Of a stretch of 64,000 nucleotides of DNA, positions 1 to 64,000 are shown piece after piece. Every line of letters begins with the position of its first letter. Position 1 is the first letter of the stretch. A model generated the notes under the pieces. It was not told where the DNA came from. It saw nothing but the letters and a program-made list of their open reading frames with translations, and did no database searches. Source of the stretch: a virus; the IMG/VR virus record IMGVR_UViG_3300048597_000624, positions 21,225 through 85,224 of that record; one strand, 5' to 3'. The translations under genes were made by a program, and so were the position numbers.

Positions 1-222
1 TTCAAAGTCCGAAAGGGCAAAGCGGCTGCAACAAAAGAAGTTCTCGGCGGAAAGGTGTTTGCTGACTACAACAGTAAGGGCGAACTGCTGGGCGTGGAAA
101 TGCTCGGCCCCTGCGAAGTAAAGGTTCTCGACCAAATTACTGAGGTACCGCGAGAGCGACAGTTTATTTTGTCGCACACGCCGCGAGCCATGCTGCTGCC
201 AAGCGCCTCAGCTATGGCTTGA
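1..222 (+). CDS. DUF2283-like protein, 3' fragment
   Basis: The window opens inside a plus-strand reading frame that runs 73 codons to a TGA at 220-222. The peptide contains VFADYNSKGELLGVEMLG, which resembles the core of DUF2283 proteins (short proteins with a 'vDyd..G.lvGiEi' pattern). The start lies outside the window. A strong rho-independent terminator follows directly. It converges on the long minus-strand operon, so it belongs to a different transcription unit and may mark the boundary of the phage module. The family call is from motif memory only. Confidence 0.6.
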   Translation, partial: FKVRKGKAAATKEVLGGKVFADYNSKGELLGVEMLGPCEVKVLDQITEVPRERQFILSHTPRAMLLPSASAMA

Positions 223-240
223 TGCCGATCTTGTTTCTCG

Positions 241-275
241 GCCCGTGACGTCGCGTCAGATGTCACGGGCTTTTT
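241..275 (+). terminator. Rho-independent terminator
   Basis: A perfect 9-bp inverted repeat (GCCCGTGAC at 241-249, GTCACGGGC at 262-270) is followed by TTTTT. It sits 18 bases after the plus-strand stop codon. Read on the minus strand the same hairpin lies just past the stop of the leftmost minus-strand gene but lacks a U tract there. Confidence 0.85.
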
Positions 276-667
276 CATTCGCCAGATTCCAGATTGGAAT
301 AATGGGCCGGAAATTCCAATCTCCCTGCGGAGTGCGCCTTCTGCTGACGAAGCTCCGCGTTCGTCCTGAGTTCTGGCTCCGCCTCAAGTTCGGCATCGGT
401 GAAGCCAATAAATCGCTGATCTTCTAGAGCGAGCGGAAAGAACGTCATCCGGTCGAGTTCGGCAGGACGCTCCGTCGTCCACTGTGAGAGCAAGCCATTT
501 TCCAGCTTGGCATAGACCGGGGCGTACAAGACGTCGGGGCCTCGCTCCACGACAGTCGGAATGAAAATCCCGATCATCAGCCACGGGCCTGCGCGATGAA
601 CTTCACCCACGGAAGGCAGGTTAGCCTTAGCCGAACATGATGGACAGCCAGCGGGAGCATTTGACAT
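275..667 (-). CDS. Hypothetical protein with N-terminal CPSC
   Basis: 130 residues. The start ATG has GAAGGA 8 bases upstream, and the preceding gene's stop lies 4 bases away, so it is the last gene of the minus-strand operon. It carries one CxxC (CPSC near residue 8) and a mixed alpha/beta composition with an acidic, Glu-rich C-terminal third. I do not recognise the family. A weak hydrophobic stretch (WLMIGIFIPTVV) could be core rather than membrane. Confidence 0.6.
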   Translation of the reverse strand: MSNAPAGCPSCSAKANLPSVGEVHRAGPWLMIGIFIPTVVERGPDVLYAPVYAKLENGLLSQWTTERPAELDRMTFFPLALEDQRFIGFTDAELEAEPELRTNAELRQQKAHSAGRLEFPAHYSNLESGE

Positions 668-671
668 TCGA

Positions 672-857
672 TTATTCCTTCGCGATTTGCAGCAGCCCGT
701 TCGCCGCCATCACCATGAACCCCAATACGCACACCACCATCAACCAGAATCCCGCGCGGCGGAGCGGTACCCAAGGATCCTCACCTCGCACGGGCGGGAG
801 CGGGGCGGCCTCCCCGAACGATTCGTCGTCGTCGTAATAGTCGAATCGGCTCAACAT
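672..857 (-). CDS. Small single-pass membrane protein
   Basis: 61 residues with an acidic N-terminus (DYYDDDESFGEA), a proline-rich segment and one C-terminal membrane segment of about 20 residues (GFWLMVVCVLGFMVMAANGL). GAGGGAG lies 8 bases before the ATG. Position next to a coiled-coil membrane protein at the late end of the phage operon makes a lysis accessory role (holin or spanin) possible, but nothing in the sequence proves it. Confidence 0.6.
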   Translation of the reverse strand: MLSRFDYYDDDESFGEAAPLPPVRGEDPWVPLRRAGFWLMVVCVLGFMVMAANGLLQIAKE

Positions 858-958
858 GGGATGGGCTCCCTCGATGAGAAAAGGCCGCGACCGGCGGGCG
901 CTGGTGGGGCCCGGGAAGCCCCTCGGGGTAGAGATGCCGGCCGCGGCCCAGGTTCCTG

Positions 959-1339
959 TTATTCGTCACACCTTTGTTCGAGTTTCCGCTCGATCGTTCG
1001 CAATCGCTTGTGGTGGTCATTCAATCGCTGATCGTGCACTCGCACTTTTCTGATGGCCATCCGTGCTCGTTCCAGCGATTCAGTTGCCGCCCTGGACAGC
1101 TCCTCAATTCGCCGTTCGCTTTGCTCAGCCCGCTTGATTGACTCGTCGATCAGCTTCCGCAGTGCATCGAGACCTTTTTCGTTCTCCTCCGCGAGCTCCT
1201 GTAGCCGCATGAGGTGCTCATTCATCGCGTTGAATTGCTTGTAGCTCGCCCTCAACCACGCGACGAACGCGCCTCCCGTTCCGATCACCGCCGCCGCTGC
1301 CGCCGCATTCGCGGTCGCCTGCCAGTCGATCTCTAACAT
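959..1339 (-). CDS. Membrane-anchored coiled-coil protein
   Basis: 126 residues. An Ala-rich hydrophobic segment near residues 10-28 (AAAAAAVIGTGGAFVAWL) precedes about 90 residues of charged heptad-like sequence (LQELAEENEKGLDALRKLI and following). The layout, N-terminal membrane segment then long coiled coil, is that of inner-membrane spanin-like or phage accessory proteins. No catalytic motif is visible. A strong hairpin terminator lies upstream of it. Confidence 0.6.
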   Translation of the reverse strand: MLEIDWQATANAAAAAAVIGTGGAFVAWLRASYKQFNAMNEHLMRLQELAEENEKGLDALRKLIDESIKRAEQSERRIEELSRAATESLERARMAIRKVRVHDQRLNDHHKRLRTIERKLEQRCDE

Positions 1340-1373
1340 GACGGGGGTTAGCTCCAGTCATTGGAGTCTCGTC

Positions 1374-1418
1374 ATAGAAAATTGCCCGGCGCGATGACGT
1401 CATGCCACCGCGCCGGGC
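1374..1418 (-). terminator. Rho-independent terminator, minus strand
   Basis: A 10-bp inverted repeat (GCCCGGCGCG at 1384-1393 and CGCGCCGGGC at 1409-1418) is followed, in minus-strand direction, by AATTTTC. It sits downstream of the secreted Gly/Cys protein gene and separates it from the last three small genes. Confidence 0.7.
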
Positions 1419-1449
1419 TGCCTGGGGAAAACGCAGTCAAATGGGATGA

Positions 1450-2022
1450 TTACCCACGACTCGCACTGATGGCTACCGAACCCGAGCCATTCAATCGCGC
1501 ACCTCGCCGTGCGGCAGCGGCTGCCGCTAAGGCTCGGATGGTGTTGATGACCGGACGCGGGGGACCGGTTCGGCTAATTGCCAAGCTTGCCGATCGGCCT
1601 CCGCAGCCACCACCGGAGCCGCAACCACTCGAGAAGACTTGCGGTTGAGCTTGAGTCGTCGCCGTCGCCGTCGCGCTCGAGCCCGTTTGCACCGGAGCCA
1701 ACGCCAGTACCTGGGGTTGCGTTTGTACCGTAACCTGCGGCGCTGCGCTGATGAAAAACCGTGTGGCGATCGTAGCAGGAGCGATCCCCTGCACGATGGC
1801 CTGTCCAGTTCCAGCACTCGCAAATGCGTTAGCCGTTACCGGGTTCACAGTCTGGACGGCCGCCAACGGCTGAGCCAAATTGCATTGGCCATTGGCGCAG
1901 CCAACCTGAGCAGCAGAGATGTTGGCGGAACTGATCTGGCGAGTGCCGCATTGAGCGTTCGCCTTTCCGACTGTCAGGCACAAGCAGAGTGCCGCAGCCA
2001 CGATGCACAAGAGATTTCGCAT
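1450..2022 (-). CDS. Secreted Cys/Gly-motif protein
   Basis: 190 residues. I start it at 2022, where AAAGGTGAG precedes the ATG and a clear signal peptide follows (MRNLLCIVAAALCLCLTVGK, cleavage after ANA); an upstream ATG at 2112 would add 30 unlikely residues overlapping the neighbour. The mature part is Ala/Thr/Gln rich, has CANGQCN and a CGSGGGCGG cluster and ends in a basic low-complexity tail. It looks like an exported protein of planctomycete type. Function unknown. Confidence 0.65.
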   Translation of the reverse strand: MRNLLCIVAAALCLCLTVGKANAQCGTRQISSANISAAQVGCANGQCNLAQPLAAVQTVNPVTANAFASAGTGQAIVQGIAPATIATRFFISAAPQVTVQTQPQVLALAPVQTGSSATATATTQAQPQVFSSGCGSGGGCGGRSASLAISRTGPPRPVINTIRALAAAAAARRGARLNGSGSVAISASRG

Positions 2023-2048
2023 GATTCTCACCTTTCGTTGGAGTCTGG

Positions 2049-2888
2049 TTATTGCATCGGGACAGCGCTCGACTCCAAGAGCGCCGCCGTATTGTTCAAA
2101 AAGTTCGACCACGTCTCAGGAGACCCGAGAACCCCAGCCATTTGCGCGGGCGTTGCCACCTCCTTAAGCCGCACAAAGAACGACGACCATCGCGCAAATG
2201 GTTTCGGACCAATGGCGATTTCGCATGCCCTTTCGAGTTCGATAAACGGATCGGCTTCGAGCGGGACTTGTCCGCTGGCAATGAGGTTCGCGAGTTCTCG
2301 AAACGATCCGGCCAAGGCCTGACCCTCCCCGCCCTTGTTGGAGCTTTGCACTTCAGCGATCGACTTGAGTAAGAACTCATCGACGTTGAACTGCTGTGGT
2401 GGGCCAACGAAATCTTGAGCGGTGACGTCGGGCTTGGGTGCTTCGACAATGACAAATTCCCACACGTGCTGCGCTACCAAACCGCCGTTGCCCGCGACAC
2501 TCACGTGCAGTTGATAAATCCCCGGCTGGCCAGCAAAGTTCGCGACTCGCCCGTCCGGCGAAACGTCAAGCCCATTGACCTGCGGCAGTACGCTCCAGGC
2601 GAAGCTCGTTACCGTACCGGTAGTTTCAGCAATGAAGTAAAGCTTGTTGCCAACAATGCCATCTGCCGGGCCTTTTAGGCGAACAGACAGTGGCGACTGC
2701 GATTCATTGACCACCCGCACGATCTGACTTTGCTCTGGCACGTGCAAGGTAGGCGGAGAGACGGGCAGCGGCTCAACCTCAACAGCCACTGCGGAGCGAG
2801 GCATATCATCAACTGATTGACCGTCTAACGAGCCAGCGCCAAGCAGGACGGCTGCTGCTAAGGCTGAAATGGTTTGATGCATGGTCAT
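2049..2888 (-). CDS. Secreted PKD-like domain protein
   Basis: 279 residues with an N-terminal signal sequence (ISALAAAVLLGAGSLDG). Residues of about 70-150 form an Ig/PKD-like beta domain, seen in the pattern GNKLYFIAETTGTVTSFAW ... GLDVSPDGRVANFAGQPG. The C-terminal half is helical. The start ATG overlaps the stop of the cytochrome peroxidase gene (ATGA), so the two are translationally coupled. PKD-like domains usually serve extracellular adhesion; that role here is inference. Confidence 0.65.
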   Translation of the reverse strand: MTMHQTISALAAAVLLGAGSLDGQSVDDMPRSAVAVEVEPLPVSPPTLHVPEQSQIVRVVNESQSPLSVRLKGPADGIVGNKLYFIAETTGTVTSFAWSVLPQVNGLDVSPDGRVANFAGQPGIYQLHVSVAGNGGLVAQHVWEFVIVEAPKPDVTAQDFVGPPQQFNVDEFLLKSIAEVQSSNKGGEGQALAGSFRELANLIASGQVPLEADPFIELERACEIAIGPKPFARWSSFFVRLKEVATPAQMAGVLGSPETWSNFLNNTAALLESSAVPMQ

Positions 2889-3889
2889 CGTGGCAATCCC
2901 GGAGCCGTGATGCGTGGGTAAGTTGGTGAGGACAATCCTTCACGAAGGAAGGCTTCAAGCTGGGCCTGTTCCTCATCATCCAGGCCGAGCAGTCCAATGC
3001 GGGGATCTTGGTTTCGATCGACGCGCCCCCCGATCGACCATCCCGCGTTGTATCCATCAATTACTGCTGCCAGATCGAGAATCGTTCCCGCGTGCATGTA
3101 AGGAGGTGTTCGGCTAATTTCGCGTAGTGTCGGTGTTTTTGCCGCTCGAATGTCTGCTGCCGTTGCTTGGCCTCGGAGAAATCCGCCGCGAAGGCGATCG
3201 CCGGTGTTCGAGAAGAATGCAATGCCCGTGTTGTGAAATTTGCCGTCGGTCATAAGCGGGTAGGTGTGGCACTCATTGCACTTGAGCGTGATGCCAGCAC
3301 GGTTGGGACGCAGGCCCATGAACAGCTGGAAGCCTGCCTCCGCCTGGGAGCTTAAGGCTCGCGTGTAGCCTGCCATGCGTTTGTCGACCGGGGCGTCGAA
3401 CGAGAGTACCGAGTTTTCAAAGCTGGCGATGGCATGACCAAGACGGGCGGCATTGCACGGCTGGCCATAGGCCGCCAGGAACAAAGATCGATAGCCGCGG
3501 ATCGAGTTGACCCGGTTCACCACCTGCTGCACTGAGCCGTTGGCCATTTCGACGGGATTGACCAAGGGGCCAAGAGATTGCTGCGCGTGGCCGAGCGTGT
3601 TTCCGTCCCAGAATTGATTGGGAAGGTAGGTCGCTCCGATCACTGTGGGGGCATTGCGGGTGCCGCGCAGGCCGCGTACGCCGATGGATACGCTCTGCGG
3701 TTCCGCAAAGCCATGGTCCGCGCGATGGCAGGTGGCGCAACTAACCGTGCCGTCGATTGAGAGGCGCGGGTCGTAAAACAGCTTGCGCCCCAATTCCACG
3801 CGCTCGGGGGTGACGGCGACGTTCAGCGGGGCGCCGGGCGTTGGCGGCTGAGCGAGAGCCAGTGCCAGGAATGCGGCGAAGAAATTCAT
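2885..3889 (-). CDS. Di-heme cytochrome c peroxidase (CcpA/MauG family)
   Basis: 334 residues with a short signal-like N-terminus (MNFFAAFLALALAQ). Two CxxCH heme c sites are present: CATCH at residues 51-55 and CNECH at 204-208. The family's conserved stretches are visible: LGRKLFYDPRLS, NAPTVIGA, FWDGN, and RTPPYMHAG near the C-terminus, whose Met is a usual axial ligand. Known enzymes reduce peroxide to water in the periplasm with electrons from small c-type cytochromes; MauG relatives oxidise proteins. It overlaps both neighbours by ATGA, so it is an integral part of this operon, which is striking for a phage-like locus. Length is normal for the family. Confidence 0.9.
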   Translation of the reverse strand: MNFFAAFLALALAQPPTPGAPLNVAVTPERVELGRKLFYDPRLSIDGTVSCATCHRADHGFAEPQSVSIGVRGLRGTRNAPTVIGATYLPNQFWDGNTLGHAQQSLGPLVNPVEMANGSVQQVVNRVNSIRGYRSLFLAAYGQPCNAARLGHAIASFENSVLSFDAPVDKRMAGYTRALSSQAEAGFQLFMGLRPNRAGITLKCNECHTYPLMTDGKFHNTGIAFFSNTGDRLRGGFLRGQATAADIRAAKTPTLREISRTPPYMHAGTILDLAAVIDGYNAGWSIGGRVDRNQDPRIGLLGLDDEEQAQLEAFLREGLSSPTYPRITAPGLPR

Positions 3890-4650
3890 GCGGATGGCTC
3901 CGGATCGTCGCGACGCAAGACCTTCCAGTCGCGAGACTCATCCAAAACCCCCTGCACAATTGGCAGCAGCGAGCTGCCAGGCCGGGACATTGATATCAGT
4001 AGGTTGAGGATTCTGCCTTTTAACTCGTCGTCTTGAATCCAACGACCGGTGGTGTCTCGCGGCATCGGCACCGCTCGCGGCACTACTGCCGGACCTTCGT
4101 CATCCGGCGCGGGCGGTAAGTTGCCCCCCTCTTCCGCGTCGCAGATGAACAAATGCGGAAACGCACTGTAGAGCACAAACACCATCACACCAGGCTTGAG
4201 CCGCCGCAGGTCGCTGCAGAACTGATCCACGTCCTCAATCGCGTCGTGCTCGAATGAATATCGAAGCTCTTCAATCTCCACGTCTGTCACTTGACCAACA
4301 AACCGTTGATTGGCATCGCTAAAGATCGCGCGATACCAGACCACCACGCGGCCGCATTCACTGGTTCCGATGCGAAGCTCCGCTTCTGGCTGCACTCGGC
4401 CGCGATGCTCATCGACAACGACGGTTGACTCTTCTTGTAACCAAGCCAACAGACGTTCCGCTGGCGACAGGATCTCACGTTGTTGCGGCGTATAGGTGCT
4501 CTCATCCGTCGCGACAGGCTGAGCAGCGCGGCCGGCAATTGCCGGAGAGGTCGAGAGATCCCAAGCGGCGACAGTCAGACTCACGACCAATAACGTTAGA
4601 CCAACGCCCACTTTCCACCTGCTGCTTAAAAACTCGGGCACGATTTTCAC
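3886..4650 (-). CDS. Membrane-anchored hypothetical protein
   Basis: 254 residues from a GTG at 4650 with AAAGGAG 7 bases upstream; the open frame extends further but that part overlaps the protease gene and has no start with a ribosome site. One membrane segment lies near residues 14-30 (VGVGLTLLVVSLTVAAW). The rest is soluble and acidic with Pro-rich stretches (NLPPAPDDEGPAVVPRAV). It overlaps the peroxidase gene by ATGA, which suggests co-translation and perhaps a periplasmic partner role. Family not recognised. Confidence 0.65.
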   Translation of the reverse strand: MKIVPEFLSSRWKVGVGLTLLVVSLTVAAWDLSTSPAIAGRAAQPVATDESTYTPQQREILSPAERLLAWLQEESTVVVDEHRGRVQPEAELRIGTSECGRVVVWYRAIFSDANQRFVGQVTDVEIEELRYSFEHDAIEDVDQFCSDLRRLKPGVMVFVLYSAFPHLFICDAEEGGNLPPAPDDEGPAVVPRAVPMPRDTTGRWIQDDELKGRILNLLISMSRPGSSLLPIVQGVLDESRDWKVLRRDDPEPSA

Positions 4651-4679
4651 TGCTTCACTCCTTTGTGAGTCATCAACAA

Positions 4680-5762
4680 TCAAAAATTGAAAGCCAGGTC
4701 GAACTGCCCGGCCGGCGAGTAAATCTTGATGGGCCCCAATTCCAGCAGCAGCGCGACGTCGCCAGGGTCCGCGGCGCCACCGTCCGGAGCTTCCGGCGGA
4801 ACAACCGAAGCCAGTAGCTTGTCGACCTTGAGCAATCCGCGGCCAACCGCGCGACCGTCGTTGGGGTCGACAATGTCGATCGCCCCGTCGTCCAGGTGCT
4901 TGCGGAGCTCGTCCATCGTCCGCAGCGGAGTGATTCCCCCGCCGAGCCGCTTGTGTCGATCGAGCAGCAGCGCGGTGCAGCCGGCGACCATCGGGCAAGC
5001 CATGCTCGTCCCGCTGATCGTTGCATGCCCGCCATTGAGCCAGAGCGATGTGACGTTCGTGCCTGGGCCGGCGATGTCGACTTCCGGTCCGCGCGACGAG
5101 TAAGGCGCGGGCTGTCCGTCCTCGCCATAGGCCGCGACCGCGATCGTGTCGAGATTCGGGTGTCCCACAGGCTGGTGGTAGCGTGCCGGGAAGTTCACGT
5201 CGTAATCCCGGCCGGTATTTCCCGCCGCGCAGATGACGAAGACTCCTCGCGAGACGGCATATTCGATGGCTGCCGCAATCTCCGGATCTGGGTATGGAGA
5301 ACCAAAGCTTGCGCTAATGACGTGAGCGCCTTGCGCCACCGCCCAATAAATGGCCGCAGCGATCCAGCGATTCTGTCCGGTCCCTCGATGGAGCACCTTG
5401 CCGATCAACAATTCGCACTCGGGAGCGAACCCGATAATTGGGCCTTTGTCTTGTCGAGCCCCAACGATGCCCGCGCAGTGCGTGCCGTGGCCGTCCTGAT
5501 GATCGTCCCAGAACTCGTCGGAATCGCCATAGGGCGTGAAGTTGCGGCCCGCAAGGATCGCATCAAACAGATCCCCTTCGTTCGCGTGGATTCGATCAAC
5601 CCCCGTGTCGAGCACCGCGACCCGGATGCCTGCCCCGGTCGCTCGCGCGAGCGCATCCGGTAAGCCGGCCTGCCCCCAGTCCAAGCGGTCCTTGAGCTCA
5701 TTGGCCAAGAACACCGTTTGGACTTCGTACGGCGGCAGGTGGCTTTCGCGGCGATTCGACAT
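4680..5762 (-). CDS. Subtilisin-like serine protease (S8)
   Basis: 360 residues. The catalytic triad is complete: Asp52 in VAVLDTGVD, His92 in DGHGTHCAG and Ser253 in GTSMACPMVAG; Asn181 in AAGN is the oxyanion residue. No signal peptide is obvious, and the N-terminal 40 residues are too short for a classical propeptide. A C-terminal tail of about 60 residues follows the catalytic domain. It could process virion or host proteins; because many planctomycetes have protein-rich envelopes, a role in host lysis or entry is an inference worth testing. Confidence 0.9.
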   Translation of the reverse strand: MSNRRESHLPPYEVQTVFLANELKDRLDWGQAGLPDALARATGAGIRVAVLDTGVDRIHANEGDLFDAILAGRNFTPYGDSDEFWDDHQDGHGTHCAGIVGARQDKGPIIGFAPECELLIGKVLHRGTGQNRWIAAAIYWAVAQGAHVISASFGSPYPDPEIAAAIEYAVSRGVFVICAAGNTGRDYDVNFPARYHQPVGHPNLDTIAVAAYGEDGQPAPYSSRGPEVDIAGPGTNVTSLWLNGGHATISGTSMACPMVAGCTALLLDRHKRLGGGITPLRTMDELRKHLDDGAIDIVDPNDGRAVGRGLLKVDKLLASVVPPEAPDGGAADPGDVALLLELGPIKIYSPAGQFDLAFNF

Positions 5763-5816
5763 GGGATTGACCTTTGGAACGAACGGATGAACACACCAAC
5801 TGACGTTGGCAGGCGG

Positions 5817-6221
5817 TTAGGCCGTGGCGGGCGGGGCGGGGAGCGCACCGCGAATCGCAGCGATCAACTGCATCACGAGCTTGATGATTGCAATGATCCC
5901 TGCGAGGTCGCTTGCCGAAGACTCACCGGCGAAAGCTTCGTCGATGCAGGCATATTGCTCATCGAGACTCAGCGGAACGGCATCGGACGCGACCGAGAAG
6001 TCCAGGGAAATTCCGAACAGCGCGAGAAGTTCCTTGACGAGAGCGCCGATCTTTTGCACGTTCTCGGAGTTGATGAGTTCCAGCAATTTGCGGAGTCGCG
6101 AGCCGTCGGCACTGCGCAATAACTCGGCAAGTCTGCGAGCCAGTTCGATCAATCGAACTCGGTCGCCGACGGCGGCAGCGTAGGCCATCAAATTGAGCAG
6201 CGCGGCAGATTGAGCCGTCAT
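5817..6221 (-). CDS. Helical hypothetical protein
   Basis: 134 residues, predicted almost entirely helical (LIELARRLAELLRS, VKELLALFGISL), ending in a hydrophobic stretch (LAGIIAIIKLVMQLIAAIRG) and an Ala/Pro tail. The C-terminal hydrophobic helix may be amphipathic or membrane-associated. It lies between the initiator-type tRNA gene and the protease. No family recognised. Confidence 0.55.
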   Translation of the reverse strand: MTAQSAALLNLMAYAAAVGDRVRLIELARRLAELLRSADGSRLRKLLELINSENVQKIGALVKELLALFGISLDFSVASDAVPLSLDEQYACIDEAFAGESSASDLAGIIAIIKLVMQLIAAIRGALPAPPATA

Positions 6222-6270
6222 AGAAGCACCCTTTGCAAGGAGTGAAAGAAAGAATCCCGGTCCCGGAAGT

Positions 6271-6345
6271 AGCAGGGGCTGGATTCGAACCAGCGATCTC
6301 AGGGTTATGGGCCCTACGAGGACGGCCAGACTCCTCTACCCTGCA
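6271..6345 (-). tRNA. tRNA-Met(CAT), initiator type
   Basis: A 75-nt cloverleaf can be folded by eye on the minus strand: acceptor 5' TGCAGGG with 3' CCCTGCT, D stem GAGG/CCTC, anticodon stem TAGGG/CCCTG with loop CCCATAA (anticodon CAT), variable AGATC, T arm GCTGG-TTCGAAT-CCAGC. Three initiator hallmarks are present: an unpaired 1-72 position (T.T), three consecutive G:C pairs next to the anticodon loop, and a purine-pyrimidine pair A11:T24. CCA is not encoded. It lies in a gap between two minus-strand genes. Confidence 0.85.
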
Positions 6346-6392
6346 CGGGCATACTGCCAGCAAGGTCGGCGCGCGTAAAATGACCAGACATT

Positions 6393-6635
6393 TCAAGCGC
6401 TGGTCGTGCTAGCGTCTTGAGCGGAAATAAAATCGGAGAGCTGCCGCACCAGGTGAGCCGGAATGCGGTCGAAATGCCGCTTCACGCCATCCGCGATCGC
6501 GTCAGCATCAGGACGATCTTGACACTCTGGGCAACGCCGAGCGCGGACGTCGAACCCCTGCATCGGTACTTTCTCTCCGCAGCCGGTGCAAATCCAACGA
6601 TGCTCGCGGTGCTTTTTCCCTGCACGCTCAGCCAT
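6393..6635 (-). CDS. Small zinc-ribbon protein
   Basis: 80 residues from the ATG at 6635, which overlaps the previous stop as TGATG. A four-Cys zinc ribbon is clear: CTGC near residue 17 and CPEC about 19 residues later. The C-terminal half is helical (GVKRHFDRIPAHLVRQLSDF). Small zinc ribbons like this are common phage accessory proteins. No specific function is visible. Confidence 0.65.
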   Translation of the reverse strand: MAERAGKKHREHRWICTGCGEKVPMQGFDVRARRCPECQDRPDADAIADGVKRHFDRIPAHLVRQLSDFISAQDASTTSA

Positions 6636-8071
6636 CAGTCTCGAACCCATTCCCCGGTGCCATCCGCATGGGTCACGCGCGATACGCGAAAGCTACCGCA
6701 ATCCACGGTGGTCACCAAGGGCCAACCATGAACCTGCCTCGCTGGCACGAGCGGTTCGCCAACAATTCCTTCACAAGTGTCGTCCACTTCCTGCAGTAAC
6801 TTGGACAATGTGTCGAGCGTCGACGGTCGCGGTACTCCCTTGTCGACCGACAGTACGGGCGAATGGGAACCGCAGAGCAGAATCGCATGCCGCGCGTGCT
6901 CGCAGCCCTCGTCCGTCCAACTCCACTGATTGAGCGCCGCCGAGTCTTGGAACCAAGCTTTGCAGCCGCCCAGACGCAAACCCTTGCCGCGGCGACGATC
7001 AACCGCCACCGCGCCCCGCATGCACTCCAAATCGGCTGGCGTGTAAATCTTGACCGAACTGTACCCGCCCAGCGTGGCGCCCGTGCCGAAGGATTGCTTC
7101 ATTCGCGTGATGCGGTACAAGTCACCCGCTTGCATCCAGGCGTTGGCGGATCCGCCGACGGCGCCGGGAAACGCTTCGACCATGGCTTGATGCAAAAGCG
7201 ACTGGCACTCCTGGATGACCCGCTCTTTCATCACGTGATTCCACCGCCAGTAGCGAGGATCAGCGTCGTTCCACCGCATGACGGTCGCCAGGTCGGACTT
7301 GTCGAGTTGCATCCGCTCCTGAATCGGCAGCCAGCGCGGATCATCGAACACCACTTGCTGGATCCACTCCGATCCCTTCTGCCGGCACTCGTGAAGATTC
7401 CAAGCCTTAAACTCCCAGTCGATGTCGAACACCGTGGGGTAGGGGGTCCAGCGGGCGAGCTTGTTCAGCCGCGATCGCCAGCGAATGGGCATTTCTGAGA
7501 GCCAGCGCGGGTTGGGCCAGACGCCAAACTCGGGGGCAGCCATCGGCAGGTCCGCCGCAATGTGGAGGGAGCCGGTTGCGAGTTGATAGGCCCGGGCCTC
7601 AAGCGGTCGTCCTGCGAACAAATCAGCCGTTTCCTCCGGAGTGAGTCGTTTTAACCAGCCCGCGCGAGCGTTGCCGATCGAGGTTTCATCCCAGCCCAGG
7701 TTGATCGCCTGGACGAGATTGGGGTATTCGCCTTCCTTCACGGCACCATGGACGTGGCAAAGGCGGCGGCGCGCGACCGGCGCTGGACCATCGGCCCGCA
7801 ACAGTCGATCGAGGATCGATCCGGGCAGACGCGCGACCATCATGTTCGCACTGTCGAGCACCTTATCGTAAATCTGGTCGGCCGAAACGTCCTTGCCGAA
7901 GACGTCGCGGTCGGCGAGCAATTGCAGGAATCCCGCCGCGCGAAGGTTGTCCGGCCAGGTGAACGACTCAGGGACGCCCAGCCCGCGGCGAAGGTCGGCC
8001 GGCGAGAGCAGGGATAGCAGGTGGTCGAAAATGTGGCCGAGACTAATGGATGAAGCGGCGGAGGTGGTCAT
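6635..8071 (-). CDS. Hypothetical protein, late phage operon
   Basis: 478 residues with even composition, many Trp and Arg residues, and no membrane segment, signal peptide or low-complexity region. It ends two genes downstream of the large tail genes and lies just after the methyltransferase, with TGATG coupling to the zinc-ribbon gene. The C-terminal part contains several short Cys-bearing segments (RLGGCKAWF, DEGCEHARHAILLCGSHS) that may bind metal. I do not recognise the family. Confidence 0.6.
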   Translation of the reverse strand: MTTSAASSISLGHIFDHLLSLLSPADLRRGLGVPESFTWPDNLRAAGFLQLLADRDVFGKDVSADQIYDKVLDSANMMVARLPGSILDRLLRADGPAPVARRRLCHVHGAVKEGEYPNLVQAINLGWDETSIGNARAGWLKRLTPEETADLFAGRPLEARAYQLATGSLHIAADLPMAAPEFGVWPNPRWLSEMPIRWRSRLNKLARWTPYPTVFDIDWEFKAWNLHECRQKGSEWIQQVVFDDPRWLPIQERMQLDKSDLATVMRWNDADPRYWRWNHVMKERVIQECQSLLHQAMVEAFPGAVGGSANAWMQAGDLYRITRMKQSFGTGATLGGYSSVKIYTPADLECMRGAVAVDRRRGKGLRLGGCKAWFQDSAALNQWSWTDEGCEHARHAILLCGSHSPVLSVDKGVPRPSTLDTLSKLLQEVDDTCEGIVGEPLVPARQVHGWPLVTTVDCGSFRVSRVTHADGTGEWVRD

Positions 8072-8089
8072 TGCATGCCCTTTCGCTGT

Positions 8090-8746
8090 TTATGACTTGC
8101 CATTAAACGCCAGCAACCAGTCCCAGTCGTGCTTGGCGAAATGTTCGCGGTAAATGCTGTCTTCGCGCAACGCAGTGTCGTCTAACGAAACGAACCCCGC
8201 CGCGCCAAACTGTTCCCGCCACCACTCGAGCGGCTTGATGCAAATATGCGTGGGATCCTCGCCAGGCGTGCCGGGCGTTCTCCCTTGGCGTCCAAACGAG
8301 TCCGCGGTGTCGAGCGCGACAAAGATCAACCCGCCGGGCCGAAGCGCCCGTCGCAGTTCGCGCAAAATGAACGGCACCAATTCGGGCTTCCAATGCTCGG
8401 CGACTTGTGCGGAATGAATCGCGTCGAACTCGTCATCGCCGAACAAGTGCAGGTTGACCGCATCGCAGATTTCCCAGCGCTGATACGGCCATTGCTTGCG
8501 GGCGATGCCGATCGTGTGTTCGTTCAGATCGATCCCGGTGCAAGTCATCGCGCCCGCATCCATGATTCCGTGCGCGATCGCGCCGCAGGCGCAGCCCACG
8601 TCGAGCACTCGTCTCCCCGAAAGGCCAAGCGAACCGACCCACCAGCGACCGTACAGCTTCTGCCAGTCGGAGTAATTCGCGTAGTCGAGCCCGTTGTCTC
8701 GGTGCTGCTCGTAGTAGAGCCGGTCGTAGGCCGTGCGGGTGAGCAT
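8090..8746 (-). CDS. Class I SAM-dependent methyltransferase
   Basis: 218 residues. Motif I is VLDVGCACG, followed by an acidic ribose-binding end of strand 2 (CTGIDLNEH), a DAVNLHLFGDDEFDAIHSAQ motif IV region, and the LRPGGLIFVAL post-motif loop. The fold is that of small-molecule or sugar methyltransferases such as UbiE/Methyltransf_11. It starts inside the glycosyltransferase stop (TAATG), so the pair is translated together and probably acts on the same glycan substrate. The substrate is not known. Confidence 0.85.
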   Translation of the reverse strand: MLTRTAYDRLYYEQHRDNGLDYANYSDWQKLYGRWWVGSLGLSGRRVLDVGCACGAIAHGIMDAGAMTCTGIDLNEHTIGIARKQWPYQRWEICDAVNLHLFGDDEFDAIHSAQVAEHWKPELVPFILRELRRALRPGGLIFVALDTADSFGRQGRTPGTPGEDPTHICIKPLEWWREQFGAAGFVSLDDTALREDSIYREHFAKHDWDWLLAFNGKS

Positions 8747-9960
8747 TAGAGAGCCGCCAATCTTTCTTTGAGCAGTGCGGGCAGGAAGTAGCGATAGTGC
8801 TTGTCCGCCTCAGCGAACCGATACTTGCGCCGGAAGTATTCGTCGCCGGTGTCGTGGTCGCCGAAGATGAAACGTCGATGGCCGGGACGAATGACATGCT
8901 CCACGTTGTCGGCCAGGCCGTAGTAATTGACCGGGTGGAACTGATGCCAAGCGATCATCGTGGGGGTGTCGGTCGCTCCCGCCACGTGCTCGGGGCCGCT
9001 GTCGATGCCGATCATGTAGGCCGACTGCTGAATCATGGCTGCGATCTTCTCGCCATCACCCGTGCCGGTCCCACCCCAGAATGGATGTTTGACGTCGTTG
9101 ATGGCGATGCCATCTCGCTCCGACAACCGCGAGCGAGGTTTCGTCTCCCACTCCAGCACGAACGGGAGAAACCCAGCCCGCTTGGCGACAAGGCAGAGTT
9201 CTCGCGCGACGCGCTCGCTCATATCCTTGGCGTCTTTGGCAGAGTTGCCTTGGTAGTGGATGAGCACGATGGGGTATCGCTGTCCGGAAGCCACTCGCCG
9301 TCCGCACATTTCCGCCAGGTAATCGCTGGCCGACTCCATCACCTCATCGCTGATGCAAACGGCGTAGCGGCAGAGTTCCTCGATCGGTTCGATTTGGAAG
9401 GCATGACGCAGGTACTGTTCGGCCTTGGTCGATGGAGAGTTGGAATAAGTCTCCCACGGCTCGTGCCACGGAACCCAGCGATAGTCGGTGTAGCCTTCCG
9501 CTGACTTGTCCTCGGAGTAGACATGGCGAGCCAAGCCGCGAAAGAGCGTATGGGCTCCCACCTTGGACGAAACATCAATTGCCCATTCCGGGTGCAAGTG
9601 TCGCAGGTGGAGCAGTACCGTCGTGAACTGGACCGCATCGCCAAAGCCGTGCTCGAAGCGTGCCAGCAGCGTTGGCTGCTTGATCCAGGCTGCTAGGGGC
9701 CTAGGGATGGGTAGGGCCCAATTGAGCCAGGCTTGCCGCCACGGACATTTGCATCCGGGAGACTTCTTGATCCCAACGGCGTCCAGCGCGGCAGACACTA
9801 GATCTCCTGCGCCTTGAAATTCAAGCGGTACGTCGTCCAGAGACACGCTGTCGCAGGTTCGATTGATCTGGTCCGTCGAATACCCATGTGTTCGCGCAAT
9901 GAATCCGCATCGCCGACACGACGCTTCCCGGTCTGAGATTAGATAGAAATCGCAGCGCAT
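8746..9960 (-). CDS. GT9-like glycosyltransferase with N-terminal Cys motif
   Basis: 404 residues. The first 40 contain four cysteines (Cys3, Cys15, Cys18, Cys36) that probably bind zinc. The C-terminal domain carries the nucleotide-sugar site of heptosyltransferase-like GT9 enzymes: GIDSGPEHVAGATDTPTMIA with Asp320. A phage-carried GT-B enzyme could modify the host surface glycan to block other phages, or glycosylate virion proteins; its coupling to a methyltransferase fits either. The Cys-rich N-terminal extension is an oddity compared with standard GT9 enzymes. Confidence 0.75.
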   Translation of the reverse strand: MRCDFYLISDREASCRRCGFIARTHGYSTDQINRTCDSVSLDDVPLEFQGAGDLVSAALDAVGIKKSPGCKCPWRQAWLNWALPIPRPLAAWIKQPTLLARFEHGFGDAVQFTTVLLHLRHLHPEWAIDVSSKVGAHTLFRGLARHVYSEDKSAEGYTDYRWVPWHEPWETYSNSPSTKAEQYLRHAFQIEPIEELCRYAVCISDEVMESASDYLAEMCGRRVASGQRYPIVLIHYQGNSAKDAKDMSERVARELCLVAKRAGFLPFVLEWETKPRSRLSERDGIAINDVKHPFWGGTGTGDGEKIAAMIQQSAYMIGIDSGPEHVAGATDTPTMIAWHQFHPVNYYGLADNVEHVIRPGHRRFIFGDHDTGDEYFRRKYRFAEADKHYRYFLPALLKERLAAL

Positions 9961-9963
9961 GAT

Positions 9964-10635
9964 TTACATCAACGTGAACACTTGAGCGGTCATGACGCCA
10001 TTGAAGTCGCAGAGGTCGGTTCCAAGAGGGTGACGCGCCCAGTTCTCATTGACCGTCTCGGACAAATTCATGCAATCAATCGGCTCGTCATAGGTATTAC
10101 TGACCGCAAAAAAATTATTAGGATGCGGAGCCGGGGAGCCGTGATTGCAACCAACACGGATTGCATAGAGAGTTGGGCTGAACTTTTGGAAGCACAGCGA
10201 GCATGCCGCGTTTGTGCATGTTCCTCCCGAGATCGACGTGCAGCATTGATTGGAAGTTGTTGCCGCGAAGTACCACACGCCGTTGTAGCTAAAGCAGCAG
10301 CTTGCCGGAGGGAACGCCAAGCCGATTCCGCTGATGACAACTTCGTATTCGACGGCCGCAACGCCGTCCTTGCAGGCATCGCACAACACAACGCTGCTGC
10401 CACTCAATCGACGTCGCCGCGTTGAAGTCGACGTGCTCCCAGGCGGCGGAGGCGGCGGCGGAACGTGTGTCGACGTCGAAGTACTCCCGCGATCGCGCGT
10501 GCTCGTGCTGCCCGGATCCATCCCGCAGCAGCGCGGCACCCCCGCCATCTCTAGCAGCGGAAGCGACATGGCGACGAACATCGTCAGCTTCCACACCCAA
10601 GATCGCTTCCACAGCATGCCGCGCGGAATAGACAT
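9964..10635 (-). CDS. Cys-rich secreted or virion protein with STST linker
   Basis: 223 residues. A hydrophobic N-terminal segment (WKLTMFVAMSLPLLEMAG) may be a signal peptide or anchor. A low-complexity linker follows with GSTSTST repeats and a seven-Pro run, then a domain with about a dozen cysteines (CDACKDG, CCFSYNG, CCTSISGGTC). GGGAG precedes the ATG. Cysteine-rich extracellular domains on such linkers are typical of surface or tail-exposed proteins. Family not recognised. Confidence 0.6.
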   Translation of the reverse strand: MSIPRGMLWKRSWVWKLTMFVAMSLPLLEMAGVPRCCGMDPGSTSTRDRGSTSTSTHVPPPPPPPGSTSTSTRRRRLSGSSVVLCDACKDGVAAVEYEVVISGIGLAFPPASCCFSYNGVWYFAATTSNQCCTSISGGTCTNAACSLCFQKFSPTLYAIRVGCNHGSPAPHPNNFFAVSNTYDEPIDCMNLSETVNENWARHPLGTDLCDFNGVMTAQVFTLM

Positions 10636-10638
10636 CGA

Positions 10639-12186
10639 TCAGCACTCCCGTTGCCACATTTCCCAACGATTCGCGTCGGCCATGTAGCGCATATAGCCTT
10701 GGTCGGTCCCTTCCGCAGGTCCGATCCCAATCGGATCGTGCAGCAACACTTCAAGCCCGCTGTCGATCAGTTCGCCATCCACGCCGTCCGCATCGGCGAC
10801 CATCATCTTCACTGTCCCGCTGCTGCCTTTGCCGATGCCGCCTTCCTGCGTGCATTCCCAGCGGGCTTCGGGCCAGTATTGAGGTTGCTCGTCGAAGCAA
10901 TGGCAAAGTTCGGTGATCGCGAAGTTGGGCGGCAGGGAGTGGGCTTCAATCAATGCCTGCGGGCCGTCTGGTCCGATCGACCCGAACGAGCAGAGCACGT
11001 AATCGTCAGACCCTCGTGTCCGTAAGCTTGGTCTTACAAAATCACACGCATGGCTGACGTCGTACCAGACATACATTCGAGCGTAGTAATCGTGGGCAAT
11101 CAGTTCGGCCAGGGCGTCTAGTTCCGCTTGATTTACTGGCTCGCTCGGTCCGCCTTCGCTGTCGGTAAAGTCAGCAAGTGCCGTTGTGCGAATAGTAATT
11201 ACTGACCGGTAGACGCCTTCGCTGCCCATGTAATCTCGCGCGTGCTTGGTAATTGCATATTCCTCTCCGCGCGGAGATACGATTCCCTCTCGCCACTTGC
11301 GGAACACAACATCCACACGCTCGGGAACGTGAGCGTGTCCGACTCTAATGTGATACGACAAGTTCGTTTGTCCGCCTGTCACGCACGAACTTCTGTTTGG
11401 GTGTATGTCACTCAGACCAACAACTTCATCGGTCGCAAAGAGTCCAGTGGGCGGCTCGGACAACACGACATGATCGCCCTGGCAAATCACGCGGCGCCCA
11501 ACCGACGCAGCCGCAACATCTAGTAGGACTGCCGGGTTGTCATGCATGCTGCAAAGCGTATATGGATCCGGCTTTCCGTATCCCTCGTCGAGAGATCCGG
11601 GAATATCCAAGGTCAAGCCCAAGTCGTCTTCAATTGCGTGGAAGAACTCTTCCCAAGTCGGTGGCTCGTCGATTGCGGGATTGAATTCCTTGTCCCACGA
11701 AGTGTTTCTGAATTGCCACCAATATCGCTGGTCGACCAGTGGCAGAATGAAGAGGTCTTCGGGAATAACGAAGCCTTGTCGTGAATGCAGGCCCCGGGGC
11801 TCGAGTGCCCACATCTTTAGTTCCGTGGCGTTCGTTCCATTGGAGAGAAAGAGCATTCCAGAAGACTCGGAAGAACCTTGGATCAACGGCCTCGCTTGAT
11901 TGAAAATGGCCTCGTATTGCTCAGCGTTTATCAGAAAACACCCAACTGCCCATCGGCTGGCGCCAGTTGGCCAGTAAATTTGATTGACCTTCAGTTTTGG
12001 AGGCTCGGGCCAGTTAATGAGAGGGATGCCGCGAGGGGTTGGGCCTGATGATTTCTGCCTCCACGTGCCGTAGAAGTTGTGATTGGGCCCAGCCGGGAGA
12101 ATGTGTGAAAGCGGCATGTACTGATCGAAATATTCAACCAGCTCGGCAGTCGGCAGCAGAAGCGGCACGCCAGCGTAAGAAATCAC
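10639..12186 (-). CDS. Large hypothetical tail-region protein
   Basis: 515 residues from a GTG at 12186 that forms a 4-base GTGA overlap with the upstream stop; a TTG at 12198 is the alternative. It is rich in Trp, Tyr, Pro and Asp, with no membrane segment. It follows directly after the probable tail completion protein and the large 537-aa tail protein, which suggests a tail tip or baseplate component. No domain recognised. Confidence 0.6.
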   Translation of the reverse strand: MISYAGVPLLLPTAELVEYFDQYMPLSHILPAGPNHNFYGTWRQKSSGPTPRGIPLINWPEPPKLKVNQIYWPTGASRWAVGCFLINAEQYEAIFNQARPLIQGSSESSGMLFLSNGTNATELKMWALEPRGLHSRQGFVIPEDLFILPLVDQRYWWQFRNTSWDKEFNPAIDEPPTWEEFFHAIEDDLGLTLDIPGSLDEGYGKPDPYTLCSMHDNPAVLLDVAAASVGRRVICQGDHVVLSEPPTGLFATDEVVGLSDIHPNRSSCVTGGQTNLSYHIRVGHAHVPERVDVVFRKWREGIVSPRGEEYAITKHARDYMGSEGVYRSVITIRTTALADFTDSEGGPSEPVNQAELDALAELIAHDYYARMYVWYDVSHACDFVRPSLRTRGSDDYVLCSFGSIGPDGPQALIEAHSLPPNFAITELCHCFDEQPQYWPEARWECTQEGGIGKGSSGTVKMMVADADGVDGELIDSGLEVLLHDPIGIGPAEGTDQGYMRYMADANRWEMWQREC

Positions 12187-12671
12187 GTCATGGCCCAATC
12201 GAACTCGACCCGAATCTTCCAGGCCATCCTGAACGTCGAACCATCACCATCGACGGGTGACGAATACGCCAAGGGCTCGAGCGGGCTGCGAAGAATCTCG
12301 TCGCCGCCGGATTGCAAATCGTGGGCGTTGAGCGCTTTGAGAACCTTCTCAGCCAGTGGCAGCAGCCCATGCGCGGAGTCCGTCAACGCCGATTCGGTGT
12401 GGCCTCGTTCGTCGCGGTTGGATTGGACGTCGATCGCGATCAGCACCGCGCTGTCAAACGTCGTCTGCTCTCGGCCGCCGCCCTCCCAAAGGCCTCGATC
12501 GAGCTGGCCGGAGTCGGGGCAAACTTTGCAGACCGGCACCGGATCGGCCTTCGTGTCCTCGAACCGCGAGATAAAGCAGGTCGAATCGGAGTTGAACTCC
12601 GTCACTTGGGCCTGGATCCGCGCGACGATGGCCGCCAGGATCGTTTGCAGGTTGGTTGAGACGCGGGCCAT
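12183..12671 (-). CDS. Probable tail completion/terminator protein
   Basis: 162 residues. The layout, an N-terminal helix (LQTILAAIVARIQAQV) followed by a long beta-rich part ending in FRMAWKIRVEFDW, is like small tail-terminator proteins that cap the tail tube. It contains CKVCPDSG, a single CxxC. Position among tail genes supports this, but the family call is inference from length, layout and neighbours. Confidence 0.5.
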   Translation of the reverse strand: MARVSTNLQTILAAIVARIQAQVTEFNSDSTCFISRFEDTKADPVPVCKVCPDSGQLDRGLWEGGGREQTTFDSAVLIAIDVQSNRDERGHTESALTDSAHGLLPLAEKVLKALNAHDLQSGGDEILRSPLEPLAYSSPVDGDGSTFRMAWKIRVEFDWAMT

Positions 12672-12741
12672 AAGCCTTCTCCCGGATCGCCGTTTTGCTT
12701 ATGGCGAGATACAAGCAAAGCGGCGGAATGCTTGTGTACGA

Positions 12742-13209
12742 TCAGAGGCCAGCGAGGTCGTCGGCCGCTGGGGCTCCCTGCGCAACGGTGGGAGGTTCCT
12801 GCGCAGGGACTTCTTGCGCAGGGAGTCCGAAACTCTCGAACAGTTCCACCAGCGAAAGCACGGAGTCGATCAAATCCCCCAGGTCGATCGAGGGACTTGC
12901 CGGCATGGCCGGTTCGACCACGCCGTTGACCAGATCGCCCACAGTCGGGCTTTCCCAGAATGGCCGAACTTCCTGGGCTTCATGCTGATGCAGAACCACC
13001 GACGGCCGCCCGCGAAGCGCCGACGCAACCGACTCTGCGTACTTTCCAACCAGGTCGAGCGCGGCATAGGCATCGGGTGTCTCGCCGAGACGATGGAAAG
13101 TGAACTCCTCTAATCGTTCCACGTTGTTGTAAAGTTCGTTTATGCACGCGGAATGACCGCGACCGGCAATTGCTGCGCACGTTGCAATTCGTTGATTGAG
13201 GTATTTCAC
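12742..13209 (-). CDS. Hypothetical protein, tail region
   Basis: 155 residues. The N-terminal part is helical with two cysteines; the C-terminal third is acidic and then Pro/Ala-rich (LPAQEVPAQEPPTVAQG). It sits between two tail-module genes with a 70-base gap downstream. No family recognised. Confidence 0.55.
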   Translation of the reverse strand: MKYLNQRIATCAAIAGRGHSACINELYNNVERLEEFTFHRLGETPDAYAALDLVGKYAESVASALRGRPSVVLHQHEAQEVRPFWESPTVGDLVNGVVEPAMPASPSIDLGDLIDSVLSLVELFESFGLPAQEVPAQEPPTVAQGAPAADDLAGL

Positions 13210-13221
13210 GGCACGTCTCCC

Positions 13222-14835
13222 TTACGAAATCAAACTGTCCGGAATCGTGATCCCGACGCCACTCGTAGTGGGCAGCAGCAGTCCCTTGGCTTTCAAATCG
13301 AAGTTTCTGTCCATCCATTCGTGGAACTCGCCCGCGCGGTCGTTCGTGACGGCCAGGCCATACCGGTCGCCAATCGCCCAAGCGATGTTGCCTTCGAACG
13401 CCGCGACACTCGGGCCGCCGCTGTAAATCTGCGTCATGGCCACCAGCGAGAAATCGTCCGCGAATACGCTGCTGGTATTGCTCACCGCGGTTGAGATTCG
13501 GTAGCGCAGATAAACCTGCGGAGGCAGCACGCGCGGGGTGCGGAACGCCACGTTCTTTGCGGCATAGCTGGTCGTCAGCCCGGTCGCGGAAATCGTCAGC
13601 GTGTTGGCCGTCCCCTCGTCGTCGTTGATGACGGCGCCGCCATCCCAGAGCGAGACTTGCAGCACGCCAGCCGCCGGGACCGAATCGACCTTGAATTGTC
13701 CGTTGAACGCATACTGCGTTTGCGGTGAGAGCGACAACGGTACAAGGATCTCGGTCAGTTCCGATCCGTTGGAATCGAACTCCAACGCCTTTCCGTCGCC
13801 ATAAACGTGCGTCGAACCGGCAGTCGTGGTGTTGTGAGCTATCGACGGGCTGCCGCCGGTCAAGTAGCTCGTGCTGGTCAACTGAGTGACGTTGCCGCCC
13901 ACGCCGTTGAACGTGATCGTGTGCGTGTAGTTCGGCGATGTGCCGGTTGCCGCCACGGTTACGAGCTCGAGTCCCTTCAGAGCCCGCAACCGCGACTGGA
14001 CGGTCGAAGCAGGAGCGTTGTACGCGATGAGAGCGGTCGTCTGGACCTGGCTCGCGGCGTTGGTGTAGCTCAGCGTGTAATAGCCGTCGGTTGGGGTGCC
14101 GCTGATCGCGACCGTTTGCACTTCCACGTCCGTAAGCTTGATCGTGGTGCCGATCGTCCCGAGTACCTTGATCCAGTCGTCGGGGAAGTTGGCTTGGTCG
14201 TCTTCGTCCTCGAACCCGCCGTTCGTGATGAGTCCCCCGCCGGTTGTGACTGTGACCGTTGCTGACTTGCCCGATCCCGCCGGCCAGGATTCGGACAGCA
14301 AGTTGCGAGCCGCCACGGGGGCCTTGAGCCGGAACGACGTCGCGGCGGTCGCTTCGATTTGGATCGTCTCCGCCAGCATCAGTTCGTTGACCAGTCCATC
14401 CGCGCGCTTGGTGCTGACGACGAACGTGCCGTTGCCTGCGGGGGAGCCCACGGCCGAGACGGAGGCACCGACGGCGTTCTCTTCGACGGCCTCGGTATCG
14501 GCGATCATCTGCCGAATAATCTCGCGCAGAACGGACGCGATGTCGTAAGCCGGCAACGCGACGTCATCCTTGACCATCTGGATGCAGGTGTTTTCGATCG
14601 CGGTTTTCAGCGCGGACTGGAGCGTGTCGGTGTTCGTTTTGAAGTTGTTCAGCGCTGGGGGCAGGCCCGCGACGGCCGCTTCAAGCTCGGGGCTGACCGC
14701 GGCGAACTCGTCGAGGGCGTCCTCAACCTCGGCCGGAACGGTCGTCCCCCGGGCGGTGTTCAGGACTTCCTGGGCGTAGAAAAGTTTGCCCAATCGGACG
14801 GGAAGGCTGCCGCTGCCGGACCAAGAGAGAGCCAT
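13222..14835 (-). CDS. Large beta-rich virion protein
   Basis: 537 residues from the ATG at 14835 (MALSWSGSG). An earlier in-frame start would read through the terminator-like element just upstream. Residues 1-130 are helical; from about 190 the chain is Thr/Ser/Gly-rich with beta-sandwich-like repeats (YYTLSYTNAASQVQTTALIA, TVQSRLRALKGLELVTVA), and a carbohydrate-binding-like jelly roll is plausible (GGFEDEDDQANFPDDW). This suggests a tail or fibre protein. It is preceded by copy 1 of the two-hairpin element. Confidence 0.6.
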   Translation of the reverse strand: MALSWSGSGSLPVRLGKLFYAQEVLNTARGTTVPAEVEDALDEFAAVSPELEAAVAGLPPALNNFKTNTDTLQSALKTAIENTCIQMVKDDVALPAYDIASVLREIIRQMIADTEAVEENAVGASVSAVGSPAGNGTFVVSTKRADGLVNELMLAETIQIEATAATSFRLKAPVAARNLLSESWPAGSGKSATVTVTTGGGLITNGGFEDEDDQANFPDDWIKVLGTIGTTIKLTDVEVQTVAISGTPTDGYYTLSYTNAASQVQTTALIAYNAPASTVQSRLRALKGLELVTVAATGTSPNYTHTITFNGVGGNVTQLTSTSYLTGGSPSIAHNTTTAGSTHVYGDGKALEFDSNGSELTEILVPLSLSPQTQYAFNGQFKVDSVPAAGVLQVSLWDGGAVINDDEGTANTLTISATGLTTSYAAKNVAFRTPRVLPPQVYLRYRISTAVSNTSSVFADDFSLVAMTQIYSGGPSVAAFEGNIAWAIGDRYGLAVTNDRAGEFHEWMDRNFDLKAKGLLLPTTSGVGITIPDSLIS

Positions 14836-14860
14836 AGGGAAAGCCTGTTTCGCCGTGTGC

Positions 14861-14926
14861 CAACGAAAAAAGCCCGCCAGCAAGCCGATATTGGCTCGAA
14901 GGCGGGCCCGGTTGTTCCGACACCCA
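14861..14926 (-). promoter_or_regulatory. Two-hairpin terminator-like element, copy 1
   Basis: On the minus strand, GGGTGTCGGAACAACCGG is followed at once by a GC-rich hairpin (CCCGCC...GGCGGG) and TTTTTTCG, 26 bases before the start of the 537-aa virion gene. The same module occurs at 22533-22591, 24019-24078 and 40075-40145. The first segment can form its own small stem UCGG-AACAA-CCGG. Confidence 0.75.
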
Positions 14927-14979
14927 TGTTGAGTTGTGCGGGGTATTCTAGCGATCCCTGGCGGCCAGTGCCAAGGTTC

Positions 14980-15011
14980 TTGCTGACTTTCGGATTTGCC
15001 CAAATTAAATT
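14980..15011 (+). promoter_or_regulatory. Possible plus-strand promoter
   Basis: TTGCTG at 14980-14985 and the AT-rich block AAATTAAATTAAA at 15002-15014 could be -35 and -10 regions for the only internal plus-strand gene. Spacing is loose (17-20 bases depending on the hexamer chosen), so this is a weak call based mainly on need: the gene has no plus-strand neighbour to be co-transcribed with. Confidence 0.3.
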
Positions 15012-15043
15012 AAACGCTGGATTCAGGCCCGGGAGCCCATGAA

Positions 15044-16213
15044 ATGTCCAACGAGTCCCCCACTGTCGACGCCGACCTTCGTTTCTCGTTCCGCTGCCCG
15101 TCGTGCGGCGCCAAGTGCAAGAGCAAGGTCAAGCACGTCGGCAAACGCGTGGATTGCCCGAAGTGCGGGGCATCGATCGCGGTGCCGAGTTACTCCGGAA
15201 GGGGAGAGCAGTTCGAAGATTTGGAAATGACGGATTTGCTCAAGCGGGAGCCCGGAAGGATCCAGCCGGACGCCCCGACGATCAAGGATTGGCAAGCCAC
15301 TCCGTCGCAGTCCGGATCCGGACGGAGTGTGGAAGAAAGCCTGTTTGACGATCTGCCCAGCGCGGAGGAATCGCGAGTTCGGTTCGATGCGATCAGTCGC
15401 GATGACGACTCGGATGACGATCAGCCGAGTATTGATCTGACGATGAGGGCGAAGCCGGAGCGGCGAGATGGCCCGGCAGTTCCAACGTGGGCTCCCGGCA
15501 CAGTTGCAATCATTGCCTGGATGTTCCTAACGACCGCGCACGCCGCATGGATTTCATGGAGCAATACTGAACTGCCAGCCCAGGTGTACACTGCCTTTAC
15601 AAGTTCCATTGGCGCATCGAATCTGTACTGGGCGGTATTTCTCTCAATTCGCGCTTGGAGAGTTGCGAAGTTTTATTCAACAATTTCTGGAGGCGCGCTG
15701 CCCGCGTTTCCGCAATTCATTCGCTACCTGATGGCTATCTCCACGTCATGGTTTGGGATCGGAGCGGTAAGCTTCCTCCTTACGGTCCCTTACGCCATTT
15801 TTTCCAATGAGAACCTTGGGATTGTGCTGGCTGCGATTGGAATGTATTGGGCTCTTTCTCTCGTGATGTGGCTTGCGACGATTACGGTGCTTGGTGTTGT
15901 GTATTTCATCACTAAACCGCCAGTAGTCTATGCAATGCCTGCTCCCAGTCTCGATCAAGAACGAACGACGGCAAAGTCCATTAGCCTTAGTGAAATTGCT
16001 GTTTTGTTTGGGCTCTTGGCGATATGCGCCGTCTGCGGAGCGGCAATTGGAGTTTCTGCACGCGCAATCTATCCGCTGTCGCCGGCCAACGTGGGGATTC
16101 AAGGTCGCTTTGACAGGCTACCTATCAGAGCGAACGGAGCCCAAGCCCAACAGAACCAGCAAATGTGGAAAGACATGATTCGCGGTCTGGCAAACCAGAA
16201 CCAGCAGAACTAG
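15044..16213 (+). CDS. Zinc-ribbon multi-pass membrane protein (probable moron)
   Basis: 389 residues; GGGAG lies 9 bases before the ATG. The N-terminus has two CxxC pairs, CPSCGAKC and CPKCGAS, spaced about 18 residues, a zinc ribbon common in planctomycete proteins. An acidic linker follows (SRDDDSDDDQPS), then five or so membrane segments, for example VAIIAWMFLTTAHAAW, LGIVLAAIGMYWALSLVMWL and AVLFGLLAICAVCGAAIG. It is the only plus-strand gene inside the virion operon and its stop shares CTAG with the convergent neighbour. Such lone opposite genes are usually morons expressed in the lysogen; superinfection exclusion is a possible role, not shown. Confidence 0.75.
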   Translation: MSNESPTVDADLRFSFRCPSCGAKCKSKVKHVGKRVDCPKCGASIAVPSYSGRGEQFEDLEMTDLLKREPGRIQPDAPTIKDWQATPSQSGSGRSVEESLFDDLPSAEESRVRFDAISRDDDSDDDQPSIDLTMRAKPERRDGPAVPTWAPGTVAIIAWMFLTTAHAAWISWSNTELPAQVYTAFTSSIGASNLYWAVFLSIRAWRVAKFYSTISGGALPAFPQFIRYLMAISTSWFGIGAVSFLLTVPYAIFSNENLGIVLAAIGMYWALSLVMWLATITVLGVVYFITKPPVVYAMPAPSLDQERTTAKSISLSEIAVLFGLLAICAVCGAAIGVSARAIYPLSPANVGIQGRFDRLPIRANGAQAQQNQQMWKDMIRGLANQNQQN

Positions 16214-17901
16214 AGGATCCCGTCAATGAACGCCGATCCTGGAATCGTGTTGTCGTCAGCATTGGTGCTGTCGTAAGCCCGCGACCCCATGCGCAGTCTT
16301 TCGAGTCGCGACAATGATTTTGTCAGCGCGAATTTGTATTCAGCTTCAATGCGGTAAAGCAACTTTTTCACGTCGGCTGTGAGTTGCGGCGCGTGCGGGA
16401 TGATGCTTACGTCCATCAGAACCGCCACGCCGGGCGCTTCGTTGTAATTCGCGAATGACGGTAGCTGCGGTGGTTCTCCTACCCGCTCCGCCTTGATCTT
16501 CACATGCCGATACGTAAGCCCGCCGCCTGGCTTTGTTAGCTGAACAACGAAGACATCATCGTCGCTGTCGCCGCCTCCAGCGATCGGCAGGGCGATGCGG
16601 TACGGATTGTGCTCGTATCGCCCAGACACTTCGTACACAGTGTAAATGGCTTGCTTGTGCTCTTCGCTGTATGGACCCGCCTGCTTGGGTAAATCGCCGT
16701 AGGTGACTTGCGGCTCTGGCGCGTTTGATTCTTCGGGAACGTTCTCTGACTGTTCGGTGGCTTCGGTCTTGAAGATCGAATGCTCGTCATTGCAAGGCGA
16801 TTGCCAATACGAAACGAATAGTCCGATTGGAGATGCTTCTCCAGTAACGGGAGGGACTGGCGACCGAAAGCGGTTGTACTCGTCTATCGAGACAGGCTTG
16901 CCCATCATGCTCAATGGGTCGTTGATGTTGAAGGCAACTCCTTCTCCGGACTGATTGTGGAGAATTCGGACAACCATTCCGACTCGATTTTCATGCAGAT
17001 AGTCAACGATTGAGGCGTTGAGAATGAAATACTGATTGTTTCCCATTGCCGCTAGCGCCAGTTTGTTTTCGATAACTTGAGCGCATGAGACAAGCAGCGC
17101 AGTCTTGCTTGCCGATGGTGGGCCTGTTAGCTCAATTTCAACTTCTCCGTGAGTGACAATTCCATCAGGCGAACTTGTGGTATGCCTTGCCGTCCACGAC
17201 GTGGCACCACCCGGCGCGGCATACGGTATCTGGCGGTCAACGATCGTGTAGTCGATCGTAAGTCCAGCGGTGTCCACGTTGAAGTTCATTGAATGCCGCT
17301 TAAAGCCTGGCTGTAATGGAGGAACGACCAGGTTGCGGAATGCGTGAGGTTCCATGTTGACCGTACTGACTTGAAGTCTCCCCGCGATTGTCCGCGTGCA
17401 GTACCAGTCTCCATCGTAGTCGTCGATGCTCGACCATCGGTTCGATAGAACTCCGCTAATGTTCGTCGCGTCTTCGCAGATCAGGCGACAAACCTCAATC
17501 GTAAATTCAATGCGGAGAATTCTTGCGCCGGCAGCGTGGGTGATCTTCACTCCAGACGGCTTGGGGCCGCTATTCAAATCCCACTTACTGCGCTCTTCCG
17601 AATCTGACGGAAGCGCCCGAAGGATTACCTCCTCGCCAATTTTGTACTCAAACTCCCGGCGCGGTTCATTCAAGCGATCTTGAATCGCCCGAAAGTTATT
17701 CGCCATGTTTGTGTTTCCAGGAGAAGCCCCCAGGTAGGGAGAAAGAAACTCCGGGTGAACCAAACCGGACACGGTAATACGGAAGCGATGATAGAGAAGA
17801 TCCGTTCCGGAAGGGTCGTATATTGGTTCCTGGGAGAACTCCTTGGTCAGGACGTTTGTTAGGCCAATTCCGTTGTAGGTGACCTTCGTGTCGTCAGACA
17901 T
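16210..17901 (-). CDS. Large hypothetical tail protein
   Basis: 563 residues, no membrane segment. It lies directly downstream of the tape-measure-like gene, where distal tail and baseplate proteins are usually encoded. The N-terminal 250 residues look beta-rich (FRITVSGLVHPEFLSPYLG), the C-terminus ends with a helix (LLYRIEAEYKFALTKSLSRL). The order suggests a distal-tail or baseplate protein; no family motif was recognised. Confidence 0.6.
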   Translation of the reverse strand: MSDDTKVTYNGIGLTNVLTKEFSQEPIYDPSGTDLLYHRFRITVSGLVHPEFLSPYLGASPGNTNMANNFRAIQDRLNEPRREFEYKIGEEVILRALPSDSEERSKWDLNSGPKPSGVKITHAAGARILRIEFTIEVCRLICEDATNISGVLSNRWSSIDDYDGDWYCTRTIAGRLQVSTVNMEPHAFRNLVVPPLQPGFKRHSMNFNVDTAGLTIDYTIVDRQIPYAAPGGATSWTARHTTSSPDGIVTHGEVEIELTGPPSASKTALLVSCAQVIENKLALAAMGNNQYFILNASIVDYLHENRVGMVVRILHNQSGEGVAFNINDPLSMMGKPVSIDEYNRFRSPVPPVTGEASPIGLFVSYWQSPCNDEHSIFKTEATEQSENVPEESNAPEPQVTYGDLPKQAGPYSEEHKQAIYTVYEVSGRYEHNPYRIALPIAGGGDSDDDVFVVQLTKPGGGLTYRHVKIKAERVGEPPQLPSFANYNEAPGVAVLMDVSIIPHAPQLTADVKKLLYRIEAEYKFALTKSLSRLERLRMGSRAYDSTNADDNTIPGSAFIDGIL

Positions 17902-17915
17902 CTCTCACTCTCTTC

Positions 17916-19112
17916 CTAGTCCCGTTCGTCTTGTCGTTCGCGCTGGTTCCGACCTTTCTGGCCATTCGGAGCTTGCCCCCACCGGACGGTATTAAACTTT
18001 CCATTCGCCATGTCGCGCAACGCTTGATTCCACACGCCGGTAGTCTTTGCATTTCCGTTCGCAATTCCTCGGTCAATATTTTGAAGCAATTGCACAATCG
18101 GATTAAGTCCAAGCTCTGCAGTCTTGGTCTGCAACCATGCCCAAATTGCAACCAGCTTTGCGGCGATAGTGGCGAGAACGTTTAAAGTGTTTGCCAGTTG
18201 CTGCTGGAGAGGGTGCAGTTGAGTTCTCATGTCGTTGATGGCATCGGCCAACATCTTAGTTGATCGTTCAGTTCCGGATGCCATCTGGTATTGACGCTGC
18301 ATGTCCGATCGTTCGAGTTCTGCGAAAGCTCTCGCGATTCCCCCGCTGTATCGCTTCAGGCCCTCCTGCGATCTGAGTTGCGTATCAGCAAATTGCTTGC
18401 TCGCCACACCAGCAGCAAGCAACGAGCCGGCCGCCGCGCTCCCGGCCGTAGCGAGAGTGGCCATCGCCATCGCTGACTTTTCAATCCGCTCGTCTTGCTC
18501 CTTCCTCGCCCGCTCCGCATCCGCCGAATCCGCCTCATCGGCCATCCCGCCGCCGATGATGTCCCCATACTGCTCCTTGTAGCCCGCGCGACGCTCCGCC
18601 CTCTGAACATCCGTCAGCGGACTCGCGGGGGCACCGTCCGCAGCGGTCGCCACGCCTTGGGACCGCTGCCGTAGCGATTGCTGGACAAGGTTGGCCAACC
18701 GCTGGAACGTGCTGCGATCGTTCTTGGCCGGCGCGTTCGGCTCGGATGGAGCCTGCGATCGAGGCTGCTGTGACGGCTGGGCGAACGACCGAAATCCAGT
18801 CTCGCGCCCCTCCGCAGGACGAATCCCGTACTCCCCGCTCGCCGACGGCGTGTACTTCCCCGTCTCGACTGGACGGATGCCGTATTCACTCCCCGACCCC
18901 GGCGACAGGTACTGATTGACTTTGCGTCCCGCGCGAGCCGCCAAGTCTCCCAAGCCTTCGTTGCGAACTACCTGGGCGGTCTGAGCGACAACCGGGCGAG
19001 CGGCTGCCGCGGCTCGAGTGAGCAAGCCGGAACCGGCCCGGGCGGCAATGGGGGCGATCTTCGGAATAAGTCCGGTCGCCATCGAAGCCAGCAGTGCCAA
19101 TGGGGCGCCCAT
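17916..19112 (-). CDS. Tape-measure-like tail protein
   Basis: 398 residues. Its ATG follows immediately after the stop of the frameshifted tail chaperone, the canonical position of a tape measure gene. The sequence is Ala/Gln-rich and helical, with hydrophobic segments (MATGLIPKIAPIAARAG, MATLATAGSAAAGSLLAAGV, LNVLATIAAKLVAIWAWL) as in tape measure proteins. It has an internal repeat, SEYGIRPVETG and GEYGIRPAEG. 398 residues is short for a tape measure protein, so the tail may be short or this is one part of the tape; call made mainly on position. Confidence 0.55.
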   Translation of the reverse strand: MGAPLALLASMATGLIPKIAPIAARAGSGLLTRAAAAARPVVAQTAQVVRNEGLGDLAARAGRKVNQYLSPGSGSEYGIRPVETGKYTPSASGEYGIRPAEGRETGFRSFAQPSQQPRSQAPSEPNAPAKNDRSTFQRLANLVQQSLRQRSQGVATAADGAPASPLTDVQRAERRAGYKEQYGDIIGGGMADEADSADAERARKEQDERIEKSAMAMATLATAGSAAAGSLLAAGVASKQFADTQLRSQEGLKRYSGGIARAFAELERSDMQRQYQMASGTERSTKMLADAINDMRTQLHPLQQQLANTLNVLATIAAKLVAIWAWLQTKTAELGLNPIVQLLQNIDRGIANGNAKTTGVWNQALRDMANGKFNTVRWGQAPNGQKGRNQRERQDERD

Positions 19113-19768
19113 TTACTGAACCCTCGTATCACGCGTCTCGTTCAGACGGGCATGAGTCTCCGCCATTGCGTAGAGCGCGGCTCCCTCGTCGTCCGATTCC
19201 GCCATGGCGCAGAACACAGCTTCGCTCAGCATGTCACTGCCATGCGACTTGAACGCCTCTACGATGCGCTGGCGGGCTCGGATTTCGGCTCGGCTTCGGT
19301 TGAGCCAGAATCCGACGACTCGTTCGTAGCCCCCTCCTGCGTCGTCTCCGTCAACTCCGCCGATGCCTCCTGGGAAGCATCCGCCGGCGACGTCAAAGCC
19401 GTAACAGACGGCGAGGTCAGAGTCTGGCTGGTACTTTTTTTTAGCCCCGCCAAGTACTCCATAAAGTCGACGAACAGTTGGACGGTTTCGCTTTCGGTCG
19501 CGCCATGCTGCGTACCGTCGGCGTCTTCCGTCCATTCCTTTAGACCGAAGATATCCCGCATGGCGACGATCAGGCGGCTCTGGGCTTCGAGGTCGCCGGC
19601 ATCGATCAATGCCGGATCCGACGTCAGATTGAACGAGTTGTGCATCCCCAGCTTGCGGTGGGCAGCAATCGGATCGATCGCGCGATTGATTTCTCCCGGC
19701 TTCTCTCCGTCGCTGTATCGAAAGATTTCCCGGGTTGGTTTGTTGTCCGTCATGGTCCCGCTGTACAT
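19113..19768 (-). CDS. Tail assembly chaperone, -1 frameshift long form (gpGT-like)
   Basis: The frame entered after a -1 shift at the A8 run (T8 at 19435-19442 on the plus strand) is open for 107 more codons and stops at 19113, one base before the tape measure ATG. The fusion would be 218 residues. The extension contains a hydrophobic Gly-rich part (YGFDVAGGCFPGGIGG) then a helical domain (FWLNRSRAEIRARQRIVEAF) that has no start codon with a ribosome site of its own. This is the textbook G/GT arrangement of tailed phages. Confidence 0.75.
19259..19768 (-). CDS. Tail assembly chaperone, short form (gpG-like)
   Basis: 169 residues in frame 0; AAAGG lies 8 bases before the ATG. The C-terminal 55 residues are Ser/Thr/Glu-rich. 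It lies between the probable tail tube gene and the tape measure, the standard place for the lambda gpG-like chaperone. At codons 109-112 the mRNA reads CTA AAA AAA AGT, a slippery site that lets a fraction of ribosomes shift -1 into the long form. Confidence 0.75.
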   Translation of the reverse strand: MYSGTMTDNKPTREIFRYSDGEKPGEINRAIDPIAAHRKLGMHNSFNLTSDPALIDAGDLEAQSRLIVAMRDIFGLKEWTEDADGTQHGATESETVQLFVDFMEYLAGLKKSTSQTLTSPSVTALTSPADASQEASAELTETTQEGATNESSDSGSTEAEPKSEPASAS

Positions 19769-19795
19769 GGATAGCGCCTTTCCATCTCTTCAAAA

Positions 19796-20278
19796 CTAGG
19801 AAGTCACTGCGTTTCGAAGCACTCCCGAACCGTTCTTGTGGGCTTCGAACTCGCAGACGAACCGAGAATATTTGGTACCCCGATTGCAGTTGATTGCTCC
19901 GCGCACAAACACCCGCGGGTAGTTTCGCGGAAGCAGCGTGGACGCGATCAGCAAGCGAATCGTCTTGCTGTCCTGGAACATGAGCGTGCCTGGAGTGCCA
20001 GGGGTGCCGGCCGTTCCGCCAGCCAGGCGAGCTTCCACCTTGGCGGCAACCGTAGAATCCCACTTGGTGAGCTCCATGCGGATGCGGGCAATTTCCCCCA
20101 GGTACTGGACGTCGATCGGCGGGCCATCATCGCCGCCGTGCTGGTCGCCAGGGACGTCGAGGAAAAAGCCCTCTTCGTCGATGACGATGCCGTTGTCGGA
20201 GTAGCCGAGATCTTCCAGGCCGGCTCCAGCGTCGATACGGACCAGAGCCGGGCCGGGAACGATGACTGCAAGTGCCAT
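19796..20278 (-). CDS. Probable major tail tube protein
   Basis: 160 residues, beta-rich (AVIVPGPALVRIDAG, YPRVFVRGAINCNRG, YSRFVCEFEAHKNG), no membrane segment. It lies between the DUF1320 connector gene and the tail chaperone, the usual place of the tail tube gene. The call rests on gene order and fold-like composition. Confidence 0.55.
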   Translation of the reverse strand: MALAVIVPGPALVRIDAGAGLEDLGYSDNGIVIDEEGFFLDVPGDQHGGDDGPPIDVQYLGEIARIRMELTKWDSTVAAKVEARLAGGTAGTPGTPGTLMFQDSKTIRLLIASTLLPRNYPRVFVRGAINCNRGTKYSRFVCEFEAHKNGSGVLRNAVTS

Positions 20279-20296
20279 GGCTTAAATCCCTCTCGT

Positions 20297-20803
20297 TCAA
20301 CCAGCCGACAGCGGCGACGGACGCCGCGCGGGGTAAAAGTTTCGGACGTTGTCGCGAAGTAAGTTCTGGTTCCGCACCGCCGATATCGAGGGCGTCAGCG
20401 CCTTGGGCAGGGCCGCGTCCTGCTGCGGTTCGAGGTTGAAGACATTCCGCCCCCGGCGCAAATCCTCGAGGTGGGCCTCGGCACGATCCATCGCCGCGAC
20501 TCGCGCTTCGCTGGCTCCATCCGGGCGCCGCTCCATGAGCATCCCCATGGCGACTTCGCAGGTGATGCGCTTCAGATACGCCTGCGAGTTGTCGGTGAGG
20601 CTCGACAAGTCCGCGACCGTGTACCGCTTGCCGACCAGCAGCGCCGCTTCGATACGGCCGCTGGCGTCTTCGAGAATCGCGAGCAGCCGATCGTCGGTTG
20701 CCAGGTCAACTTCCTCGACTCGCGTACCGTCCCCGACCAAGTCGCCGATCTCGCGACTATCGAACCGGACGATCATGTCGGCGGGGTCGGCGTAAGAGGC
20801 CAT
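20297..20803 (-). CDS. gp36-like head-tail connector (DUF1320)
   Basis: 168 residues from the ATG at 20803 (MASYADPADMIVRF). The opening YADPADMIVRFDSREIGDLV matches the start of phage Mu gp36-like proteins (DUF1320), and the helical body with RYTVADLSSLTDNSQAYLKR fits the same family. These proteins join the head completion complex. It follows the major capsid gene by 88 bases. Confidence 0.75.
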   Translation of the reverse strand: MASYADPADMIVRFDSREIGDLVGDGTRVEEVDLATDDRLLAILEDASGRIEAALLVGKRYTVADLSSLTDNSQAYLKRITCEVAMGMLMERRPDGASEARVAAMDRAEAHLEDLRRGRNVFNLEPQQDAALPKALTPSISAVRNQNLLRDNVRNFYPARRPSPLSAG

Positions 20804-20891
20804 ATCAACCAGCGAGTAAAAGAGAGAAGCTCTGGCGGGCGTGTTCGGCGCCACCCGCCAGAGCAAGCGAGCCAGCAAACATCAAGACGGA

Positions 20892-21941
20892 TCAGTCGCA
20901 GGCACCGGTGAACAAGAACCCAGTGACGGGAGCCGTCACGATGGTGTCGTAGTTCTCGGTGATGCGACCCTTGGTGCGGCGGTTGTCGGGGTCGTCCTTC
21001 GTCTCGATCGTCATCTCCTCTTTCATGAAGATGGTGATCGTCGAGAACGAGGGAGCGCCTTCCACACCAACCAGTCCGCCCGGTCGAGCGCACATGAACG
21101 GCGTTGTGTCAGGCAGCACGAAACCGCGGCTGGTGGTCGCACCCTTTTGCGTCGAAACGCGAACGGTCTTTTCGACCACAAGCGGGAAGCCATACAGCTT
21201 GTCCGGGAGTCCGAACATCGAATTGCCGCCGGCCAACTCGCCGCGGATTTGCGGGAGAGCGTCCGGGCTGCCCTTGATGTGGTCAACGATCTCTTGCGCG
21301 ACCGCCAGCTTGCGGGCCAAGCCCGGGCTGATGACGACAACCAAATCGTTGATGTCGATCGCGGCCAGCGTGTCCTTGAGGATCAACTCGGCCGCGTGAT
21401 TCAGCGACCGCTTGATCGACTGGGCCGCCGTGGTCGAGACGTCCCACTTGGTCGACACGCCGGTGATCGAACCGCCGGTCACAGCGCTCACGTGTGTCGA
21501 ATCGTAGTTGCCGGAGGTCGTCGCAGCGGTGATCGCTCGCAACGTGCGGGCGGTCATCATCCGTTGGGCGTGGATCCGGCTGTGGGCCGCGATGATGTCC
21601 CACGTCGCCTGTTCGGACGTCAAGTAGCCGATATTGAACCCGGTCGCGATGCGTTTCGCAGCGTAGGCCAGGTATTCGTGCGACTCGGTGCCGTCGTTGA
21701 AATCCGGCGACTCGTTTCCGTCCGGCCATTGCAGGTCGGCCAGATTGGAGTTGACCAGGCGGCCAGCCTGTTCGACCGTCATTTTCATGTAATAGCCGAC
21801 CATCTTGTCGACTGGGACGATTTGGGCGTATCGATTGACCGCGAAATCCTTAACATTCCGCGAGAAATCGACGACCATTTTTCCACTCGCTTCGTGCGAG
21901 GGGACGTAGGTGTTGTTTGCGCCTGGAAGTGTGGCTGCCAC
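20892..21941 (-). CDS. Major capsid protein
   Basis: 349 residues. Features expected of an HK97-fold capsid protein are present: N-arm, a helical spine-like segment (ESHEYLAYAAKRIATGFNIG), and a C-terminal beta region (GLVGVEGAPSFSTITIFMKE). It lies between the decoration protein and head-tail connector genes, downstream of the protease/scaffold gene, the normal head gene order. No assignment to a specific capsid family is possible by eye. Confidence 0.75.
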   Translation of the reverse strand: MAATLPGANNTYVPSHEASGKMVVDFSRNVKDFAVNRYAQIVPVDKMVGYYMKMTVEQAGRLVNSNLADLQWPDGNESPDFNDGTESHEYLAYAAKRIATGFNIGYLTSEQATWDIIAAHSRIHAQRMMTARTLRAITAATTSGNYDSTHVSAVTGGSITGVSTKWDVSTTAAQSIKRSLNHAAELILKDTLAAIDINDLVVVISPGLARKLAVAQEIVDHIKGSPDALPQIRGELAGGNSMFGLPDKLYGFPLVVEKTVRVSTQKGATTSRGFVLPDTTPFMCARPGGLVGVEGAPSFSTITIFMKEEMTIETKDDPDNRRTKGRITENYDTIVTAPVTGFLFTGACD

Positions 21942-21992
21942 GGCTCATCTCCAGACCCTTCCGTCATGGTCGCTTCCGTCGTCATGTGCTAT

Positions 21993-22046
21993 GTGCGTCT
22001 TCGCCCAGGACGGAGCCGGGCTTTTCGGGGGCCAGCCTAGACGCAC
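21993..22046 (-). promoter_or_regulatory. Structured leader upstream of major capsid gene
   Basis: In the 154-base gap before the capsid gene the minus strand holds an 8-bp outer stem (GTGCGTCT at 22046-22039 pairing AGACGCAC at 22000-21993) that encloses a second hairpin, GCCCGG with CCTGGGC. No U tract follows, so it is not a simple terminator. It could be an mRNA stabiliser or a regulatory leader. Confidence 0.45.
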
Positions 22047-22095
22047 TAGTTCGGTAAAAACTGTTCGGTGTGAATCGGTTGATTTGGTTGATGGA

Positions 22096-22515
22096 TTACG
22101 ACAAGGCAGGGATGAACTTGAAGATCACGATTTGCACGAGGATCTTGTTGCCCGATGCCCCGGCCGACAGTGCGATCGCACCGACGTGCTGCATGGTCGT
22201 GCCGGTGGTTGCCGCAGCAACGCCCTTGCCGTCCGCATCGGACTTGAGGTAGTCGCCGGCCACGACGTCGCCACCCAGTTCGAGCGGGCAAACGTCACCC
22301 AGGAAGTAACCCTTGAGCGCTTCGCCGGAAGCGGCCGCGTCAGCACCTGCCCCGGGAATCGGAGCGTCCTGCGCGGCTTCGCTCGAAATGCCGATGACCG
22401 GTTCGTTCGCATCGCTCTCCAGCAGCGTGTGATTCGCCGAAGTCGAATGCTTCATGAACCGGGAAGGATTGATCGTTCCGCCGGCGAGGAACGCAGGAGC
22501 AGCAGCACGAGCCAT
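22096..22515 (-). CDS. Capsid decoration/DUF2190-like protein
   Basis: 139 residues rich in Ala and Gly. The pattern ADGKGVAAATTGTTMQHVGAI plus GDYLKSDADG is like DUF2190-type capsid-associated proteins (small beta-barrel with 'a.aG..vrv.l'). It lies directly before the major capsid gene, the usual position for decoration proteins. AAAGGA precedes the ATG, and copy 2 of the two-hairpin element lies just upstream. Confidence 0.6.
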   Translation of the reverse strand: MARAAAPAFLAGGTINPSRFMKHSTSANHTLLESDANEPVIGISSEAAQDAPIPGAGADAAASGEALKGYFLGDVCPLELGGDVVAGDYLKSDADGKGVAAATTGTTMQHVGAIALSAGASGNKILVQIVIFKFIPALS

Positions 22516-22532
22516 GATTTTGTCCTTTGCCT

Positions 22533-22591
22533 AACGAAAAAAGCCCGCGACTCGTTTACTGAGGTCGCGGGCCCGGTTGTTCCGACACCCA
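22533..22591 (-). promoter_or_regulatory. Two-hairpin terminator-like element, copy 2
   Basis: Minus strand: GGGTGTCGGAACAACCGG, then hairpin CCCGCGACC...GGTCGCGGG, then CTTTTTTCG, ending 18 bases before the decoration gene start. The hairpin loop differs from the other copies while the leading segment is identical to copies 1 and 3. Confidence 0.75.
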
Positions 22592-22634
22592 ATTAAGTTG
22601 TAAGAGCCGGCTCTTTCGCCGGCGGAATCAGCGA

Positions 22635-24008
22635 TCAGGCTTTCGCGAGGGCGGCCTCGTAGGAAATGCCTTCGGATTGAGCGATGTTGACCGCCCGCTT
22701 CGCGCGAGCCTCGGCGTCGGCATCGCTTTGCCCCGTCTTGATCGGGGGTCCGGAGTAAACCCGACGTTCGACCGGGATGCGTTGATACCGCTCCTTGATT
22801 CGCGCTTCGTGCTTCTCGAATTGATCGTCGCTCAGTTCGATCGTCTCTTCGAGCTCGGCGGAGACGTCGAGCATGTGAGTCTTGGCCAGTTCGTCCAATC
22901 GCGAGTAGCGAACGCTGCGACGGTTCTCGCGTTCGAGCGCCGCGACACGCTGTTCGAGCACCTTGTTTTCACCGTCTTTCATGGCGTACTTCCTTTTCAA
23001 ATCGACGTTTTCGCGGCGGTATTTCTCGGCCACGGTCGCGCTCGCCTTGCCATCGACGTCATCTTCGACGGAGCCGGCGGCTCGCTCGTAGAACTCTTTG
23101 GACTTGGGGTCATCCCCTTCGCACATCGCTCGCTTGAGCTTGGTGCGGTCTTCGTCGCCCAGGATGCCCAGGAAGTCCTTGGCGCCCTTGTCGTCGCCGT
23201 CTTCCTGATATTTGCGGAAGGCTTCGACGTTGGTGTCGTCGTCGGCAAGTGGAGCGGCACCCAGCCCAGCCGCATCCGCTTGGGGAACGGTCGGCGCGGG
23301 GCCAGTCTCTTCGGCCATCTTCGAAGCCGCCCACTGAAAGACGTCGGTTTGTTGAATTGCGTTCACAACCTGCTGGATGTCTTCCGGCGTGAGAGCCATT
23401 TTGCGCTTCTCCTGAGTGGTGCCATCGGTCGGTACGAAGACGTTCGCACCACCAGGCGCGACGGCGGCATATTTGCGGACTTGGCGTCCCTTTTCGAGAC
23501 GTCGGTAGTGCAGGCCGGGCGGCAACCCCAGGTCGAGGCGGGGCGTCTCGCCGGCCAGTAGTGAAATCGGGTCGATGAATCGGTCGTGCAAGTTCTCTTC
23601 CGCCCAGACTTCGACGCTTCGGCGGGGATACTTGCGGATGACGTCGGCGCGATCCTTGAAGATTCGGAAGCGGGCGAAGATTGCCGCGCGAGGTCGTTTC
23701 CGGCCAAGGCGCCCCAGTTTGAACGGGCCAGCAAACCCAACCACTTCAGGATCTCGATCCTCTTCACCGGGATTGGGAGTGTGCCGCAGAATGATTGGCA
23801 CATAATCGCCGGTGTCTTCGATCCGCAGGTTGTTGTTGTGGCACATCGATTCGAGCACCGGCAGGTCGTACACCTCGTCTTCGCCCTCGAAAGCCGTGAC
23901 GTGCTCGGCGAAAACCGCGACGTCGTCCAGCACGATGAATTGCGATTCGTCCAGCGGTGCGCTGGAGAAGTCAATTTCGGCCGGGGCTTCGAGAGTGGCT
24001 GTTGCCAT
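22635..24008 (-). CDS. Prohead protease fused to scaffold domain
   Basis: 457 residues from the ATG at 24008 (MATATLEAP). The N-terminal 190 residues look like a Mu-I/HK97-type prohead protease: a His in PIILRHTP and a Ser in YPRRSVEVW are candidate catalytic residues, with the family-like FAGPFKLGRL segment. The C-terminal half is acidic and coiled-coil (KVLEQRVAALERENRRS), typical of scaffold. Position between portal and capsid genes supports this. Copy 3 of the two-hairpin element lies just upstream. Confidence 0.7.
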   Translation of the reverse strand: MATATLEAPAEIDFSSAPLDESQFIVLDDVAVFAEHVTAFEGEDEVYDLPVLESMCHNNNLRIEDTGDYVPIILRHTPNPGEEDRDPEVVGFAGPFKLGRLGRKRPRAAIFARFRIFKDRADVIRKYPRRSVEVWAEENLHDRFIDPISLLAGETPRLDLGLPPGLHYRRLEKGRQVRKYAAVAPGGANVFVPTDGTTQEKRKMALTPEDIQQVVNAIQQTDVFQWAASKMAEETGPAPTVPQADAAGLGAAPLADDDTNVEAFRKYQEDGDDKGAKDFLGILGDEDRTKLKRAMCEGDDPKSKEFYERAAGSVEDDVDGKASATVAEKYRRENVDLKRKYAMKDGENKVLEQRVAALERENRRSVRYSRLDELAKTHMLDVSAELEETIELSDDQFEKHEARIKERYQRIPVERRVYSGPPIKTGQSDADAEARAKRAVNIAQSEGISYEAALAKA

Positions 24009-24018
24009 GCGAGGTAAC

Positions 24019-24078
24019 CAACAAAAAAAGGCCCGCGATTCCATTTTGGAGTCGCGGGCCCGGTTGTTCCGACACCCA
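24019..24078 (-). promoter_or_regulatory. Two-hairpin terminator-like element, copy 3
   Basis: Minus strand: GGGTGTCGGAACAACCGG followed by hairpin CCCGCGACTCC...GGAATCGCGGG and CCTTTTTTTG, 11 bases before the protease/scaffold start. The hairpin has a single mismatch near its top. Confidence 0.75.
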
Positions 24079-24090
24079 ATCGCTTTGTTC

Positions 24091-24318
24091 TTACTTCAAC
24101 GATTCTGAGTTGGTTGCGTGGACGACTTCGATCAGCCCGTTGTCCACGCACAGCTCGACGTTGACGCGGCCATAATAGCCACGTCTTAAAACGTCCGTCA
24201 ATAGATTCTTCAACCGCGAGTTGGCTAACGCCAGCATCCTCTGGTTCTTCTCGAAGTCCACCGTAGGGACTTCAGGCGACGTCGTTGTACCACTCAAATC
24301 AGAATTCTCCTCGGTCAA
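24091..24318 (-). CDS. Small hypothetical protein
   Basis: 75 residues. The middle (MLALANSRLKNLLTDVLRRG) is helical, followed by YGRVNVELCVDNGLIEVVHA, a short beta hairpin. It lies between the portal region and the protease. Family not recognised; a head-maturation accessory is only a positional guess. Confidence 0.5.
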   Translation of the reverse strand: MTEENSDLSGTTTSPEVPTVDFEKNQRMLALANSRLKNLLTDVLRRGYYGRVNVELCVDNGLIEVVHATNSESLK

Positions 24319-24344
24319 AAGCCGTCCCGGCCGGCCGAGTTTAC

Positions 24345-24524
24345 TTAGGATGTTTTGCGGTTCTTCCGCTTCACTGTGCTCGCGTTGACCTTGGCTGCCT
24401 GCGCCTTGGAAGCCTTGGACTTGCGGCGGTACGTCTCTTTCTCGCTGGGCTTGGTCATTACCGCATCGCCCATGAAGCCTGGTCCACGGATCGGCGTATC
24501 GAAGATCTCAGGTAGATCGGCCAT
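24345..24524 (-). CDS. Small basic protein
   Basis: 59 residues starting at the ATG at 24524, which overlaps the portal fusion stop as TGATG. The start is MADLPEIFDTPIRGPGFMGD; the C-terminal half is highly basic (YRRKSKASKAQAAKVN), so it probably binds nucleic acid or an acidic protein partner. The tight coupling to the portal gene makes it very likely real. No family recognised. Confidence 0.6.
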   Translation of the reverse strand: MADLPEIFDTPIRGPGFMGDAVMTKPSEKETYRRKSKASKAQAAKVNASTVKRKNRKTS

Positions 24525-27500
24525 CAGACCAGCCCTTTATCGCGCCAATACTGGAAGCACTTGGGGTAGTTCGCTTCGGCCTTTTCTCGATCGAGAAAAA
24601 GTAGCCGTCCAAACTCTGCCCAGCCTTCTTGGGCGTCGGTTTTAGCATACTTCGACAAGGGAGTGCTGGGCAAGTTAATCTCTTCCTGCCAATTTTTCTT
24701 CCACTCAGGCGTGTAATCGAAGTCGTGGCCGCCGATGGCATGAGCCAATTCGTGGGCATGCGTGCCGGCCGCGGTGATGTCCGAACCGGGATCTGCAGTT
24801 CCGACGCGCTCCCCTGTGTCTTCGCCTCCGTCCAGGCAAAGCGTTCCGTTGAGATCCTCATGCGTCGGCTTGCCTGTCGAACGGTAAATCGGGTAGGCAA
24901 AGAATCCCATCACGGTTGCTCCGCGCGGGATACGCGAACCGCGGCGGCGGGCCTCGGCTGTGACGCCGCTAACGCTCGGCTTCCACTGGACGCTGGAAAC
25001 GAACCGGTCGACACGTCGCAAGCACTCGCCATTCATGCCGTCGATCGCGCGCGAGATTGCCGCCCGGTAGGCTTGCTGCTTGTCCTTGGAGAGCCGCTTA
25101 AGCTGCTCCGGCATGTCTTTGAGAAGCTTGGCGCGAACCGACTCGCGCGCGGCGTGTAATTCGCTTTCCGCAGAATCGTCGGCGGTGGATTCCTTCGCGG
25201 CAGCCGCCGGCGTCGAACTCGATTCGCTGCTGCTGCTACCGCTGCCGGCGCTCTCCTTCTCGACGAACTTCCCTTCATCGTCGCGCGGATGCTTGGACTC
25301 GAAATCAAGGCCCTTTTGCGTCCCGCTGTTGGCCTGCGGATCGTCGTCGAACAGTCGCGTTTGACGAGCATACTTCCGCAAGAATCGGCGCGTGCGGGCA
25401 AACGGCACCGACTCGATTGCGTCATCCCGCGCCGGAACATACTTGCCGGCCTGATGAGCCAGATCGACCGCTTCCGATAAAACTTCGTTCGACCAGCGCG
25501 CGGGCGGCTCGATTCGGCCTTCGCCGAGCATGTCCCACACTCGTTCGCCGAGATCTTCGGAGTATCCTTCCGCGTGGTTACCCAGGCCGAGTTCCGGCAG
25601 CGAGGCGGCAACCGACGTCGCCTTGACGTCGAACCCAGGAATTGCCGTGTAGTCCTTGCCGGCGTTCGACAGCCGCGCGAAGTCGTTGCGGGTGAGCCCC
25701 ATGATCTCGCGCAACTGCATCTTGGCGTGCTCGCGGTCCGTGATGGCTTGCCGCTTCTCTTCCCAGACGAAGTCGACAGCATCGCGCAGAGTAGCGGCAT
25801 CGAGGTTGTGCTCTTCGGCCAATGCGGAGATTGCTTGGCCCAATCGGCCTTCGGACGTTCGCTTGGGCTTGGGCTGTTTTGCCGGTTGCTGCTGCGACTG
25901 GGGCTGAGACTTGGGCTCACCACCTGGTGGCAGTCCGGCGGCCGACTCGAGTTCGCGGACCGACGCCTCTTGCTTGGGCAGCAGTTCGTCCGGTGGGTTC
26001 TGTCCGGCTTGTCGCCATGCGCGGCGAATCGCCTCTTTCGACTGCTCCAGTTCCGCTCGCGCGCGACGGGCGGCGTCGGCCTTGGCGGGATCTGGCTGCG
26101 TTGGTGCATCGATTTCGGTTTCAACAGGGGATTCCATCTGCTCGCCCGTCTCGGGCTGCTCCTGCGGCGTCGGCTCCTCATCGCCAACCATGTCGATGTC
26201 ATCCCAGGCGTCGGGATAGCCTTCGTGGTCGTCGTCCTCCCGGTGCGGAGTGGCATGACCCGGGGCGTCCACAATGCCGACGCGATGCCCGCGGTTGACC
26301 AGCGTATTGAGGTGGCCCTCTAAATCCGCCTGCTTGATGACCGCATGCTTCCCGTTGCCCAATTCGAGGTGCTCATTGAGTCGAGCGGCGCCAGCACCGA
26401 AGGCGTGATAGTCACCGTTTTCGTTGACCAGCAAAATCGTTCCCGCGGGGGCCATCTCGAGGGCGCGATCGTGGGCCTCCCGCAACACGCTGTCGCGATG
26501 ATCTTCGTGGGCGTCTTGCTTGCGGGCTCGCCGTGCGCGAGATTCGTCCGATTCGTCGCGCAGGTCGTCAACGTCTTCGCCCTCCAGGCCCGGGCAGCCG
26601 GCGTGAATGTGGCCATCTTCGCCGACGAGGGCAGGGGCGCCGCCGACGGTTTTCCACTGGGCACCCTTGGGCTCTGGATCGGGCTCAGCGCGGTAGACGC
26701 GGCGACCTTCTTTGTTTCGACGATGTTTGAGCTTTTCGGGCAAATCTTCGGCAAGCTTCTCGATTTGCTGTCGGAGATCGGGTGGTGTTGTCGCGTCGTC
26801 GAGCTTGGCAAGGCTATCGAGGCTTAGCCACCAGTGATAGTCGTGCTCCTTGGGGTTGGTGTCGACGTTTGACGACGAACCGGCGGCCACTTGCGCCCGA
26901 TACATGACCCCAGATTTGCCGTTGCGAGTTTCAAACGGAACCTCCCCTGGAAGAAACTCGATCGATAACCCCGTTTCCTCTTCCACTTCGCGCGCGGCGG
27001 CCTTGCGCGGATCCTCGCCGTCACGACGATGGCCGGCAGGGCACTCCCATTCGCCCGTGCGGGTGCTGGCTTCCGATCGGCGGACCAGCAAAACCTTGCC
27101 GTCGTGGATGATGGCTGTGGCGACGATGTCCGGATCGTCATCCTCCACGATGATCGACTCGGCATCGTCACGCTTGGCATACTGCCGCGGCGTCGCTCCA
27201 CCTGCGGGCCCGTACATGCGAAGCTGCAATCCGCCATCGGCGGCGGCTGCCTTCTGCTTGTCGCCTTCAGGCCCATCGTCATCCGGTTTATCCGGATCAT
27301 CATCGGGGTCGTCGTCCACCTCGGGTCCGTCTTCGCCCGGTCCCTCATCATCGTCGCCGCCGGCCAGTGGATTCTGCGGAAACGCCACGGTCGAGCGAGA
27401 GCCAGGCAGGTTGTCGCCCGGCTGGCCCGGCTGCCCCGGTTGTTGGCCCGGCATGCCCGGCAATCCCAGCCCCATTCCGGCGCCCTGCGAGAACGTGGGG

Positions 27501-28978
27501 TTCTGTAGCGCCTCTTCGCCGTCGGTCGGGATCGACGAACCAATCATGCCCGCGACTTCAGCCGGCTTGAGCTTCAACCCCATCTCCCAAGCCATCTGGT
27601 ACGCCTGGAGCTTCTTCTCCACCTCGGGCGATTCGGTGTCGATTACGAATCGCACATAGACCCGCTGCGAGCCGGGGAAGTTGAACAGCTTGAGCGGCTC
27701 GACAAAGTCCGTCGTTAGCGACTCTTCGAGGTTCGTCGCGTCATAGCGAATTATTTGATTAAACGTTTCGAGGTGCAGATCCGCCACGCCACTGCCCAGG
27801 CCGGTCGCTTCGGACTCACTCGACAGGATTTGGCCCAGGATGTATCGCTTGATCTGGTGGCCAAACAGGTCATGCACGATCGACTTGAGCGACTCGACGC
27901 CGGCCGCGTTGGGCTCGATGCGATCGATTCCGTACTGCGATTTCTCTTCGCCCTCGGGGATCGGCACCAGAATGTTATTGTTCTGGTGGGACTCCATTGC
28001 CGCCGCTTCGGCCTTTTCTTTCCCCTCGGGGTTCCCCAGCGGGTAGTACCAGATTGTGAAGCCTTGTCCCACGCGCTCGAGATATTCGACCAGCATCGCG
28101 AGGGCTTCTTGTTTCTGATACCACGCCCAGTAGATGCGCGAGCGCACGCCGACGCCATGAATCGCACCGGCGTCAATTGGCGATTCGTAGGCCGCGTCTT
28201 CAACCATGTGCTTGTGCAGCACGATCGCGCGACGTTCCCAATCCTCCAGGAAATACCCCATGCCCTGATCGGTCGCGACCACCTTGTGCGGTCCGACCAG
28301 GTCGCCGGGCTTGAAGTTTCCCGCCACGCGGATGCCGATTTGGTCTGGATCCCAGCCCTCTTCGTTCACTCCGGGGATATCTTGGCGAAAGAGCAGCTTG
28401 TCGCCGTTGATCGGGCGCCACTTGCGAACGATCAGCCGTTGCTGGCCGTGGACGTAGTCCCAGTTGAACAGGTTGTTGATCGCGGATCGTCCGAACCAAA
28501 CCGCTTCCTGCAGCGAGCGGCGATACTCCACGAACCGCGAGGTCCGGCGAATGATCGCGGTGAGGTCGTCGACGAGCTTCTTTTGCAGCGGGGAATTCTC
28601 GTCTTCCGCCTCGAGGTGCCAATTGAGCAGCGCCACGCAACGCTGGCGAGCCTCCAGGCACTCCATCACCGTGCAATCGTTGCGCATGTACCGCGCGTTG
28701 TCTTTCGAGTGGCGGTAGGCTTCGTCCGGATTGCGGTAGACCTTGGCGAGGTTGGAAATCAAACCCTGGAACGTCATCACGTGCGGCATCACCGGCATGC
28801 CGAAGCCGGGAGGGGCTCCCTTGATGCCGCGCGCAGGATCGTGCGACTTCACGTTGGGCGGGCTGGCCTGGCCGTTTGCGTGGCCATTGGTGGACGGCTT
28901 GGGCGGGCGCGGCGTGCGGGCAACCAGCGGGCGGGCGTTGTCGGGCAGGTTGCCGCGAGAGGGGAGGGGAGCGGCCAT
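24524..28978 (-). CDS. Portal protein fused to Nudix and zincin domains
   Basis: 1484 residues, one uninterrupted frame. Residues about 70-500 form a phage portal domain of the Mu gp29/DUF935 kind (VMECLEARQRCVALLNWHLE; a QIKRYILGQILSSE segment). After Gly/Pro and Asp-rich linkers, a complete Nudix box lies at 649-671 (GHRRDGEDPRKAAAREVEEE, then TGL), fitting Gx5Ex7REUxEExGU. A long acidic/Gln-rich middle follows. The C-terminus carries a zincin motif HELAH at 1409-1413 with a likely distal Glu in EGWAEFGRL. Portals are usually 400-550 residues, so this is a threefold extended fusion. The extra enzymes could be packaged and act on capsid proteins or be delivered into the host; that is inference. 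Confidence 0.85.
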   Translation of the reverse strand: MAAPLPSRGNLPDNARPLVARTPRPPKPSTNGHANGQASPPNVKSHDPARGIKGAPPGFGMPVMPHVMTFQGLISNLAKVYRNPDEAYRHSKDNARYMRNDCTVMECLEARQRCVALLNWHLEAEDENSPLQKKLVDDLTAIIRRTSRFVEYRRSLQEAVWFGRSAINNLFNWDYVHGQQRLIVRKWRPINGDKLLFRQDIPGVNEEGWDPDQIGIRVAGNFKPGDLVGPHKVVATDQGMGYFLEDWERRAIVLHKHMVEDAAYESPIDAGAIHGVGVRSRIYWAWYQKQEALAMLVEYLERVGQGFTIWYYPLGNPEGKEKAEAAAMESHQNNNILVPIPEGEEKSQYGIDRIEPNAAGVESLKSIVHDLFGHQIKRYILGQILSSESEATGLGSGVADLHLETFNQIIRYDATNLEESLTTDFVEPLKLFNFPGSQRVYVRFVIDTESPEVEKKLQAYQMAWEMGLKLKPAEVAGMIGSSIPTDGEEALQNPTFSQGAGMGLGLPGMPGQQPGQPGQPGDNLPGSRSTVAFPQNPLAGGDDDEGPGEDGPEVDDDPDDDPDKPDDDGPEGDKQKAAAADGGLQLRMYGPAGGATPRQYAKRDDAESIIVEDDDPDIVATAIIHDGKVLLVRRSEASTRTGEWECPAGHRRDGEDPRKAAAREVEEETGLSIEFLPGEVPFETRNGKSGVMYRAQVAAGSSSNVDTNPKEHDYHWWLSLDSLAKLDDATTPPDLRQQIEKLAEDLPEKLKHRRNKEGRRVYRAEPDPEPKGAQWKTVGGAPALVGEDGHIHAGCPGLEGEDVDDLRDESDESRARRARKQDAHEDHRDSVLREAHDRALEMAPAGTILLVNENGDYHAFGAGAARLNEHLELGNGKHAVIKQADLEGHLNTLVNRGHRVGIVDAPGHATPHREDDDHEGYPDAWDDIDMVGDEEPTPQEQPETGEQMESPVETEIDAPTQPDPAKADAARRARAELEQSKEAIRRAWRQAGQNPPDELLPKQEASVRELESAAGLPPGGEPKSQPQSQQQPAKQPKPKRTSEGRLGQAISALAEEHNLDAATLRDAVDFVWEEKRQAITDREHAKMQLREIMGLTRNDFARLSNAGKDYTAIPGFDVKATSVAASLPELGLGNHAEGYSEDLGERVWDMLGEGRIEPPARWSNEVLSEAVDLAHQAGKYVPARDDAIESVPFARTRRFLRKYARQTRLFDDDPQANSGTQKGLDFESKHPRDDEGKFVEKESAGSGSSSSESSSTPAAAAKESTADDSAESELHAARESVRAKLLKDMPEQLKRLSKDKQQAYRAAISRAIDGMNGECLRRVDRFVSSVQWKPSVSGVTAEARRRGSRIPRGATVMGFFAYPIYRSTGKPTHEDLNGTLCLDGGEDTGERVGTADPGSDITAAGTHAHELAHAIGGHDFDYTPEWKKNWQEEINLPSTPLSKYAKTDAQEGWAEFGRLLFLDREKAEANYPKCFQYWRDKGLV

Positions 28979-29124
28979 AGTCGATCACCGGAGTTTACCG
29001 GGGCGACCGCTCCGTCAGCGGACTAGGGACGCAGGATGGGGCCGCCACGCTGGCCGGCGCGACGACGTTCGCTATGGTAGCGAAGTGAGGGCGGGGGCGG
29101 CAATCACGAGGTTAAAGCCCCGCA

Positions 29125-29823
29125 TCACAGCAGGCCGGCGTCCGCGAGTTTGGCCGCCTTCCTGGCGAATCGTTTGAGGTCCATCGGTGCATAGCCGAAC
29201 ACTTCGTAGTTGCGCCCATTGTGTTGGAGCGTCTTGCGGAGGTAGCGATAGGTGACGCGCGTCGGCCCGGGCGGATACCAGTGAGTTTCCTTGCCGGTCA
29301 GAGCTTCAATCTCGCGATCCTCCAGGCAGGGGCGATAGGTCTGCGTGATTGCCTTGTCGCACACCTCGGTTTTCGGGTCGAGGAAGTCTTTGGTGTTGTG
29401 GAAGGGTCCGCCGATGAATGGAAACTCGACTTTGACTGAGGCGGCGATATGGGCTGTGGAGCAGCACTGGTGATTCGGATCAGGCGGAGTCGCTGACATA
29501 TTCACGCTTTTGACCGGATAGCCCAGTATCGTCTCCGGAAGAACTTTGGTCGTTGCAAACGTTCCAGTGATTCCATGTGGCGGATAGCTTCCGAGCATTA
29601 CCGACGTGACGTAAACCGTCCAGTACATTCCCGGAGTGTTCAATCTCATCGGCTCGTTAAAGCGGATCGGTGGGCCGTCGTGAGATACTTCGCTGAACTC
29701 AACCGCCCACCGCTCGCCATCGTCCGAAAGATAGAGAGCAAAGTAGCCAAACGACACTACGGACTTGCCCTCGTCATTCGTGAGTGAGCCGCGACTGCCC
29801 GTGATCGAAGGCTTAAGCTGCAT
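29125..29823 (-). CDS. Hypothetical protein
   Basis: 232 residues. The first 100 residues are beta-rich (VVSFGYFALYLSDDGERWAVEF), the middle has CCSTAHIAASVKVEFPFIG, and the end is basic and helical. It lies upstream of the portal fusion across a 146-base gap. That gap contains only a small inverted repeat TTCGCTA/TAGCGAA at 29068-29084 of unknown meaning. No family recognised. Confidence 0.55.
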   Translation of the reverse strand: MQLKPSITGSRGSLTNDEGKSVVSFGYFALYLSDDGERWAVEFSEVSHDGPPIRFNEPMRLNTPGMYWTVYVTSVMLGSYPPHGITGTFATTKVLPETILGYPVKSVNMSATPPDPNHQCCSTAHIAASVKVEFPFIGGPFHNTKDFLDPKTEVCDKAITQTYRPCLEDREIEALTGKETHWYPPGPTRVTYRYLRKTLQHNGRNYEVFGYAPMDLKRFARKAAKLADAGLL

Positions 29824-29872
29824 CGCTCTTATTCCAGTTTTTCCCGCTTTTCCGGAATAACGGGAAAGTTAT

Positions 29873-30253
29873 TCAAGTTGCCTTGGATTCTTCCGGGACC
29901 GGTTCAACACGCCGCTCCGGATCCGTCAGCCAGCTATAGGCGGACTTCTCAAGCGGTGCCGGCGCAACAAACGCTCCGCTCACTCGCATGCTGCCCAGTC
30001 CGTCCTTGGTGTTCGTCGCTTCGACCGTCATCACCACGTGCCGGTAGTCTTGATTGGCGATCCGCAGTTGCAGGGCCTTCGTTCCGAGCAACTCGCCAAG
30101 ATCGAACGGTTCGGACGGCAGGCAGGTCAGGCGGAACTTGCAGGCCGGCGGCGCGGAATCGTCGATCATCAGGCTCCATTGCTCGAACTCAAGGAGCGTG
30201 GTTCCGGTGGAGTCCATGAGCAAACCGGATTCGCCGTGGATGGTTTCTCTCAT
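29873..30253 (-). CDS. Hypothetical protein
   Basis: 126 residues, beta-rich with one CKFRLTC segment and a Pro/Glu C-terminus. It starts inside the stop of the preceding small gene (ATGA). It is one of a string of tightly overlapping small genes upstream of the portal. No family recognised. Confidence 0.55.
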   Translation of the reverse strand: MRETIHGESGLLMDSTGTTLLEFEQWSLMIDDSAPPACKFRLTCLPSEPFDLGELLGTKALQLRIANQDYRHVVMTVEATNTKDGLGSMRVSGAFVAPAPLEKSAYSWLTDPERRVEPVPEESKAT

Positions 30254-30444
30254 GTCAGCTTGGTTTCTGATAGTCGCTGTTTGATTTGGATGAACAATCG
30301 GCAGCGGCGCCTGATCGTGTCTATCAGGTCATCTTTAAGACTCACGCTTGCGGCCTTTCCGGCTTGATTGACCATCATGCCAATCGCCTCGCACTCTTCT
30401 CCATACTCGCGAATCAGATGCAGCAGCGGTTCTTTTGCACTCAC
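30250..30444 (-). CDS. Small helical protein
   Basis: 64 residues from a GTG at 30444 that overlaps the previous stop as GTGA; an upstream ATG would overlap the neighbour by 22 bases. The chain is helical with one Cys (LIREYGEECEAIGMM; LIDTIRRRCRLFIQIK). No family recognised. Confidence 0.5.
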   Translation of the reverse strand: MSAKEPLLHLIREYGEECEAIGMMVNQAGKAASVSLKDDLIDTIRRRCRLFIQIKQRLSETKLT

Positions 30445-30608
30445 GGCACATCCCCCGGGCAAGGCTCGACGATCGGCGGCATGTCAGGCGGGAGCGGTTT
30501 GGGTTCGTCCATTTCGAGTCGCTCTCGAAGCTTCTTGTAGATCAGCCACACTCCGAAGGGAACAAGGCTGGGGCCGAACGCAGTTTCAACGCTCGCCGAT
30601 TCGCCCAC
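30441..30608 (-). CDS. Small single-pass membrane protein
   Basis: 55 residues from a GTG at 30608, one base after the previous stop. One membrane segment (AFGPSLVPFGVWLIYKKL) is followed by a Pro-rich cytoplasmic tail (MDEPKPLPPDMPPIVEP). An upstream ATG at 30638 would overlap the preceding gene by 29 bases. Possible lysis or connector accessory; not recognised. Confidence 0.45.
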   Translation of the reverse strand: MGESASVETAFGPSLVPFGVWLIYKKLRERLEMDEPKPLPPDMPPIVEPCPGDVP

Positions 30609-30609
30609 T

Positions 30610-30702
30610 TTACTGAACCCTCGTCGCCCGAATCTCAATGTACAAGCAAATCGCCATCGCCGCGGCGGACAGGACGTAGGGCAGGTATTGCCAGAAATTC
30701 AC
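30610..30702 (-). CDS. Tiny membrane peptide
   Basis: 30 residues from a GTG at 30702 that overlaps the previous stop (GTGA). Residues 7-23 are hydrophobic (LPYVLSAAAMAICLYIE) and the end is basic. The precise coupling on both sides argues it is translated. Its size is close to the smallest phage holin-like or regulatory membrane peptides. Confidence 0.4.
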   Translation of the reverse strand: MNFWQYLPYVLSAAAMAICLYIEIRATRVQ

Positions 30703-30983
30703 TTCGGACCCTCTCGCCGCCGCGATTCTTTAAGGAAAAAGCGATAGGAATCCCAGTCACTCATCACTTTGAGTCCAGACGCAAACAAAATCAAGCAATA
30801 CCCAGCGATCGCGAATGGATTCCAGTATTGCGGGAGGATGAACAAGGAAGTCAGTACCAAAGCCGCCAACAACACCAGGTCCGCCGCAAAATCTTCCCAT
30901 GCGGTATCAAGCATCCATTCAAGCATGCTGTCGTCCAGCGTGCGAACAAACCTTGCGATGTCGCTTTCGTCGAGAACGCTCAC
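30699..30983 (-). CDS. Two-pass membrane protein
   Basis: 94 residues with an acidic N-terminus and two membrane segments (LVLLAALVLTSLFILPQYW and FAIAGYCLILFASGLKV), then a basic C-terminus (FFLKESRRREGPK). It overlaps both neighbours by 4 bases. Two-pass topology with a charged tail is holin-like, but the location before the portal rather than near lysis genes makes that uncertain. Confidence 0.55.
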   Translation of the reverse strand: MSVLDESDIARFVRTLDDSMLEWMLDTAWEDFAADLVLLAALVLTSLFILPQYWNPFAIAGYCLILFASGLKVMSDWDSYRFFLKESRRREGPK

Positions 30984-32200
30984 TGCAACCCCCTCGAAGC
31001 ACTCGGCATTCCAACGCTCGGCAACAGACTCCGGAAATACTTGCCGTTCTGCTGGATCGTGCGTTGCTTGAACCCGCCATCGACCACCGCCTTGCGTGGC
31101 ACATACGTCGCAGCGGCCGTCCCGTCCTCGTAGAACGCCGTGGTCGCAGCGGCCAGCCGATAGTCAAACCGGTGCCCCCAGACGGTTCCACGGATCCGCA
31201 GGATATCCCAGACGGCTTCGCCTTTCGAGTCGGCCGCCTTCATCCGCATGAAGGCTCGCTCAGGAACGTCGAAGTATTCGTACACCGCGCCGGGCGACCC
31301 GGACTGAGCCCCAATCTTGCCGCGGAATCGCTTCTTTCCCAGCCGGTTCTTGTAGACCTGGATGGCTTTGACGATCGGATTGAAATACTGCACCGTCAGC
31401 GTGCGAGTCGAGCGATCGTAACCAAATGCGTACACGCTGGACGAACCGAAGACGCGAATGTACCGGTCAGGATCGCCGTCGGGCCCGGGCTTGCCCAGCA
31501 CGTGGAACCCGCGATCGTCATCGCCTCCGCCGCTCCCTTTGCCGCCTGATCGTCCGCTACTGCCACCATTGCCGCCGGCGCTGCCCGATCCATCGCGCGA
31601 GCCAAAGCGACCCGTTGCCGCACTGCGACCGCTGGGCCCGCCGCGACCGACGTTGCTTGTGCCCGGTCCGTAGGATCCGCCGCGCCGCTGGTTCTTGGGC
31701 GAAATGACCGTCGCTTCGGTCTTCTCGGCCAGCGGGATCGGCGGCATGTCCTCCACGGGGTTGTGGAACACTCCGGTCGACCGATACGACGGCGGCGGCA
31801 GGTGCGGAGTTTCCAGCGTGTAGCCAGCTCGCTCGAGCGATCGGTGTGCGTCGTCGATAGCCCGCTGCGATGTTCGGCCACCCCGACCACCGCGAGCAGC
31901 GTTGACGAGCGTTCCAATCGCTCGAGCGAGTGAACCAGCTTGTGTGAAGAGTCGCGCGAGCGAGCCCAACGCGGGGGCCGAAGTTGGCGCGATGGATTGG
32001 GAGACGTTCATCGCGTAGCGGACGGTTTGTCCGATGGTGCGCTGAGTGCGTCGATCGGCGAGCGAGTTGAAGGCGTCTTGCGCGAGCGTGTTGGCGCTGA
32101 GTCGGCTGCGGGTTCGGTTGCCGGCATTACGCGACGACGAGCCCCCAGGCCGGAACGGGCCGGAGCGTGTCGGTCGGAATGGGCCGGTCGAGCGGTTCAT
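30980..32200 (-). CDS. KTSC-domain protein with Gly-rich linker
   Basis: 406 residues. The N-terminus is basic with FRPTRSGPFRPGG repeats, followed by a helical Ala-rich part, a Gly/Ser-rich linker, and near the C-terminus a KTSC domain: VFGSSSVYAFGYDRSTRTL with VYEYFDVPERAFMRMKAADS and the SKG that gives the family its last letters. KTSC domains occur in phage and lysyl-tRNA synthetase-associated proteins and may bind RNA or protein. The role here is unknown. Confidence 0.65.
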   Translation of the reverse strand: MNRSTGPFRPTRSGPFRPGGSSSRNAGNRTRSRLSANTLAQDAFNSLADRRTQRTIGQTVRYAMNVSQSIAPTSAPALGSLARLFTQAGSLARAIGTLVNAARGGRGGRTSQRAIDDAHRSLERAGYTLETPHLPPPSYRSTGVFHNPVEDMPPIPLAEKTEATVISPKNQRRGGSYGPGTSNVGRGGPSGRSAATGRFGSRDGSGSAGGNGGSSGRSGGKGSGGGDDDRGFHVLGKPGPDGDPDRYIRVFGSSSVYAFGYDRSTRTLTVQYFNPIVKAIQVYKNRLGKKRFRGKIGAQSGSPGAVYEYFDVPERAFMRMKAADSKGEAVWDILRIRGTVWGHRFDYRLAAATTAFYEDGTAAATYVPRKAVVDGGFKQRTIQQNGKYFRSLLPSVGMPSASRGLQ

Positions 32201-32535
32201 TGGGCTCCCTGGCTCTCCAGTCTGATTCGTTGGGCCAGCACGTCAGTTACGACAACCGGATTGAACAAGTATCGCGTTCCGGCCTTTATCGCGGGAATGC
32301 GTCCAGCCTCAACTTCCTCCTTCAGCCACTTCTTGGTTACTCCCAGTCGGCTCGCTTGCCGATTATCCGTCAAAATCTCCGCTGCCCTTCCGGCAAGAGA
32401 ATCAACTCCGTTATCAACCAAGGCCTGTATGGCATCGTGGAATTCGACAACTGCGGGATTGGGATTGTCCCGGTTAAGCGGGCGATTATTGCTCAGAAAG
32501 CCACTGCAAACACCAATGGCCCGGGTGAGGTCCAT
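32197..32535 (-). CDS. Excisionase-like HTH protein
   Basis: 112 residues from the ATG at 32535 that overlaps the previous stop (TGATG). The C-terminal half has the MerR/excisionase HTH pattern: QASRLGVTKKWLKEEVEAGR followed by IPAIKAGTRYLF, the 'wing' with a Tyr/Phe before the next helix. Helix-turn-helix proteins of this type bind DNA, for example in excision or packaging. Its place just downstream of terminase suggests a packaging-related DNA-binding role, which is inference. Confidence 0.65.
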   Translation of the reverse strand: MDLTRAIGVCSGFLSNNRPLNRDNPNPAVVEFHDAIQALVDNGVDSLAGRAAEILTDNRQASRLGVTKKWLKEEVEAGRIPAIKAGTRYLFNPVVVTDVLAQRIRLESQGAQ

Positions 32536-32882
32536 TACGAATCCTCCTTCGAGGTTCGCGCTTTGGGACGCCACGGCACCGGGCCCTCGTGCAAGGGAGC
32601 GATGCCGCCGTTGACCTTGGACAGAATCTTGCTGAGTTTCCAGCCAGCAAAATCAGCCACTCGCGCGGCATCACGCTGCGACGTCAGGTCGTCCGGGTTG
32701 GCCGATTCGACGATGAGTTGCCGGCACTCGCGCACGATTTCGAGGGCACGCTCACGCGAGAGCTCGCCGCCGCTGGAGACGACTTGGGCGGCGAAGTCGT
32801 CCAGTCGCGAATAGATCACCGCTGCCGCCGGCATGGAGGCGGTTTCGGTGCGGAAGGTTGCGATGGCTTCGTCGATGGTCAT
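32535..32882 (-). CDS. Hypothetical protein, terminase region
   Basis: 115 residues, helical (DEAIATFRTETASMPAAAV; ELSRERALEIVRECRQLIV) with a basic C-terminal tail ending in RPKARTSKEDS. It overlaps both neighbours and sits in a string of small genes between the terminase and the KTSC gene. No family recognised. Confidence 0.55.
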   Translation of the reverse strand: MTIDEAIATFRTETASMPAAAVIYSRLDDFAAQVVSSGGELSRERALEIVRECRQLIVESANPDDLTSQRDAARVADFAGWKLSKILSKVNGGIAPLHEGPVPWRPKARTSKEDS

Positions 32883-33013
32883 TGGTTGTCTTTCCGGAGT
32901 TCTAAATCAAGGCGAGCACGACAGCACACCACCGCAAAGGCTGAGATCGGCCAAACCACAATGCCCACAACGATTGTTGCCGCGGACAGACATCCGATGA
33001 CTTCGATGGTCAT
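32879..33013 (-). CDS. Tiny single-pass membrane protein
   Basis: 44 residues from the ATG at 33013, overlapping the neighbours at both ends (ATGA both times). One membrane segment (CLSAATIVVGIVVWPISAFA) precedes a basic tail (CCRARLDLELRKDNQ). Too short for family assignment; the double coupling supports it being real. Confidence 0.5.
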   Translation of the reverse strand: MTIEVIGCLSAATIVVGIVVWPISAFAVVCCRARLDLELRKDNQ

Positions 33014-33180
33014 TCGTCACCGCCTGAAATGATTTCCCAAGTACCGACCCGCCAGTGATGGTAAATCAACTCGGCATCTACGAACACCGGATCGACCATG
33101 ACAACGGGATTCGGGTCAACCTCCAGTTCGTGGCCGTTGTAGACGAGCGTGGTTGTGTCGGGCTGATCGAACTGGATCAT
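33010..33180 (-). CDS. Small acidic protein
   Basis: 56 residues from the ATG at 33180 with ATGA overlaps on both sides. The sequence is acidic and beta-like (TTTLVYNGHELEVDPNPVVM; VFVDAELIYHHWRVGTWEII). No family recognised. Confidence 0.5.
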   Translation of the reverse strand: MIQFDQPDTTTLVYNGHELEVDPNPVVMVDPVFVDAELIYHHWRVGTWEIISGGDE

Positions 33181-33485
33181 TGCTGTTGCACCACGGTCCC
33201 AAACAAAACTTGCGCCGCCTGAACCGTCACTTTGCCGAGATGGATGATTTCCGACTCGCCGTCCCTCACGGTCGGAAACGACGAGTGCTCGAATGCGATC
33301 AAGAAATCGTCCGTCTCTTTGCTGAATCCTATCCAGCGGGGAATTGCGCCCTTAGGGACCGGTGATTGGAGTACCACGCCGCCGTTGGTACCCAGCAATG
33401 CCATCAGGTCGATGCGTGAGATTGCGATGGATGCGACTCTCGGGCCTTCTTCGGGATGAAAGATCTCGCCGTTCACGTGGTTCAT
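33177..33485 (-). CDS. Hypothetical protein next to terminase
   Basis: 102 residues, compact beta-rich (MALLGTNGGVVLQSPVPKGA; EIIHLGKVTVQAAQVLFGTV). It overlaps the terminase gene stop by ATGA. Family not recognised. Confidence 0.55.
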   Translation of the reverse strand: MNHVNGEIFHPEEGPRVASIAISRIDLMALLGTNGGVVLQSPVPKGAIPRWIGFSKETDDFLIAFEHSSFPTVRDGESEIIHLGKVTVQAAQVLFGTVVQQQ

Positions 33486-34972
33486 CGCGAATGCCTCTTG
33501 AACTGCAATTGCTTCCGCTGGGGAAGCGGCGCCTTCTTCGCAACTGGCACTTCTCCGCCTACTCGCTGCCGATCACTATGCAATCCATATCGCAGCGCGT
33601 CAACGCAGTCATCGTTGCGCTTGAGCGGAGTGGGGGCCGCGACCTGCGGATTTATGCCGCGCCCGTTCGACCGACGCCAGCGGTAAGTTCGCATTTCCTT
33701 GGCCAGGTGCGGGCAGTTGCCGCGGTGGATCAGCAGCCGCGGCCGGTTGGTCATCGAATTGAGTTTCAGCATCGACCGGACTGTCTCGATCCCCTTGTAC
33801 ACGTTGTTGTTCGCCGGCGAGACCGGGATCCCGTGGGCGGCAAAAAGGTTGATTAGGTCTGGCCGAGACGGATCCGCATAGGTCGAACCGTAGCGGGCGT
33901 TGTTCGTCGGCCAGGGGTGCCGATCCTTGATCTCGGCAATGTGGTCCAGCGCGGTCAGGTGCTGCGAGTTGTTCCAGTATTCGTCGTAGACGTGGTAGTC
34001 GCCCAGCCCATCGCGGAATAGCCACAGCGTTACGAACGGGTGTTCCGCCGACGCGCCCCAGTCGATCGAGCGGAAATGCCAGGCACCGGGCGGGATCTCG
34101 ATGTCGTCGACGAGGTGGATGCGGGGGTTGAAAGTCTGGTAGATCGAGCCTTCGTAGCTGGCAAATGCTCCCGTCTTGCGGGTTTCCAGCATTTCATCGG
34201 AGACCGACGCGAAGAACGTGTCGTACCATTCGTCCGACAGGTTCCCGCGATTCCGCTCGGTGTTGAGGCGGAAGAACGACCAACCCTCGGGCGGATCGTC
34301 GAAAATCTCTTCAATCGGAGCCGACAACTCCGGATCGATCGGCGTAAACTCGCCCCACACGCCACCGGGGTACATGCAATCTCGGCAGCCGCGCAGCACT
34401 TCGAGGAAGATCTCGAACGGGAACTGCTCTGAGAACCAAGCGCCGCCGATCGAACTAGCCTGCATCTTGTCGCGGCCCTGCTCGTAGCTCTTGAACTCGA
34501 CGATCCAGTTCTTGCCCGGGCGCCCGTGCCATGGCTTGAGCGGAACGGCGTAAGGCCAGCCGCGATTGACTCGGTACCACTGCACGCGCTTCCAGTCGAT
34601 CACGTCCTTGGGCAGGTAGCGCGAGAGCTTTTCAAACCAGCACACGCCGCAGGACTGATCGTAGGTGTTGGAGATCACCCAGAACGGCGTATCGCGGCGT
34701 GGCGGAGGCTGGTCGAAGAGCAAGAACTTCGCGCACTTGTAGGCGCCGGCTTCGGTCTTGCCCGAGGCGTTGCCGCCGATCGCCATGGAGACGACCGACT
34801 TGGAATGTACGAACCCTTCCTGCTCGTCGTAATCGGCCGGGTTGTCGGGCCGCGGCTGGAAGGTGTACAGCGCTTGCTGGTGGAAGCGGTTGAATTCGCC
34901 GATTAGGTCATCGTCGCCGCTCGAAAGAACGACGTCCCAATCGTCGGCAGTGAAGGGTGAGGCGATGGGCAT
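33482..34972 (-). CDS. terL: Terminase large subunit
   Basis: 496 residues. The packaging ATPase has a Walker A variant GGNASGKT at 66-73 and a preceding ATP-contact region (HSKSVVSMAIGG). The C-terminal RuvC-like nuclease shows its three acidic clusters: SIDWG, YADPSRPDLINLF and DDCVDALRYG. It drives DNA into the prohead and cuts concatemers. Gene order small subunit, zinc-finger protein, large subunit, portal is normal for tailed phages. It overlaps the neighbours by TGATG and ATGA. Confidence 0.95.
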   Translation of the reverse strand: MPIASPFTADDWDVVLSSGDDDLIGEFNRFHQQALYTFQPRPDNPADYDEQEGFVHSKSVVSMAIGGNASGKTEAGAYKCAKFLLFDQPPPRRDTPFWVISNTYDQSCGVCWFEKLSRYLPKDVIDWKRVQWYRVNRGWPYAVPLKPWHGRPGKNWIVEFKSYEQGRDKMQASSIGGAWFSEQFPFEIFLEVLRGCRDCMYPGGVWGEFTPIDPELSAPIEEIFDDPPEGWSFFRLNTERNRGNLSDEWYDTFFASVSDEMLETRKTGAFASYEGSIYQTFNPRIHLVDDIEIPPGAWHFRSIDWGASAEHPFVTLWLFRDGLGDYHVYDEYWNNSQHLTALDHIAEIKDRHPWPTNNARYGSTYADPSRPDLINLFAAHGIPVSPANNNVYKGIETVRSMLKLNSMTNRPRLLIHRGNCPHLAKEMRTYRWRRSNGRGINPQVAAPTPLKRNDDCVDALRYGLHSDRQRVGGEVPVAKKAPLPQRKQLQFKRHSR

Positions 34973-35334
34973 CAGCAGTAAGCCGTAGACGTCGGACGTT
35001 TCAGGGTCGGCGGTACGCTCGGGTCATCCATCCAAGCGCGGAACTCACGAGTCTCGCCCTGGCCGTCGCACTCCGGGCAGCTTGCTCGCTTCGAGAACAA
35101 CCAGCCGAGAATGCCGCGAGCGGTCGGGAGCCAGCCGCGGCCGTAGCAGCGCGAGCACGTGCGATCTGTCGGGCAGTTTGGATAGTCCATCGTGCGTTGA
35201 TCGCCAGAAGACTTGACCATGGCTCGCCTCAGGTGCCGCGGAACCGGAACGGACGAACCAATCCGCTGACCCCAGACGCCAGTACGAACGACGTCCGGTT
35301 TTGTTGGCATCGGAGGTGGTCCGTTGCGGCTCAT
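34972..35334 (-). CDS. DnaJ-like zinc-finger protein
   Basis: 120 residues. Two CxxCxGxG-like motifs are seen: CSRCYGRGW and CPECDGQGE, the pattern of the DnaJ zinc centre, without a J domain. The N- and C-terminal parts are basic and Pro-rich. Its tight coupling to the terminase (TGATG) suggests an accessory role in packaging or virion assembly; not shown. Confidence 0.65.
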   Translation of the reverse strand: MSRNGPPPMPTKPDVVRTGVWGQRIGSSVPVPRHLRRAMVKSSGDQRTMDYPNCPTDRTCSRCYGRGWLPTARGILGWLFSKRASCPECDGQGETREFRAWMDDPSVPPTLKRPTSTAYC

Positions 35335-35356
35335 GTCAGCCTTTCACTGAATCACT

Positions 35357-35395
35357 AGAAAAGCCCCGGGAGGTGGTTTCGGATCCTCCCGGGGC
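35357..35395 (-). terminator. Rho-independent terminator, minus strand
   Basis: An 11-bp perfect stem (GCCCCGGGAGG / CCTCCCGGGGC, 35363-35373 and 35385-35395) is followed in minus-strand direction by TTTTCT. It separates the terminase small-subunit pair from the terminase-portal run, and may set the ratio of the two. Confidence 0.85.
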
Positions 35396-35414
35396 GCGTA
35401 GCAACAACAAGCCG

Positions 35415-36338
35415 CTACGCCGCTGATTCCTGCGTAGCCTTGGCCTTTTTCTTCGCCTTCGACGTCTCGCCCGATTGACGCCTCAGCATCCGCGTGACGA
35501 ACTTGGTTTGGATCCCGAGATACTCGGCGATCTGCTTGGGCTCGTAGCCGCGCTGCGTCATCAACGCGACCCGTTCTTCGTCGCCGAGTTGATACTCCTC
35601 GTCATTCAGCGGGGGAGCATCCTCCGCGGAATCGAGCGGTCCGCCGTGCTCGTCATCGTCGATCGCATCCTCATCGAGATCCTCATCGTCCGGGCCGGCT
35701 TCAACCTCCGGCGCGTCGCTCTCGACCACGCCCGACGCTTCCGCCCCAGGACCGGCCATCGTCCGCATCACGCGACTGCTGCGAGCCTTGGGAGCCTTGG
35801 CGTTGGCGGCCCGATTCGCGTTTCGCTCCAGCTTGGCTTCGAGCTCGCGCCGCTCGTCCAGGAACTGCTGGTCGCGCGTGCACAGCGTGCCAGGCTTGAT
35901 GATCGACCCAGGATTTGCGATTTCTTTGTCGATGTCATCGTAGTGGATCGGCCACATGGCACTGATCTGGAGCTTACTGACGCCGGCCTTGGCGAGCTCG
36001 GCGACGGACGGGATCGGCTCGAGCGGCTTGGGCGGGTTGAACTGCTCTCGCAATCGGAGGATGTTTTCCCACGCGCGCCAGAATCCCTCGTGCGGATTGG
36101 GATTCTTCTGGTTGTCGCGATTCTCGAATTTTTCCCACTCTTCGCTCATGCGAACCATCGCGTCGCGCATCGGCATGCACGCCGGCGGCAGCTCCGCGTC
36201 GAACCATTTCTGGAGCATCGTTTCGAGCGACTCATAGAACTCCACGCTGGGGTATTGCGCGGGAGAGATCACGTAGGCCTCGTGAACCTCCTTGAACCCG
36301 TCGATCTGATCGAGCAGCATTTTCACTTGAGCGTTCAT
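35415..36338 (-). CDS. Terminase-adjacent HTH protein
   Basis: 307 residues. The N-terminal half is helical (EFYESLETMLQKWFDAELPP), followed by an acidic linker (DDEDLDEDAIDDDEHGG) and a C-terminal helix-turn-helix (EERVALMTQRGYEPKQIAEY) with a basic Lys-rich tail. It starts within the stop of the small terminase gene (ATGA). A DNA-recognition partner of terminase is likely from position and HTH, but the family is not recognised. Confidence 0.6.
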   Translation of the reverse strand: MNAQVKMLLDQIDGFKEVHEAYVISPAQYPSVEFYESLETMLQKWFDAELPPACMPMRDAMVRMSEEWEKFENRDNQKNPNPHEGFWRAWENILRLREQFNPPKPLEPIPSVAELAKAGVSKLQISAMWPIHYDDIDKEIANPGSIIKPGTLCTRDQQFLDERRELEAKLERNANRAANAKAPKARSSRVMRTMAGPGAEASGVVESDAPEVEAGPDDEDLDEDAIDDDEHGGPLDSAEDAPPLNDEEYQLGDEERVALMTQRGYEPKQIAEYLGIQTKFVTRMLRRQSGETSKAKKKAKATQESAA

Positions 36339-36961
36339 GACTGGCCCTTTCCTGGTTTGCCGTTGCCGTTGTTAGGTGAATGGCCGTTGCGGCTGGCATT
36401 CCGCGGCGGGCCGATGTTCGGTCGAGCTTGGGACGATTGAGGCTTGGACTGGGACGATTCGGGTTGCTGGGGCTCTTGCGGCTTCCTGTCGCGGAACGAA
36501 TCGATCTTCTCCCGCAATTCCCGCAAAGCTTCGGACGGCGACTTGATGTCATCCGTCAAATGCGTCAGCCCCACGTTGATGTTCTCGGATCGATCGCTTT
36601 GGCCAAGATGCTGCTGGCCAAGCCACTTGAGCATGGAGGGATTGCCCTCGCGCGCGGCCTTGAATTGCAACCGCCGCAGGGACATTTTGCCGGCTTCCTG
36701 TCCGTCCTTGATGACCTGGGCGAACCGGCGCTGCAGGGTGTCTTCCGAGCAATCGAACACCGCCGCCATTTCCTTGAGCGTGCATTGAATCTTCGCCATT
36801 TCGAAGACTTGCTTCTCACTGATCTCCTTGCGCGGCCGACCGCCCGGATGCTTGGGCTTCTCGCCATCCGCTTCCGCCGGCGGAGTCGCGTTGCTCGCCT
36901 GCGAAGCCTTGGAAGCTTTCGAATTTGCTGGTTTCTTTTTTGCTGGTTTCTTCTTCGCCAT
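36335..36961 (-). CDS. Terminase small subunit-like protein
   Basis: 208 residues from the ATG at 36961; a GTG 9 bases upstream directly after the previous stop is the alternative. After a Lys/Ala-rich arm comes GGRPRKEISEKQVFEMAKIQ, then TLKEMAAVFDCSEDTLQRRF, a helix-turn-helix typical of phage small terminases, and NPSMLKWLGQQHLGQ. The C-terminal 60 residues are Gln/Ser/Asn-rich. It should recognise the packaging site and hand DNA to the large subunit. Confidence 0.75.
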   Translation of the reverse strand: MAKKKPAKKKPANSKASKASQASNATPPAEADGEKPKHPGGRPRKEISEKQVFEMAKIQCTLKEMAAVFDCSEDTLQRRFAQVIKDGQEAGKMSLRRLQFKAAREGNPSMLKWLGQQHLGQSDRSENINVGLTHLTDDIKSPSEALRELREKIDSFRDRKPQEPQQPESSQSKPQSSQARPNIGPPRNASRNGHSPNNGNGKPGKGQS

Positions 36962-36970
36962 GATCGTCAC

Positions 36971-38191
36971 TTACGCCGCGATATACCGCACGCCGTTCCC
37001 TGGGGTGGGACTCATCGCATAGGTTCGCGCCGGGTCGGCCGGGTCGCCGTGCGTGGAGTGGATAATCGCCCGTTCGCCCGGCCCGAGTTCGTAGCCGCTG
37101 GATGCGTCGACGTCAGCATCTCCGATGTACACGACGTCCTCGTTCGTCGCGTCGGCGATCACTTCCAAGCGATCGTCACACGGAACCGACTGGCCGTTGA
37201 TCGACAATGGGAACGCCTGCAAGTCTCGCGAGGCACCGATCCGCTGGTTGCGAGCAAAGTTGTGCAGGAACCGCCGGAAGTCGAGCTTGAGCGTGTCGGC
37301 TCCTCCAGTGGGCAGGTCGCACACTTCGCAGATATCCGATTCGCTGGGGCGCGCGTACTCAATGTCGTCGAGGTAATCCGCCAGCATGTGGTTGACTGTT
37401 TCGAGCTCGGTCGTGGATATCGGCTTGTTCGGGTGAATCTCGTCTTCCTGGAACGCGAAGGTCGAGTCGTCTCCACCCTCGTGCATCTGGATGACCTGGC
37501 CCCCCAGCGTGATCGTGTCGCTGGCCAGCAGTGTGGCGTAGAGCGAATCGAAATCGATCATCGGAATGCGACGTCGCTTGCACTCCAGCCGGATGCGCTC
37601 ATTCAGGCGGTGGATCGCCGCATCGACCAGCAGCCGACCCGACGCATTGGGGAACAGTCCCTGCACGTAAGGCGACTTCGAGTAGCTGATGCAGTTGCCG
37701 ATGATCGGATAGCCCGTGCCGTAGCCGAGGTAATCATCAACCCCGCCGAACAGCGCCCGGAAGGCTCCATCGAGGTAATCATCGATCGTCGATTGTGCCC
37801 AGCGGCCGAGGTAAATCGACTCATACGCGACGTTCTGCAGCGGGCTGAAATCGTTCTCCAGGATGCGGAAGATCGCGACGTTCGACGTTCCCGCTTCGAG
37901 CAGAGCGCCGGCCCCCACGTCCAACCCGAGCACCGTGCGATAAATCTGATCGCCAAACAGTCCATCCACGCGATAGGCCGAAGTGACAGTCGCGCCGTGC
38001 TTGCCGGCGTAGACGTTCGCGGTCGCGCCGGCAACGGCCAGGTTGTACGGCCGGTTCGAGCCGTCGAGTTCGCCGTACCAGTCCGGGTAATACTCGATGC
38101 CCAGGTCGTACCAGTGCTTGGCGTAGACTGGAGCGGCCGCCGCGGTGAGTGAGTTGCCGACTCCACAAGCTTTGCCGACTAATGCTGGCAT
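36971..38191 (-). CDS. SGNH/GDSL-like hydrolase, tail-associated
   Basis: 406 residues from the ATG at 38191. SGNH hydrolase blocks can be traced: GVGNSLTAA (the nucleophile Ser block, GNS for GDS), NLAVAGATA (block II Gly) and DEIHPNK (block V Asp and His); the block III Asn is not clear. The C-terminal 70 residues form a separate beta domain that is repeated as its own gene at 39387-39665. Such esterases on tails deacetylate surface glycans during adsorption. It is 5 bases after the fibre-like gene. Confidence 0.65.
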   Translation of the reverse strand: MPALVGKACGVGNSLTAAAAPVYAKHWYDLGIEYYPDWYGELDGSNRPYNLAVAGATANVYAGKHGATVTSAYRVDGLFGDQIYRTVLGLDVGAGALLEAGTSNVAIFRILENDFSPLQNVAYESIYLGRWAQSTIDDYLDGAFRALFGGVDDYLGYGTGYPIIGNCISYSKSPYVQGLFPNASGRLLVDAAIHRLNERIRLECKRRRIPMIDFDSLYATLLASDTITLGGQVIQMHEGGDDSTFAFQEDEIHPNKPISTTELETVNHMLADYLDDIEYARPSESDICEVCDLPTGGADTLKLDFRRFLHNFARNQRIGASRDLQAFPLSINGQSVPCDDRLEVIADATNEDVVYIGDADVDASSGYELGPGERAIIHSTHGDPADPARTYAMSPTPGNGVRYIAA

Positions 38192-38195
38192 GGGA

Positions 38196-39362
38196 TCACA
38201 GGCCTCCCAGCGAGCCTTGGTCGTAGGCGAAGGCCACCACGTCGCCCACCACTCCCGAGCCGAACGTGAGGATCGCACAGTTGTGGTTCGACTCGTAGCC
38301 GAGCGTGCCGGGATCCACTTCGCCCGAGAAGGCTACCGTCGGCACGCCCGTCTTGGTGGTGCGCGTCGTGACGAGATACTTCGTCCCGTTCATGCGAACC
38401 TGCACGTAGCGGGTGGAGCCAGCAGTCCAGACGCCAGCTTGCGTGTTGAGGATCGTCCCGGGGGTGCCGGCGACGACCGGACGCAGGTTGAGATTGCCCG
38501 TCGTCAACTCGCGCTCCAACAGCAGGCCGGTCGTTCCGGCGCCGTCGAGCCGAAATCCTAAAAACTCATAGCCGCCGGTGAGCGGGTTGGAGGCGGTGAC
38601 CTTGAAGTCGATCACGGTATCCGCTTCACCCAAATCGAACTGAGTTCCCGACGAGAGATTGCCCGAGTTGGCGTAGAGTTCGGCGATCGTCACGCCAGCA
38701 ATGGGGATCTTCCAGTTGTCGAACGAGCCGACCGCGCTGTCGTTGGCCACGGCGGAATAGAGCGTGGCGTCGGCGTTGGAGAACTCACGCAGCAAAAGCT
38801 TGTAGGTCGAAGAGAATCCGCCCCCCTTCGCGAGCATCCATGAGCCAGCGGCCCCCAGCACGATCGCAAAGCGGTAGTCATTGCCGGTGGCGATGGAGCC
38901 GACGTTGACGTTCGAGCCAGCCAGTCGAGCTTGCAGCGTGCCGGCGGACCCTCGCAGGCCTCCGCGCGGAGAGTTGTTGATCGTGGTCGAGTTCCACCAG
39001 CCCACGTACCAGTTGCCGGTTGTAGAGAGATTCAGGTCGACCGCCATTGCCAGTCCAGCGGTACGAGTTTGCGAGGTGGAAAAGTACGCGGCCAGGTCGG
39101 CGGTTGAGGCGGACGCCTGCGCGGTGAACGCGAGCCGACTCGATGCGATCGCCCAAGTGCCGTCGGCCTGAGTGAGAACCAGAGCACCTGGCCCGGGCTC
39201 CGCGGTGCGCGGGGTCGCGACTGGCGAGGCGTCGTCCGTGGTGAACTGATCGAACAGGATGTTGGTTTCAGGCGGCACGAACGGTTCGCCGGCCGGGCTG
39301 GAGAAATACTCGCGCCGACCGCCACCGGATTTGGTCGAGCCTGCCGAACGAAAATAACCCAT
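38196..39362 (-). CDS. Fibre- or jelly-roll-like virion protein
   Basis: 388 residues, Gly/Ser/Thr-rich beta sequence with lectin-like repeats (LAMAVDLNLSTTGNWYVGWW; DYRFAIVLGAAGSWMLAKGG; TRYVQVRMNGTKYLVTTRTT). The N-terminus is Gly/Arg-rich, perhaps an attachment peptide. Composition fits a tail fibre or surface adhesin; no catalytic residues are visible. Confidence 0.55.
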   Translation of the reverse strand: MGYFRSAGSTKSGGGRREYFSSPAGEPFVPPETNILFDQFTTDDASPVATPRTAEPGPGALVLTQADGTWAIASSRLAFTAQASASTADLAAYFSTSQTRTAGLAMAVDLNLSTTGNWYVGWWNSTTINNSPRGGLRGSAGTLQARLAGSNVNVGSIATGNDYRFAIVLGAAGSWMLAKGGGFSSTYKLLLREFSNADATLYSAVANDSAVGSFDNWKIPIAGVTIAELYANSGNLSSGTQFDLGEADTVIDFKVTASNPLTGGYEFLGFRLDGAGTTGLLLERELTTGNLNLRPVVAGTPGTILNTQAGVWTAGSTRYVQVRMNGTKYLVTTRTTKTGVPTVAFSGEVDPGTLGYESNHNCAILTFGSGVVGDVVAFAYDQGSLGGL

Positions 39363-39386
39363 CAGGGCACCTCAGCGCCTCAGTCG

Positions 39387-39665
39387 TCAGCGAACGATGT
39401 AGCACACGCCCTGGCTGCCCGTAGAGGCGAACAAGTAAATCTCGGCGGGGTTGGCGAGGTTGCCGTGTACCGACTTGACGAACACCGATTCTCCGGCGGC
39501 GATGAAGACGCCAGTGCCAGCGTTGACGTCGGGACCGCCGACCCAAACCAAATCGTCATTGTCGACGAGCGCCTTGATGTCCACCCCATCGACGGCGAGT
39601 GCGGAGGGCCCAAGGGCGACCGCTTCGTCCTCGATCTCGAGTTTTTGGCCAGTGACGAGAGCCAT
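39387..39665 (-). CDS. Small beta-domain virion protein
   Basis: 92 residues. Its pattern (DLVWVGGPDVNAGTGVFIAA, then ESVFVKSVHGNLANPAEIYL and a final VCYIVR) repeats that of the C-terminal domain of the SGNH hydrolase (DVVYIGDADVDASSGYELGP, HSTHGDPADPARTY, VRYIAA). The two are paralogous domains. It may form a trimer or cap on the tail. Confidence 0.6.
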   Translation of the reverse strand: MALVTGQKLEIEDEAVALGPSALAVDGVDIKALVDNDDLVWVGGPDVNAGTGVFIAAGESVFVKSVHGNLANPAEIYLFASTGSQGVCYIVR

Positions 39666-39669
39666 GTGA

Positions 39670-40065
39670 TCACCGCTCCTTGTCGGCGGGTTTCTCGGAA
39701 GAATCAGGAGATTCGAGCTTCGGCGGCTCCGTGATGATCACCGTGCCCATGCCGATGATCTTGACCGTCTCGCCCGTCTCAGAGTTGACGAAGGCCGTGT
39801 CGGTTCCGCCCATGCCCGAAGCGTGCTTGATGATCTTCGAGGCGTACCAGACGGTTTTGGAGCCGACAGGCATCACGAGCAGCACGTGCTTGTCAGTTGG
39901 GTTGACGCGCTGGGGCTGTGGGTTGCGTCGATGCTGAGGCGGGATGTCGATCGCATGGGCGGCGCTGTCGATCGTCCGTCCCCCAGCGAGCACTGCCCAC
40001 AAGATCAGGCAGGCGGCAACCGCGGCGACCATCTCACGCGACACCAGCTTCGTGATTCGATCCAT
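39670..40065 (-). CDS. Membrane-anchored hypothetical protein
   Basis: 131 residues from the ATG at 40065, which lies just after copy 4 of the two-hairpin element; an upstream start would run through that element. One N-terminal membrane segment (VAAVAACLILWAVLAGG) is followed by a soluble domain with GSKTVWYASKIIKHASGMGG and an acidic tail ending in KPADKER. Function unknown. Confidence 0.6.
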   Translation of the reverse strand: MDRITKLVSREMVAAVAACLILWAVLAGGRTIDSAAHAIDIPPQHRRNPQPQRVNPTDKHVLLVMPVGSKTVWYASKIIKHASGMGGTDTAFVNSETGETVKIIGMGTVIITEPPKLESPDSSEKPADKER

Positions 40066-40074
40066 GCAACCCAC

Positions 40075-40145
40075 CAACGAAAAAAGCCCGCAGGATGCTT
40101 CGCCGTGAGGCGGCACGCTGCGGGCTCGAGGTTTTCGATACCCGT
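40075..40145 (-). promoter_or_regulatory. Two-hairpin terminator-like element, copy 4
   Basis: Minus strand: GGGTATCGAAAACCTCGAG, hairpin CCCGCAGCGTGCCGCC...GGATGCTTCGCCG..., closing CGGG-like arm CTGCGGG, then CTTTTTTCG. Relative to copies 1-3 the leading stem changes from UCGG/CCGG to UCGA/UCGA while staying paired. The long hairpin loop contains a second inner stem GCCGCCTCACGGCG. Confidence 0.65.
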
Positions 40146-40231
40146 TCGGTTGTTTGTTCGGGAGGTCAGGATAGGCGCGAGGCGGCGGCGAAGTCAAGCG
40201 AGTTCGCCTAAGAGGGCCGCAAAACTATCCG

Positions 40232-40963
40232 CTACGCATCCACGATCTTGATCGGCTTGCCACTCCCGCTGGCAGGCTCGACCAGCAGCACCTGCCGTTC
40301 GGTTTTGTGGCCATCCACGTTCACGGTGATGACGCCGCGCGTCCCGCGAGGTAGCGCGACGGGATTGCTAAAAACGATCTCGTCCGGACCGACGTGGGAC
40401 AGGCAATGGAGGTCGGTGACGGCGAAGGAGAGGACGACGCGCGCGGAGTGGGACTGAGAATGAGATTCGCCACTCTTGTCGCCTGCCTCCTCTGGCGTGA
40501 TCGTAACCCAAGCCTGAACTTGAGAGCCGAATCTCATATCGACCCATGGCATCCAGTCGGCGTTGTCGTAAACGTACACGTCCTTCGAGTTGTTGTTGTG
40601 CTTTCTGATCGCCGCGTCAACGTAGAGTTGCCGCTCTGGTCGCATGTATGTTCGGACCTGCCTGAGAAGATACTCCTTCAAGTCTGGATCGCACTTGTCG
40701 AGCAACTTGTGATAGATCAGGAGTCCAGGACTTCGCAGGCCGTTTGGCATTGTTGCCATGGCTTCGAGTTCTTGGATCGTTGGAGTTTGTTCCGCATGTC
40801 TCAGTAGCACGTAGAGGGCTTCGAGGTCTTTGCTGTCGAGCTGCAACGTTTCGTTTGCGGAGTCAAATTTGCTGGCTTCGTGATCGCCACGAAGTCTGTC
40901 AATTGCTTCCTGAACGGTTTGTTCCTTGCGACGTGCTTTGCGTTCATCATCCGTCGGCTTCAC
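40232..40963 (-). CDS. Hypothetical protein
   Basis: 243 residues from a GTG at 40963 that overlaps the previous stop (GTGA). The N-terminal half is helical and charged (DERKARRKEQTVQEAIDRLR; LQLDSKDLEALYVLLRHAEQ), the C-terminal third beta-rich (RGTRGVITVNVDGHKTERQV). Family not recognised. It is the last gene before the virion module in transcription order. Confidence 0.55.
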   Translation of the reverse strand: MKPTDDERKARRKEQTVQEAIDRLRGDHEASKFDSANETLQLDSKDLEALYVLLRHAEQTPTIQELEAMATMPNGLRSPGLLIYHKLLDKCDPDLKEYLLRQVRTYMRPERQLYVDAAIRKHNNNSKDVYVYDNADWMPWVDMRFGSQVQAWVTITPEEAGDKSGESHSQSHSARVVLSFAVTDLHCLSHVGPDEIVFSNPVALPRGTRGVITVNVDGHKTERQVLLVEPASGSGKPIKIVDA

Positions 40964-41226
40964 TCCGCACCGCCTTTCTGGCGGTCCAGTATCTCCGACA
41001 GCCAACTCGGAATTCGTTGCGGATGATAGTACGCTTCCATTGCCAAGCGTACACGCTCCCGCTCCTTCCGCACCGCCTCTTGCACCTTCGCTTCCACGTC
41101 CGCCCCGGCGTTGATTTGTGCGGCAAGTGATTCCCCGTCCCAGTCTCGAATTGACTGAGCGTGCCAACTGCTACCGTCCGATCCTTGGATATCTACACCA
41201 GAACGCCTAACCGTTGCCCAAAACAT
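40960..41226 (-). CDS. Small hypothetical protein
   Basis: 88 residues from the ATG at 41226, chosen because AAAGGAG lies 7 bases upstream; it overlaps the previous gene by 20 bases. It is helical and basic in the middle (QINAGADVEAKVQEAVRKER). No family recognised. Confidence 0.5.
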   Translation of the reverse strand: MFWATVRRSGVDIQGSDGSSWHAQSIRDWDGESLAAQINAGADVEAKVQEAVRKERERVRLAMEAYYHPQRIPSWLSEILDRQKGGAE

Positions 41227-41509
41227 CGCCGCTCTCCTTTCGCTGGTTGATTGCAACCGACAATTCGCATGCGGCTGAGAAGAATGCACCGGACAGCCCG
41301 TGCAACTCCTCTGGCAAGTCATCCAATGCGGAGCGTGAGTACATGCTCACTATGTCTGCCAACATTCCTATTCGACTTCCGGCATGGAACAGTGCCGTTG
41401 CAACTGCCTCGTCAAAGTTAGGGCAGGTCGCCGTGAACGATATTGCGCATTGCCGCTCGTCTGGCTCTTGCGCAATCGTTACCGTCCATCTACCTTCCCG
41501 CAGGTCCAT
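41207..41509 (-). CDS. Small hypothetical protein
   Basis: 100 residues from the ATG at 41509, overlapping the upstream stop as TGATG. Two beta strands (WTVTIAQEPDERQCAISFTA) then helices rich in Ala (FDEAVATALFHAGSRIGMLA). No family recognised. Confidence 0.5.
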   Translation of the reverse strand: MDLREGRWTVTIAQEPDERQCAISFTATCPNFDEAVATALFHAGSRIGMLADIVSMYSRSALDDLPEELHGLSGAFFSAACELSVAINQRKESGDVLGNG

Positions 41510-41727
41510 CAGGGGGCTCCTTTCAACTCTTCGTCTCTTCTCCTTCTCCAAATACTTCCGTCCGCTCTCACTACCTTGTCCTCATTCAACCTTTTCCACA
41601 TAAACTCTCCGCAATCTTTACAAACCACCGTATAGATTTTGTCCGGTGCTGGGTCAGTAGTAGGCTCTACATTGCTGGACCTACAACGGTGGCATGTAAC
41701 CGGATCGCCTCTGTCAAATAGAGCCAT
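41509..41727 (-). CDS. Small zinc-ribbon protein
   Basis: 72 residues from the ATG at 41727, which is 7 bases after a GGAGGAG. A four-Cys ribbon is seen: CHRC near residue 12 and CKDC about 24 residues later. The C-terminus is basic (WRRRRDEELKGAP). It belongs to the run of small genes joined by the repeated ribosome-site cassette. Confidence 0.6.
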   Translation of the reverse strand: MALFDRGDPVTCHRCRSSNVEPTTDPAPDKIYTVVCKDCGEFMWKRLNEDKVVRADGSIWRRRRDEELKGAP

Positions 41728-41731
41728 CCCC

Positions 41732-41896
41732 TCACTCCTCCCGCCGCAAGTGAACGCCTTCGGAAATTGCAATCGCCAATCGTTCAAGTATGCCATCAGC
41801 AACCGCGTTGTACTCATGGTCGCCTGACTGCAATGGAAGTTGTTCCCGAAAATACTTGATTAACTGCAAGATTGGCTCTCTCTCGCTTAGGTCCAT
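41732..41896 (-). CDS. Small helical protein ending in RREE
   Basis: 54 residues from the ATG at 41896, coupled to the previous gene as TGATG. It is helical (SEREPILQLIKYFREQLPLQ). Its last five codons, coding RREE and stop, are the repeated cassette CGGCGGGAGGAGTGA, which is also the ribosome site for the next gene. Function unknown. Confidence 0.5.
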   Translation of the reverse strand: MDLSEREPILQLIKYFREQLPLQSGDHEYNAVADGILERLAIAISEGVHLRREE

Positions 41897-42174
41897 CACG
41901 CCAACTCCTTCGGTACGTCAATCTCAAACGTAAACGGCTGCATCACATGTCCTTGGTCAAACGCGAGTAGCCACGTTGCCGCTTTGATCGGCATTGGTGC
42001 TCGGTGGTAAGTCTGCCCCCAGATCAGCGATGCAAACTGATGGCACACTGTTACCTCTGTGGGACGGAATCTACGCTGCAAGGCTCGTGCAATCGGGCAC
42101 GTTCGGCAGTTAGCCCGCAGGCCCGCTGCAATATCGCCTTTGGTTACTCGAATCTTCACTGTTACCTCGTCCAC
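41896..42174 (-). CDS. Small hypothetical protein
   Basis: 92 residues from a GTG at 42174, 5 bases after GGAGGAG; the GTG at 42180 would leave no space after the ribosome site. A beta-like start (DEVTVKIRVTKGD) is followed by CRTCPIARALQRR and a Trp-rich end. No family recognised. Confidence 0.55.
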   Translation of the reverse strand: MDEVTVKIRVTKGDIAAGLRANCRTCPIARALQRRFRPTEVTVCHQFASLIWGQTYHRAPMPIKAATWLLAFDQGHVMQPFTFEIDVPKELA

Positions 42175-42176
42175 AA

Positions 42177-42494
42177 TCACTCCTCCCGCCGCTTGAACTT
42201 TTCGGTCGGCTCCTCGTCGCCGTTATCAACTCGCGCTTGGCGATAAGCGTCCCGACATGGCTCGCACCAGTCGCCGTCGGTCACGCCGTGCTCGCAAATT
42301 CCGGCATTCTCCAAGTGCTCTTGGTAGGCCTTGTGGATCTCAGCCGCGCACTCAATGCACACGAATCCGCCTCGCTCCAGGACAACGCCGTCATTGCCAC
42401 CAAGCACCGTCGCCACCTTGCAAACGTCGCAATGCACGGTGTCCTCGATCACAGCATTGTCGAATTCTTCCTGCGTTGGTTGGTCCCAGCTCAT
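42177..42494 (-). CDS. Double zinc-ribbon small protein ending in RREE
   Basis: 105 residues with GGAGGAG 7 bases before the ATG. Two Cys clusters: CDVC with CIEC, and CEHG with WCEPC, suggesting two zinc sites. The C-terminal KRREE and stop come from the repeated cassette. No family recognised. Confidence 0.55.
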   Translation of the reverse strand: MSWDQPTQEEFDNAVIEDTVHCDVCKVATVLGGNDGVVLERGGFVCIECAAEIHKAYQEHLENAGICEHGVTDGDWCEPCRDAYRQARVDNGDEEPTEKFKRREE

Positions 42495-42515
42495 GCAATC
42501 ACTCCTCCCGCCGAC

Positions 42516-42635
42516 CTACGGCAGCGTCTCGCCAACATTCACGCCAACACTTCCGTCACCTTCGCAATTTGGGCAGAACGGTTCTCCGTCCTCATCCTCT
42601 TCCATCGGATAGCCGCACTGATCGCACATATCCAT
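42516..42635 (-). CDS. Mini zinc-ribbon peptide
   Basis: 39 residues from the ATG at 42635 (MDMCDQCGYP), 7 bases after GGAGGAG. Two CxxC pairs (CDQC and CPNC) make a compact zinc ribbon. Upstream in-frame codons up to 42779 overlap the neighbour and lack a ribosome site, so the short form is preferred. Confidence 0.5.
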   Translation of the reverse strand: MDMCDQCGYPMEEDEDGEPFCPNCEGDGSVGVNVGETLP

Positions 42636-42639
42636 CCCC

Positions 42640-42876
42640 TCACTCCTCCCGCCGCGATGGGCTGAAAAACTCGACGGGGCAGCACTCTCCGTCGTACAGC
42701 GGTTCACGGCAAATAGGACATTCGCCATATACGTGCCCGTCGATTTCGCAGACCGCTTCGCAATCGTTCTCAGACGCAAACAGCACCATTTCCGCCATCT
42801 GCTGCCACTGCTCGTCGGTTGCTTTTCCGCTCTTGAAAAGATCGATCACCTTTCGCTTGTACTCGCTAATATCCAT
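42640..42876 (-). CDS. Small zinc-binding protein ending in RREE
   Basis: 78 residues. The N-terminal half is helical (SEYKRKVIDLFKSGKATDEQ); the C-terminal half has CPICREPLYDGECCPVEF, a likely zinc site, and an earlier Cys pair. The end SRREE is encoded by the repeated cassette. No family recognised. Confidence 0.55.
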   Translation of the reverse strand: MDISEYKRKVIDLFKSGKATDEQWQQMAEMVLFASENDCEAVCEIDGHVYGECPICREPLYDGECCPVEFFSPSRREE

Positions 42877-42894
42877 CGCGCCGCTCCGTAAGAA

Positions 42895-43095
42895 TTACTT
42901 CTCGACCCACGTATTTGCCCATGGATGCTTGCCGTTCAATCGCTGCTCGTGATACCTGATCCAGTCGTGGGAATAGGCGCTGATGTCCCGCACTTCCTGC
43001 CGAAGCTCGACTACCTCTTTGCGAAGTAGTCCTAAGCCGGCAGCCATACAGGCCAACGCAACAGCCAACAGCAGACCTCGAATTGTGAATCGCAC
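42895..43095 (-). CDS. Planctomycete-type membrane-anchored coiled-coil protein
   Basis: 66 residues from a GTG at 43095, 5 bases after GGAGGAG. It starts MRFTIRGLLLAVALACMAAG, a signature close to the MRFTIRDLLW start of many planctomycete membrane proteins, followed by a charged coiled coil (LRKEVVELRQEVRDI). The anchor plus coil is also spanin-like. The signature points to the host lineage. Confidence 0.55.
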   Translation of the reverse strand: MRFTIRGLLLAVALACMAAGLGLLRKEVVELRQEVRDISAYSHDWIRYHEQRLNGKHPWANTWVEK

Positions 43096-43125
43096 AATCA
43101 CTCCTCCCGCCGCAATGGGCTGGGC

Positions 43126-43350
43126 TTAAATTCTCACTCCGTCACGCTCCACCAGCGCGAAGCGAGTCGGCCACCATCCGTAATAGTCCTTGAAAAACAC
43201 ATACCCGCCGTGGATTTCGGCGACGGTGTATTGCTTGCCTTCACTGATTTCATGTCCTGGAAGGTATGCCCCTTCGCCTGGAAGGCATTCGATAACATCG
43301 CCTACCTCTGGAGTCTCTCCAGTTTCGTAGGTTGAATCGTCCGTAGCCAT
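43126..43350 (-). CDS. Small hypothetical protein
   Basis: 74 residues from the ATG at 43350, with GAGCGGAGACGAGTG just upstream, a second repeated ribosome-site variant. The sequence is beta-rich and acidic (TPEVGDVIECLPGEGAYLPG; YTVAEIHGGYVFFKDYYGWW), like small SH3-type barrels. No family recognised. Confidence 0.5.
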   Translation of the reverse strand: MATDDSTYETGETPEVGDVIECLPGEGAYLPGHEISEGKQYTVAEIHGGYVFFKDYYGWWPTRFALVERDGVRI

Positions 43351-43382
43351 CACTCGTCTCCGCTCGGGCTGGGGTTCGTTGG

Positions 43383-43604
43383 TTAGTCCGGCACTTTGAT
43401 TCCGTTCTCTCGCCCCCATAGCATCATCGCATCCTGGCACCTCTCAGCTTCGTCAAGCTTCTCCTGTGGAGTTCCTGCCGCGCGAGCCAATTGAATCCAG
43501 TATCCGAGAATCCGCGGAGCTAACTGATCCTTGGCCCGCAGTACAAAAATCGGTTCGTCAGGGCCAACTTGTTTCAGCGTAGGACAACTATCACGAAAAG
43601 CCAT
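43383..43604 (-). CDS. Small hypothetical protein
   Basis: 73 residues from the ATG at 43604, overlapping the previous stop (TGATG). The sequence is mixed alpha/beta (DEPIFVLRAKDQLAPRILGY; QEKLDEAERCQDAMMLWGRE). No family recognised. Confidence 0.5.
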   Translation of the reverse strand: MAFRDSCPTLKQVGPDEPIFVLRAKDQLAPRILGYWIQLARAAGTPQEKLDEAERCQDAMMLWGRENGIKVPD

Positions 43605-43924
43605 CACTCGTCTCCGCTCGGGGTGGGGGTGGTTGCGCAATAACATTCCTGGCAAAGATTCTTCGGACCCGGAAGGATTGCGAAGATATCTCCCTCTTCG
43701 ATGGTCTCGCCGCATTCGTCGCATGGCTTTGGTTCGCATGCGACTGCCTCTTCGGCGTTGGAGAACAACGCGCACTTTTCGCAGCAATAGTCGCCAACCC
43801 AATCAAGCGGCATCGCTTTAAACCGGTGGTCGAGACAGACTGGCGCTTCGCAGTTGTCGCAGCGACAGTCTGCGATTTGGTCGCAGTGGGTGCAATCGGC
43901 GTGGCCGGATTTGATTCGGGTCAT
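43604..43924 (-). CDS. Cys-rich multi-zinc protein
   Basis: 106 residues with about 15 cysteines in pairs: CTHC, CRCDNCEAPVC, CCEKC, CDEC and CQECYC. This could hold three zinc ions, a B-box- or ZZ-like arrangement being possible. It overlaps both neighbours. Function unknown. Confidence 0.6.
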   Translation of the reverse strand: MTRIKSGHADCTHCDQIADCRCDNCEAPVCLDHRFKAMPLDWVGDYCCEKCALFSNAEEAVACEPKPCDECGETIEEGDIFAILPGPKNLCQECYCATTPTPSGDE

Positions 43925-44592
43925 AGCTCAACCTTTCGGAACTCAACCGCCCACACCCATGGATTCGACTTCCACGGGCAACGCTTGCGATTGATGCTAT
44001 CCCACAGATCAATGAACGCTCGTCGATAGCTTCCCCAGTGGATCGAATCGCCGTCGGTGATACCTTCGGCGCGAATTTCGTCATCGGTGATCTCGTGCAA
44101 ACGATGGGCGCGAACACTGATGATTTCCAGCGTGAGACGCGAAGCCCAGCGCGGCATGTGGATCGAGGGAGTTGGCTTCCAGCCGTGCTCTCGGCACCAT
44201 TCGACGTCGATGTCGGTCATGTCCGCGCGATACATCACAGGCGGCCAGGTGTCGGCGCCTTCGCGGAGCATGCGATTTGTTCGCTCGGGGCGAAGGTAGC
44301 AGGACTCGCGCACCCAGAGTTGGTCTCCTGGGCCGCCGTATGGGCAGGCCAATCCCCATTCGCCGTTGTTGTCGTAGCAGCCAAATATTTCCGACCCAAC
44401 AACTTCTTGACCACGACGATTCGTGATCGTTGGCTCGTACCAACCGAACGTAACGTCGTCCGTCGGCGGCTGTGGGTTGAGCATCCGCCGGGTCTGCGTC
44501 TTGCGACCTTCGCGAATCGCGCGAACCATCCGCCCGCTGTAGAGCATGGGGCGAATGCGGATTTGCCGGGGTGCGGTCTTCGTCTCAAACAT
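43921..44592 (-). CDS. ASCH-domain-like phage protein
   Basis: 223 residues from the ATG at 44592. The opening PMLYSGRMVRAIREGRKTQT, the middle GDQLWVRESCY and the later HMPRWASRLTLEIISVRAHR with WKSNPWVWAVEF fit the large phage ASCH-like family. ASCH domains are beta barrels thought to bind RNA or modified nucleotides. It overlaps the upstream gene by 8 bases and the downstream gene by 4. Confidence 0.75.
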   Translation of the reverse strand: MFETKTAPRQIRIRPMLYSGRMVRAIREGRKTQTRRMLNPQPPTDDVTFGWYEPTITNRRGQEVVGSEIFGCYDNNGEWGLACPYGGPGDQLWVRESCYLRPERTNRMLREGADTWPPVMYRADMTDIDVEWCREHGWKPTPSIHMPRWASRLTLEIISVRAHRLHEITDDEIRAEGITDGDSIHWGSYRRAFIDLWDSINRKRCPWKSNPWVWAVEFRKVEL

Positions 44593-44827
44593 CTCCAATC
44601 AACTCCTGCATCTTCCGTCGGGCTTCGGTGCCAATTCGAAACGCGTGATCGTACAACGCTTCGTCCGGAACCCAGTTGTCAACCTGCATGCCGGTAATCC
44701 CGTGAATCAACCCGATCCGGTAAGAAGGGTCGCAAACTCCAAGCCTGGTTGCCAGTGTTGCGGCCTGCGCGTAATCCAGATTTCGCCATCCTCGAAGCAC
44801 GTCTTCGACTCCAAGAGTTTTTGCCAC
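44585..44827 (-). CDS. Small hypothetical protein
   Basis: 80 residues, helical (GVEDVLRGWRNLDYAQAATL; AFRIGTEARRKMQELIGDV), with GTGGAGGATTGC just upstream of the ATG. It is the first gene of the small-gene run after a hairpin. No family recognised. Confidence 0.55.
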   Translation of the reverse strand: MAKTLGVEDVLRGWRNLDYAQAATLATRLGVCDPSYRIGLIHGITGMQVDNWVPDEALYDHAFRIGTEARRKMQELIGDV

Positions 44828-44851
44828 TGCAATCCTCCACGCCGCGATGAG

Positions 44852-44882
44852 CTAACTCCCGGCCATCCGTTCCGGGAGTTAG
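44852..44882 (-). terminator. Hairpin between acidic-tail gene and small-gene run
   Basis: An 11-bp perfect stem, CTAACTCCCGG with CCGGGAGTTAG, lies in the 94-base gap. No U tract follows on either strand, so it may be a weak terminator, an mRNA-end stabiliser or a processing site. Confidence 0.45.
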
Positions 44883-44921
44883 ACCACCGCGTTCGCTCAA
44901 GGTCGTCGATCGATCAAAAAA

Positions 44922-45692
44922 TCACACGTCGTCCAGGTCGTCGTCATCGTCGTCGGCATCATCGTCGTCGCCGTCGTCCGAATCGTCGTCGTCATCGTCG
45001 TCCGGGTCTTCGTCGTCGTCCTCGCCACCGTCGAACAGCCCGACCGTCCCGCCGTTGTCCAGCGGCATGTCCTTCGACGTCTTGGCGAGCTCGGTGATCG
45101 CTTCCACGATCAACCGGCCGTTGCGTTTGGCGAAGTGCGGCAGCGAACTGCTGTCGATCGATCCGATGCTCATCGAGAGCGTCGAACTGATCTGCTTCGC
45201 CGACACCCGGTAAGCCTTCACGTCGAAGTCGGCCGACAGCACGGTCGAACCCTCCGACAGCGTCTGGCCGGGAGCGTTGTCGGCGCCGCCTTGCACCATG
45301 TGGGCCCGCAGCCGCTTGCCGCAGAGGTGCTCGTCGGCAGCCAACACCGGCAGCACGGCGCGGTCGGCACTGAACCCGATCGAGGCAACCTCGTCGCCGA
45401 ACGCCACCCCCTTGTAGCTCACCGGGATGTCCAGGATCGGGTTCCGCGGAGGCGTCCAGGTGCCGCCGCTCTTGGGCGACGAGTCGCGCGCCGCCGCGGT
45501 AGCCTGGGCGGGTGGCTTCGAAGCTCGCGCGCTCCCGTTCGCCGGCGGCGCCGCAGTCCCGCCCGATGCGCCGTCGGACTCGGCGAGTTTGCGACTGGCG
45601 GCGGCGCTCAGCTTGGGGCGAGGGGGAGTCTCTTTCGGCCCGCCGCGCGGCGGTCGCTTCGGTGCGGTTCGAGGCTTGGTCGTTGTGGCCAT
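44922..45692 (-). CDS. Protein with poly-Asp C-terminal tail
   Basis: 256 residues from the ATG at 45692, with AAGGAG 8 bases upstream. The N-terminal 85 residues are Ala/Pro/Lys-rich and disordered, residues about 95-215 form a folded domain (VSYKGVAFGDEVASIGFSAD; YRVSAKQISSTLSMSIGSID), and the last 35 are almost all Asp. Acidic tails of this sort occur on ssDNA-binding proteins and histone-like chaperones. It is the first gene after the candidate origin, so a replication role is possible; not shown. Confidence 0.6.
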   Translation of the reverse strand: MATTTKPRTAPKRPPRGGPKETPPRPKLSAAASRKLAESDGASGGTAAPPANGSARASKPPAQATAAARDSSPKSGGTWTPPRNPILDIPVSYKGVAFGDEVASIGFSADRAVLPVLAADEHLCGKRLRAHMVQGGADNAPGQTLSEGSTVLSADFDVKAYRVSAKQISSTLSMSIGSIDSSSLPHFAKRNGRLIVEAITELAKTSKDMPLDNGGTVGLFDGGEDDDEDPDDDDDDDSDDGDDDDADDDDDDLDDV

Positions 45693-45895
45693 GGATGGGT
45701 CTCCTTGGGTCTCTGGGGTCAAAACGGAACGTCAAAACAGGAGAGCTAGGTCAGCGCAACGCCTTAAGTTGCTCGCTAAAAACAACTTGCAAATCGGCGT
45801 TGCGCGTGTTGCGCGGGCCGCGCGGCGCGTTAAAGCTTGGCGGCGAAAAAACTTAAGTGCCGCTGTTGCGCTGTTGCGCGAAAAACGAATAGAGC

Positions 45896-45972
45896 CACAC
45901 ACACGCGTACGCGTATACGTGCGTGTGCGTGCGTGCGTACGCGTACGTGCGTGCGTATACGCGCGTGCGCGC
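45896..45972. repeat. 77-bp alternating pyrimidine-purine tract
   Basis: From 45896 every base alternates pyrimidine and purine for 77 positions, mostly CG, TG, CA and TA steps. Such tracts can adopt left-handed Z-DNA under negative supercoiling. Its composition differs sharply from the surrounding coding DNA. Confidence 0.85.
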
Positions 45973-46145
45973 CCGCGCCACGAGTGTTTATTTCGCGCAA
46001 CAAGCGCAACAACAACAACAACAACAATCAACAACATCATCTATCTCTCTCTCTCTCTTGTATTTAGGGAGCGGCAACCGGCGTTGCGCGAGGCGTTGCG
46101 CAGGCGTTGCGCGGACCGGCTTCGCGCAACACGGAATGCGTTTCT

Positions 46146-46265
46146 AATCGCGCATAAATCGCGCAGAAATGTTCCGGAGCATTTTTGCGCTATTTCTGCG
46201 CGATTAGGTGCGCGTTCGAATCGCGCATCTAATGTGCCGGAAATAGGCCGAGTGGTAATCGCGCA
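46146..46265. repeat. Iteron-like AATCGCGCA cluster with inverted repeats
   Basis: AATCGCGCA occurs at 46146-46154, 46157-46165, 46219-46227 and 46257-46265, and inverted at 46197-46205. A 14-bp inverted repeat (AATCGCGCAGAAAT, 46157-46170; ATTTCTGCGCGATT, 46192-46205) encloses GTTCCGGAGC. The cluster ends just past the end of the primase-helicase gene. Confidence 0.75.
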
Positions 46266-46276
46266 GGTAATCATGC

Positions 46277-49018
46277 TCAAAAGGCCGTCCCTTCTTCGGG
46301 GTCGATTCCGCACAGGTCGGCCAGTTGCGCGTATTCGATCTCGATTCCGCGCAGGGACCGACCCGCTAATCGGGAGGGTACGCCCGTTTTCGCCCCAGGC
46401 ACGCGAGCGAGAATCTGGGCAATGTCGGCATTTTGAAATCGCGTCCCTTTGAGCAGTTCGCGGACGATCCGATCCTTGTGCAGGAAGAGTCGATAGGGGT
46501 TCATCAGCACCTTCACGCCAGCGTTTTCGAGGGTCCGTTTACGGTCCTGCATCTCGATCGAAGTGGGGTCGTCCGCATAGCCGTCAAGGAGCGCTGAGAC
46601 GGTGCTTCGAACGCCGCGCGGCATCATCACGACGCCGTCCAAGATGAGGTTGAGAAGTTGGGCCTCGTCCGAGTCCAAACCGTCACCGGCTCGCATTTGG
46701 CTGAGTGTTCCGCGGAGGGTCGTTTCTGCCTGATCGATCGATGCACCATTGGCCACCGCGAGCATCGCCACAGGGACAGCGTAGAGCCCCACGATTCGGT
46801 TGCTGACGCCGAAGGGTCGACGGGCGAGCTGCTCGGCCATCGCTAAGGCTGCGTGCCCATGGCGGAGAGCCAAAGCGAGCATGCGTAGCCCCAGGTCGCG
46901 GGCCTCATGCTCGGTGGGTGTCTCGAGGGTGACCGCCCGTCCCTTTTGGGTTTCGAGGAGCTTGAACAGGATGAACCGGTTCGCGTCCGGCGCGGCGGTG
47001 AGGTTGATGTTGACGCCTGAGATCCAGGTGATGTGCTTCAGGGAGAAGTTCATTCCGCTCTGGCTCATCGTGCCGCGGATGACCTTCGAGCCACGCGTCG
47101 AGCCGCGGAGCAGCCGCAGGATCGCATGGGCGTGGTCGCACTCGTCGAATTCGTCGATGAACAGCACCTGGCCCGAGTTGCGGATTGCCTGGCGGACGCC
47201 GGCTTCGGTGGGGTTCTCGCAAGCGAGGGAGAGCGGCCCAAACATCGGCCGCAGAGTGTCGCGCACGAGCACTGTTTTTCCGGAGTTGCTCGGCCCGATG
47301 ACGGCGATTTGCGGCCGCATCCGCCAGCACGTTTGCAGCCAGGTGGCCGGGATCAACCCGGCGAGCACCTGGGACGACACCCGCTCATGCCAGTTGTCCC
47401 ACCGCGCGAAGAGGTTGCAGGCGGCGCCCATCTGCTCTTCGCACCAGTCTTGGCTGGCCGAGAGTTGCAGGTAGCGGACGAGCTGGTCGCGGTCGTACCA
47501 CTGCGGCCCGGAGAAATCGAGCCTCTGTCCGAGATAGGCTGGGGTTTCGATCCGCTGCAGCGTGCCGTCCGGCAGCCAGGCGTCAGCCGCCCGCGGGCCG
47601 ACCAGCACGAAGGAGTCCTTCACCCGCCAAATGCCGGCGCCGCAGGTTTCCTCCCGGGACAGGGGGTGCTTGCCGGCTTCCCGGGCGATCGCTTTCCGTA
47701 CCTCCGGGATCCGGTACTTCCCCGGGATCTGCTCTGCGCCCTCATATATATATGTGTCGCAAACCTCTCCACCGAAGGCGAGCATGGCATTTTCAGACGT
47801 AAACCGGTTCAGGTCTTTGATTAACGTCTTTTTGTGGAGCCGGCGGCTGAAGATCTCGACTTGTTCGGTGCCCTGGATTTGGCCGCAAACCATTATTTCC
47901 AAGTGGTTTAGGGTTTGATGGTGCGGTTCGGCCTGGACTTCGTCCGACTCTGGGACCAGCGGTTCGAACGTGCCGGAGAACGCCAGCAGGTCCGGGTAGG
48001 TGTGCCCTTCGAGCAGCCAGTCCCGCAGGTCGTTCTTGTCCCCGCCCGGTTCATACGGCAGCCGGACAATTCGCACCGCGCTGGCGACCGGAAGCAGAGC
48101 CGAGGCCCACACGCTCGCGCCGATCTCGCCGGCTTGGTTGGGATCGATGTCGAAACAGATCCGGACGTCCTTACCGGCAAAGTGCGGCAGCCAGTCGGCC
48201 TTGGGGTGGTAGCTGCAGGAGCCGGCCGATAGGACGATGTGATTACCGTTAGCGGGAATGATCGACTGCAGCGCGAGCATGTCGCTGACGCCTTCGACGA
48301 TCCAGACGACTTCCGCTTCCGGCAGTTTGGTCAGCGCGGAGACGTTCATCAGCCCGGGCGTCCCGAGCGTCATCGTCTTGAGCATCTCGTGCCCGGCGCC
48401 CTTGCCCTTGAAGCGACGGACCTTGCCGGCCTTGCCCTCCACGATGTGCCAGCCGATCGGGTCGGCTTCGAGCAGTGAGCCGCCGTACATCGGGAACGCG
48501 ATCACGATTTGCTGATAGGGCAATGGGGCTTTCTTAGGCCAGCGGGCCCCCTTCACGCCGGCGGCCTTGAGCGATAGGGCCTGCACGCCTGGTTTGTTGG
48601 CGGCGTAGACCAGCAGCATCCCCGCGGTCGCGTCGAACAGGTCCAGCCGATCTTCCGGATAGAGCTCGTCGCCGCCCGGGAGTTTCAGGCCTGTCTGTTT
48701 GGCGAAGTGGTTGCGAGCGTTCTTCCAGTCGCCGCCGAAGGATCCGAACTTCGCCGCGAAGTCGAACAGGCTGATGGTGGACGAGTTTCCCGAACCGAAG
48801 TCGCGATATCGTCCACGCGCAGGCCCGTCGCCCGTGTTGATCTCGGCGGACGGCGAATCATCCTGGCGGCCGGCGGCATGGCACTTGAGCCAACCGGTCT
48901 CACGCGGTCGTGCGCCGGAGGCGATGCGCAACCCCAGTTGCTTGTACTCCGCCTCGATGTCCAGGCGGGCAAGGATTTGTTGGTGGGCCTCCGCCCATTT
49001 GGTGCGATTGTCAGCCAT
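46277..49018 (-). CDS. TOPRIM primase-helicase
   Basis: 913 residues. The N-terminus has a CHC2-like zinc-less primase region (WLKCHAAGRQDDSPSAEI). The TOPRIM domain shows WIVEGVSDMLAL (Glu242) and CFDIDPNQAGEIGA. The C-terminal AAA+ motor has Walker A GPSNSGKT at 575-582 (preceded by VIG) and Walker B VLFIDEFDECD, with a sensor-like ITWISGVNINL. This layout resembles primase-helicases of tailed phages and plasmids. It should prime and unwind at the origin. The candidate origin is directly downstream. Confidence 0.85.
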   Translation of the reverse strand: MADNRTKWAEAHQQILARLDIEAEYKQLGLRIASGARPRETGWLKCHAAGRQDDSPSAEINTGDGPARGRYRDFGSGNSSTISLFDFAAKFGSFGGDWKNARNHFAKQTGLKLPGGDELYPEDRLDLFDATAGMLLVYAANKPGVQALSLKAAGVKGARWPKKAPLPYQQIVIAFPMYGGSLLEADPIGWHIVEGKAGKVRRFKGKGAGHEMLKTMTLGTPGLMNVSALTKLPEAEVVWIVEGVSDMLALQSIIPANGNHIVLSAGSCSYHPKADWLPHFAGKDVRICFDIDPNQAGEIGASVWASALLPVASAVRIVRLPYEPGGDKNDLRDWLLEGHTYPDLLAFSGTFEPLVPESDEVQAEPHHQTLNHLEIMVCGQIQGTEQVEIFSRRLHKKTLIKDLNRFTSENAMLAFGGEVCDTYIYEGAEQIPGKYRIPEVRKAIAREAGKHPLSREETCGAGIWRVKDSFVLVGPRAADAWLPDGTLQRIETPAYLGQRLDFSGPQWYDRDQLVRYLQLSASQDWCEEQMGAACNLFARWDNWHERVSSQVLAGLIPATWLQTCWRMRPQIAVIGPSNSGKTVLVRDTLRPMFGPLSLACENPTEAGVRQAIRNSGQVLFIDEFDECDHAHAILRLLRGSTRGSKVIRGTMSQSGMNFSLKHITWISGVNINLTAAPDANRFILFKLLETQKGRAVTLETPTEHEARDLGLRMLALALRHGHAALAMAEQLARRPFGVSNRIVGLYAVPVAMLAVANGASIDQAETTLRGTLSQMRAGDGLDSDEAQLLNLILDGVVMMPRGVRSTVSALLDGYADDPTSIEMQDRKRTLENAGVKVLMNPYRLFLHKDRIVRELLKGTRFQNADIAQILARVPGAKTGVPSRLAGRSLRGIEIEYAQLADLCGIDPEEGTAF

Positions 49019-49036
49019 CCTGGTTGTCGAGTCCTT

Positions 49037-49894
49037 TCACACTGCCAAGCGCGTCTGCACTTGCTCAATTCGTCGTCGGGTCAATTCGACTTGGCTTTCT
49101 CGGATGTCGATTCCAATTGCGTTTCTGCCCCACTGTTTGGCTACGGCGAGGGTGGTCCCACTGCCACAGAACGGATCGAGCACAATGCCACTGGGCGGGC
49201 AAAATGAGCGGATGAAGAACTCAGGCAGAAGCTCTGGGAATGGCGCCTCGCTTTCATGGGACAAAGCGTCTCCCAAGTGGCCACCTCCACCAGGTCCACA
49301 ATCAATTACATTGCCTGGGTTGGCTAGTTTCGGAGGTTTGTATATCTGCGGGGTACAGTTGCCGTTTGCTCGTCGGGTTCGCGTCTTACTGCCATTCGCG
49401 CGAGTGCCGTCTTTTCGGCGATGTGAAGGTGCGCCTCCAGGTCCAAACTTCGGCGGATGCCCCATTGCCGTATTGTCGCTGTACGGCAATCGCCCTCCCT
49501 TTGTGCAACAGACAATGAACTCGTATCTATTCTTGAGCCAATCCGGCCCGCCACTCCCTGGAATGCCATCTCGCTCATAAATCGGTGGCTTGCGCAGGTG
49601 GATTCCCAGCCTGTGTAAATCGGCCATCAAAAGCGCTGGAGTTGCTGACCAGCGGAAGTTTCTAGTTTGGCCTTCGACGACCATGCACACCACGCCATTG
49701 GTAATTCGCACTGCCTCAACGACCCTCTCAACCATCCAATCGACCCAGGCTTGACCCTTCAGGTTGAAGCCAATCCCGTAAGTACGTGCTGCTTCGTACG
49801 GCGGCGATCCAATGGTGATCGACACTGAGTTTGTCGGTTGCCTTCGCATCCACTTGAGGCAGTCTCCGCAGATGACTTGATAATCCGCACTCAT
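49037..49894 (-). CDS. DNA methyltransferase, SPPY type (N4/N6)
   Basis: 285 residues from the ATG at 49894, coupled by ATGA. Catalytic motif IV is SPPY at 30-33, and the SAM motif I DPFCGSGTT is near the C-terminus, the beta-class order (IV before I). S in SPPY is more usual for N4-cytosine enzymes, though N6-adenine is possible. No cognate restriction enzyme is nearby, so it probably protects phage DNA from host restriction. Confidence 0.85.
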   Translation of the reverse strand: MSADYQVICGDCLKWMRRQPTNSVSITIGSPPYEAARTYGIGFNLKGQAWVDWMVERVVEAVRITNGVVCMVVEGQTRNFRWSATPALLMADLHRLGIHLRKPPIYERDGIPGSGGPDWLKNRYEFIVCCTKGGRLPYSDNTAMGHPPKFGPGGAPSHRRKDGTRANGSKTRTRRANGNCTPQIYKPPKLANPGNVIDCGPGGGGHLGDALSHESEAPFPELLPEFFIRSFCPPSGIVLDPFCGSGTTLAVAKQWGRNAIGIDIRESQVELTRRRIEQVQTRLAV

Positions 49895-50208
49895 CGGCCC
49901 CACCCCAGCAAGCGGCTAAACCACGATCGCCCAACCAACGCATCCACGTATCCCCGCGACACCGGCATCAACTTGCATAACCGCGTGTCGATCACGTGCC
50001 GGCAATTGCCGACGAGATCCTTGACCACCAAGTACGGTTCTTCCGTCGCCATGACCTGGAGCGGCGTCCCTTTGATGCCGTTGCCGTACTCGACCTTGCA
50101 TCCGGCCAGACTCGACGGGGTGATGAAGTCGCTGTCGATCAGCTTTCCGTTGCACAAGGTCAACAGTGTTCCCGGCTGCAAGTCGTCAAACGTTTCAAAT
50201 TGGCTCAT
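49891..50208 (-). CDS. Small hypothetical protein
   Basis: 105 residues, beta-rich (PGTLLTLCNGKLIDSDFITP; ATEEPYLVVKDLVGNCRHVI) with a basic C-terminus. It lies between the HerA-like ATPase and the methyltransferase. No family recognised. Confidence 0.55.
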   Translation of the reverse strand: MSQFETFDDLQPGTLLTLCNGKLIDSDFITPSSLAGCKVEYGNGIKGTPLQVMATEEPYLVVKDLVGNCRHVIDTRLCKLMPVSRGYVDALVGRSWFSRLLGWGR

Positions 50209-50218
50209 CGTTTCACCT

Positions 50219-51937
50219 TCACTCGAAAAACACGTCGCTCGCCTTGGTTCCGCCGTCCTTATCCTTGCCGACTGCCGCTTCGAGACTTCGCAGCCGACTC
50301 AGCGGATTGTTGAACGCTCCACCGCCTGCGCTGTAGCCAGCCTGCTCGGCCAAGGCATCACTTCGCAGCCGCTGCGGGTAGGCTTCCATCAGCACGTCAA
50401 GAATCTTGTTTTCTGGTCCGCCGATCTTGGGTCGCAGCCATTCGCGAAGTTCAGCGCCGCGAGGCTTGGGATCGACTCGGCCAACCATGAGGCTTTCGCC
50501 GGCCGGCGTGATTTGCAGCCCTTCCATCAACCCCAGGCTGCGGAGCTTGCTCAGCGGGTTATTAAACGCTCCGCCGCCGGCGGTGTAGTTGGCGTAGAAA
50601 GCGAGCTTTGAGGCAGTGACTTCGCGGTCATCCTTGCACCAGTAGGCGGCCTGGAGGATTCGCATGTGCGGGCTGCCGAGACCATGGGGAATATCTCCGT
50701 TGGATCGATTACCACCTCCGGTCGAGGGCTTTGCATGCCAGGCGGCAGGGACAACTATCGGACGTGCCTTGTCTATTGCCGTCTTAAAGGCTTCCATGTC
50801 AACGTCAGGCGGACGAACGAAAACGATAGCAGGATCGCTTTGGTCGATGAGTTCGCGGATCCTTTGCAACGTGTTGATAACGCCAGTGTGATGCTTCTCG
50901 GCATCGGCGAACTTCCGTTCCCACTCTCGATTGCGTTCCGCCACTGCCTTTGCGATTGCTCGCTCTAGACTATCGCCGTTGCTCGCGCCCTTCGCCGCCT
51001 TCAATTCCCGCTCTAACTCCGCGATTCGCTTCCGCAACTCCGCCGGATCGTCCGCCTTCGCCCGCTCGACCGTATCCGCCAACTGCGACGTCAATCGCTT
51101 CAAATCCACCGCGGCCAGCGACTTCGGCGGCGCCTTCACTTCGCCCGGCTTGGGTGTAGCGCTCGAATCGTAGGTCGTTCGCTTGCGGACCTTGACTTGT
51201 TTGAGCAGCTTGAGCCAACCCGGGCTGTACACCCACGCCTCGCCGACTTGCAGCTTGGGCAGGGAACGCATGATGCGATCGCGTTCTTCGGGCGTGCCGT
51301 GGTACTTAATCCAGTCATCGATAGCTCGCAGGTCATGCGGCGCCGTGGTTTGGTGGGCGATCAGGCATTCCGCTTGCGTCAGAACGCTCTTGTTGAGCAC
51401 TGCAGAACGCTGGGTGATGAGCGTTACGCCGATACCCCGGGCCCGGCCGCGGCGGACGATGTTTTGCATGGCGCCAAGGCACTTCGCCAGCGGTCCGCCG
51501 GCAGCCTGTTGCGGCGCGAACTCATCCGCCTCGTCGACAAACCAATGAATCGGCGAGCGATTGGTGCGATAGAACTCGCTGGCGAAGTCCGCCACGAACC
51601 GACGCATCTCGTTTTCGCCGAACGCCGAGACGTCCAGGATGACCGGCACTCGCTCGCGGACGACGAACTCGGCCACAACCTTGCCGCCGGTGGCCTCTAA
51701 AGGAACGTCCCCATGCTCGCCGCCGAGAATCGCGATCGAGTGGCCGGAGCGGAGCCCCCACCACACTCCGAGCGGATCGAGCGCCACAATCGGGAAGCCA
51801 GCCGAAAGCATCTCCTCGGCCATTACGGACGCAGTGTGCGTTTTGCCGGCGCCGCGACGGGCGAGGATCGCAAAGGCTTGCGTGATCGCTTCGGGTGGCA
51901 GTGACAGGCCAGGAGCGAGGTTGAATTGCTTGGTCAT
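50219..51937 (-). CDS. HerA-like (DUF87) ATPase with duplicated winged-helix tail
   Basis: 572 residues from the ATG at 51937, coupled by ATGA. The ATPase has Walker A ARRGAGKT at 26-33 and Walker B WFVDEADEF, with the RRGRARGIGVTLITQRSAVL segment of HerA/FtsK hexameric motors. A coiled coil follows (ELRKRIAELERELKAAKGA). The C-terminus repeats a winged-helix pattern twice, YTAGGGAFNNPLSKLRSLGL and YSAGGGAFNNPLSRLRSLEA. HerA usually pairs with NurA or with defence effectors such as SIR2; neither is next to it here. Confidence 0.75.
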   Translation of the reverse strand: MTKQFNLAPGLSLPPEAITQAFAILARRGAGKTHTASVMAEEMLSAGFPIVALDPLGVWWGLRSGHSIAILGGEHGDVPLEATGGKVVAEFVVRERVPVILDVSAFGENEMRRFVADFASEFYRTNRSPIHWFVDEADEFAPQQAAGGPLAKCLGAMQNIVRRGRARGIGVTLITQRSAVLNKSVLTQAECLIAHQTTAPHDLRAIDDWIKYHGTPEERDRIMRSLPKLQVGEAWVYSPGWLKLLKQVKVRKRTTYDSSATPKPGEVKAPPKSLAAVDLKRLTSQLADTVERAKADDPAELRKRIAELERELKAAKGASNGDSLERAIAKAVAERNREWERKFADAEKHHTGVINTLQRIRELIDQSDPAIVFVRPPDVDMEAFKTAIDKARPIVVPAAWHAKPSTGGGNRSNGDIPHGLGSPHMRILQAAYWCKDDREVTASKLAFYANYTAGGGAFNNPLSKLRSLGLMEGLQITPAGESLMVGRVDPKPRGAELREWLRPKIGGPENKILDVLMEAYPQRLRSDALAEQAGYSAGGGAFNNPLSRLRSLEAAVGKDKDGGTKASDVFFE

Positions 51938-52308
51938 CGGGTTCGCTCCGAAATATTGACGCGCCGGCAGAGCCATTCCATGCACCACTGGCCGTTGCGG
52001 TGGACGCACTTAGCCGAGACGGTTTTCCAGGTCTGGCCGTCGCTGACGACGATAGTTCCAGAGGTCCACAGGTAGCGAGTCTCAGCGATCTTTTGCCGAT
52101 AAGACTTGTCCCAGTGGTAGTAGAACGACACGTCGCCGACGCCCCACACGTAGGGCCGAAGCCAATCGTCGGTAACCAAGTCAACAAGTGGCTCGTACAC
52201 CAAGCAGTGCTTCTCGTAGCAATCAGCGGGACGCAGACGCGAGGTGTCTTCGCGGTACGATCTCAGTCGTATTCCGGCGATTGGCTTTGGTGTGGTGGTG
52301 ATGCTCAT
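51934..52308 (-). CDS. Hypothetical protein
   Basis: 124 residues, Trp/Tyr-rich beta sequence (YVWGVGDVSFYYHWDKSYRQ; IVVSDGQTWKTVSAKCVHRN). It is coupled to both neighbours by ATGA. No family recognised. Confidence 0.5.
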   Translation of the reverse strand: MSITTTPKPIAGIRLRSYREDTSRLRPADCYEKHCLVYEPLVDLVTDDWLRPYVWGVGDVSFYYHWDKSYRQKIAETRYLWTSGTIVVSDGQTWKTVSAKCVHRNGQWCMEWLCRRVNISERTR

Positions 52309-52508
52309 TGGTTCGCTTTCCGTTGATCGATCTTCTTTTGCAGTTCCTGTGCTCCGACGATGTCCGCGAGCATCCGGATCGCCTGGGCATTCAGTGAGTG
52401 CTGGCAGGCTGACTCTGGGTAGTCTTCAAGCGTTGCCTCGGCCGATCCGAGATAGGACTTCTCGATCATCCGAGCGCGGCTGATGGCTTGGTCGATGGAC
52501 AAGGTCAT
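52305..52508 (-). CDS. Small helical protein
   Basis: 67 residues, fully helical (DQAISRARMIEKSYLGSAEA; AIRMLADIVGAQELQKKIDQ). ATGA coupled on both sides. No family recognised. Confidence 0.5.
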   Translation of the reverse strand: MTLSIDQAISRARMIEKSYLGSAEATLEDYPESACQHSLNAQAIRMLADIVGAQELQKKIDQRKANQ

Positions 52509-52726
52509 TGGTTCGCATACCCCCGATTCATCCGCCGCAACGGCCCGCCGCCCATTTGCCGCTTTTGCAACCGCTCCTGTCGCTCCATCCGTGCCGACGG
52601 ACTTCGATCGCTGTATGAACCGCCTTCGTCCGGATCGTCATCGAACAGCTTCTTGCAGTCCTTACAGAAGTGCTCGCGGTCGCCGTTGGGGACTACCTTC
52701 TTGCTGTTACAAAAGGGACAGCGCAT
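52505..52726 (-). CDS. Zinc-ribbon protein with basic tail
   Basis: 73 residues from the ATG at 52726. The start MRCPFCNSKKVVPNGD with HFCKDCKKLF is a transposon/IS1-InsA-like zinc ribbon (CPxC..CxxC). The C-terminal half is Arg/Gln-rich and likely disordered. It overlaps the ERCC4 gene by 20 bases. Probably nucleic-acid binding. Confidence 0.6.
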   Translation of the reverse strand: MRCPFCNSKKVVPNGDREHFCKDCKKLFDDDPDEGGSYSDRSPSARMERQERLQKRQMGGGPLRRMNRGYANQ

Positions 52727-53246
52727 CTTCGACTCCTTGCTTCTTTGCCTTCTGGTCGGCCTTCCAAAACCGGTGCAACATTCGATACGTCGTCCGCTCG
52801 GCGAAGCTTCGCGTGGGGCAGTCCCACCAATGCACGCGCAGGAACCGCTGCTGCCAGGAAATGATGGAGCGGTAAACAATCTTGGGGTTGAGCTTCGATT
52901 TCGGCGGCGGGTCGCAGACGATCGACGACCAGCCCGCTTCGATGACCACGGCCGCGAACTCTAGTTCGTTCAACCGGGCGAGCTCGTTCTCGAATCGCTC
53001 GCGGGATCCGCCGATCGTGCCGTAGAGGTCGGAGAGGCTCTTTCGCTCGATCGCGATGCGGTTTTGGTAGCCGATGATGGAGTAGTCGCCAGAGCGAATC
53101 GTGACGATCTCAGTGGGAATCAGGATCGGCTTGTTTCGCTTGTCCGCGTCCGCCTTGAGGCCCTGGAACGTGAACGGAAACTGCTCGCGCGTATCGATCG
53201 CGACAGTAAACGGCGATTGAATGAATTCGGCTGGTGTCCTGGGCAT
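52707..53246 (-). CDS. ERCC4-domain nuclease
   Basis: 179 residues from the ATG at 53246. The XPF/ERCC4 signature is clear: IDTREQFPF near 17-25, GDYSIIGY at 53-60, and the metal site IERKSLSD at 66-73 (E67, R68, K69, D73), then ERFENELARLNE. Such nucleases cut branched or flap DNA. No HhH domain is present, so it acts alone or with a partner. It is in the replication and recombination module. Confidence 0.85.
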   Translation of the reverse strand: MPRTPAEFIQSPFTVAIDTREQFPFTFQGLKADADKRNKPILIPTEIVTIRSGDYSIIGYQNRIAIERKSLSDLYGTIGGSRERFENELARLNELEFAAVVIEAGWSSIVCDPPPKSKLNPKIVYRSIISWQQRFLRVHWWDCPTRSFAERTTYRMLHRFWKADQKAKKQGVEDALSLL

Positions 53247-53269
53247 CCTGCTCGTCCTTGACGCGATCG

Positions 53270-55042
53270 TTAGGCGGTTTGCAGCGGCGAATCGCAGTTC
53301 GCTCGTACCATGGCCTCTGCTAGTTGGGGTGGAACGCTGTTGCCAAGCCGGGCGACTTGGTTCGACTTGCTGCCAGTCAACAGGTAGGTGTCGGGGAATC
53401 CTTGGGCTCGCGCGAGTTCGCGCGGCGAGAGCATGCGCAGGCCGATGTCGGCAATGACACAAGGCCCAATATCCGGAACGTCGATGGCTATTGCCGGCTC
53501 GTGCCGGCCTGGGGCGACTTCAACCGTAACCAGGCCAAAGCGATGCTTGCCCGTTTGCGTGTGAAGTGGTTCATCGAGGGGCTGACCAATGGCCGTCCCG
53601 AAGTATTTGACGAGGAATGCGTACACCAGCCCGAACTTATTGCCTTGGCTGGTGATGGTTCCCAACGGCTCGCCCATCCCGTTCCATTGCTTCTCGCCGT
53701 GGTTGAAGCGGGCAAGGTAGGCGGAGGCAATGCCGAGAGCATGAGCCGCTCCCGCCGGCCTCGCTGCACCTGCGCCGGATGTCACAGTCGGCATCGGCTG
53801 TTCGACGCTAGCGCCGTTTGAATCGCCGCGGAATTTGACGAGATTGGCAGCCACAAGCCCGTGATGATCGACCGCGGTAACCGTTCCAATGGGCTTGTCG
53901 ATCGAATGCCCCACAACTCCGCCGTAGAACTTGGCCAGTGTGGCGGCCACCAGACCGAATCGATTCTGCGTGTCGAGCGTTGCAAATCCGCGATCAAGCG
54001 AATGGCAGCGAGACTCCCCGGCTTTTTGGCCGTGGTACTTACTCAGCACCGGAGCAACAACGCCAAACCCATGATGCCCGGTAACCGTCGAGAGCGGCTG
54101 ATCGATCGATTGGCCGCGAAAGTGGTCACCACCGTGATCGCAACGAACAATGAACGGTTGCGGATCGTTGAGCACGTACCGCCACAGGCCCATGGCAATC
54201 CGTCGCATGGTCTTGTCAGCCAGCGGGCGTTGACGATCGAAAATACTGGGACATGGCAGGGACCAGTCGATGCACTCCGCAGCCGTTCGCCAAGGCTTGA
54301 GCCGTGAGAACAACGGTTGATCGTCCAGCTTGGACGGATCCGCGTGCGATGCCTCTGGCCATTCGATCGGCCGACCGTCGCAGCGGGCAACTAAGAACAG
54401 TCGCCGGCGGTGGGTTGGGGCGCCGTAGTCTGCCGCGTCGAGCGTTTTGTAGGCGACTACATACCCCAGGTTTCGTAGTCGTCCCGTCCAGCGGCGGAAA
54501 GTCAAACCGCGGCGATTGGGATCCGGACGGTGTTCGTCTGTCTGAATGAGCCGAGACGCATTGCAGCGCGGGCAGCGTCGATGAACTCGAGCCAGCTTGG
54601 CCTGGCCCTCCGTCCCGCGCCAGTCGCAGGAGCGGCAGCGATAGACCGGCACAAGCGGGCCCCAGTCGGCGAACTCGCGCACGTTTTCGAGAACGATCAC
54701 ACGAGGCCGGACCTGCTCAGCCCAGCGACAGATAACCCACGCCAGTGATCGAATTTTCTTGCTGACCGGCTTCGAGCCCTTCGCCCGTGAAAAGTGCCGG
54801 CAGTCCGGCGATGCCCACAGCAGGTCAACCTTTCGGCGGCCAATGAGCGATCGCAGGTTCGCGCGCCAGACGTCCTCCAGCACGTGCCGAGTGTCGGGAT
54901 GGTTGGCCTCGTGCATCGCCAAGGCTGGGCCATCGTGGTTGACGGCAATGTCCGGCGATCGACCGAGCGCCCACGCAATCCCGAGCGATGCGCCACCGCC
55001 GCCGGCGAAGCTGTCGATGATGAGTCCTTGCTTCCTGCTCAT
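53270..55042 (-). CDS. C5-cytosine DNA methyltransferase
   Basis: 590 residues from the ATG at 55042, coupled to recD2-C by ATGA. Motif I is DSFAGGGGASLG (Asp10), motif IV is SPDCRHFS with catalytic Cys81, motif VI is VLENVREF (Glu119), motif VIII RRRLFLVARCD, and the end GNSVPPQLAEAM is motif X. A Cys4 insert (CRSCDW, CPRC) near 135-160 probably binds zinc. The target-recognition region holds about five repeats of a 'QPL.TVT..H..GLV...L.KY.G' pattern. No restriction partner is visible. Confidence 0.9.
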   Translation of the reverse strand: MSRKQGLIIDSFAGGGGASLGIAWALGRSPDIAVNHDGPALAMHEANHPDTRHVLEDVWRANLRSLIGRRKVDLLWASPDCRHFSRAKGSKPVSKKIRSLAWVICRWAEQVRPRVIVLENVREFADWGPLVPVYRCRSCDWRGTEGQAKLARVHRRCPRCNASRLIQTDEHRPDPNRRGLTFRRWTGRLRNLGYVVAYKTLDAADYGAPTHRRRLFLVARCDGRPIEWPEASHADPSKLDDQPLFSRLKPWRTAAECIDWSLPCPSIFDRQRPLADKTMRRIAMGLWRYVLNDPQPFIVRCDHGGDHFRGQSIDQPLSTVTGHHGFGVVAPVLSKYHGQKAGESRCHSLDRGFATLDTQNRFGLVAATLAKFYGGVVGHSIDKPIGTVTAVDHHGLVAANLVKFRGDSNGASVEQPMPTVTSGAGAARPAGAAHALGIASAYLARFNHGEKQWNGMGEPLGTITSQGNKFGLVYAFLVKYFGTAIGQPLDEPLHTQTGKHRFGLVTVEVAPGRHEPAIAIDVPDIGPCVIADIGLRMLSPRELARAQGFPDTYLLTGSKSNQVARLGNSVPPQLAEAMVRANCDSPLQTA

Positions 55043-56421
55043 GCCGCCATCCTCAATTGCTCCGCCAAAAACGTCTTCCGCGACTCCAACGCACACCGCT
55101 GGCAGTCCTGATCGATCGTGGATTTCTTCCCGATCGTGAAGCACAACTGCTCGGTCCGGCTGATGGCCGTATAGATCAACTCGCGGCTCGCCACGAACCG
55201 GGCCCCGCCGTAGTCGTCCGATACGTAAATGACGATGGGCCAGCCGCAACCCTGCGATTTGTGCGTGGTAATCGCATAGGCCAGGTCAAAGTTGCTGATT
55301 TCGTCCCGCTCCGCCCGAATCGTCCGCCGCGGCGAATCCAGTTCGACGTAGATCGCTCCGGCATCAAGCTGGCGAACTACCCCGAGCTCGCCATTGGCAA
55401 CGAAGATTTCATCGCCGTCGACTTGCTCCCCCTCTGCCTCAAGCTTCTCCTGCTCGATGCGCAGGTACTCTTCGTCGATGCAGGTAAACCAGCCGTTCGA
55501 GGTGCAGAGAACCTTGTCCCCCTCGCGGAGCCGTGCCGCCGGCCCAGCCGCGACCGTCTTGCCGTTCGGGTTCAGCAGCGCCTGCAGCACGCGGTTCATC
55601 GCCGGCTGCGACAGTTCCGACTTGTCGACCTTGATGGCCGTCAGAACTTGCAGGTCGCGCCGGACGTCAAAATGCGACGGCAGGCCCGACAGTAATCGTT
55701 CAATGTGCCGGATGGTCCACTTGGGCCGCGTGCATTCCACGTGGCGGAGGTTTTCGCCGGTAGCCAGGTTGATTGCCTCACTGGGCGTGAATGGGACGCC
55801 CGCGCGAATCTGCTGGCACGCTTTGACGATGCGGCCCGCGTTGCGGCGAACCTCGGTCAGTTCCTCGCACGGGATGCCGGCCAGTCGCATATCGCGCAGG
55901 ACAGCGCCATGCTCGACCGGCGGGAGTTGCCCCTCGTCACCCAGGCAGAGCACGAGGGTGCCCGGCTTGATGGCTGAGAAGAGCGAATAGCCCAGCGTGG
56001 TGCCGAGCATCGAAAGTTCGTCGATCACCAGCACCTTGAACCGCAACGGGTTGCCGGCGTGATGCTTGAACCCCCAGCCCTTTTTGTCGTGGCCGTTTCG
56101 CGTGACTCGCAATGCCCGATGGATTGTGGTCCCTTCGAGCGAATAGAGGCCTTGCGACTGCATCGCTTCCGTGGTGCGGATGGCAGCCTTGCCCGTTGGC
56201 GCCACGATGCCGATTTCGTGCGAATAGAACTTTTTGGTGCACGCCTTGAGCAGGGCGGACATGGTGTAGGTTTTGCCCGTGCCAGGTCCGCCGGTGAGGA
56301 TGGCGAGACGGGAGCGCAAAAGGCGATCGAGGGCGTCCGATTGGTGTTTGGACAGGCTTTCGATGTCGAAGGTTTTGGGCCAGGTGGAGTGCAACTCATT
56401 GCTCCTCGGTTGATCGTTCAC
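55039..56421 (-). CDS. recD2: RecD2-like helicase, C-terminal half
   Basis: 460 residues from a GTG at 56421; a TTG at 56394 with AGGAG 7 bases upstream is an equally good start. Motif I GGPGTGKT at 44-51, Walker B VLVIDELSM, GDEGQLPPV, and the C-terminal TTHKSQG and YTAISR motifs are all present: an SF1B 5'-3' helicase. The family's usual N-terminal OB/HhH region is missing here but is encoded as a separate gene at 58599-59630. The CRISPR array and Cas12-like gene lie between the halves. Confidence 0.9.
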   Translation of the reverse strand: MNDQPRSNELHSTWPKTFDIESLSKHQSDALDRLLRSRLAILTGGPGTGKTYTMSALLKACTKKFYSHEIGIVAPTGKAAIRTTEAMQSQGLYSLEGTTIHRALRVTRNGHDKKGWGFKHHAGNPLRFKVLVIDELSMLGTTLGYSLFSAIKPGTLVLCLGDEGQLPPVEHGAVLRDMRLAGIPCEELTEVRRNAGRIVKACQQIRAGVPFTPSEAINLATGENLRHVECTRPKWTIRHIERLLSGLPSHFDVRRDLQVLTAIKVDKSELSQPAMNRVLQALLNPNGKTVAAGPAARLREGDKVLCTSNGWFTCIDEEYLRIEQEKLEAEGEQVDGDEIFVANGELGVVRQLDAGAIYVELDSPRRTIRAERDEISNFDLAYAITTHKSQGCGWPIVIYVSDDYGGARFVASRELIYTAISRTEQLCFTIGKKSTIDQDCQRCALESRKTFLAEQLRMAA

Positions 56422-56461
56422 TTATGCGATTACAAGTCTTCAGTAGGTCGATGCGTTCCAT
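56396..56461 (-). CDS. Possible 21-codon leader ORF before recD2-C
   Basis: ATG at 56461 with GAGGAGCGGAG just upstream, reading MERIDLLKTCNRISERSTEE then Q and stop. It overlaps the start region of recD2-C in another frame, and its TGA lies next to the TTG start candidate. It could be a leader peptide that couples translation through the end of the array. Length alone makes this uncertain. Confidence 0.3.
   Translation of the reverse strand: MERIDLLKTCNRISERSTEEQ
56401..56429 (-). repeat. Inverted CRISPR-repeat-like element 1 (over recD2-C start)
   Basis: Minus strand TCGCATAAGTGAACGATC followed by AACCGAGGAGC. It resembles the plus-strand array repeat end (TTCGCATGTGAAAAC, AACCGAAGG) with small insertions, but on the opposite strand. 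It contains the Shine-Dalgarno AGGAG of the TTG start candidate of recD2-C. Confidence 0.45.
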
Positions 56462-56465
56462 CTCC

Positions 56466-56496
56466 GCTCCTCGGTTGGTAGCTTTCACACGCGAAA
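56466..56496 (-). repeat. Inverted CRISPR-repeat-like element 2 (anti-repeat candidate)
   Basis: Minus strand TTTCGCGTGTGAAAGCTACC followed by AACCGAGGAGC. A minus-strand array repeat could pair with it over TTTCACATGCGAAA (one G.U) and CGGTTG, with a bulge between. This is the layout of a tracrRNA anti-repeat, but the repeat core is near-palindromic, so part of the match may be incidental. Confidence 0.5.
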
Positions 56497-56522
56497 CCTC
56501 AACAACTCTTTGCCACTCTGGA

Positions 56523-57110
56523 CCTCAGTAACTTCCACACGTGAAGCATCCCGGTAGCAAACAAACGCCCGACATCCCTCAGTAAATTCCACATGCAGGA
56601 TGGTCGCGAGCTGGTCAGGCAAGGCGTGCTCCTCCTCCCTCAGATCGCACCTCAGTAAATTCCATATGTGAAAACAACGTAAGGCGCCGACGTCCTCGAC
56701 ATACTCATGCTCGCGCTCTCGCCCTCAGTAACTTCCGCATGTGAAAACAACCGAAGGCGATCAGCACGCGAGAGATTGCCAGTTTCCTTGACACCCTCAG
56801 TAACGTTCGCATGTGAAAACAACCGAAGGACGGTGGTCGCCATGGCTTTTCTCCCAGTCCAGTAACCCCTCAGTAACGTTCGCATGTGAAAACAACCGAA
56901 GGGTCGGCGTCTGACCTTGGCATCCGCGTAATCAGATTCCCTCAGTAAATTTCGCATGTGAAAACAACCGAAGGGCAGATGTCCACCGCAGAAAAACTCG
57001 TCCCTCAGTCTCATTCGCATGTGAAAACAACCGAAGGCGGACTTTGACTCAATCGTTCCAAAACTCGGGGCACGACCTCAGTCTCTTTCGCATGTGAAAA
57101 CAACCGAAGG
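56523..57110. CRISPR. CRISPR array, about nine repeats
   Basis: Nine 35-nt units start CCTCAG and (for the good ones) end GTGAAAACAACCGAAGG. Starts: 56523 and 56577 (degenerate), 56650, 56723, 56795, 56868, 56940, 57003, 57076. Spacers are unique, 37-38 nt (one 28 nt at 56975-57002, and 19 nt between the first two). Degeneracy grows toward low coordinates, so the young end is next to the effector gene. Positions 8-14 vary; the last 21 nt are identical from 56723 on. No leader with an obvious promoter is visible. No spacer was seen to match the window. Confidence 0.9.
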
Positions 57111-57239
57111 GGCGGCTGCACAAGTGCAAATATCCCTTCCGCTTAAACCGCGTTCCGCGAGCGTTCGTTGCCGGCAAGCGTACAACGCCTTTCCCGCGCT
57201 CGGCCTGGAGGTGGCCTGTTTGTTCCAACTCATATCGCA
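57111..57239. other. Array-to-effector gap (possible leader)
   Basis: 129 bases between the effector stop and the first repeat. On the minus strand AAAGGAG overlaps the effector end, and two overlapping open frames run from here into the first repeats (from 57243 and from 57231). They may be remnants or chance; no clear promoter is seen. If the array is read in operon direction this is its leader. Confidence 0.4.
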
Positions 57240-58505
57240 TCACTCCTTTACGTCCTGTGCGAGCGGTTCCGGCGATTCGCTCGCCACCTCGCCGCTCGCA
57301 ACGATCAGTTCAATTCCGCAGTCCTCGCAAGCCTTGGCTAAAGCCAGCCGCAAACGAGTCCAATCCAACACGCAATACAATTTGTTTGAATCGTCGTAAC
57401 GAATCGCTGCCATCCGTCGTCGCTGGGCGTACTTCGCCAACTGCATCGCGCACTGCTGAAACCAGCTATTGATGCGGCGATGATGCTTGGTGACCATTGC
57501 CGCACGTCGCGACTGAAAAGACGCAACTGGTCGCTGCTCGGCCGTTGCGTCTTCGCTCAGTCGGTGCAGCCGCTGCCCATGCTCAGCTTGAGCGCGGCGA
57601 ATGTGATCTGCGTTCAATACCCAAATCTGCTCGTCTTTCTCATTCAGTGCCCGCCAGAGCGATTCGGGACCAGTGGAAACCCGCAGAACGTCCGACGCGG
57701 CAGCCCTTTCAACTCGCGGAAGCCAGCAGGCAATTTTCAACATGACTTCGCTGGATGACTTTTGGCCTCCGCTGTCGCGTCCGCTATCGCCGGCGCGGTG
57801 GGTGTTGGTTCCGGACGACACGCGATAAATCGACACTTCGCCAAGTTCGGCCTCCCCCTTAACCAGCTTGTCAAAGGCGGCAATCTGCCGGCGGTAGCGG
57901 TGCCCTCCCCGCAACCGAAGCGACCATCGTTCCGTGCCGAACGGCAGCGACACAATCGCTTCTCCACCTTCGCCGCGAGAGAGCTTCACGGTGGCAGCGG
58001 GGACGGGATAAGGCACTGGATACTTAAAGTTTTGAATTGACCGATCGCAGGTCCAAAGAACCTTATATCGATCCGATCGGTATTTTCTCTGTGTTTGCTG
58101 TTCAAGACTGGCAACTGTGCTGCTGGACAGGTCCGGAAATCGCGTTCTTGCTTCGGGGTATAAGTACACCCGCTCCATGGCTGGCATCTTTTCCTGGCTC
58201 GGCACTCTCTGGGTATCGCGAGCCCACAATTGGGACATCATCCAATTCGATGCCGCCGTTGTCTGCGACCACGCGGTTCGCAGTGCAGCCCGGAATTCCT
58301 CCCAGCTACGATCGACAGGACCGGAAACCGCAAACGTCACAGCGCGAAGCACGTAGCGATTACGCCAGCACTTGTCGCAAAACACGGAGTCGCCTTGCCG
58401 CTTCCAGCCGCTTGGAACCCTCGCCGTTCCGCGAGCCGTGACTTTCGTGTCGCGACCAGCGCCACACGAGCAGCACAGGACGGTTTGCTTCGTTGCTGTC
58501 GTCAT
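57240..58505 (-). CDS. TnpB/Cas12-like (type V-U-like) protein, RuvC degenerate
   Basis: 421 residues. The N-terminus has a zinc ribbon (Cys11/Cys14 and Cys43/Cys46), then a helical REC-like region with TAWSQTTAASNWMMSQLWAR, and a WED-like part (VSLPFGTERWSLRLRGGHRY). The RuvC-like C-terminus can be aligned with TnpB: VLRVSTG at 273-279 in place of the IGIDLG block (Ser277 for Asp), a bridge-helix-like HHRRINSWFQQCAMQLAKYA, IRYDDSN at 368-374 in place of the VVEDL block (Asp371 for Glu), and GIELIVA at 397-403, after which the usual zinc ribbon and last Asp are missing. Its stop is 130 bases from the CRISPR array. It is probably an RNA-guided binder without cleavage; a divergent TnpB relative unrelated to the array is the alternative. 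Confidence 0.7.
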   Translation of the reverse strand: MTTATKQTVLCCSCGAGRDTKVTARGTARVPSGWKRQGDSVFCDKCWRNRYVLRAVTFAVSGPVDRSWEEFRAALRTAWSQTTAASNWMMSQLWARDTQRVPSQEKMPAMERVYLYPEARTRFPDLSSSTVASLEQQTQRKYRSDRYKVLWTCDRSIQNFKYPVPYPVPAATVKLSRGEGGEAIVSLPFGTERWSLRLRGGHRYRRQIAAFDKLVKGEAELGEVSIYRVSSGTNTHRAGDSGRDSGGQKSSSEVMLKIACWLPRVERAAASDVLRVSTGPESLWRALNEKDEQIWVLNADHIRRAQAEHGQRLHRLSEDATAEQRPVASFQSRRAAMVTKHHRRINSWFQQCAMQLAKYAQRRRMAAIRYDDSNKLYCVLDWTRLRLALAKACEDCGIELIVASGEVASESPEPLAQDVKE

Positions 58506-58615
58506 TGCATGATCCGTTTTGAACTGCGCCGAAACTCGTTCACGTAACCGCCCGACCGCTCCACTTCCCGCTTCCGCCTCAGCACCTCATCCCCATCTTC
58601 AGATTGCAGCAACAC
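58502..58615 (-). CDS. 37-codon bridging ORF between recD2-N and Cas12-like gene
   Basis: GTG at 58615 with GGAGGAG 6 bases upstream, inside the end of recD2-N; the stop overlaps the Cas12-like start as ATGA. The peptide is basic (VLRRKREVERSGGYVNEFRR). The strong ribosome site and exact coupling suggest it is translated and couples the two genes, or serves as a small partner protein. Confidence 0.5.
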   Translation of the reverse strand: MLLQSEDGDEVLRRKREVERSGGYVNEFRRSSKRIMQ

Positions 58616-59630
58616 CAAGTTCTCCTCCGACCGCTCGCCTATTCGGATCGTCGAGGGCCAAAATCGGAGCACCCAGATAGGTCGCGTCCGATCGAATACC
58701 TTGCTCTCGCAGGCACGCTTTGTTGCACTCGACATCCATCAACTCCCTTAAATGTCCCGCGAGCCACACCTCGTGATTCGCCTTCTCTCCCTCGGCCAGC
58801 CAAGCAACTCCGGCCTCATCCTCAAACCGCGCGAGCCAGCCCGAGCGAATGCCGAGCTTGATCGCCTTGGCCGCATCCGGCACGGTCCCGCCGATCATCT
58901 CGCCCAGTTTGCGGACCAGATCGCTTTCGCGTAGCCAAGTGCTGTTGCTGTCTTCCCGCAACAAATGCCAAATGCAGATCGTCTGCCGCTTCAAGGCATC
59001 CTGCGGCAGCCCCAGGTCGCAATACAGCGAGTCGCAGCGGGCGAATCCGCAGCTTGCAAACCCTTCGACCAGCAAGCACAGCGGATCGCGTTTGATTCGC
59101 TGAGGTGCCAGGATTCCGTACTTCCGGATGACGTCGTCGACCAGCCGGCCATGGAAGCCACGGCCGTGGAACAACGTTGCCAATTCCTGCCGGACGTCCT
59201 CGGTGAGCTTCATGGCCTGGAGCGATTGAGAAGCCGCCCGGGCGCGATCGCGCGTCAATCCCTTGATGGTCTCCGCGACGAGTTCCCAATTGCCGCGCAG
59301 TTCCTTGACCGCATCGGTGCCGTAAACGTCAAACAGCCGGTTGGCGATTGCGGGGCCGATGTTGGTTGCGAACTTGCTGAGGTAGGTCACCACGCCCACG
59401 CGAGTGTGGGGCTCTTGCAGCTTGTATTGCTCGAAGACGAACTGATCCTTCCCCTTGCGGACCTTCCACTTGCCGTAGAACCGATAGGTCATGCGCGGCA
59501 CGAACGATGCAACTGGGGCATCGCCGCACACGATCTTGCCGTCCACAAGTTCGGCAACGATGAAATCCGAATCTTCCGATCGGAAGAAGATCGCTTTCAC
59601 GGTGCCGGTGAGTTCTTCGGAGTCAGCCAT
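58599..59630 (-). CDS. recD2: RecD2 N-terminal half (OB fold and HhH region)
   Basis: 343 residues matching the N-terminal part of RecD2: opening LTGTVKAIFFRSEDSDFIVA, then RVGVVTYLSKFATNIGPAIA with helix-hairpin-helix repeats, and the IKRDPLCLLVEGFASCGFAR segment. It stops after ILALDDPNRRAVGGELGVAA and I, just where the full-length protein would continue with LSKHQSDA of the other half. No helicase motif is present. It should act together with the 55039-56421 half as a split enzyme. Confidence 0.85.
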   Translation of the reverse strand: MADSEELTGTVKAIFFRSEDSDFIVAELVDGKIVCGDAPVASFVPRMTYRFYGKWKVRKGKDQFVFEQYKLQEPHTRVGVVTYLSKFATNIGPAIANRLFDVYGTDAVKELRGNWELVAETIKGLTRDRARAASQSLQAMKLTEDVRQELATLFHGRGFHGRLVDDVIRKYGILAPQRIKRDPLCLLVEGFASCGFARCDSLYCDLGLPQDALKRQTICIWHLLREDSNSTWLRESDLVRKLGEMIGGTVPDAAKAIKLGIRSGWLARFEDEAGVAWLAEGEKANHEVWLAGHLRELMDVECNKACLREQGIRSDATYLGAPILALDDPNRRAVGGELGVAAI

Positions 59631-59785
59631 GTCGATCGGGTGAGCGTGCGAGTGGTAGAGGGTGTGGTTGGTGGTTGAGGTTGAAAGATTGGCGACGGGC
59701 CGGATTGTCCGACCGTTTGCGTGAGCCCGGGGCAGGGAGGCTCATGTTGACCGCGTGTCACCGCCGTCGCCTTCGCGCGGGGTTC

Positions 59786-60535
59786 CTACAAATCAGCCAA
59801 AGCCGCATCGTCCAGGCCCGCTGGGGCCGACACGGGAGCCGGAGCAGGCGCCGGAGGTGTGGAAGCGCCTGGAGCGCCACCTCCTGCCGCCGGCGGTGCT
59901 GCTCCGATGGGGTTGTCGAGCCAGTGCTTGCGAGTTTGTGCCATCTTTTCGAGATCTTCCTTGAACATCGCAACGGCGTCAGTGTTCTTGGGAACGTCCG
60001 CAACTTTCGGATCATCTAGCGACCAAGAATCGCCATATGACAATTTTGCTTGCGGAGCGTACTGGGGATTGTCCTGCTCCATCTCAATCTTGCCGATGAA
60101 CTGGCAGGACTTCGCCAACTTCCAAAGGTCAACTGGAATATTGGTTTTTCCGCTACGGAAATCCACCATCACCTTCTTGCCGTCGACATTGCGTTCCATC
60201 ACCAATCCCAGCGCACTTCCGAACTTGAACGCCGACTTGCGAGAACCCTCGGACGGCGGGCCGCCCTTGGCGGATCGCATGTAGATGCGATGAAACAGAA
60301 TCGAGCCAGCGGGGCTTTGGTTTGGTACTGAATGCATTACCAGCAAATCAAAACGAATGGCTGGCGTTTTTCCCGCCTGGACATCGGTTTCATCCACTAC
60401 GTCACTTACCTCGAAGTGATACATCCCTTTCTTGTCGACCTGCCCATTGTTTGGCTTAAGTTCATCGGCATCGATGTCGCCGGCATCCATCGAGAAGTCC
60501 GCACCCTTTGTCGTATCCCAGTCGCTATCTGTCAT
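59786..60535 (-). CDS. Possible ssDNA-binding protein (DUF669-like)
   Basis: 249 residues from the ATG at 60535 with TAGGAG 8 bases upstream. The order of segments, YHFEVSDVVDETDVQAGKTP, FRSGKTNIPVDLWKLAKSCQ and FIGKIEME, is like DUF669/ssDNA-binding proteins found next to phage recombinases, followed by a Pro/Ala-rich tail ending in DDAALADL. The acidic end is typical of SSB tips. It is downstream of a RecT-like gene. A 155-base gap with nothing recognisable follows. Confidence 0.55.
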   Translation of the reverse strand: MTDSDWDTTKGADFSMDAGDIDADELKPNNGQVDKKGMYHFEVSDVVDETDVQAGKTPAIRFDLLVMHSVPNQSPAGSILFHRIYMRSAKGGPPSEGSRKSAFKFGSALGLVMERNVDGKKVMVDFRSGKTNIPVDLWKLAKSCQFIGKIEMEQDNPQYAPQAKLSYGDSWSLDDPKVADVPKNTDAVAMFKEDLEKMAQTRKHWLDNPIGAAPPAAGGGAPGASTPPAPAPAPVSAPAGLDDAALADL

Positions 60536-60546
60536 GGCTATCACTC

Positions 60547-60732
60547 CTATTGCTTGAGGGCCTCCGCCACCCTCAATGCTTCTGCGGTCGAATGAATCAG
60601 CCCGGGCGGATAACCGAGCACTTGCAAACCTGTCTGGTGAACTCTGTCCGGACCGTAGGTCTCAACCAGGTGCCGGAGTTGCTTTGGCCAACCCTCAAGA
60701 TTTGCGCCAGGATGACCCCGGCGCTCGGTCAG
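60547..60732 (-). CDS. Small protein with CTG start
   Basis: 61 residues beginning with CTG at 60732 that overlaps the upstream stop as CTGA, the same 4-base coupling used by many neighbours with ATG or GTG. The sequence is protein-like (LRHLVETYGPDRVHQTGLQV; LIHSTAEALRVAEALKQ) and there is no other start with a ribosome site. CTG initiation is rare, so this is a moderate call. Confidence 0.4.
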   Translation of the reverse strand: MTERRGHPGANLEGWPKQLRHLVETYGPDRVHQTGLQVLGYPPGLIHSTAEALRVAEALKQ

Positions 60733-61853
60733 TTTCCCGAGTTACCCTCAGCGGGTTTCTCTGCGCCAAGATTGTTGGCCCACTCGTTGGACTCCCGATC
60801 TTTCTTGAGCTTTTCGAGCCAACCGATCAGTCGAGACATTCCCGTTTCGTCGAGATCCTTGGCCGTCGTGACTCCCAACTTGGTCAGCCCGGCGAGATAC
60901 GTTTCTTGCGTAATCCCCGACGCTTCCTTGAGTTGCTTCACCCAGCGCAGTTGATCGACCTTCGTGACGGTTGTGTCGAGCGGCGTCGTTGCTGTGGCCG
61001 CTGCTCCTTGCTGTAGAAACTTCTCCGCTGTAGCAGCCGTTTCAGTGCTCGGATACGGCCAGCGAATCGCTTCATCCTTGGTCGCCTCCGCCGCCGGTGT
61101 GCTGGCAACGTCAACCGTCGTCTTTGCAACCTCGCTCATCGCTTGCCGCCGCGCGTTGGCTGCCTCAGATTTTCCGGCCGGTTCCTTGGGCGGAGCCGAT
61201 GCTCCGGGGATGTCGTCGCCAAAGTCGGCCGTTTCTTCCGGGGTGTAGACTCCCCAGTTCACTTCCGGCTTTAGGGTTCGGACGGCATCGCTCACCACGC
61301 GAGCCCAGAGCATTTGCATCCGTGCGCGAGGCGTGGCCCAGTTCTTCTTGAGAACGGGCTTTCCGTCCTTGTCAGGCTTGCCATACGGAAACGGCTCTTG
61401 CTGCGCTTCCTCCCAAGTAAACGTGAAGTCCGTTTGCTTGCGGGCTCGCGTCTTGCCATCGATCAACCGAATCGACGCAATCTCTGGCGTGCGATGCAAA
61501 ACCTCATGCTCGCCGCCCAGCATGCGAAAGATCGCAAGCATGGCGTCGGCTCTCATCGACAACTTGTTTTCGATGATGTGATAGGTCCGCATGATCTCGG
61601 TCGGGGATTTCCGCTCCGACATGCAAACCAGCGCGAGCATGCGGCCTTGGTCCGGCGTCTGACAGCCGAACATACCGCTGCGAAACATGGAATCGCCAAA
61701 CTTAACGACGGCATCCATCGGATCCGCAATCCGGTCGTACAGGGCAACCTGCTGGAATGCGTTCATTCCTTGGATTGCCGGCAGTCTGGCTTGGTCCGCA
61801 TCAAAAGGGGCCTCTGCATCGGCATTGGCCGCGTCAACTGTCGCCGTGTTCAT
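60729..61853 (-). CDS. RecT-like recombination protein
   Basis: 374 residues. The core YHIIENKLSMRADAMLAIFR with EIASIRLIDGKTRARKQTDF, FTFTWEEAQQEPFPY and NWATPRARMQMLWARVVSDA follows the order of phage RecT-type annealing proteins ('y.i...kl..rada...l...GG'). The C-terminal 120 residues are Ala/Thr-rich and low complexity. It sits next to an exonuclease and a possible SSB, which fits a recombination set. A RecT family assignment is from pattern only. Confidence 0.6.
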   Translation of the reverse strand: MNTATVDAANADAEAPFDADQARLPAIQGMNAFQQVALYDRIADPMDAVVKFGDSMFRSGMFGCQTPDQGRMLALVCMSERKSPTEIMRTYHIIENKLSMRADAMLAIFRMLGGEHEVLHRTPEIASIRLIDGKTRARKQTDFTFTWEEAQQEPFPYGKPDKDGKPVLKKNWATPRARMQMLWARVVSDAVRTLKPEVNWGVYTPEETADFGDDIPGASAPPKEPAGKSEAANARRQAMSEVAKTTVDVASTPAAEATKDEAIRWPYPSTETAATAEKFLQQGAAATATTPLDTTVTKVDQLRWVKQLKEASGITQETYLAGLTKLGVTTAKDLDETGMSRLIGWLEKLKKDRESNEWANNLGAEKPAEGNSGN

Positions 61854-61902
61854 TTCCTATCTCCTGGTTCGCTCGTTCATTCCAACTTCAGAGTTCAATC
61901 AA

Positions 61903-62916
61903 TCACGACCACAAGTAGCCGCGGTACATGCGGTGATACGCCCGCGTGACGTCGATATCGCTCGCGACGTATTCGCCAACCTTTTCCGGACTGGTCGCAA
62001 ACAATTCCGCGACCTGGCTGCCGTCCACGTCCCCAGCGGGAACCGGAATCCCCATCACGCGAGCGAGATCCTTGAGCCGGCCCGGCCGCTCGCCGCCCAT
62101 GCTGCCGCGACCGTTGAATCTCGCGTGGTACAAATCCAGCACGTCGTTGCCCCAGGGCTTCAGGTCGAGTTGCTTGGTCGAGGGAACGTCCAGCAGCACC
62201 GATCGCGTGAAAAGCACCGGCAGGTCGAACGACAAACAGTTGAAGCCGACCAGCCGATGCGACAGGGCATGCGACCAGAACGTTTCGAGGATTTGCTCCT
62301 CGGTGACACCCTTCAGACCAACCACCATCGCATGGGCCGGGCTGTCGCCGACGGCAATCCCCATCGCCACGATTCGACAGAACTCGGGGGTGGTGCTGAG
62401 GAGCTTGCGGCGCTCGTCGCCGGCCGAGAGGGCTTTGTCGCGGGCCGCTTTCGCTGACTGGATTTCTTTGATGACTCCGTCGCGGTTTTTGCCCGCCGCT
62501 TCTGTTTTGATGCACTCTTGGTAGTAGTAGTCATCGGAGAACACGCCTTGCAGTTTGGCTTTGACATCAGCAACCGTTCCGGCAACTACTTCCCCTGGAA
62601 TGGGGCAATCGAGAAATGTTCGCAATTCCACCGGCGGCACCGGCTCGAGCCCGAACAACTCCAACCGGCTTTCATCCGGGATCGTCTCCAAGTCGAAGTA
62701 GCATGGCTCGTCCGCACTAGCTCGACGCGCAGCCGCCGCCCTGGGCCTGCGCGATGTCGTGGTTGTCTTCGCCGGCGCCTTGGGCGGGACTGCCCTGGCC
62801 GGCGTGGCAGCCGGATTGCCCGCGATCTTTGTTGCGACCGCGCCGTCGTCGGAATCCATGTCGACGTCGAGGCTGTCGAGTGAATAGTCTTCAGTTTTTG
62901 CTGGTGCTGTCTTCAC
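61903..62916 (-). CDS. DnaQ-like 3'-5' exonuclease
   Basis: 337 residues from a GTG at 62916 with GGGAG 8 bases upstream; it overlaps csrA by 26 bases. The first 70 residues are Ala/Pro-rich and disordered. The exonuclease motifs follow: Exo I YFDLETIPD (D75, E77), Exo II LVGFNCLSFDLPVLFTRS, Exo III YVASDIDVTRAYHRMY. It resembles the DEDDy type (Tyr before the last Asp). No polymerase domain is attached, so it may work with the host or an unseen phage polymerase. Confidence 0.8.
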   Translation of the reverse strand: MKTAPAKTEDYSLDSLDVDMDSDDGAVATKIAGNPAATPARAVPPKAPAKTTTTSRRPRAAAARRASADEPCYFDLETIPDESRLELFGLEPVPPVELRTFLDCPIPGEVVAGTVADVKAKLQGVFSDDYYYQECIKTEAAGKNRDGVIKEIQSAKAARDKALSAGDERRKLLSTTPEFCRIVAMGIAVGDSPAHAMVVGLKGVTEEQILETFWSHALSHRLVGFNCLSFDLPVLFTRSVLLDVPSTKQLDLKPWGNDVLDLYHARFNGRGSMGGERPGRLKDLARVMGIPVPAGDVDGSQVAELFATSPEKVGEYVASDIDVTRAYHRMYRGYLWS

Positions 62917-63100
62917 TGCTTTGCTCCCGCTTGCTGCCGTTTCGCTTGATCGCCTCGTACACCTCGTCCCGATGGACCGGCACTTCCTGCGGTGCCTCGA
63001 TCCCCAGCCGAACCTTGTCGCCCCGAATCTCGACAACCACGATGCGGATGTCGTCGCCGATACGAATCCCCTCGTTGCGCTCTCTGCTCAAAACCAACAT
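62891..63100 (-). CDS. csrA: CsrA family translational regulator
   Basis: 69 residues. The family start MLVLSRERNEGIRIGDDIRI and DKVRLGIEAPQEVPVHRDEV are intact, including the RNA-contact residues of the first strand and the VHRxE motif; a Ser/Lys tail follows. CsrA binds GGA in mRNA leaders and represses or stabilises them. Phage-borne copies are uncommon. A GGA is also central in the repeated GGGAGGAGTGA ribosome-site cassette of this genome, a natural target, though that link is inference. Confidence 0.95.
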   Translation of the reverse strand: MLVLSRERNEGIRIGDDIRIVVVEIRGDKVRLGIEAPQEVPVHRDEVYEAIKRNGSKREQSSEDSTSKN

Positions 63101-63196
63101 GCCGAACCTCCTTGCACTTCCCGCAGAGAACCTCCATGCCGTCCGCGGAAGAATCCCTTTGACGCCGGCTCTCCCTGCCGGCCAACTCCTACTGAC

Positions 63197-63604
63197 TCAA
63201 CTGACTGCTTGAAACGTTTCGACCAATTGCCGATCGAGCAAGTCGCGAAGGTCGTACAGCCGCACCAGTTCCTTCGCGTTGTCGCCTCGCACGGTCGATG
63301 CCTTCTCCATTTGCCGAATCTCGTGATTGACCGCGCGGAGCCGATAGGCACACTCGCTCACCGGCCGATACCGCTGCTCCAAGTCCTTCGCGGCAGCAAG
63401 CGAATCGCTCCGTCGCCACGTGCCCAACGTCATCAGTCGCCCCGACAGCAACTTCACTTGGAATCCACAAAACACCATGCATTTCGCGTGGTACGCACAG
63501 ACGGTTGGGCAATATTCGCCCACACCCTGGCCGACGGCGGTAAATCCGCACGGACTGCCGCTGACGTCGCGCACCGTGCACAAGGCTTGATTCGTCGCGA
63601 TCAT
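63197..63604 (-). CDS. Cys-rich hypothetical protein
   Basis: 135 residues. The N-terminal half has seven cysteines and a His (CTVRDVSGSPCGFTAVGQGV, CPTVCAYHAKCMVFCGF), suggesting a metal centre. The C-terminal half is helical (LEQRYRPVSECAYRLRAVNH; LVRLYDLRDLLDRQLVETF). It lies upstream of csrA across a 96-base gap. No family recognised. Confidence 0.55.
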   Translation of the reverse strand: MIATNQALCTVRDVSGSPCGFTAVGQGVGEYCPTVCAYHAKCMVFCGFQVKLLSGRLMTLGTWRRSDSLAAAKDLEQRYRPVSECAYRLRAVNHEIRQMEKASTVRGDNAKELVRLYDLRDLLDRQLVETFQAVS

Positions 63605-63783
63605 TGCTCGCTCGTCTCCTTGAACGATTTCGATTTCGCCGCATCCGCCGGCGGCTTAAACCCATAGAACCGATAACAGGTGCCGCACAGCATCCGAGTC
63701 CAACCCCGCGAGTCCACGCCGTTGGTTACGAGCGTGGCTGGATTGCAGAGATTGCAGCGGCGGGTATTGGGGGTGGTGGTCAT
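63601..63783 (-). CDS. Small zinc-ribbon protein
   Basis: 60 residues with CNLC near residue 10 and CGTC about 22 residues later, a zinc ribbon, and a basic C-terminus. ATGA overlap with the next gene. No specific family recognised. Confidence 0.6.
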   Translation of the reverse strand: MTTTPNTRRCNLCNPATLVTNGVDSRGWTRMLCGTCYRFYGFKPPADAAKSKSFKETSEQ

Positions 63784-63793
63784 GGAAATACGG

Positions 63794-64000
63794 CTAGGCT
63801 GCCACTCCCCACCAACGCGCGATACGTGAGGCTCCGTCGCGCTCTTCCCGGTTGGACGATTGCAGAGATTTGGCGATTTGCTCTCGGTGGTCCGCCTCGG
63901 CCTCCGCGATTCGCTCTGACACCTTGGACAACTCAGACTCCAAGGCGCGACGACGATCGTTAAGGCGCGACAATCGGGCCTGAGTGCTCAAAATGCTCAC
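63794..64000 (-). CDS. Coiled-coil protein, possibly extending past the window
   Basis: 68 residues visible, opening with GTG at the last base of the window. The chain is a charged coiled coil (LSRLNDRRRALESELSKVSE; IAEAEADHREQIAKSL). The real start may lie beyond 64000. Confidence 0.5.
   Translation of the reverse strand: MSILSTQARLSRLNDRRRALESELSKVSERIAEAEADHREQIAKSLQSSNREERDGASRIARWWGVAA

What the first reader, a model, noticed from the sequence alone, without database searches (positions are those of the whole stretch)
57240..58505. Compact phage-borne TnpB/Cas12-like protein with apparently dead RuvC
A 421-aa protein with an N-terminal zinc ribbon and a TnpB-like C-terminus sits next to a CRISPR array. 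Alignment by eye puts Ser277 where RuvC-I Asp should be, Asp371 where RuvC-II Glu should be, and the chain ends before RuvC-III. It would be smaller than most described Cas12 effectors and likely binds rather than cuts DNA, making it a candidate RNA-guided repressor or interference factor used by the phage. Homology and inactivity are inferred from motif positions, not from a search.
Basis: partly seen in the sequence, partly recalled or inferred. Interest (0 to 1): 0.9.

Follow-up and report, generated by a model that had tools for sequence, protein, structure and literature searches.

The report
Phage's dead mini-Cas12 with CRISPR array
A bacterial virus, probably of a planctomycete, carries a small CRISPR protein that has lost its DNA-cutting parts but keeps its own guide array; in two relatives the guides match genes of viruses, once the same virus's own gene, so such viruses may silence virus genes with a natural, non-cutting CRISPR.

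Summary
Window 57240-58505(-) encodes a 421-aa Cas12f-like protein (PADLOC Cas12f, E 9e-13) next to a 7-repeat CRISPR array on the same strand. Three relatives were found: an IMG/VR phage (L126, 44% identical over its whole length, array directly downstream), a planctomycete contig (L125, with a mini-array) and a chromosomal pseudogene (L121). RuvC-I Asp is absent in all four. In the three complete proteins RuvC-II Glu is Asp, and the chain ends before the C-terminal zinc finger and RuvC-III. Codon-position divergence shows protein-level constraint; the cas-array leader is conserved; each repeat folds into a hairpin. Spacers of the relatives match phage genes exactly: L126 spacer 5 matches its own DNA methyltransferase gene (39/39), and the L125 spacer matches a primase gene on the same contig (36/36). 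The window's own spacers match nothing searched. Best reading: a rare phage-borne family of nuclease-dead, truncated Cas12f-like effectors that use their own arrays to bind and silence phage genes, of rivals or self. It works like Cas12m or TldR but belongs to neither. RNA binding, DNA binding and repression are inferred. AlphaFold models were poor (pLDDT 35-41), so the fold check stays open.

The parts
57240..58505 (-). nuclease-dead, C-terminally truncated Cas12f-like effector gene, 421 aa
   Evidence: (PADLOC Cas12f 8.9e-13)
58368..58475 (-). N-terminal zinc ribbon (Cys11, Cys14, Cys43, Cys46), conserved in all four relatives
57675..57677 (-). codon of Ser277, in place of the RuvC-I catalytic Asp (Arg in L126 and L121; Cys/Arg in L125)
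57393..57395 (-). codon of Asp371, in place of the RuvC-II catalytic Glu (Asp also in L126 and L125)
   Evidence: placement by motif
57111..57239 (-). 129-nt stretch between cas stop and first repeat; about 105 nt conserved with phage L126 (candidate leader or guide-scaffold RNA)
   Evidence: local score 57 vs maximum 38 in 1000 shuffled pairs
56649..57110 (-). CRISPR array, 7 repeats of 36-37 nt (CCTTCGGTTGTTTTCACATGCGAANNNNACTGAGG) with 6 spacers of 26-37 nt; each repeat folds as a hairpin
56402..56648 (-). array tail: about four decayed half-repeats and spacer-like stretches
58599..59630 (-). N-terminal half of a recD2-like helicase (OB + HHH; TIGR01448 positions 1-292), upstream edge of the cassette
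55039..56421 (-). C-terminal half of the recD2-like helicase (TIGR01448 positions 311-711), downstream edge of the cassette

Best explanation
The locus is a stand-alone phage CRISPR unit: one small Cas12f-like effector that cannot cut DNA (no RuvC-I Asp, RuvC-II Glu changed to Asp, no RuvC-III), its leader and its own array, with no Cas1 detected. The array is probably transcribed from the cas-side leader on the minus strand. Each hairpin repeat would give a guide RNA held by the effector. The complex then binds matching DNA and blocks transcription (and perhaps replication) of phage genes, those of related competing phages and/or the carrier's own. Shown here: homology, family-wide loss of the active site, array, conserved leader, hairpin repeats, and exact spacer matches to phage genes in two relatives. 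Inferred: RNA processing, RNA binding, DNA binding, repression, and what the window's own spacers target.
For: Cas12f and Cas12u3 profiles match the window protein (8.9e-13, 4.9e-9) and the L125 protein up to its RuvC part. Family-vs-Cas12f hhalign: probability 89.7, E 1.8e-6 across the N-lobe and RuvC, with Ser277 opposite the catalytic Asp. All four relatives lack RuvC-I Asp; all three complete ones end before the zinc finger/RuvC-III. Protein-level constraint: codon-position differences 0.42/0.37/0.61, with excess third-position change also in residues 299-421. Cas gene-leader-array order on one strand in window and L126, conserved leader. Repeat hairpins: most window repeats z -2.0 to -3.5, L126 z -5.5, L125 z -2.3. 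L126 spacer 5 = 39/39 of its own methyltransferase gene, codons about 14-26. L125 spacer = 36/36 of a D5-type primase gene on its contig. No Cas1 over cut-off in G000 or G1027. Precedents: Cas12m silences without cutting (PMC10442227, PMC11013384); phage-borne TldR represses host flagellin (PMC13418256).
Against: The window's own spacers match neither its 85-kb record, INPHARED, PLSDB nor 12 planctomycete/phage records. No consistent PAM emerges from the two matched sites (5' flanks CAAGA and AATTC). No expression or binding data exist. The L125 contig may be a chimeric assembly at the array. The window's array tail is decayed, so this copy may no longer be updated. AlphaFold models are low confidence.
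Confidence: 0.6

Rival explanations
1. Self-regulation rather than competition: the guides are directed mainly at the carrier's own genes (methyltransferase, primase), so the phage times or damps its own gene expression by natural CRISPRi.
For: Both spacers with any known match hit a gene on the same contig with 100% identity. The L126 site lies 40-78 nt after the start codon, a good place for a roadblock. A cutting effector would be suicidal, and the catalytic residues are gone family-wide.
Against: Only 1 of the 5 repeat-flanked L126 spacers and none of the window spacers match self. The L125 contig may be chimeric, so its primase may belong to another phage. The L126 site lacks a T-rich PAM of the Cas12f/Cas12m kind, so it could be a self copy that escapes.
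Confidence: 0.25
2. Antisense action on RNA: the guide pairs with the target mRNA rather than with DNA.
For: In both matched cases the spacer, read in the cas direction, is complementary to the target mRNA.
Against: Two cases are too few to exclude chance (p 0.25); Cas12f, TnpB and Cas12m relatives act on DNA.
Confidence: 0.1
3. Decaying relic: a Cas12f-CRISPR unit that lost function and is on its way out.
For: Decayed repeats at the distal end; L121 is a frameshifted, truncated pseudogene.
Against: Three intact ORFs at 30-46% identity end in the same place with third-position-biased divergence. The L126 repeats are identical in all six copies. The leader is conserved.
Confidence: 0.08
4. Recruiter: the dead effector brings a partner (transposase or sigma factor) to a target, as in V-K transposons or dCas12f-sigma systems.
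For: A nuclease-deactivated Cas12f in the PDB (9n9c, 365 aa) likewise stops before the C-terminal zinc finger and is among the best fold hits.
Against: No transposase, TniQ or sigma-factor match among the neighbouring genes scanned, and no neighbour recurs between window, L126 and L125.
Confidence: 0.07
5. Anti-CRISPR decoy: the protein soaks up host guide RNAs or targets to block a host type V nuclease.
For: A phage Cas9 with inactive RuvC has been proposed to act so (PMC12669027).
Against: The unit carries its own multi-spacer array and conserved leader, which a decoy would not need; spacers match phage genes.
Confidence: 0.05

Closest known systems
Cas12f (type V-F, formerly V-U3/Cas14)
   Same: Best profile match of the N-lobe and, in L125, of the RuvC part; similar size; effector next to an array.
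   Different: No DED triad, no C-terminal zinc finger or RuvC-III, extra N-terminal zinc ribbon; separate clade from the sampled Cas12f proteins; no anti-repeat found.
Cas12m (type V-M)
   Same: RuvC unable to cut; proposed silencing by binding. Cas12m2 uses a crRNA alone with 5'-TTN PAM and an HDD active site (PMC10442227).
   Different: No profile match to Cas12m among PADLOC hits; about 175 aa shorter than Cas12m2 (596 aa); C-terminal truncation instead of substitutions only; phage-borne.
TldR (TnpB-like nuclease-dead repressors)
   Same: Phage-encoded, RuvC-inactivated TnpB-superfamily protein, proposed RNA-guided repression (PMC13418256).
   Different: Uses a multi-spacer CRISPR array instead of a single gRNA; spacers match phage genes, not host flagellin.
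Nuclease-deactivated Cas12f of PDB 9n9c (a sigma-factor partner is known to me only from memory)
   Same: Truncated at about the same place, before the C-terminal zinc finger.
   Different: No sigma-factor gene found next door; N-terminal zinc ribbon; phage CRISPR array.
Viral CRISPR mini-arrays in inter-virus conflict (PMC11656645)
   Same: Virus-carried arrays with spacers against viral genes.
   Different: Those arrays borrow host Cas proteins and host repeats; this unit carries its own effector.

Membership tests
CRISPR array | Direct repeats of constant length with unique spacers of similar length | tested here: met
   L126 six identical repeats
CRISPR array | Spacers match mobile-element DNA | tested here: inconclusive
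   Window: no match. Relatives: 39/39 and 36/36 matches to phage genes.
Cas12f (V-F) | Sequence homology of N-lobe and RuvC | tested here: met
Cas12f (V-F) | Complete RuvC DED triad with RuvC-III and C-terminal zinc finger | tested here: not met
Cas12f (V-F) | Groups with Cas12f in a tree | tested here: not met
   family and Cas12f are separate groups (100/100 and 100/99); long branches, small sample
Cas12f (V-F) | tracrRNA with anti-repeat | tested here: inconclusive
   Leader conserved, but its pairing to the repeat is no better than shuffles
Cas12m (V-M) | Profile match to Cas12m | tested here: not met
   Only Cas12f and Cas12u3 models hit
Cas12m (V-M) | RuvC unable to cut | tested here: met
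   By residues only
Cas12m (V-M) | 5'-TTN PAM | tested here: inconclusive
   Two sites: AATTC (fits) and CAAGA (does not)
TldR | Single overlapping gRNA, no CRISPR array | tested here: not met
   Array present in window and L126
Inactivated subtypes V-O and V-P | Sequence homology | not testable with these tools
   No sequences at hand; NCBIfam 2026 gave no Cas match; their inactivation is mentioned in PMC12669027
RNA-guided repressor (by function) | Guide binding, DNA binding, repression | not testable with these tools
   needs experiment

The most novel reading that the evidence does not exclude
A phage-restricted lineage of truncated, nuclease-dead Cas12f-like proteins with multi-spacer arrays directs guides at the carrier's own genes: phages evolved a programmable natural CRISPRi to time their own replication and DNA-modification genes.
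Probability: 0.25. Interest if true: 0.9.

Novelty: new variant of a known kind. Interest (0 to 1): 0.72.

Why it matters
RuvC inactivation has occurred several times in Cas12 (PMC12669027). In the work I could read, dead effectors sat in plasmids, hosts, transposons or single-guide prophage TldRs. Here a whole small family keeps its own array inside phages while losing not only catalytic residues but the end of the nuclease domain. Guides that match the carrier's own gene make a concrete question testable: do phages regulate themselves, or exclude rivals, by non-cutting CRISPR? The proteins are also compact natural DNA-binding candidates for programmable silencing.

Tried and rejected
Eight-residue pattern scans with the single protein in viral contigs and genome contigs, and with recD2 halves and terminase in viral contigs, found no relatives. 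tblastn in INPHARED, PLSDB and 392 Planctomycetota genomes found no homologue. A zinc-ribbon DNA pattern was first scanned with a wrong spacing, so one search is void; corrected, it found only unrelated zinc-ribbon proteins and other non-Cas proteins. The exact repeat is in no other IMG/VR contig. The anti-repeat (tracrRNA) idea at 56400-56500 was dropped: the elements are better read as decayed repeats, and the palindromic repeat confounds orientation. The leader folds no better than shuffles. No group I/II intron or other Rfam family was found. AlphaFold alone and with L126 gave poor models. An intein at the recD2 split was considered and rejected because the two halves are separate ORFs with stop codons around an unrelated gene. 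A profile search of 343 more Planctomycetota genomes found no further members.

Full report
Observation. The 421-aa ORF at 57240-58505 on the minus strand is real. PADLOC's Cas12f and Cas12u3 models match residues 54-227 with E 8.9e-13 and 4.9e-9; Pfam, NCBIfam and PHROGs have no convincing match. Downstream on the same strand lie 7 clear repeats of 36-37 nt at 63-73-nt spacing, followed by about four decayed half-repeats. The first 24 nt are identical in repeats 1 to 5, while a short internal block varies. Folded as RNA, most single repeats form a hairpin of about 8 bp, and the variable block falls in an internal loop.

The phage. The 85,224-base record is an IMG/VR virus with terminase, a Mu-type portal fused to NUDIX, and a primase. 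Its CsrA is closest to those of Pirellulales and other Planctomycetota, so the host is probably a planctomycete (inference).

Relatives. Simple searches failed. A tblastn of 397 genomes of one planctomycete order found a 39-40% identical, frameshifted and truncated chromosomal copy, L121. A small profile then found L125, a 5-kb planctomycete contig with an intact 462-aa protein. A DNA pattern built from a motif shared by these three found IMG/VR phage L126 (48.9 kb; also G1027), with a 426-aa protein 44% identical to the window's over the whole length (E 5e-111) and six identical 35-nt repeats directly downstream. L126 carries a terminase, a replication initiator and a resolvase.

Dead nuclease. 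In the family alignment the RuvC-I Asp is Ser (window), Arg (L126, L121) or Cys/Arg (L125). RuvC-II Glu is Asp in the three complete proteins, which all end shortly after the following helix and strand. Against planctomycete and PDB Cas12f sequences, hhalign gives probability 89.7 and E 1.8e-6 and puts Ser277 opposite the catalytic Asp. No zinc finger or DxNAAxN motif follows in any frame. A PDB nuclease-deactivated Cas12f (9n9c, 365 aa) stops at about the same place. Differences by codon position between window and L126 are 0.42/0.37/0.61; residues 299-421 alone show 0.38/0.38/0.55, so the truncated end is kept as protein. A tree puts the family on its own branch, apart from Cas12f (100/100; long branches, so caution). 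AlphaFold gave pLDDT 35 alone and 41 with L126, too poor to judge the fold; still, the nine best Foldseek hits of the second model are Cas12f chains.

RNA side. About 105 nt between the cas stop and the first repeat are conserved between window and L126 (score 57; maximum of 1000 shuffled pairs 38), with gaps that do not keep a reading frame. Pairing of leader to repeat is no better than shuffles, so there is no evidence of a tracrRNA. The repeats of the three arrays differ in sequence, but each folds as a hairpin and ends in G[A/C]GG before the spacer when read in the cas direction.

Targets. L126 spacer 5 matches 39/39 nt of a DNA methyltransferase gene 2.7 kb away on the same contig, 40-78 nt after its start codon (PHROG 67). 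In L125 the repeat-flanked spacer matches 36/36 nt of a D5-type primase gene on the contig. That primase stops exactly where the first repeat begins, and its profile match ends there too. The likeliest cause is a chimeric join at a second primase-derived spacer, which would leave open whose primase it is. The sequence at that join also resembles the Listeria phage PSA primase gene (29/33). The window's spacers have no match in their own record, INPHARED, PLSDB or 12 further records. Flanks at the two matched sites (CAAGA, AATTC) show no common PAM.

Mechanism. The most economical reading is crRNA-guided DNA binding without cleavage, as shown for Cas12m (PMC10442227, PMC11013384) and for phage TldR (PMC13418256), aimed at phage genes. 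Whether rivals or self are the main target is open: an exact self-match is tolerable only for a non-cutting effector, but could also be a self copy that escapes through a wrong PAM. No Cas1 reaches its cut-off in either phage record, so spacers would be acquired in trans (inference).

Surroundings. The unit lies between two halves of a recD2-like helicase: TIGR01448 positions 1-292 upstream and 311-711 downstream; both halves also match single-chain phage family phrog_4412. The cassette probably landed in that gene; relatives lie in other places.

Novelty. Cas12 inactivation has happened repeatedly (PMC12669027), and phage-borne type V proteins with weak RuvC motifs have been noted (PMC12607003). 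This family is a new variant: phage-associated, array-bearing, and truncated. V-O and V-P could not be compared for lack of sequences.

Noticed in passing
window 55039-56421 and 58599-59630: A recD2-like helicase gene is split exactly around the Cas12f-like gene and array; both halves keep good coding signal.
   Followed up: partly
L125:1057-1175: Primase ORF ends exactly at the first repeat of a mini-array whose spacer matches the same primase; probably a chimeric join at another primase-derived spacer.
   Followed up: partly
L126:2471-2509 and L126:5245-5283: Array spacer 5 is identical to part of the phage's own DNA methyltransferase gene (39/39).
   Followed up: yes
L121:172-1181: Frameshifted, truncated chromosomal copy of the same family in a planctomycete genome, without a visible array.
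   Followed up: partly
window 62891-63100: Phage-encoded CsrA very like those of Pirellulales; CsrA is also linked to some TldR loci (PMC13418256).
   Followed up: no
window 24524-28978: Mu-type portal domain fused to a NUDIX hydrolase domain in one 1484-aa ORF.
   Followed up: no
window 2885-5762: Di-haem cytochrome c peroxidase and subtilase genes, unusual cargo for a phage; possible host genes or a host-derived flank.
   Followed up: no
L083, L085, L084/L100: Planctomycete Cas12f proteins with intact active-site motifs (L083, L085) and a frame-broken one (L084/L100); repeat-like arrays are visible near L085 and L084.
   Followed up: no
L126:1-584: Tandem 18-bp repeats in the ORF just upstream of the L126 effector gene.
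   Followed up: no
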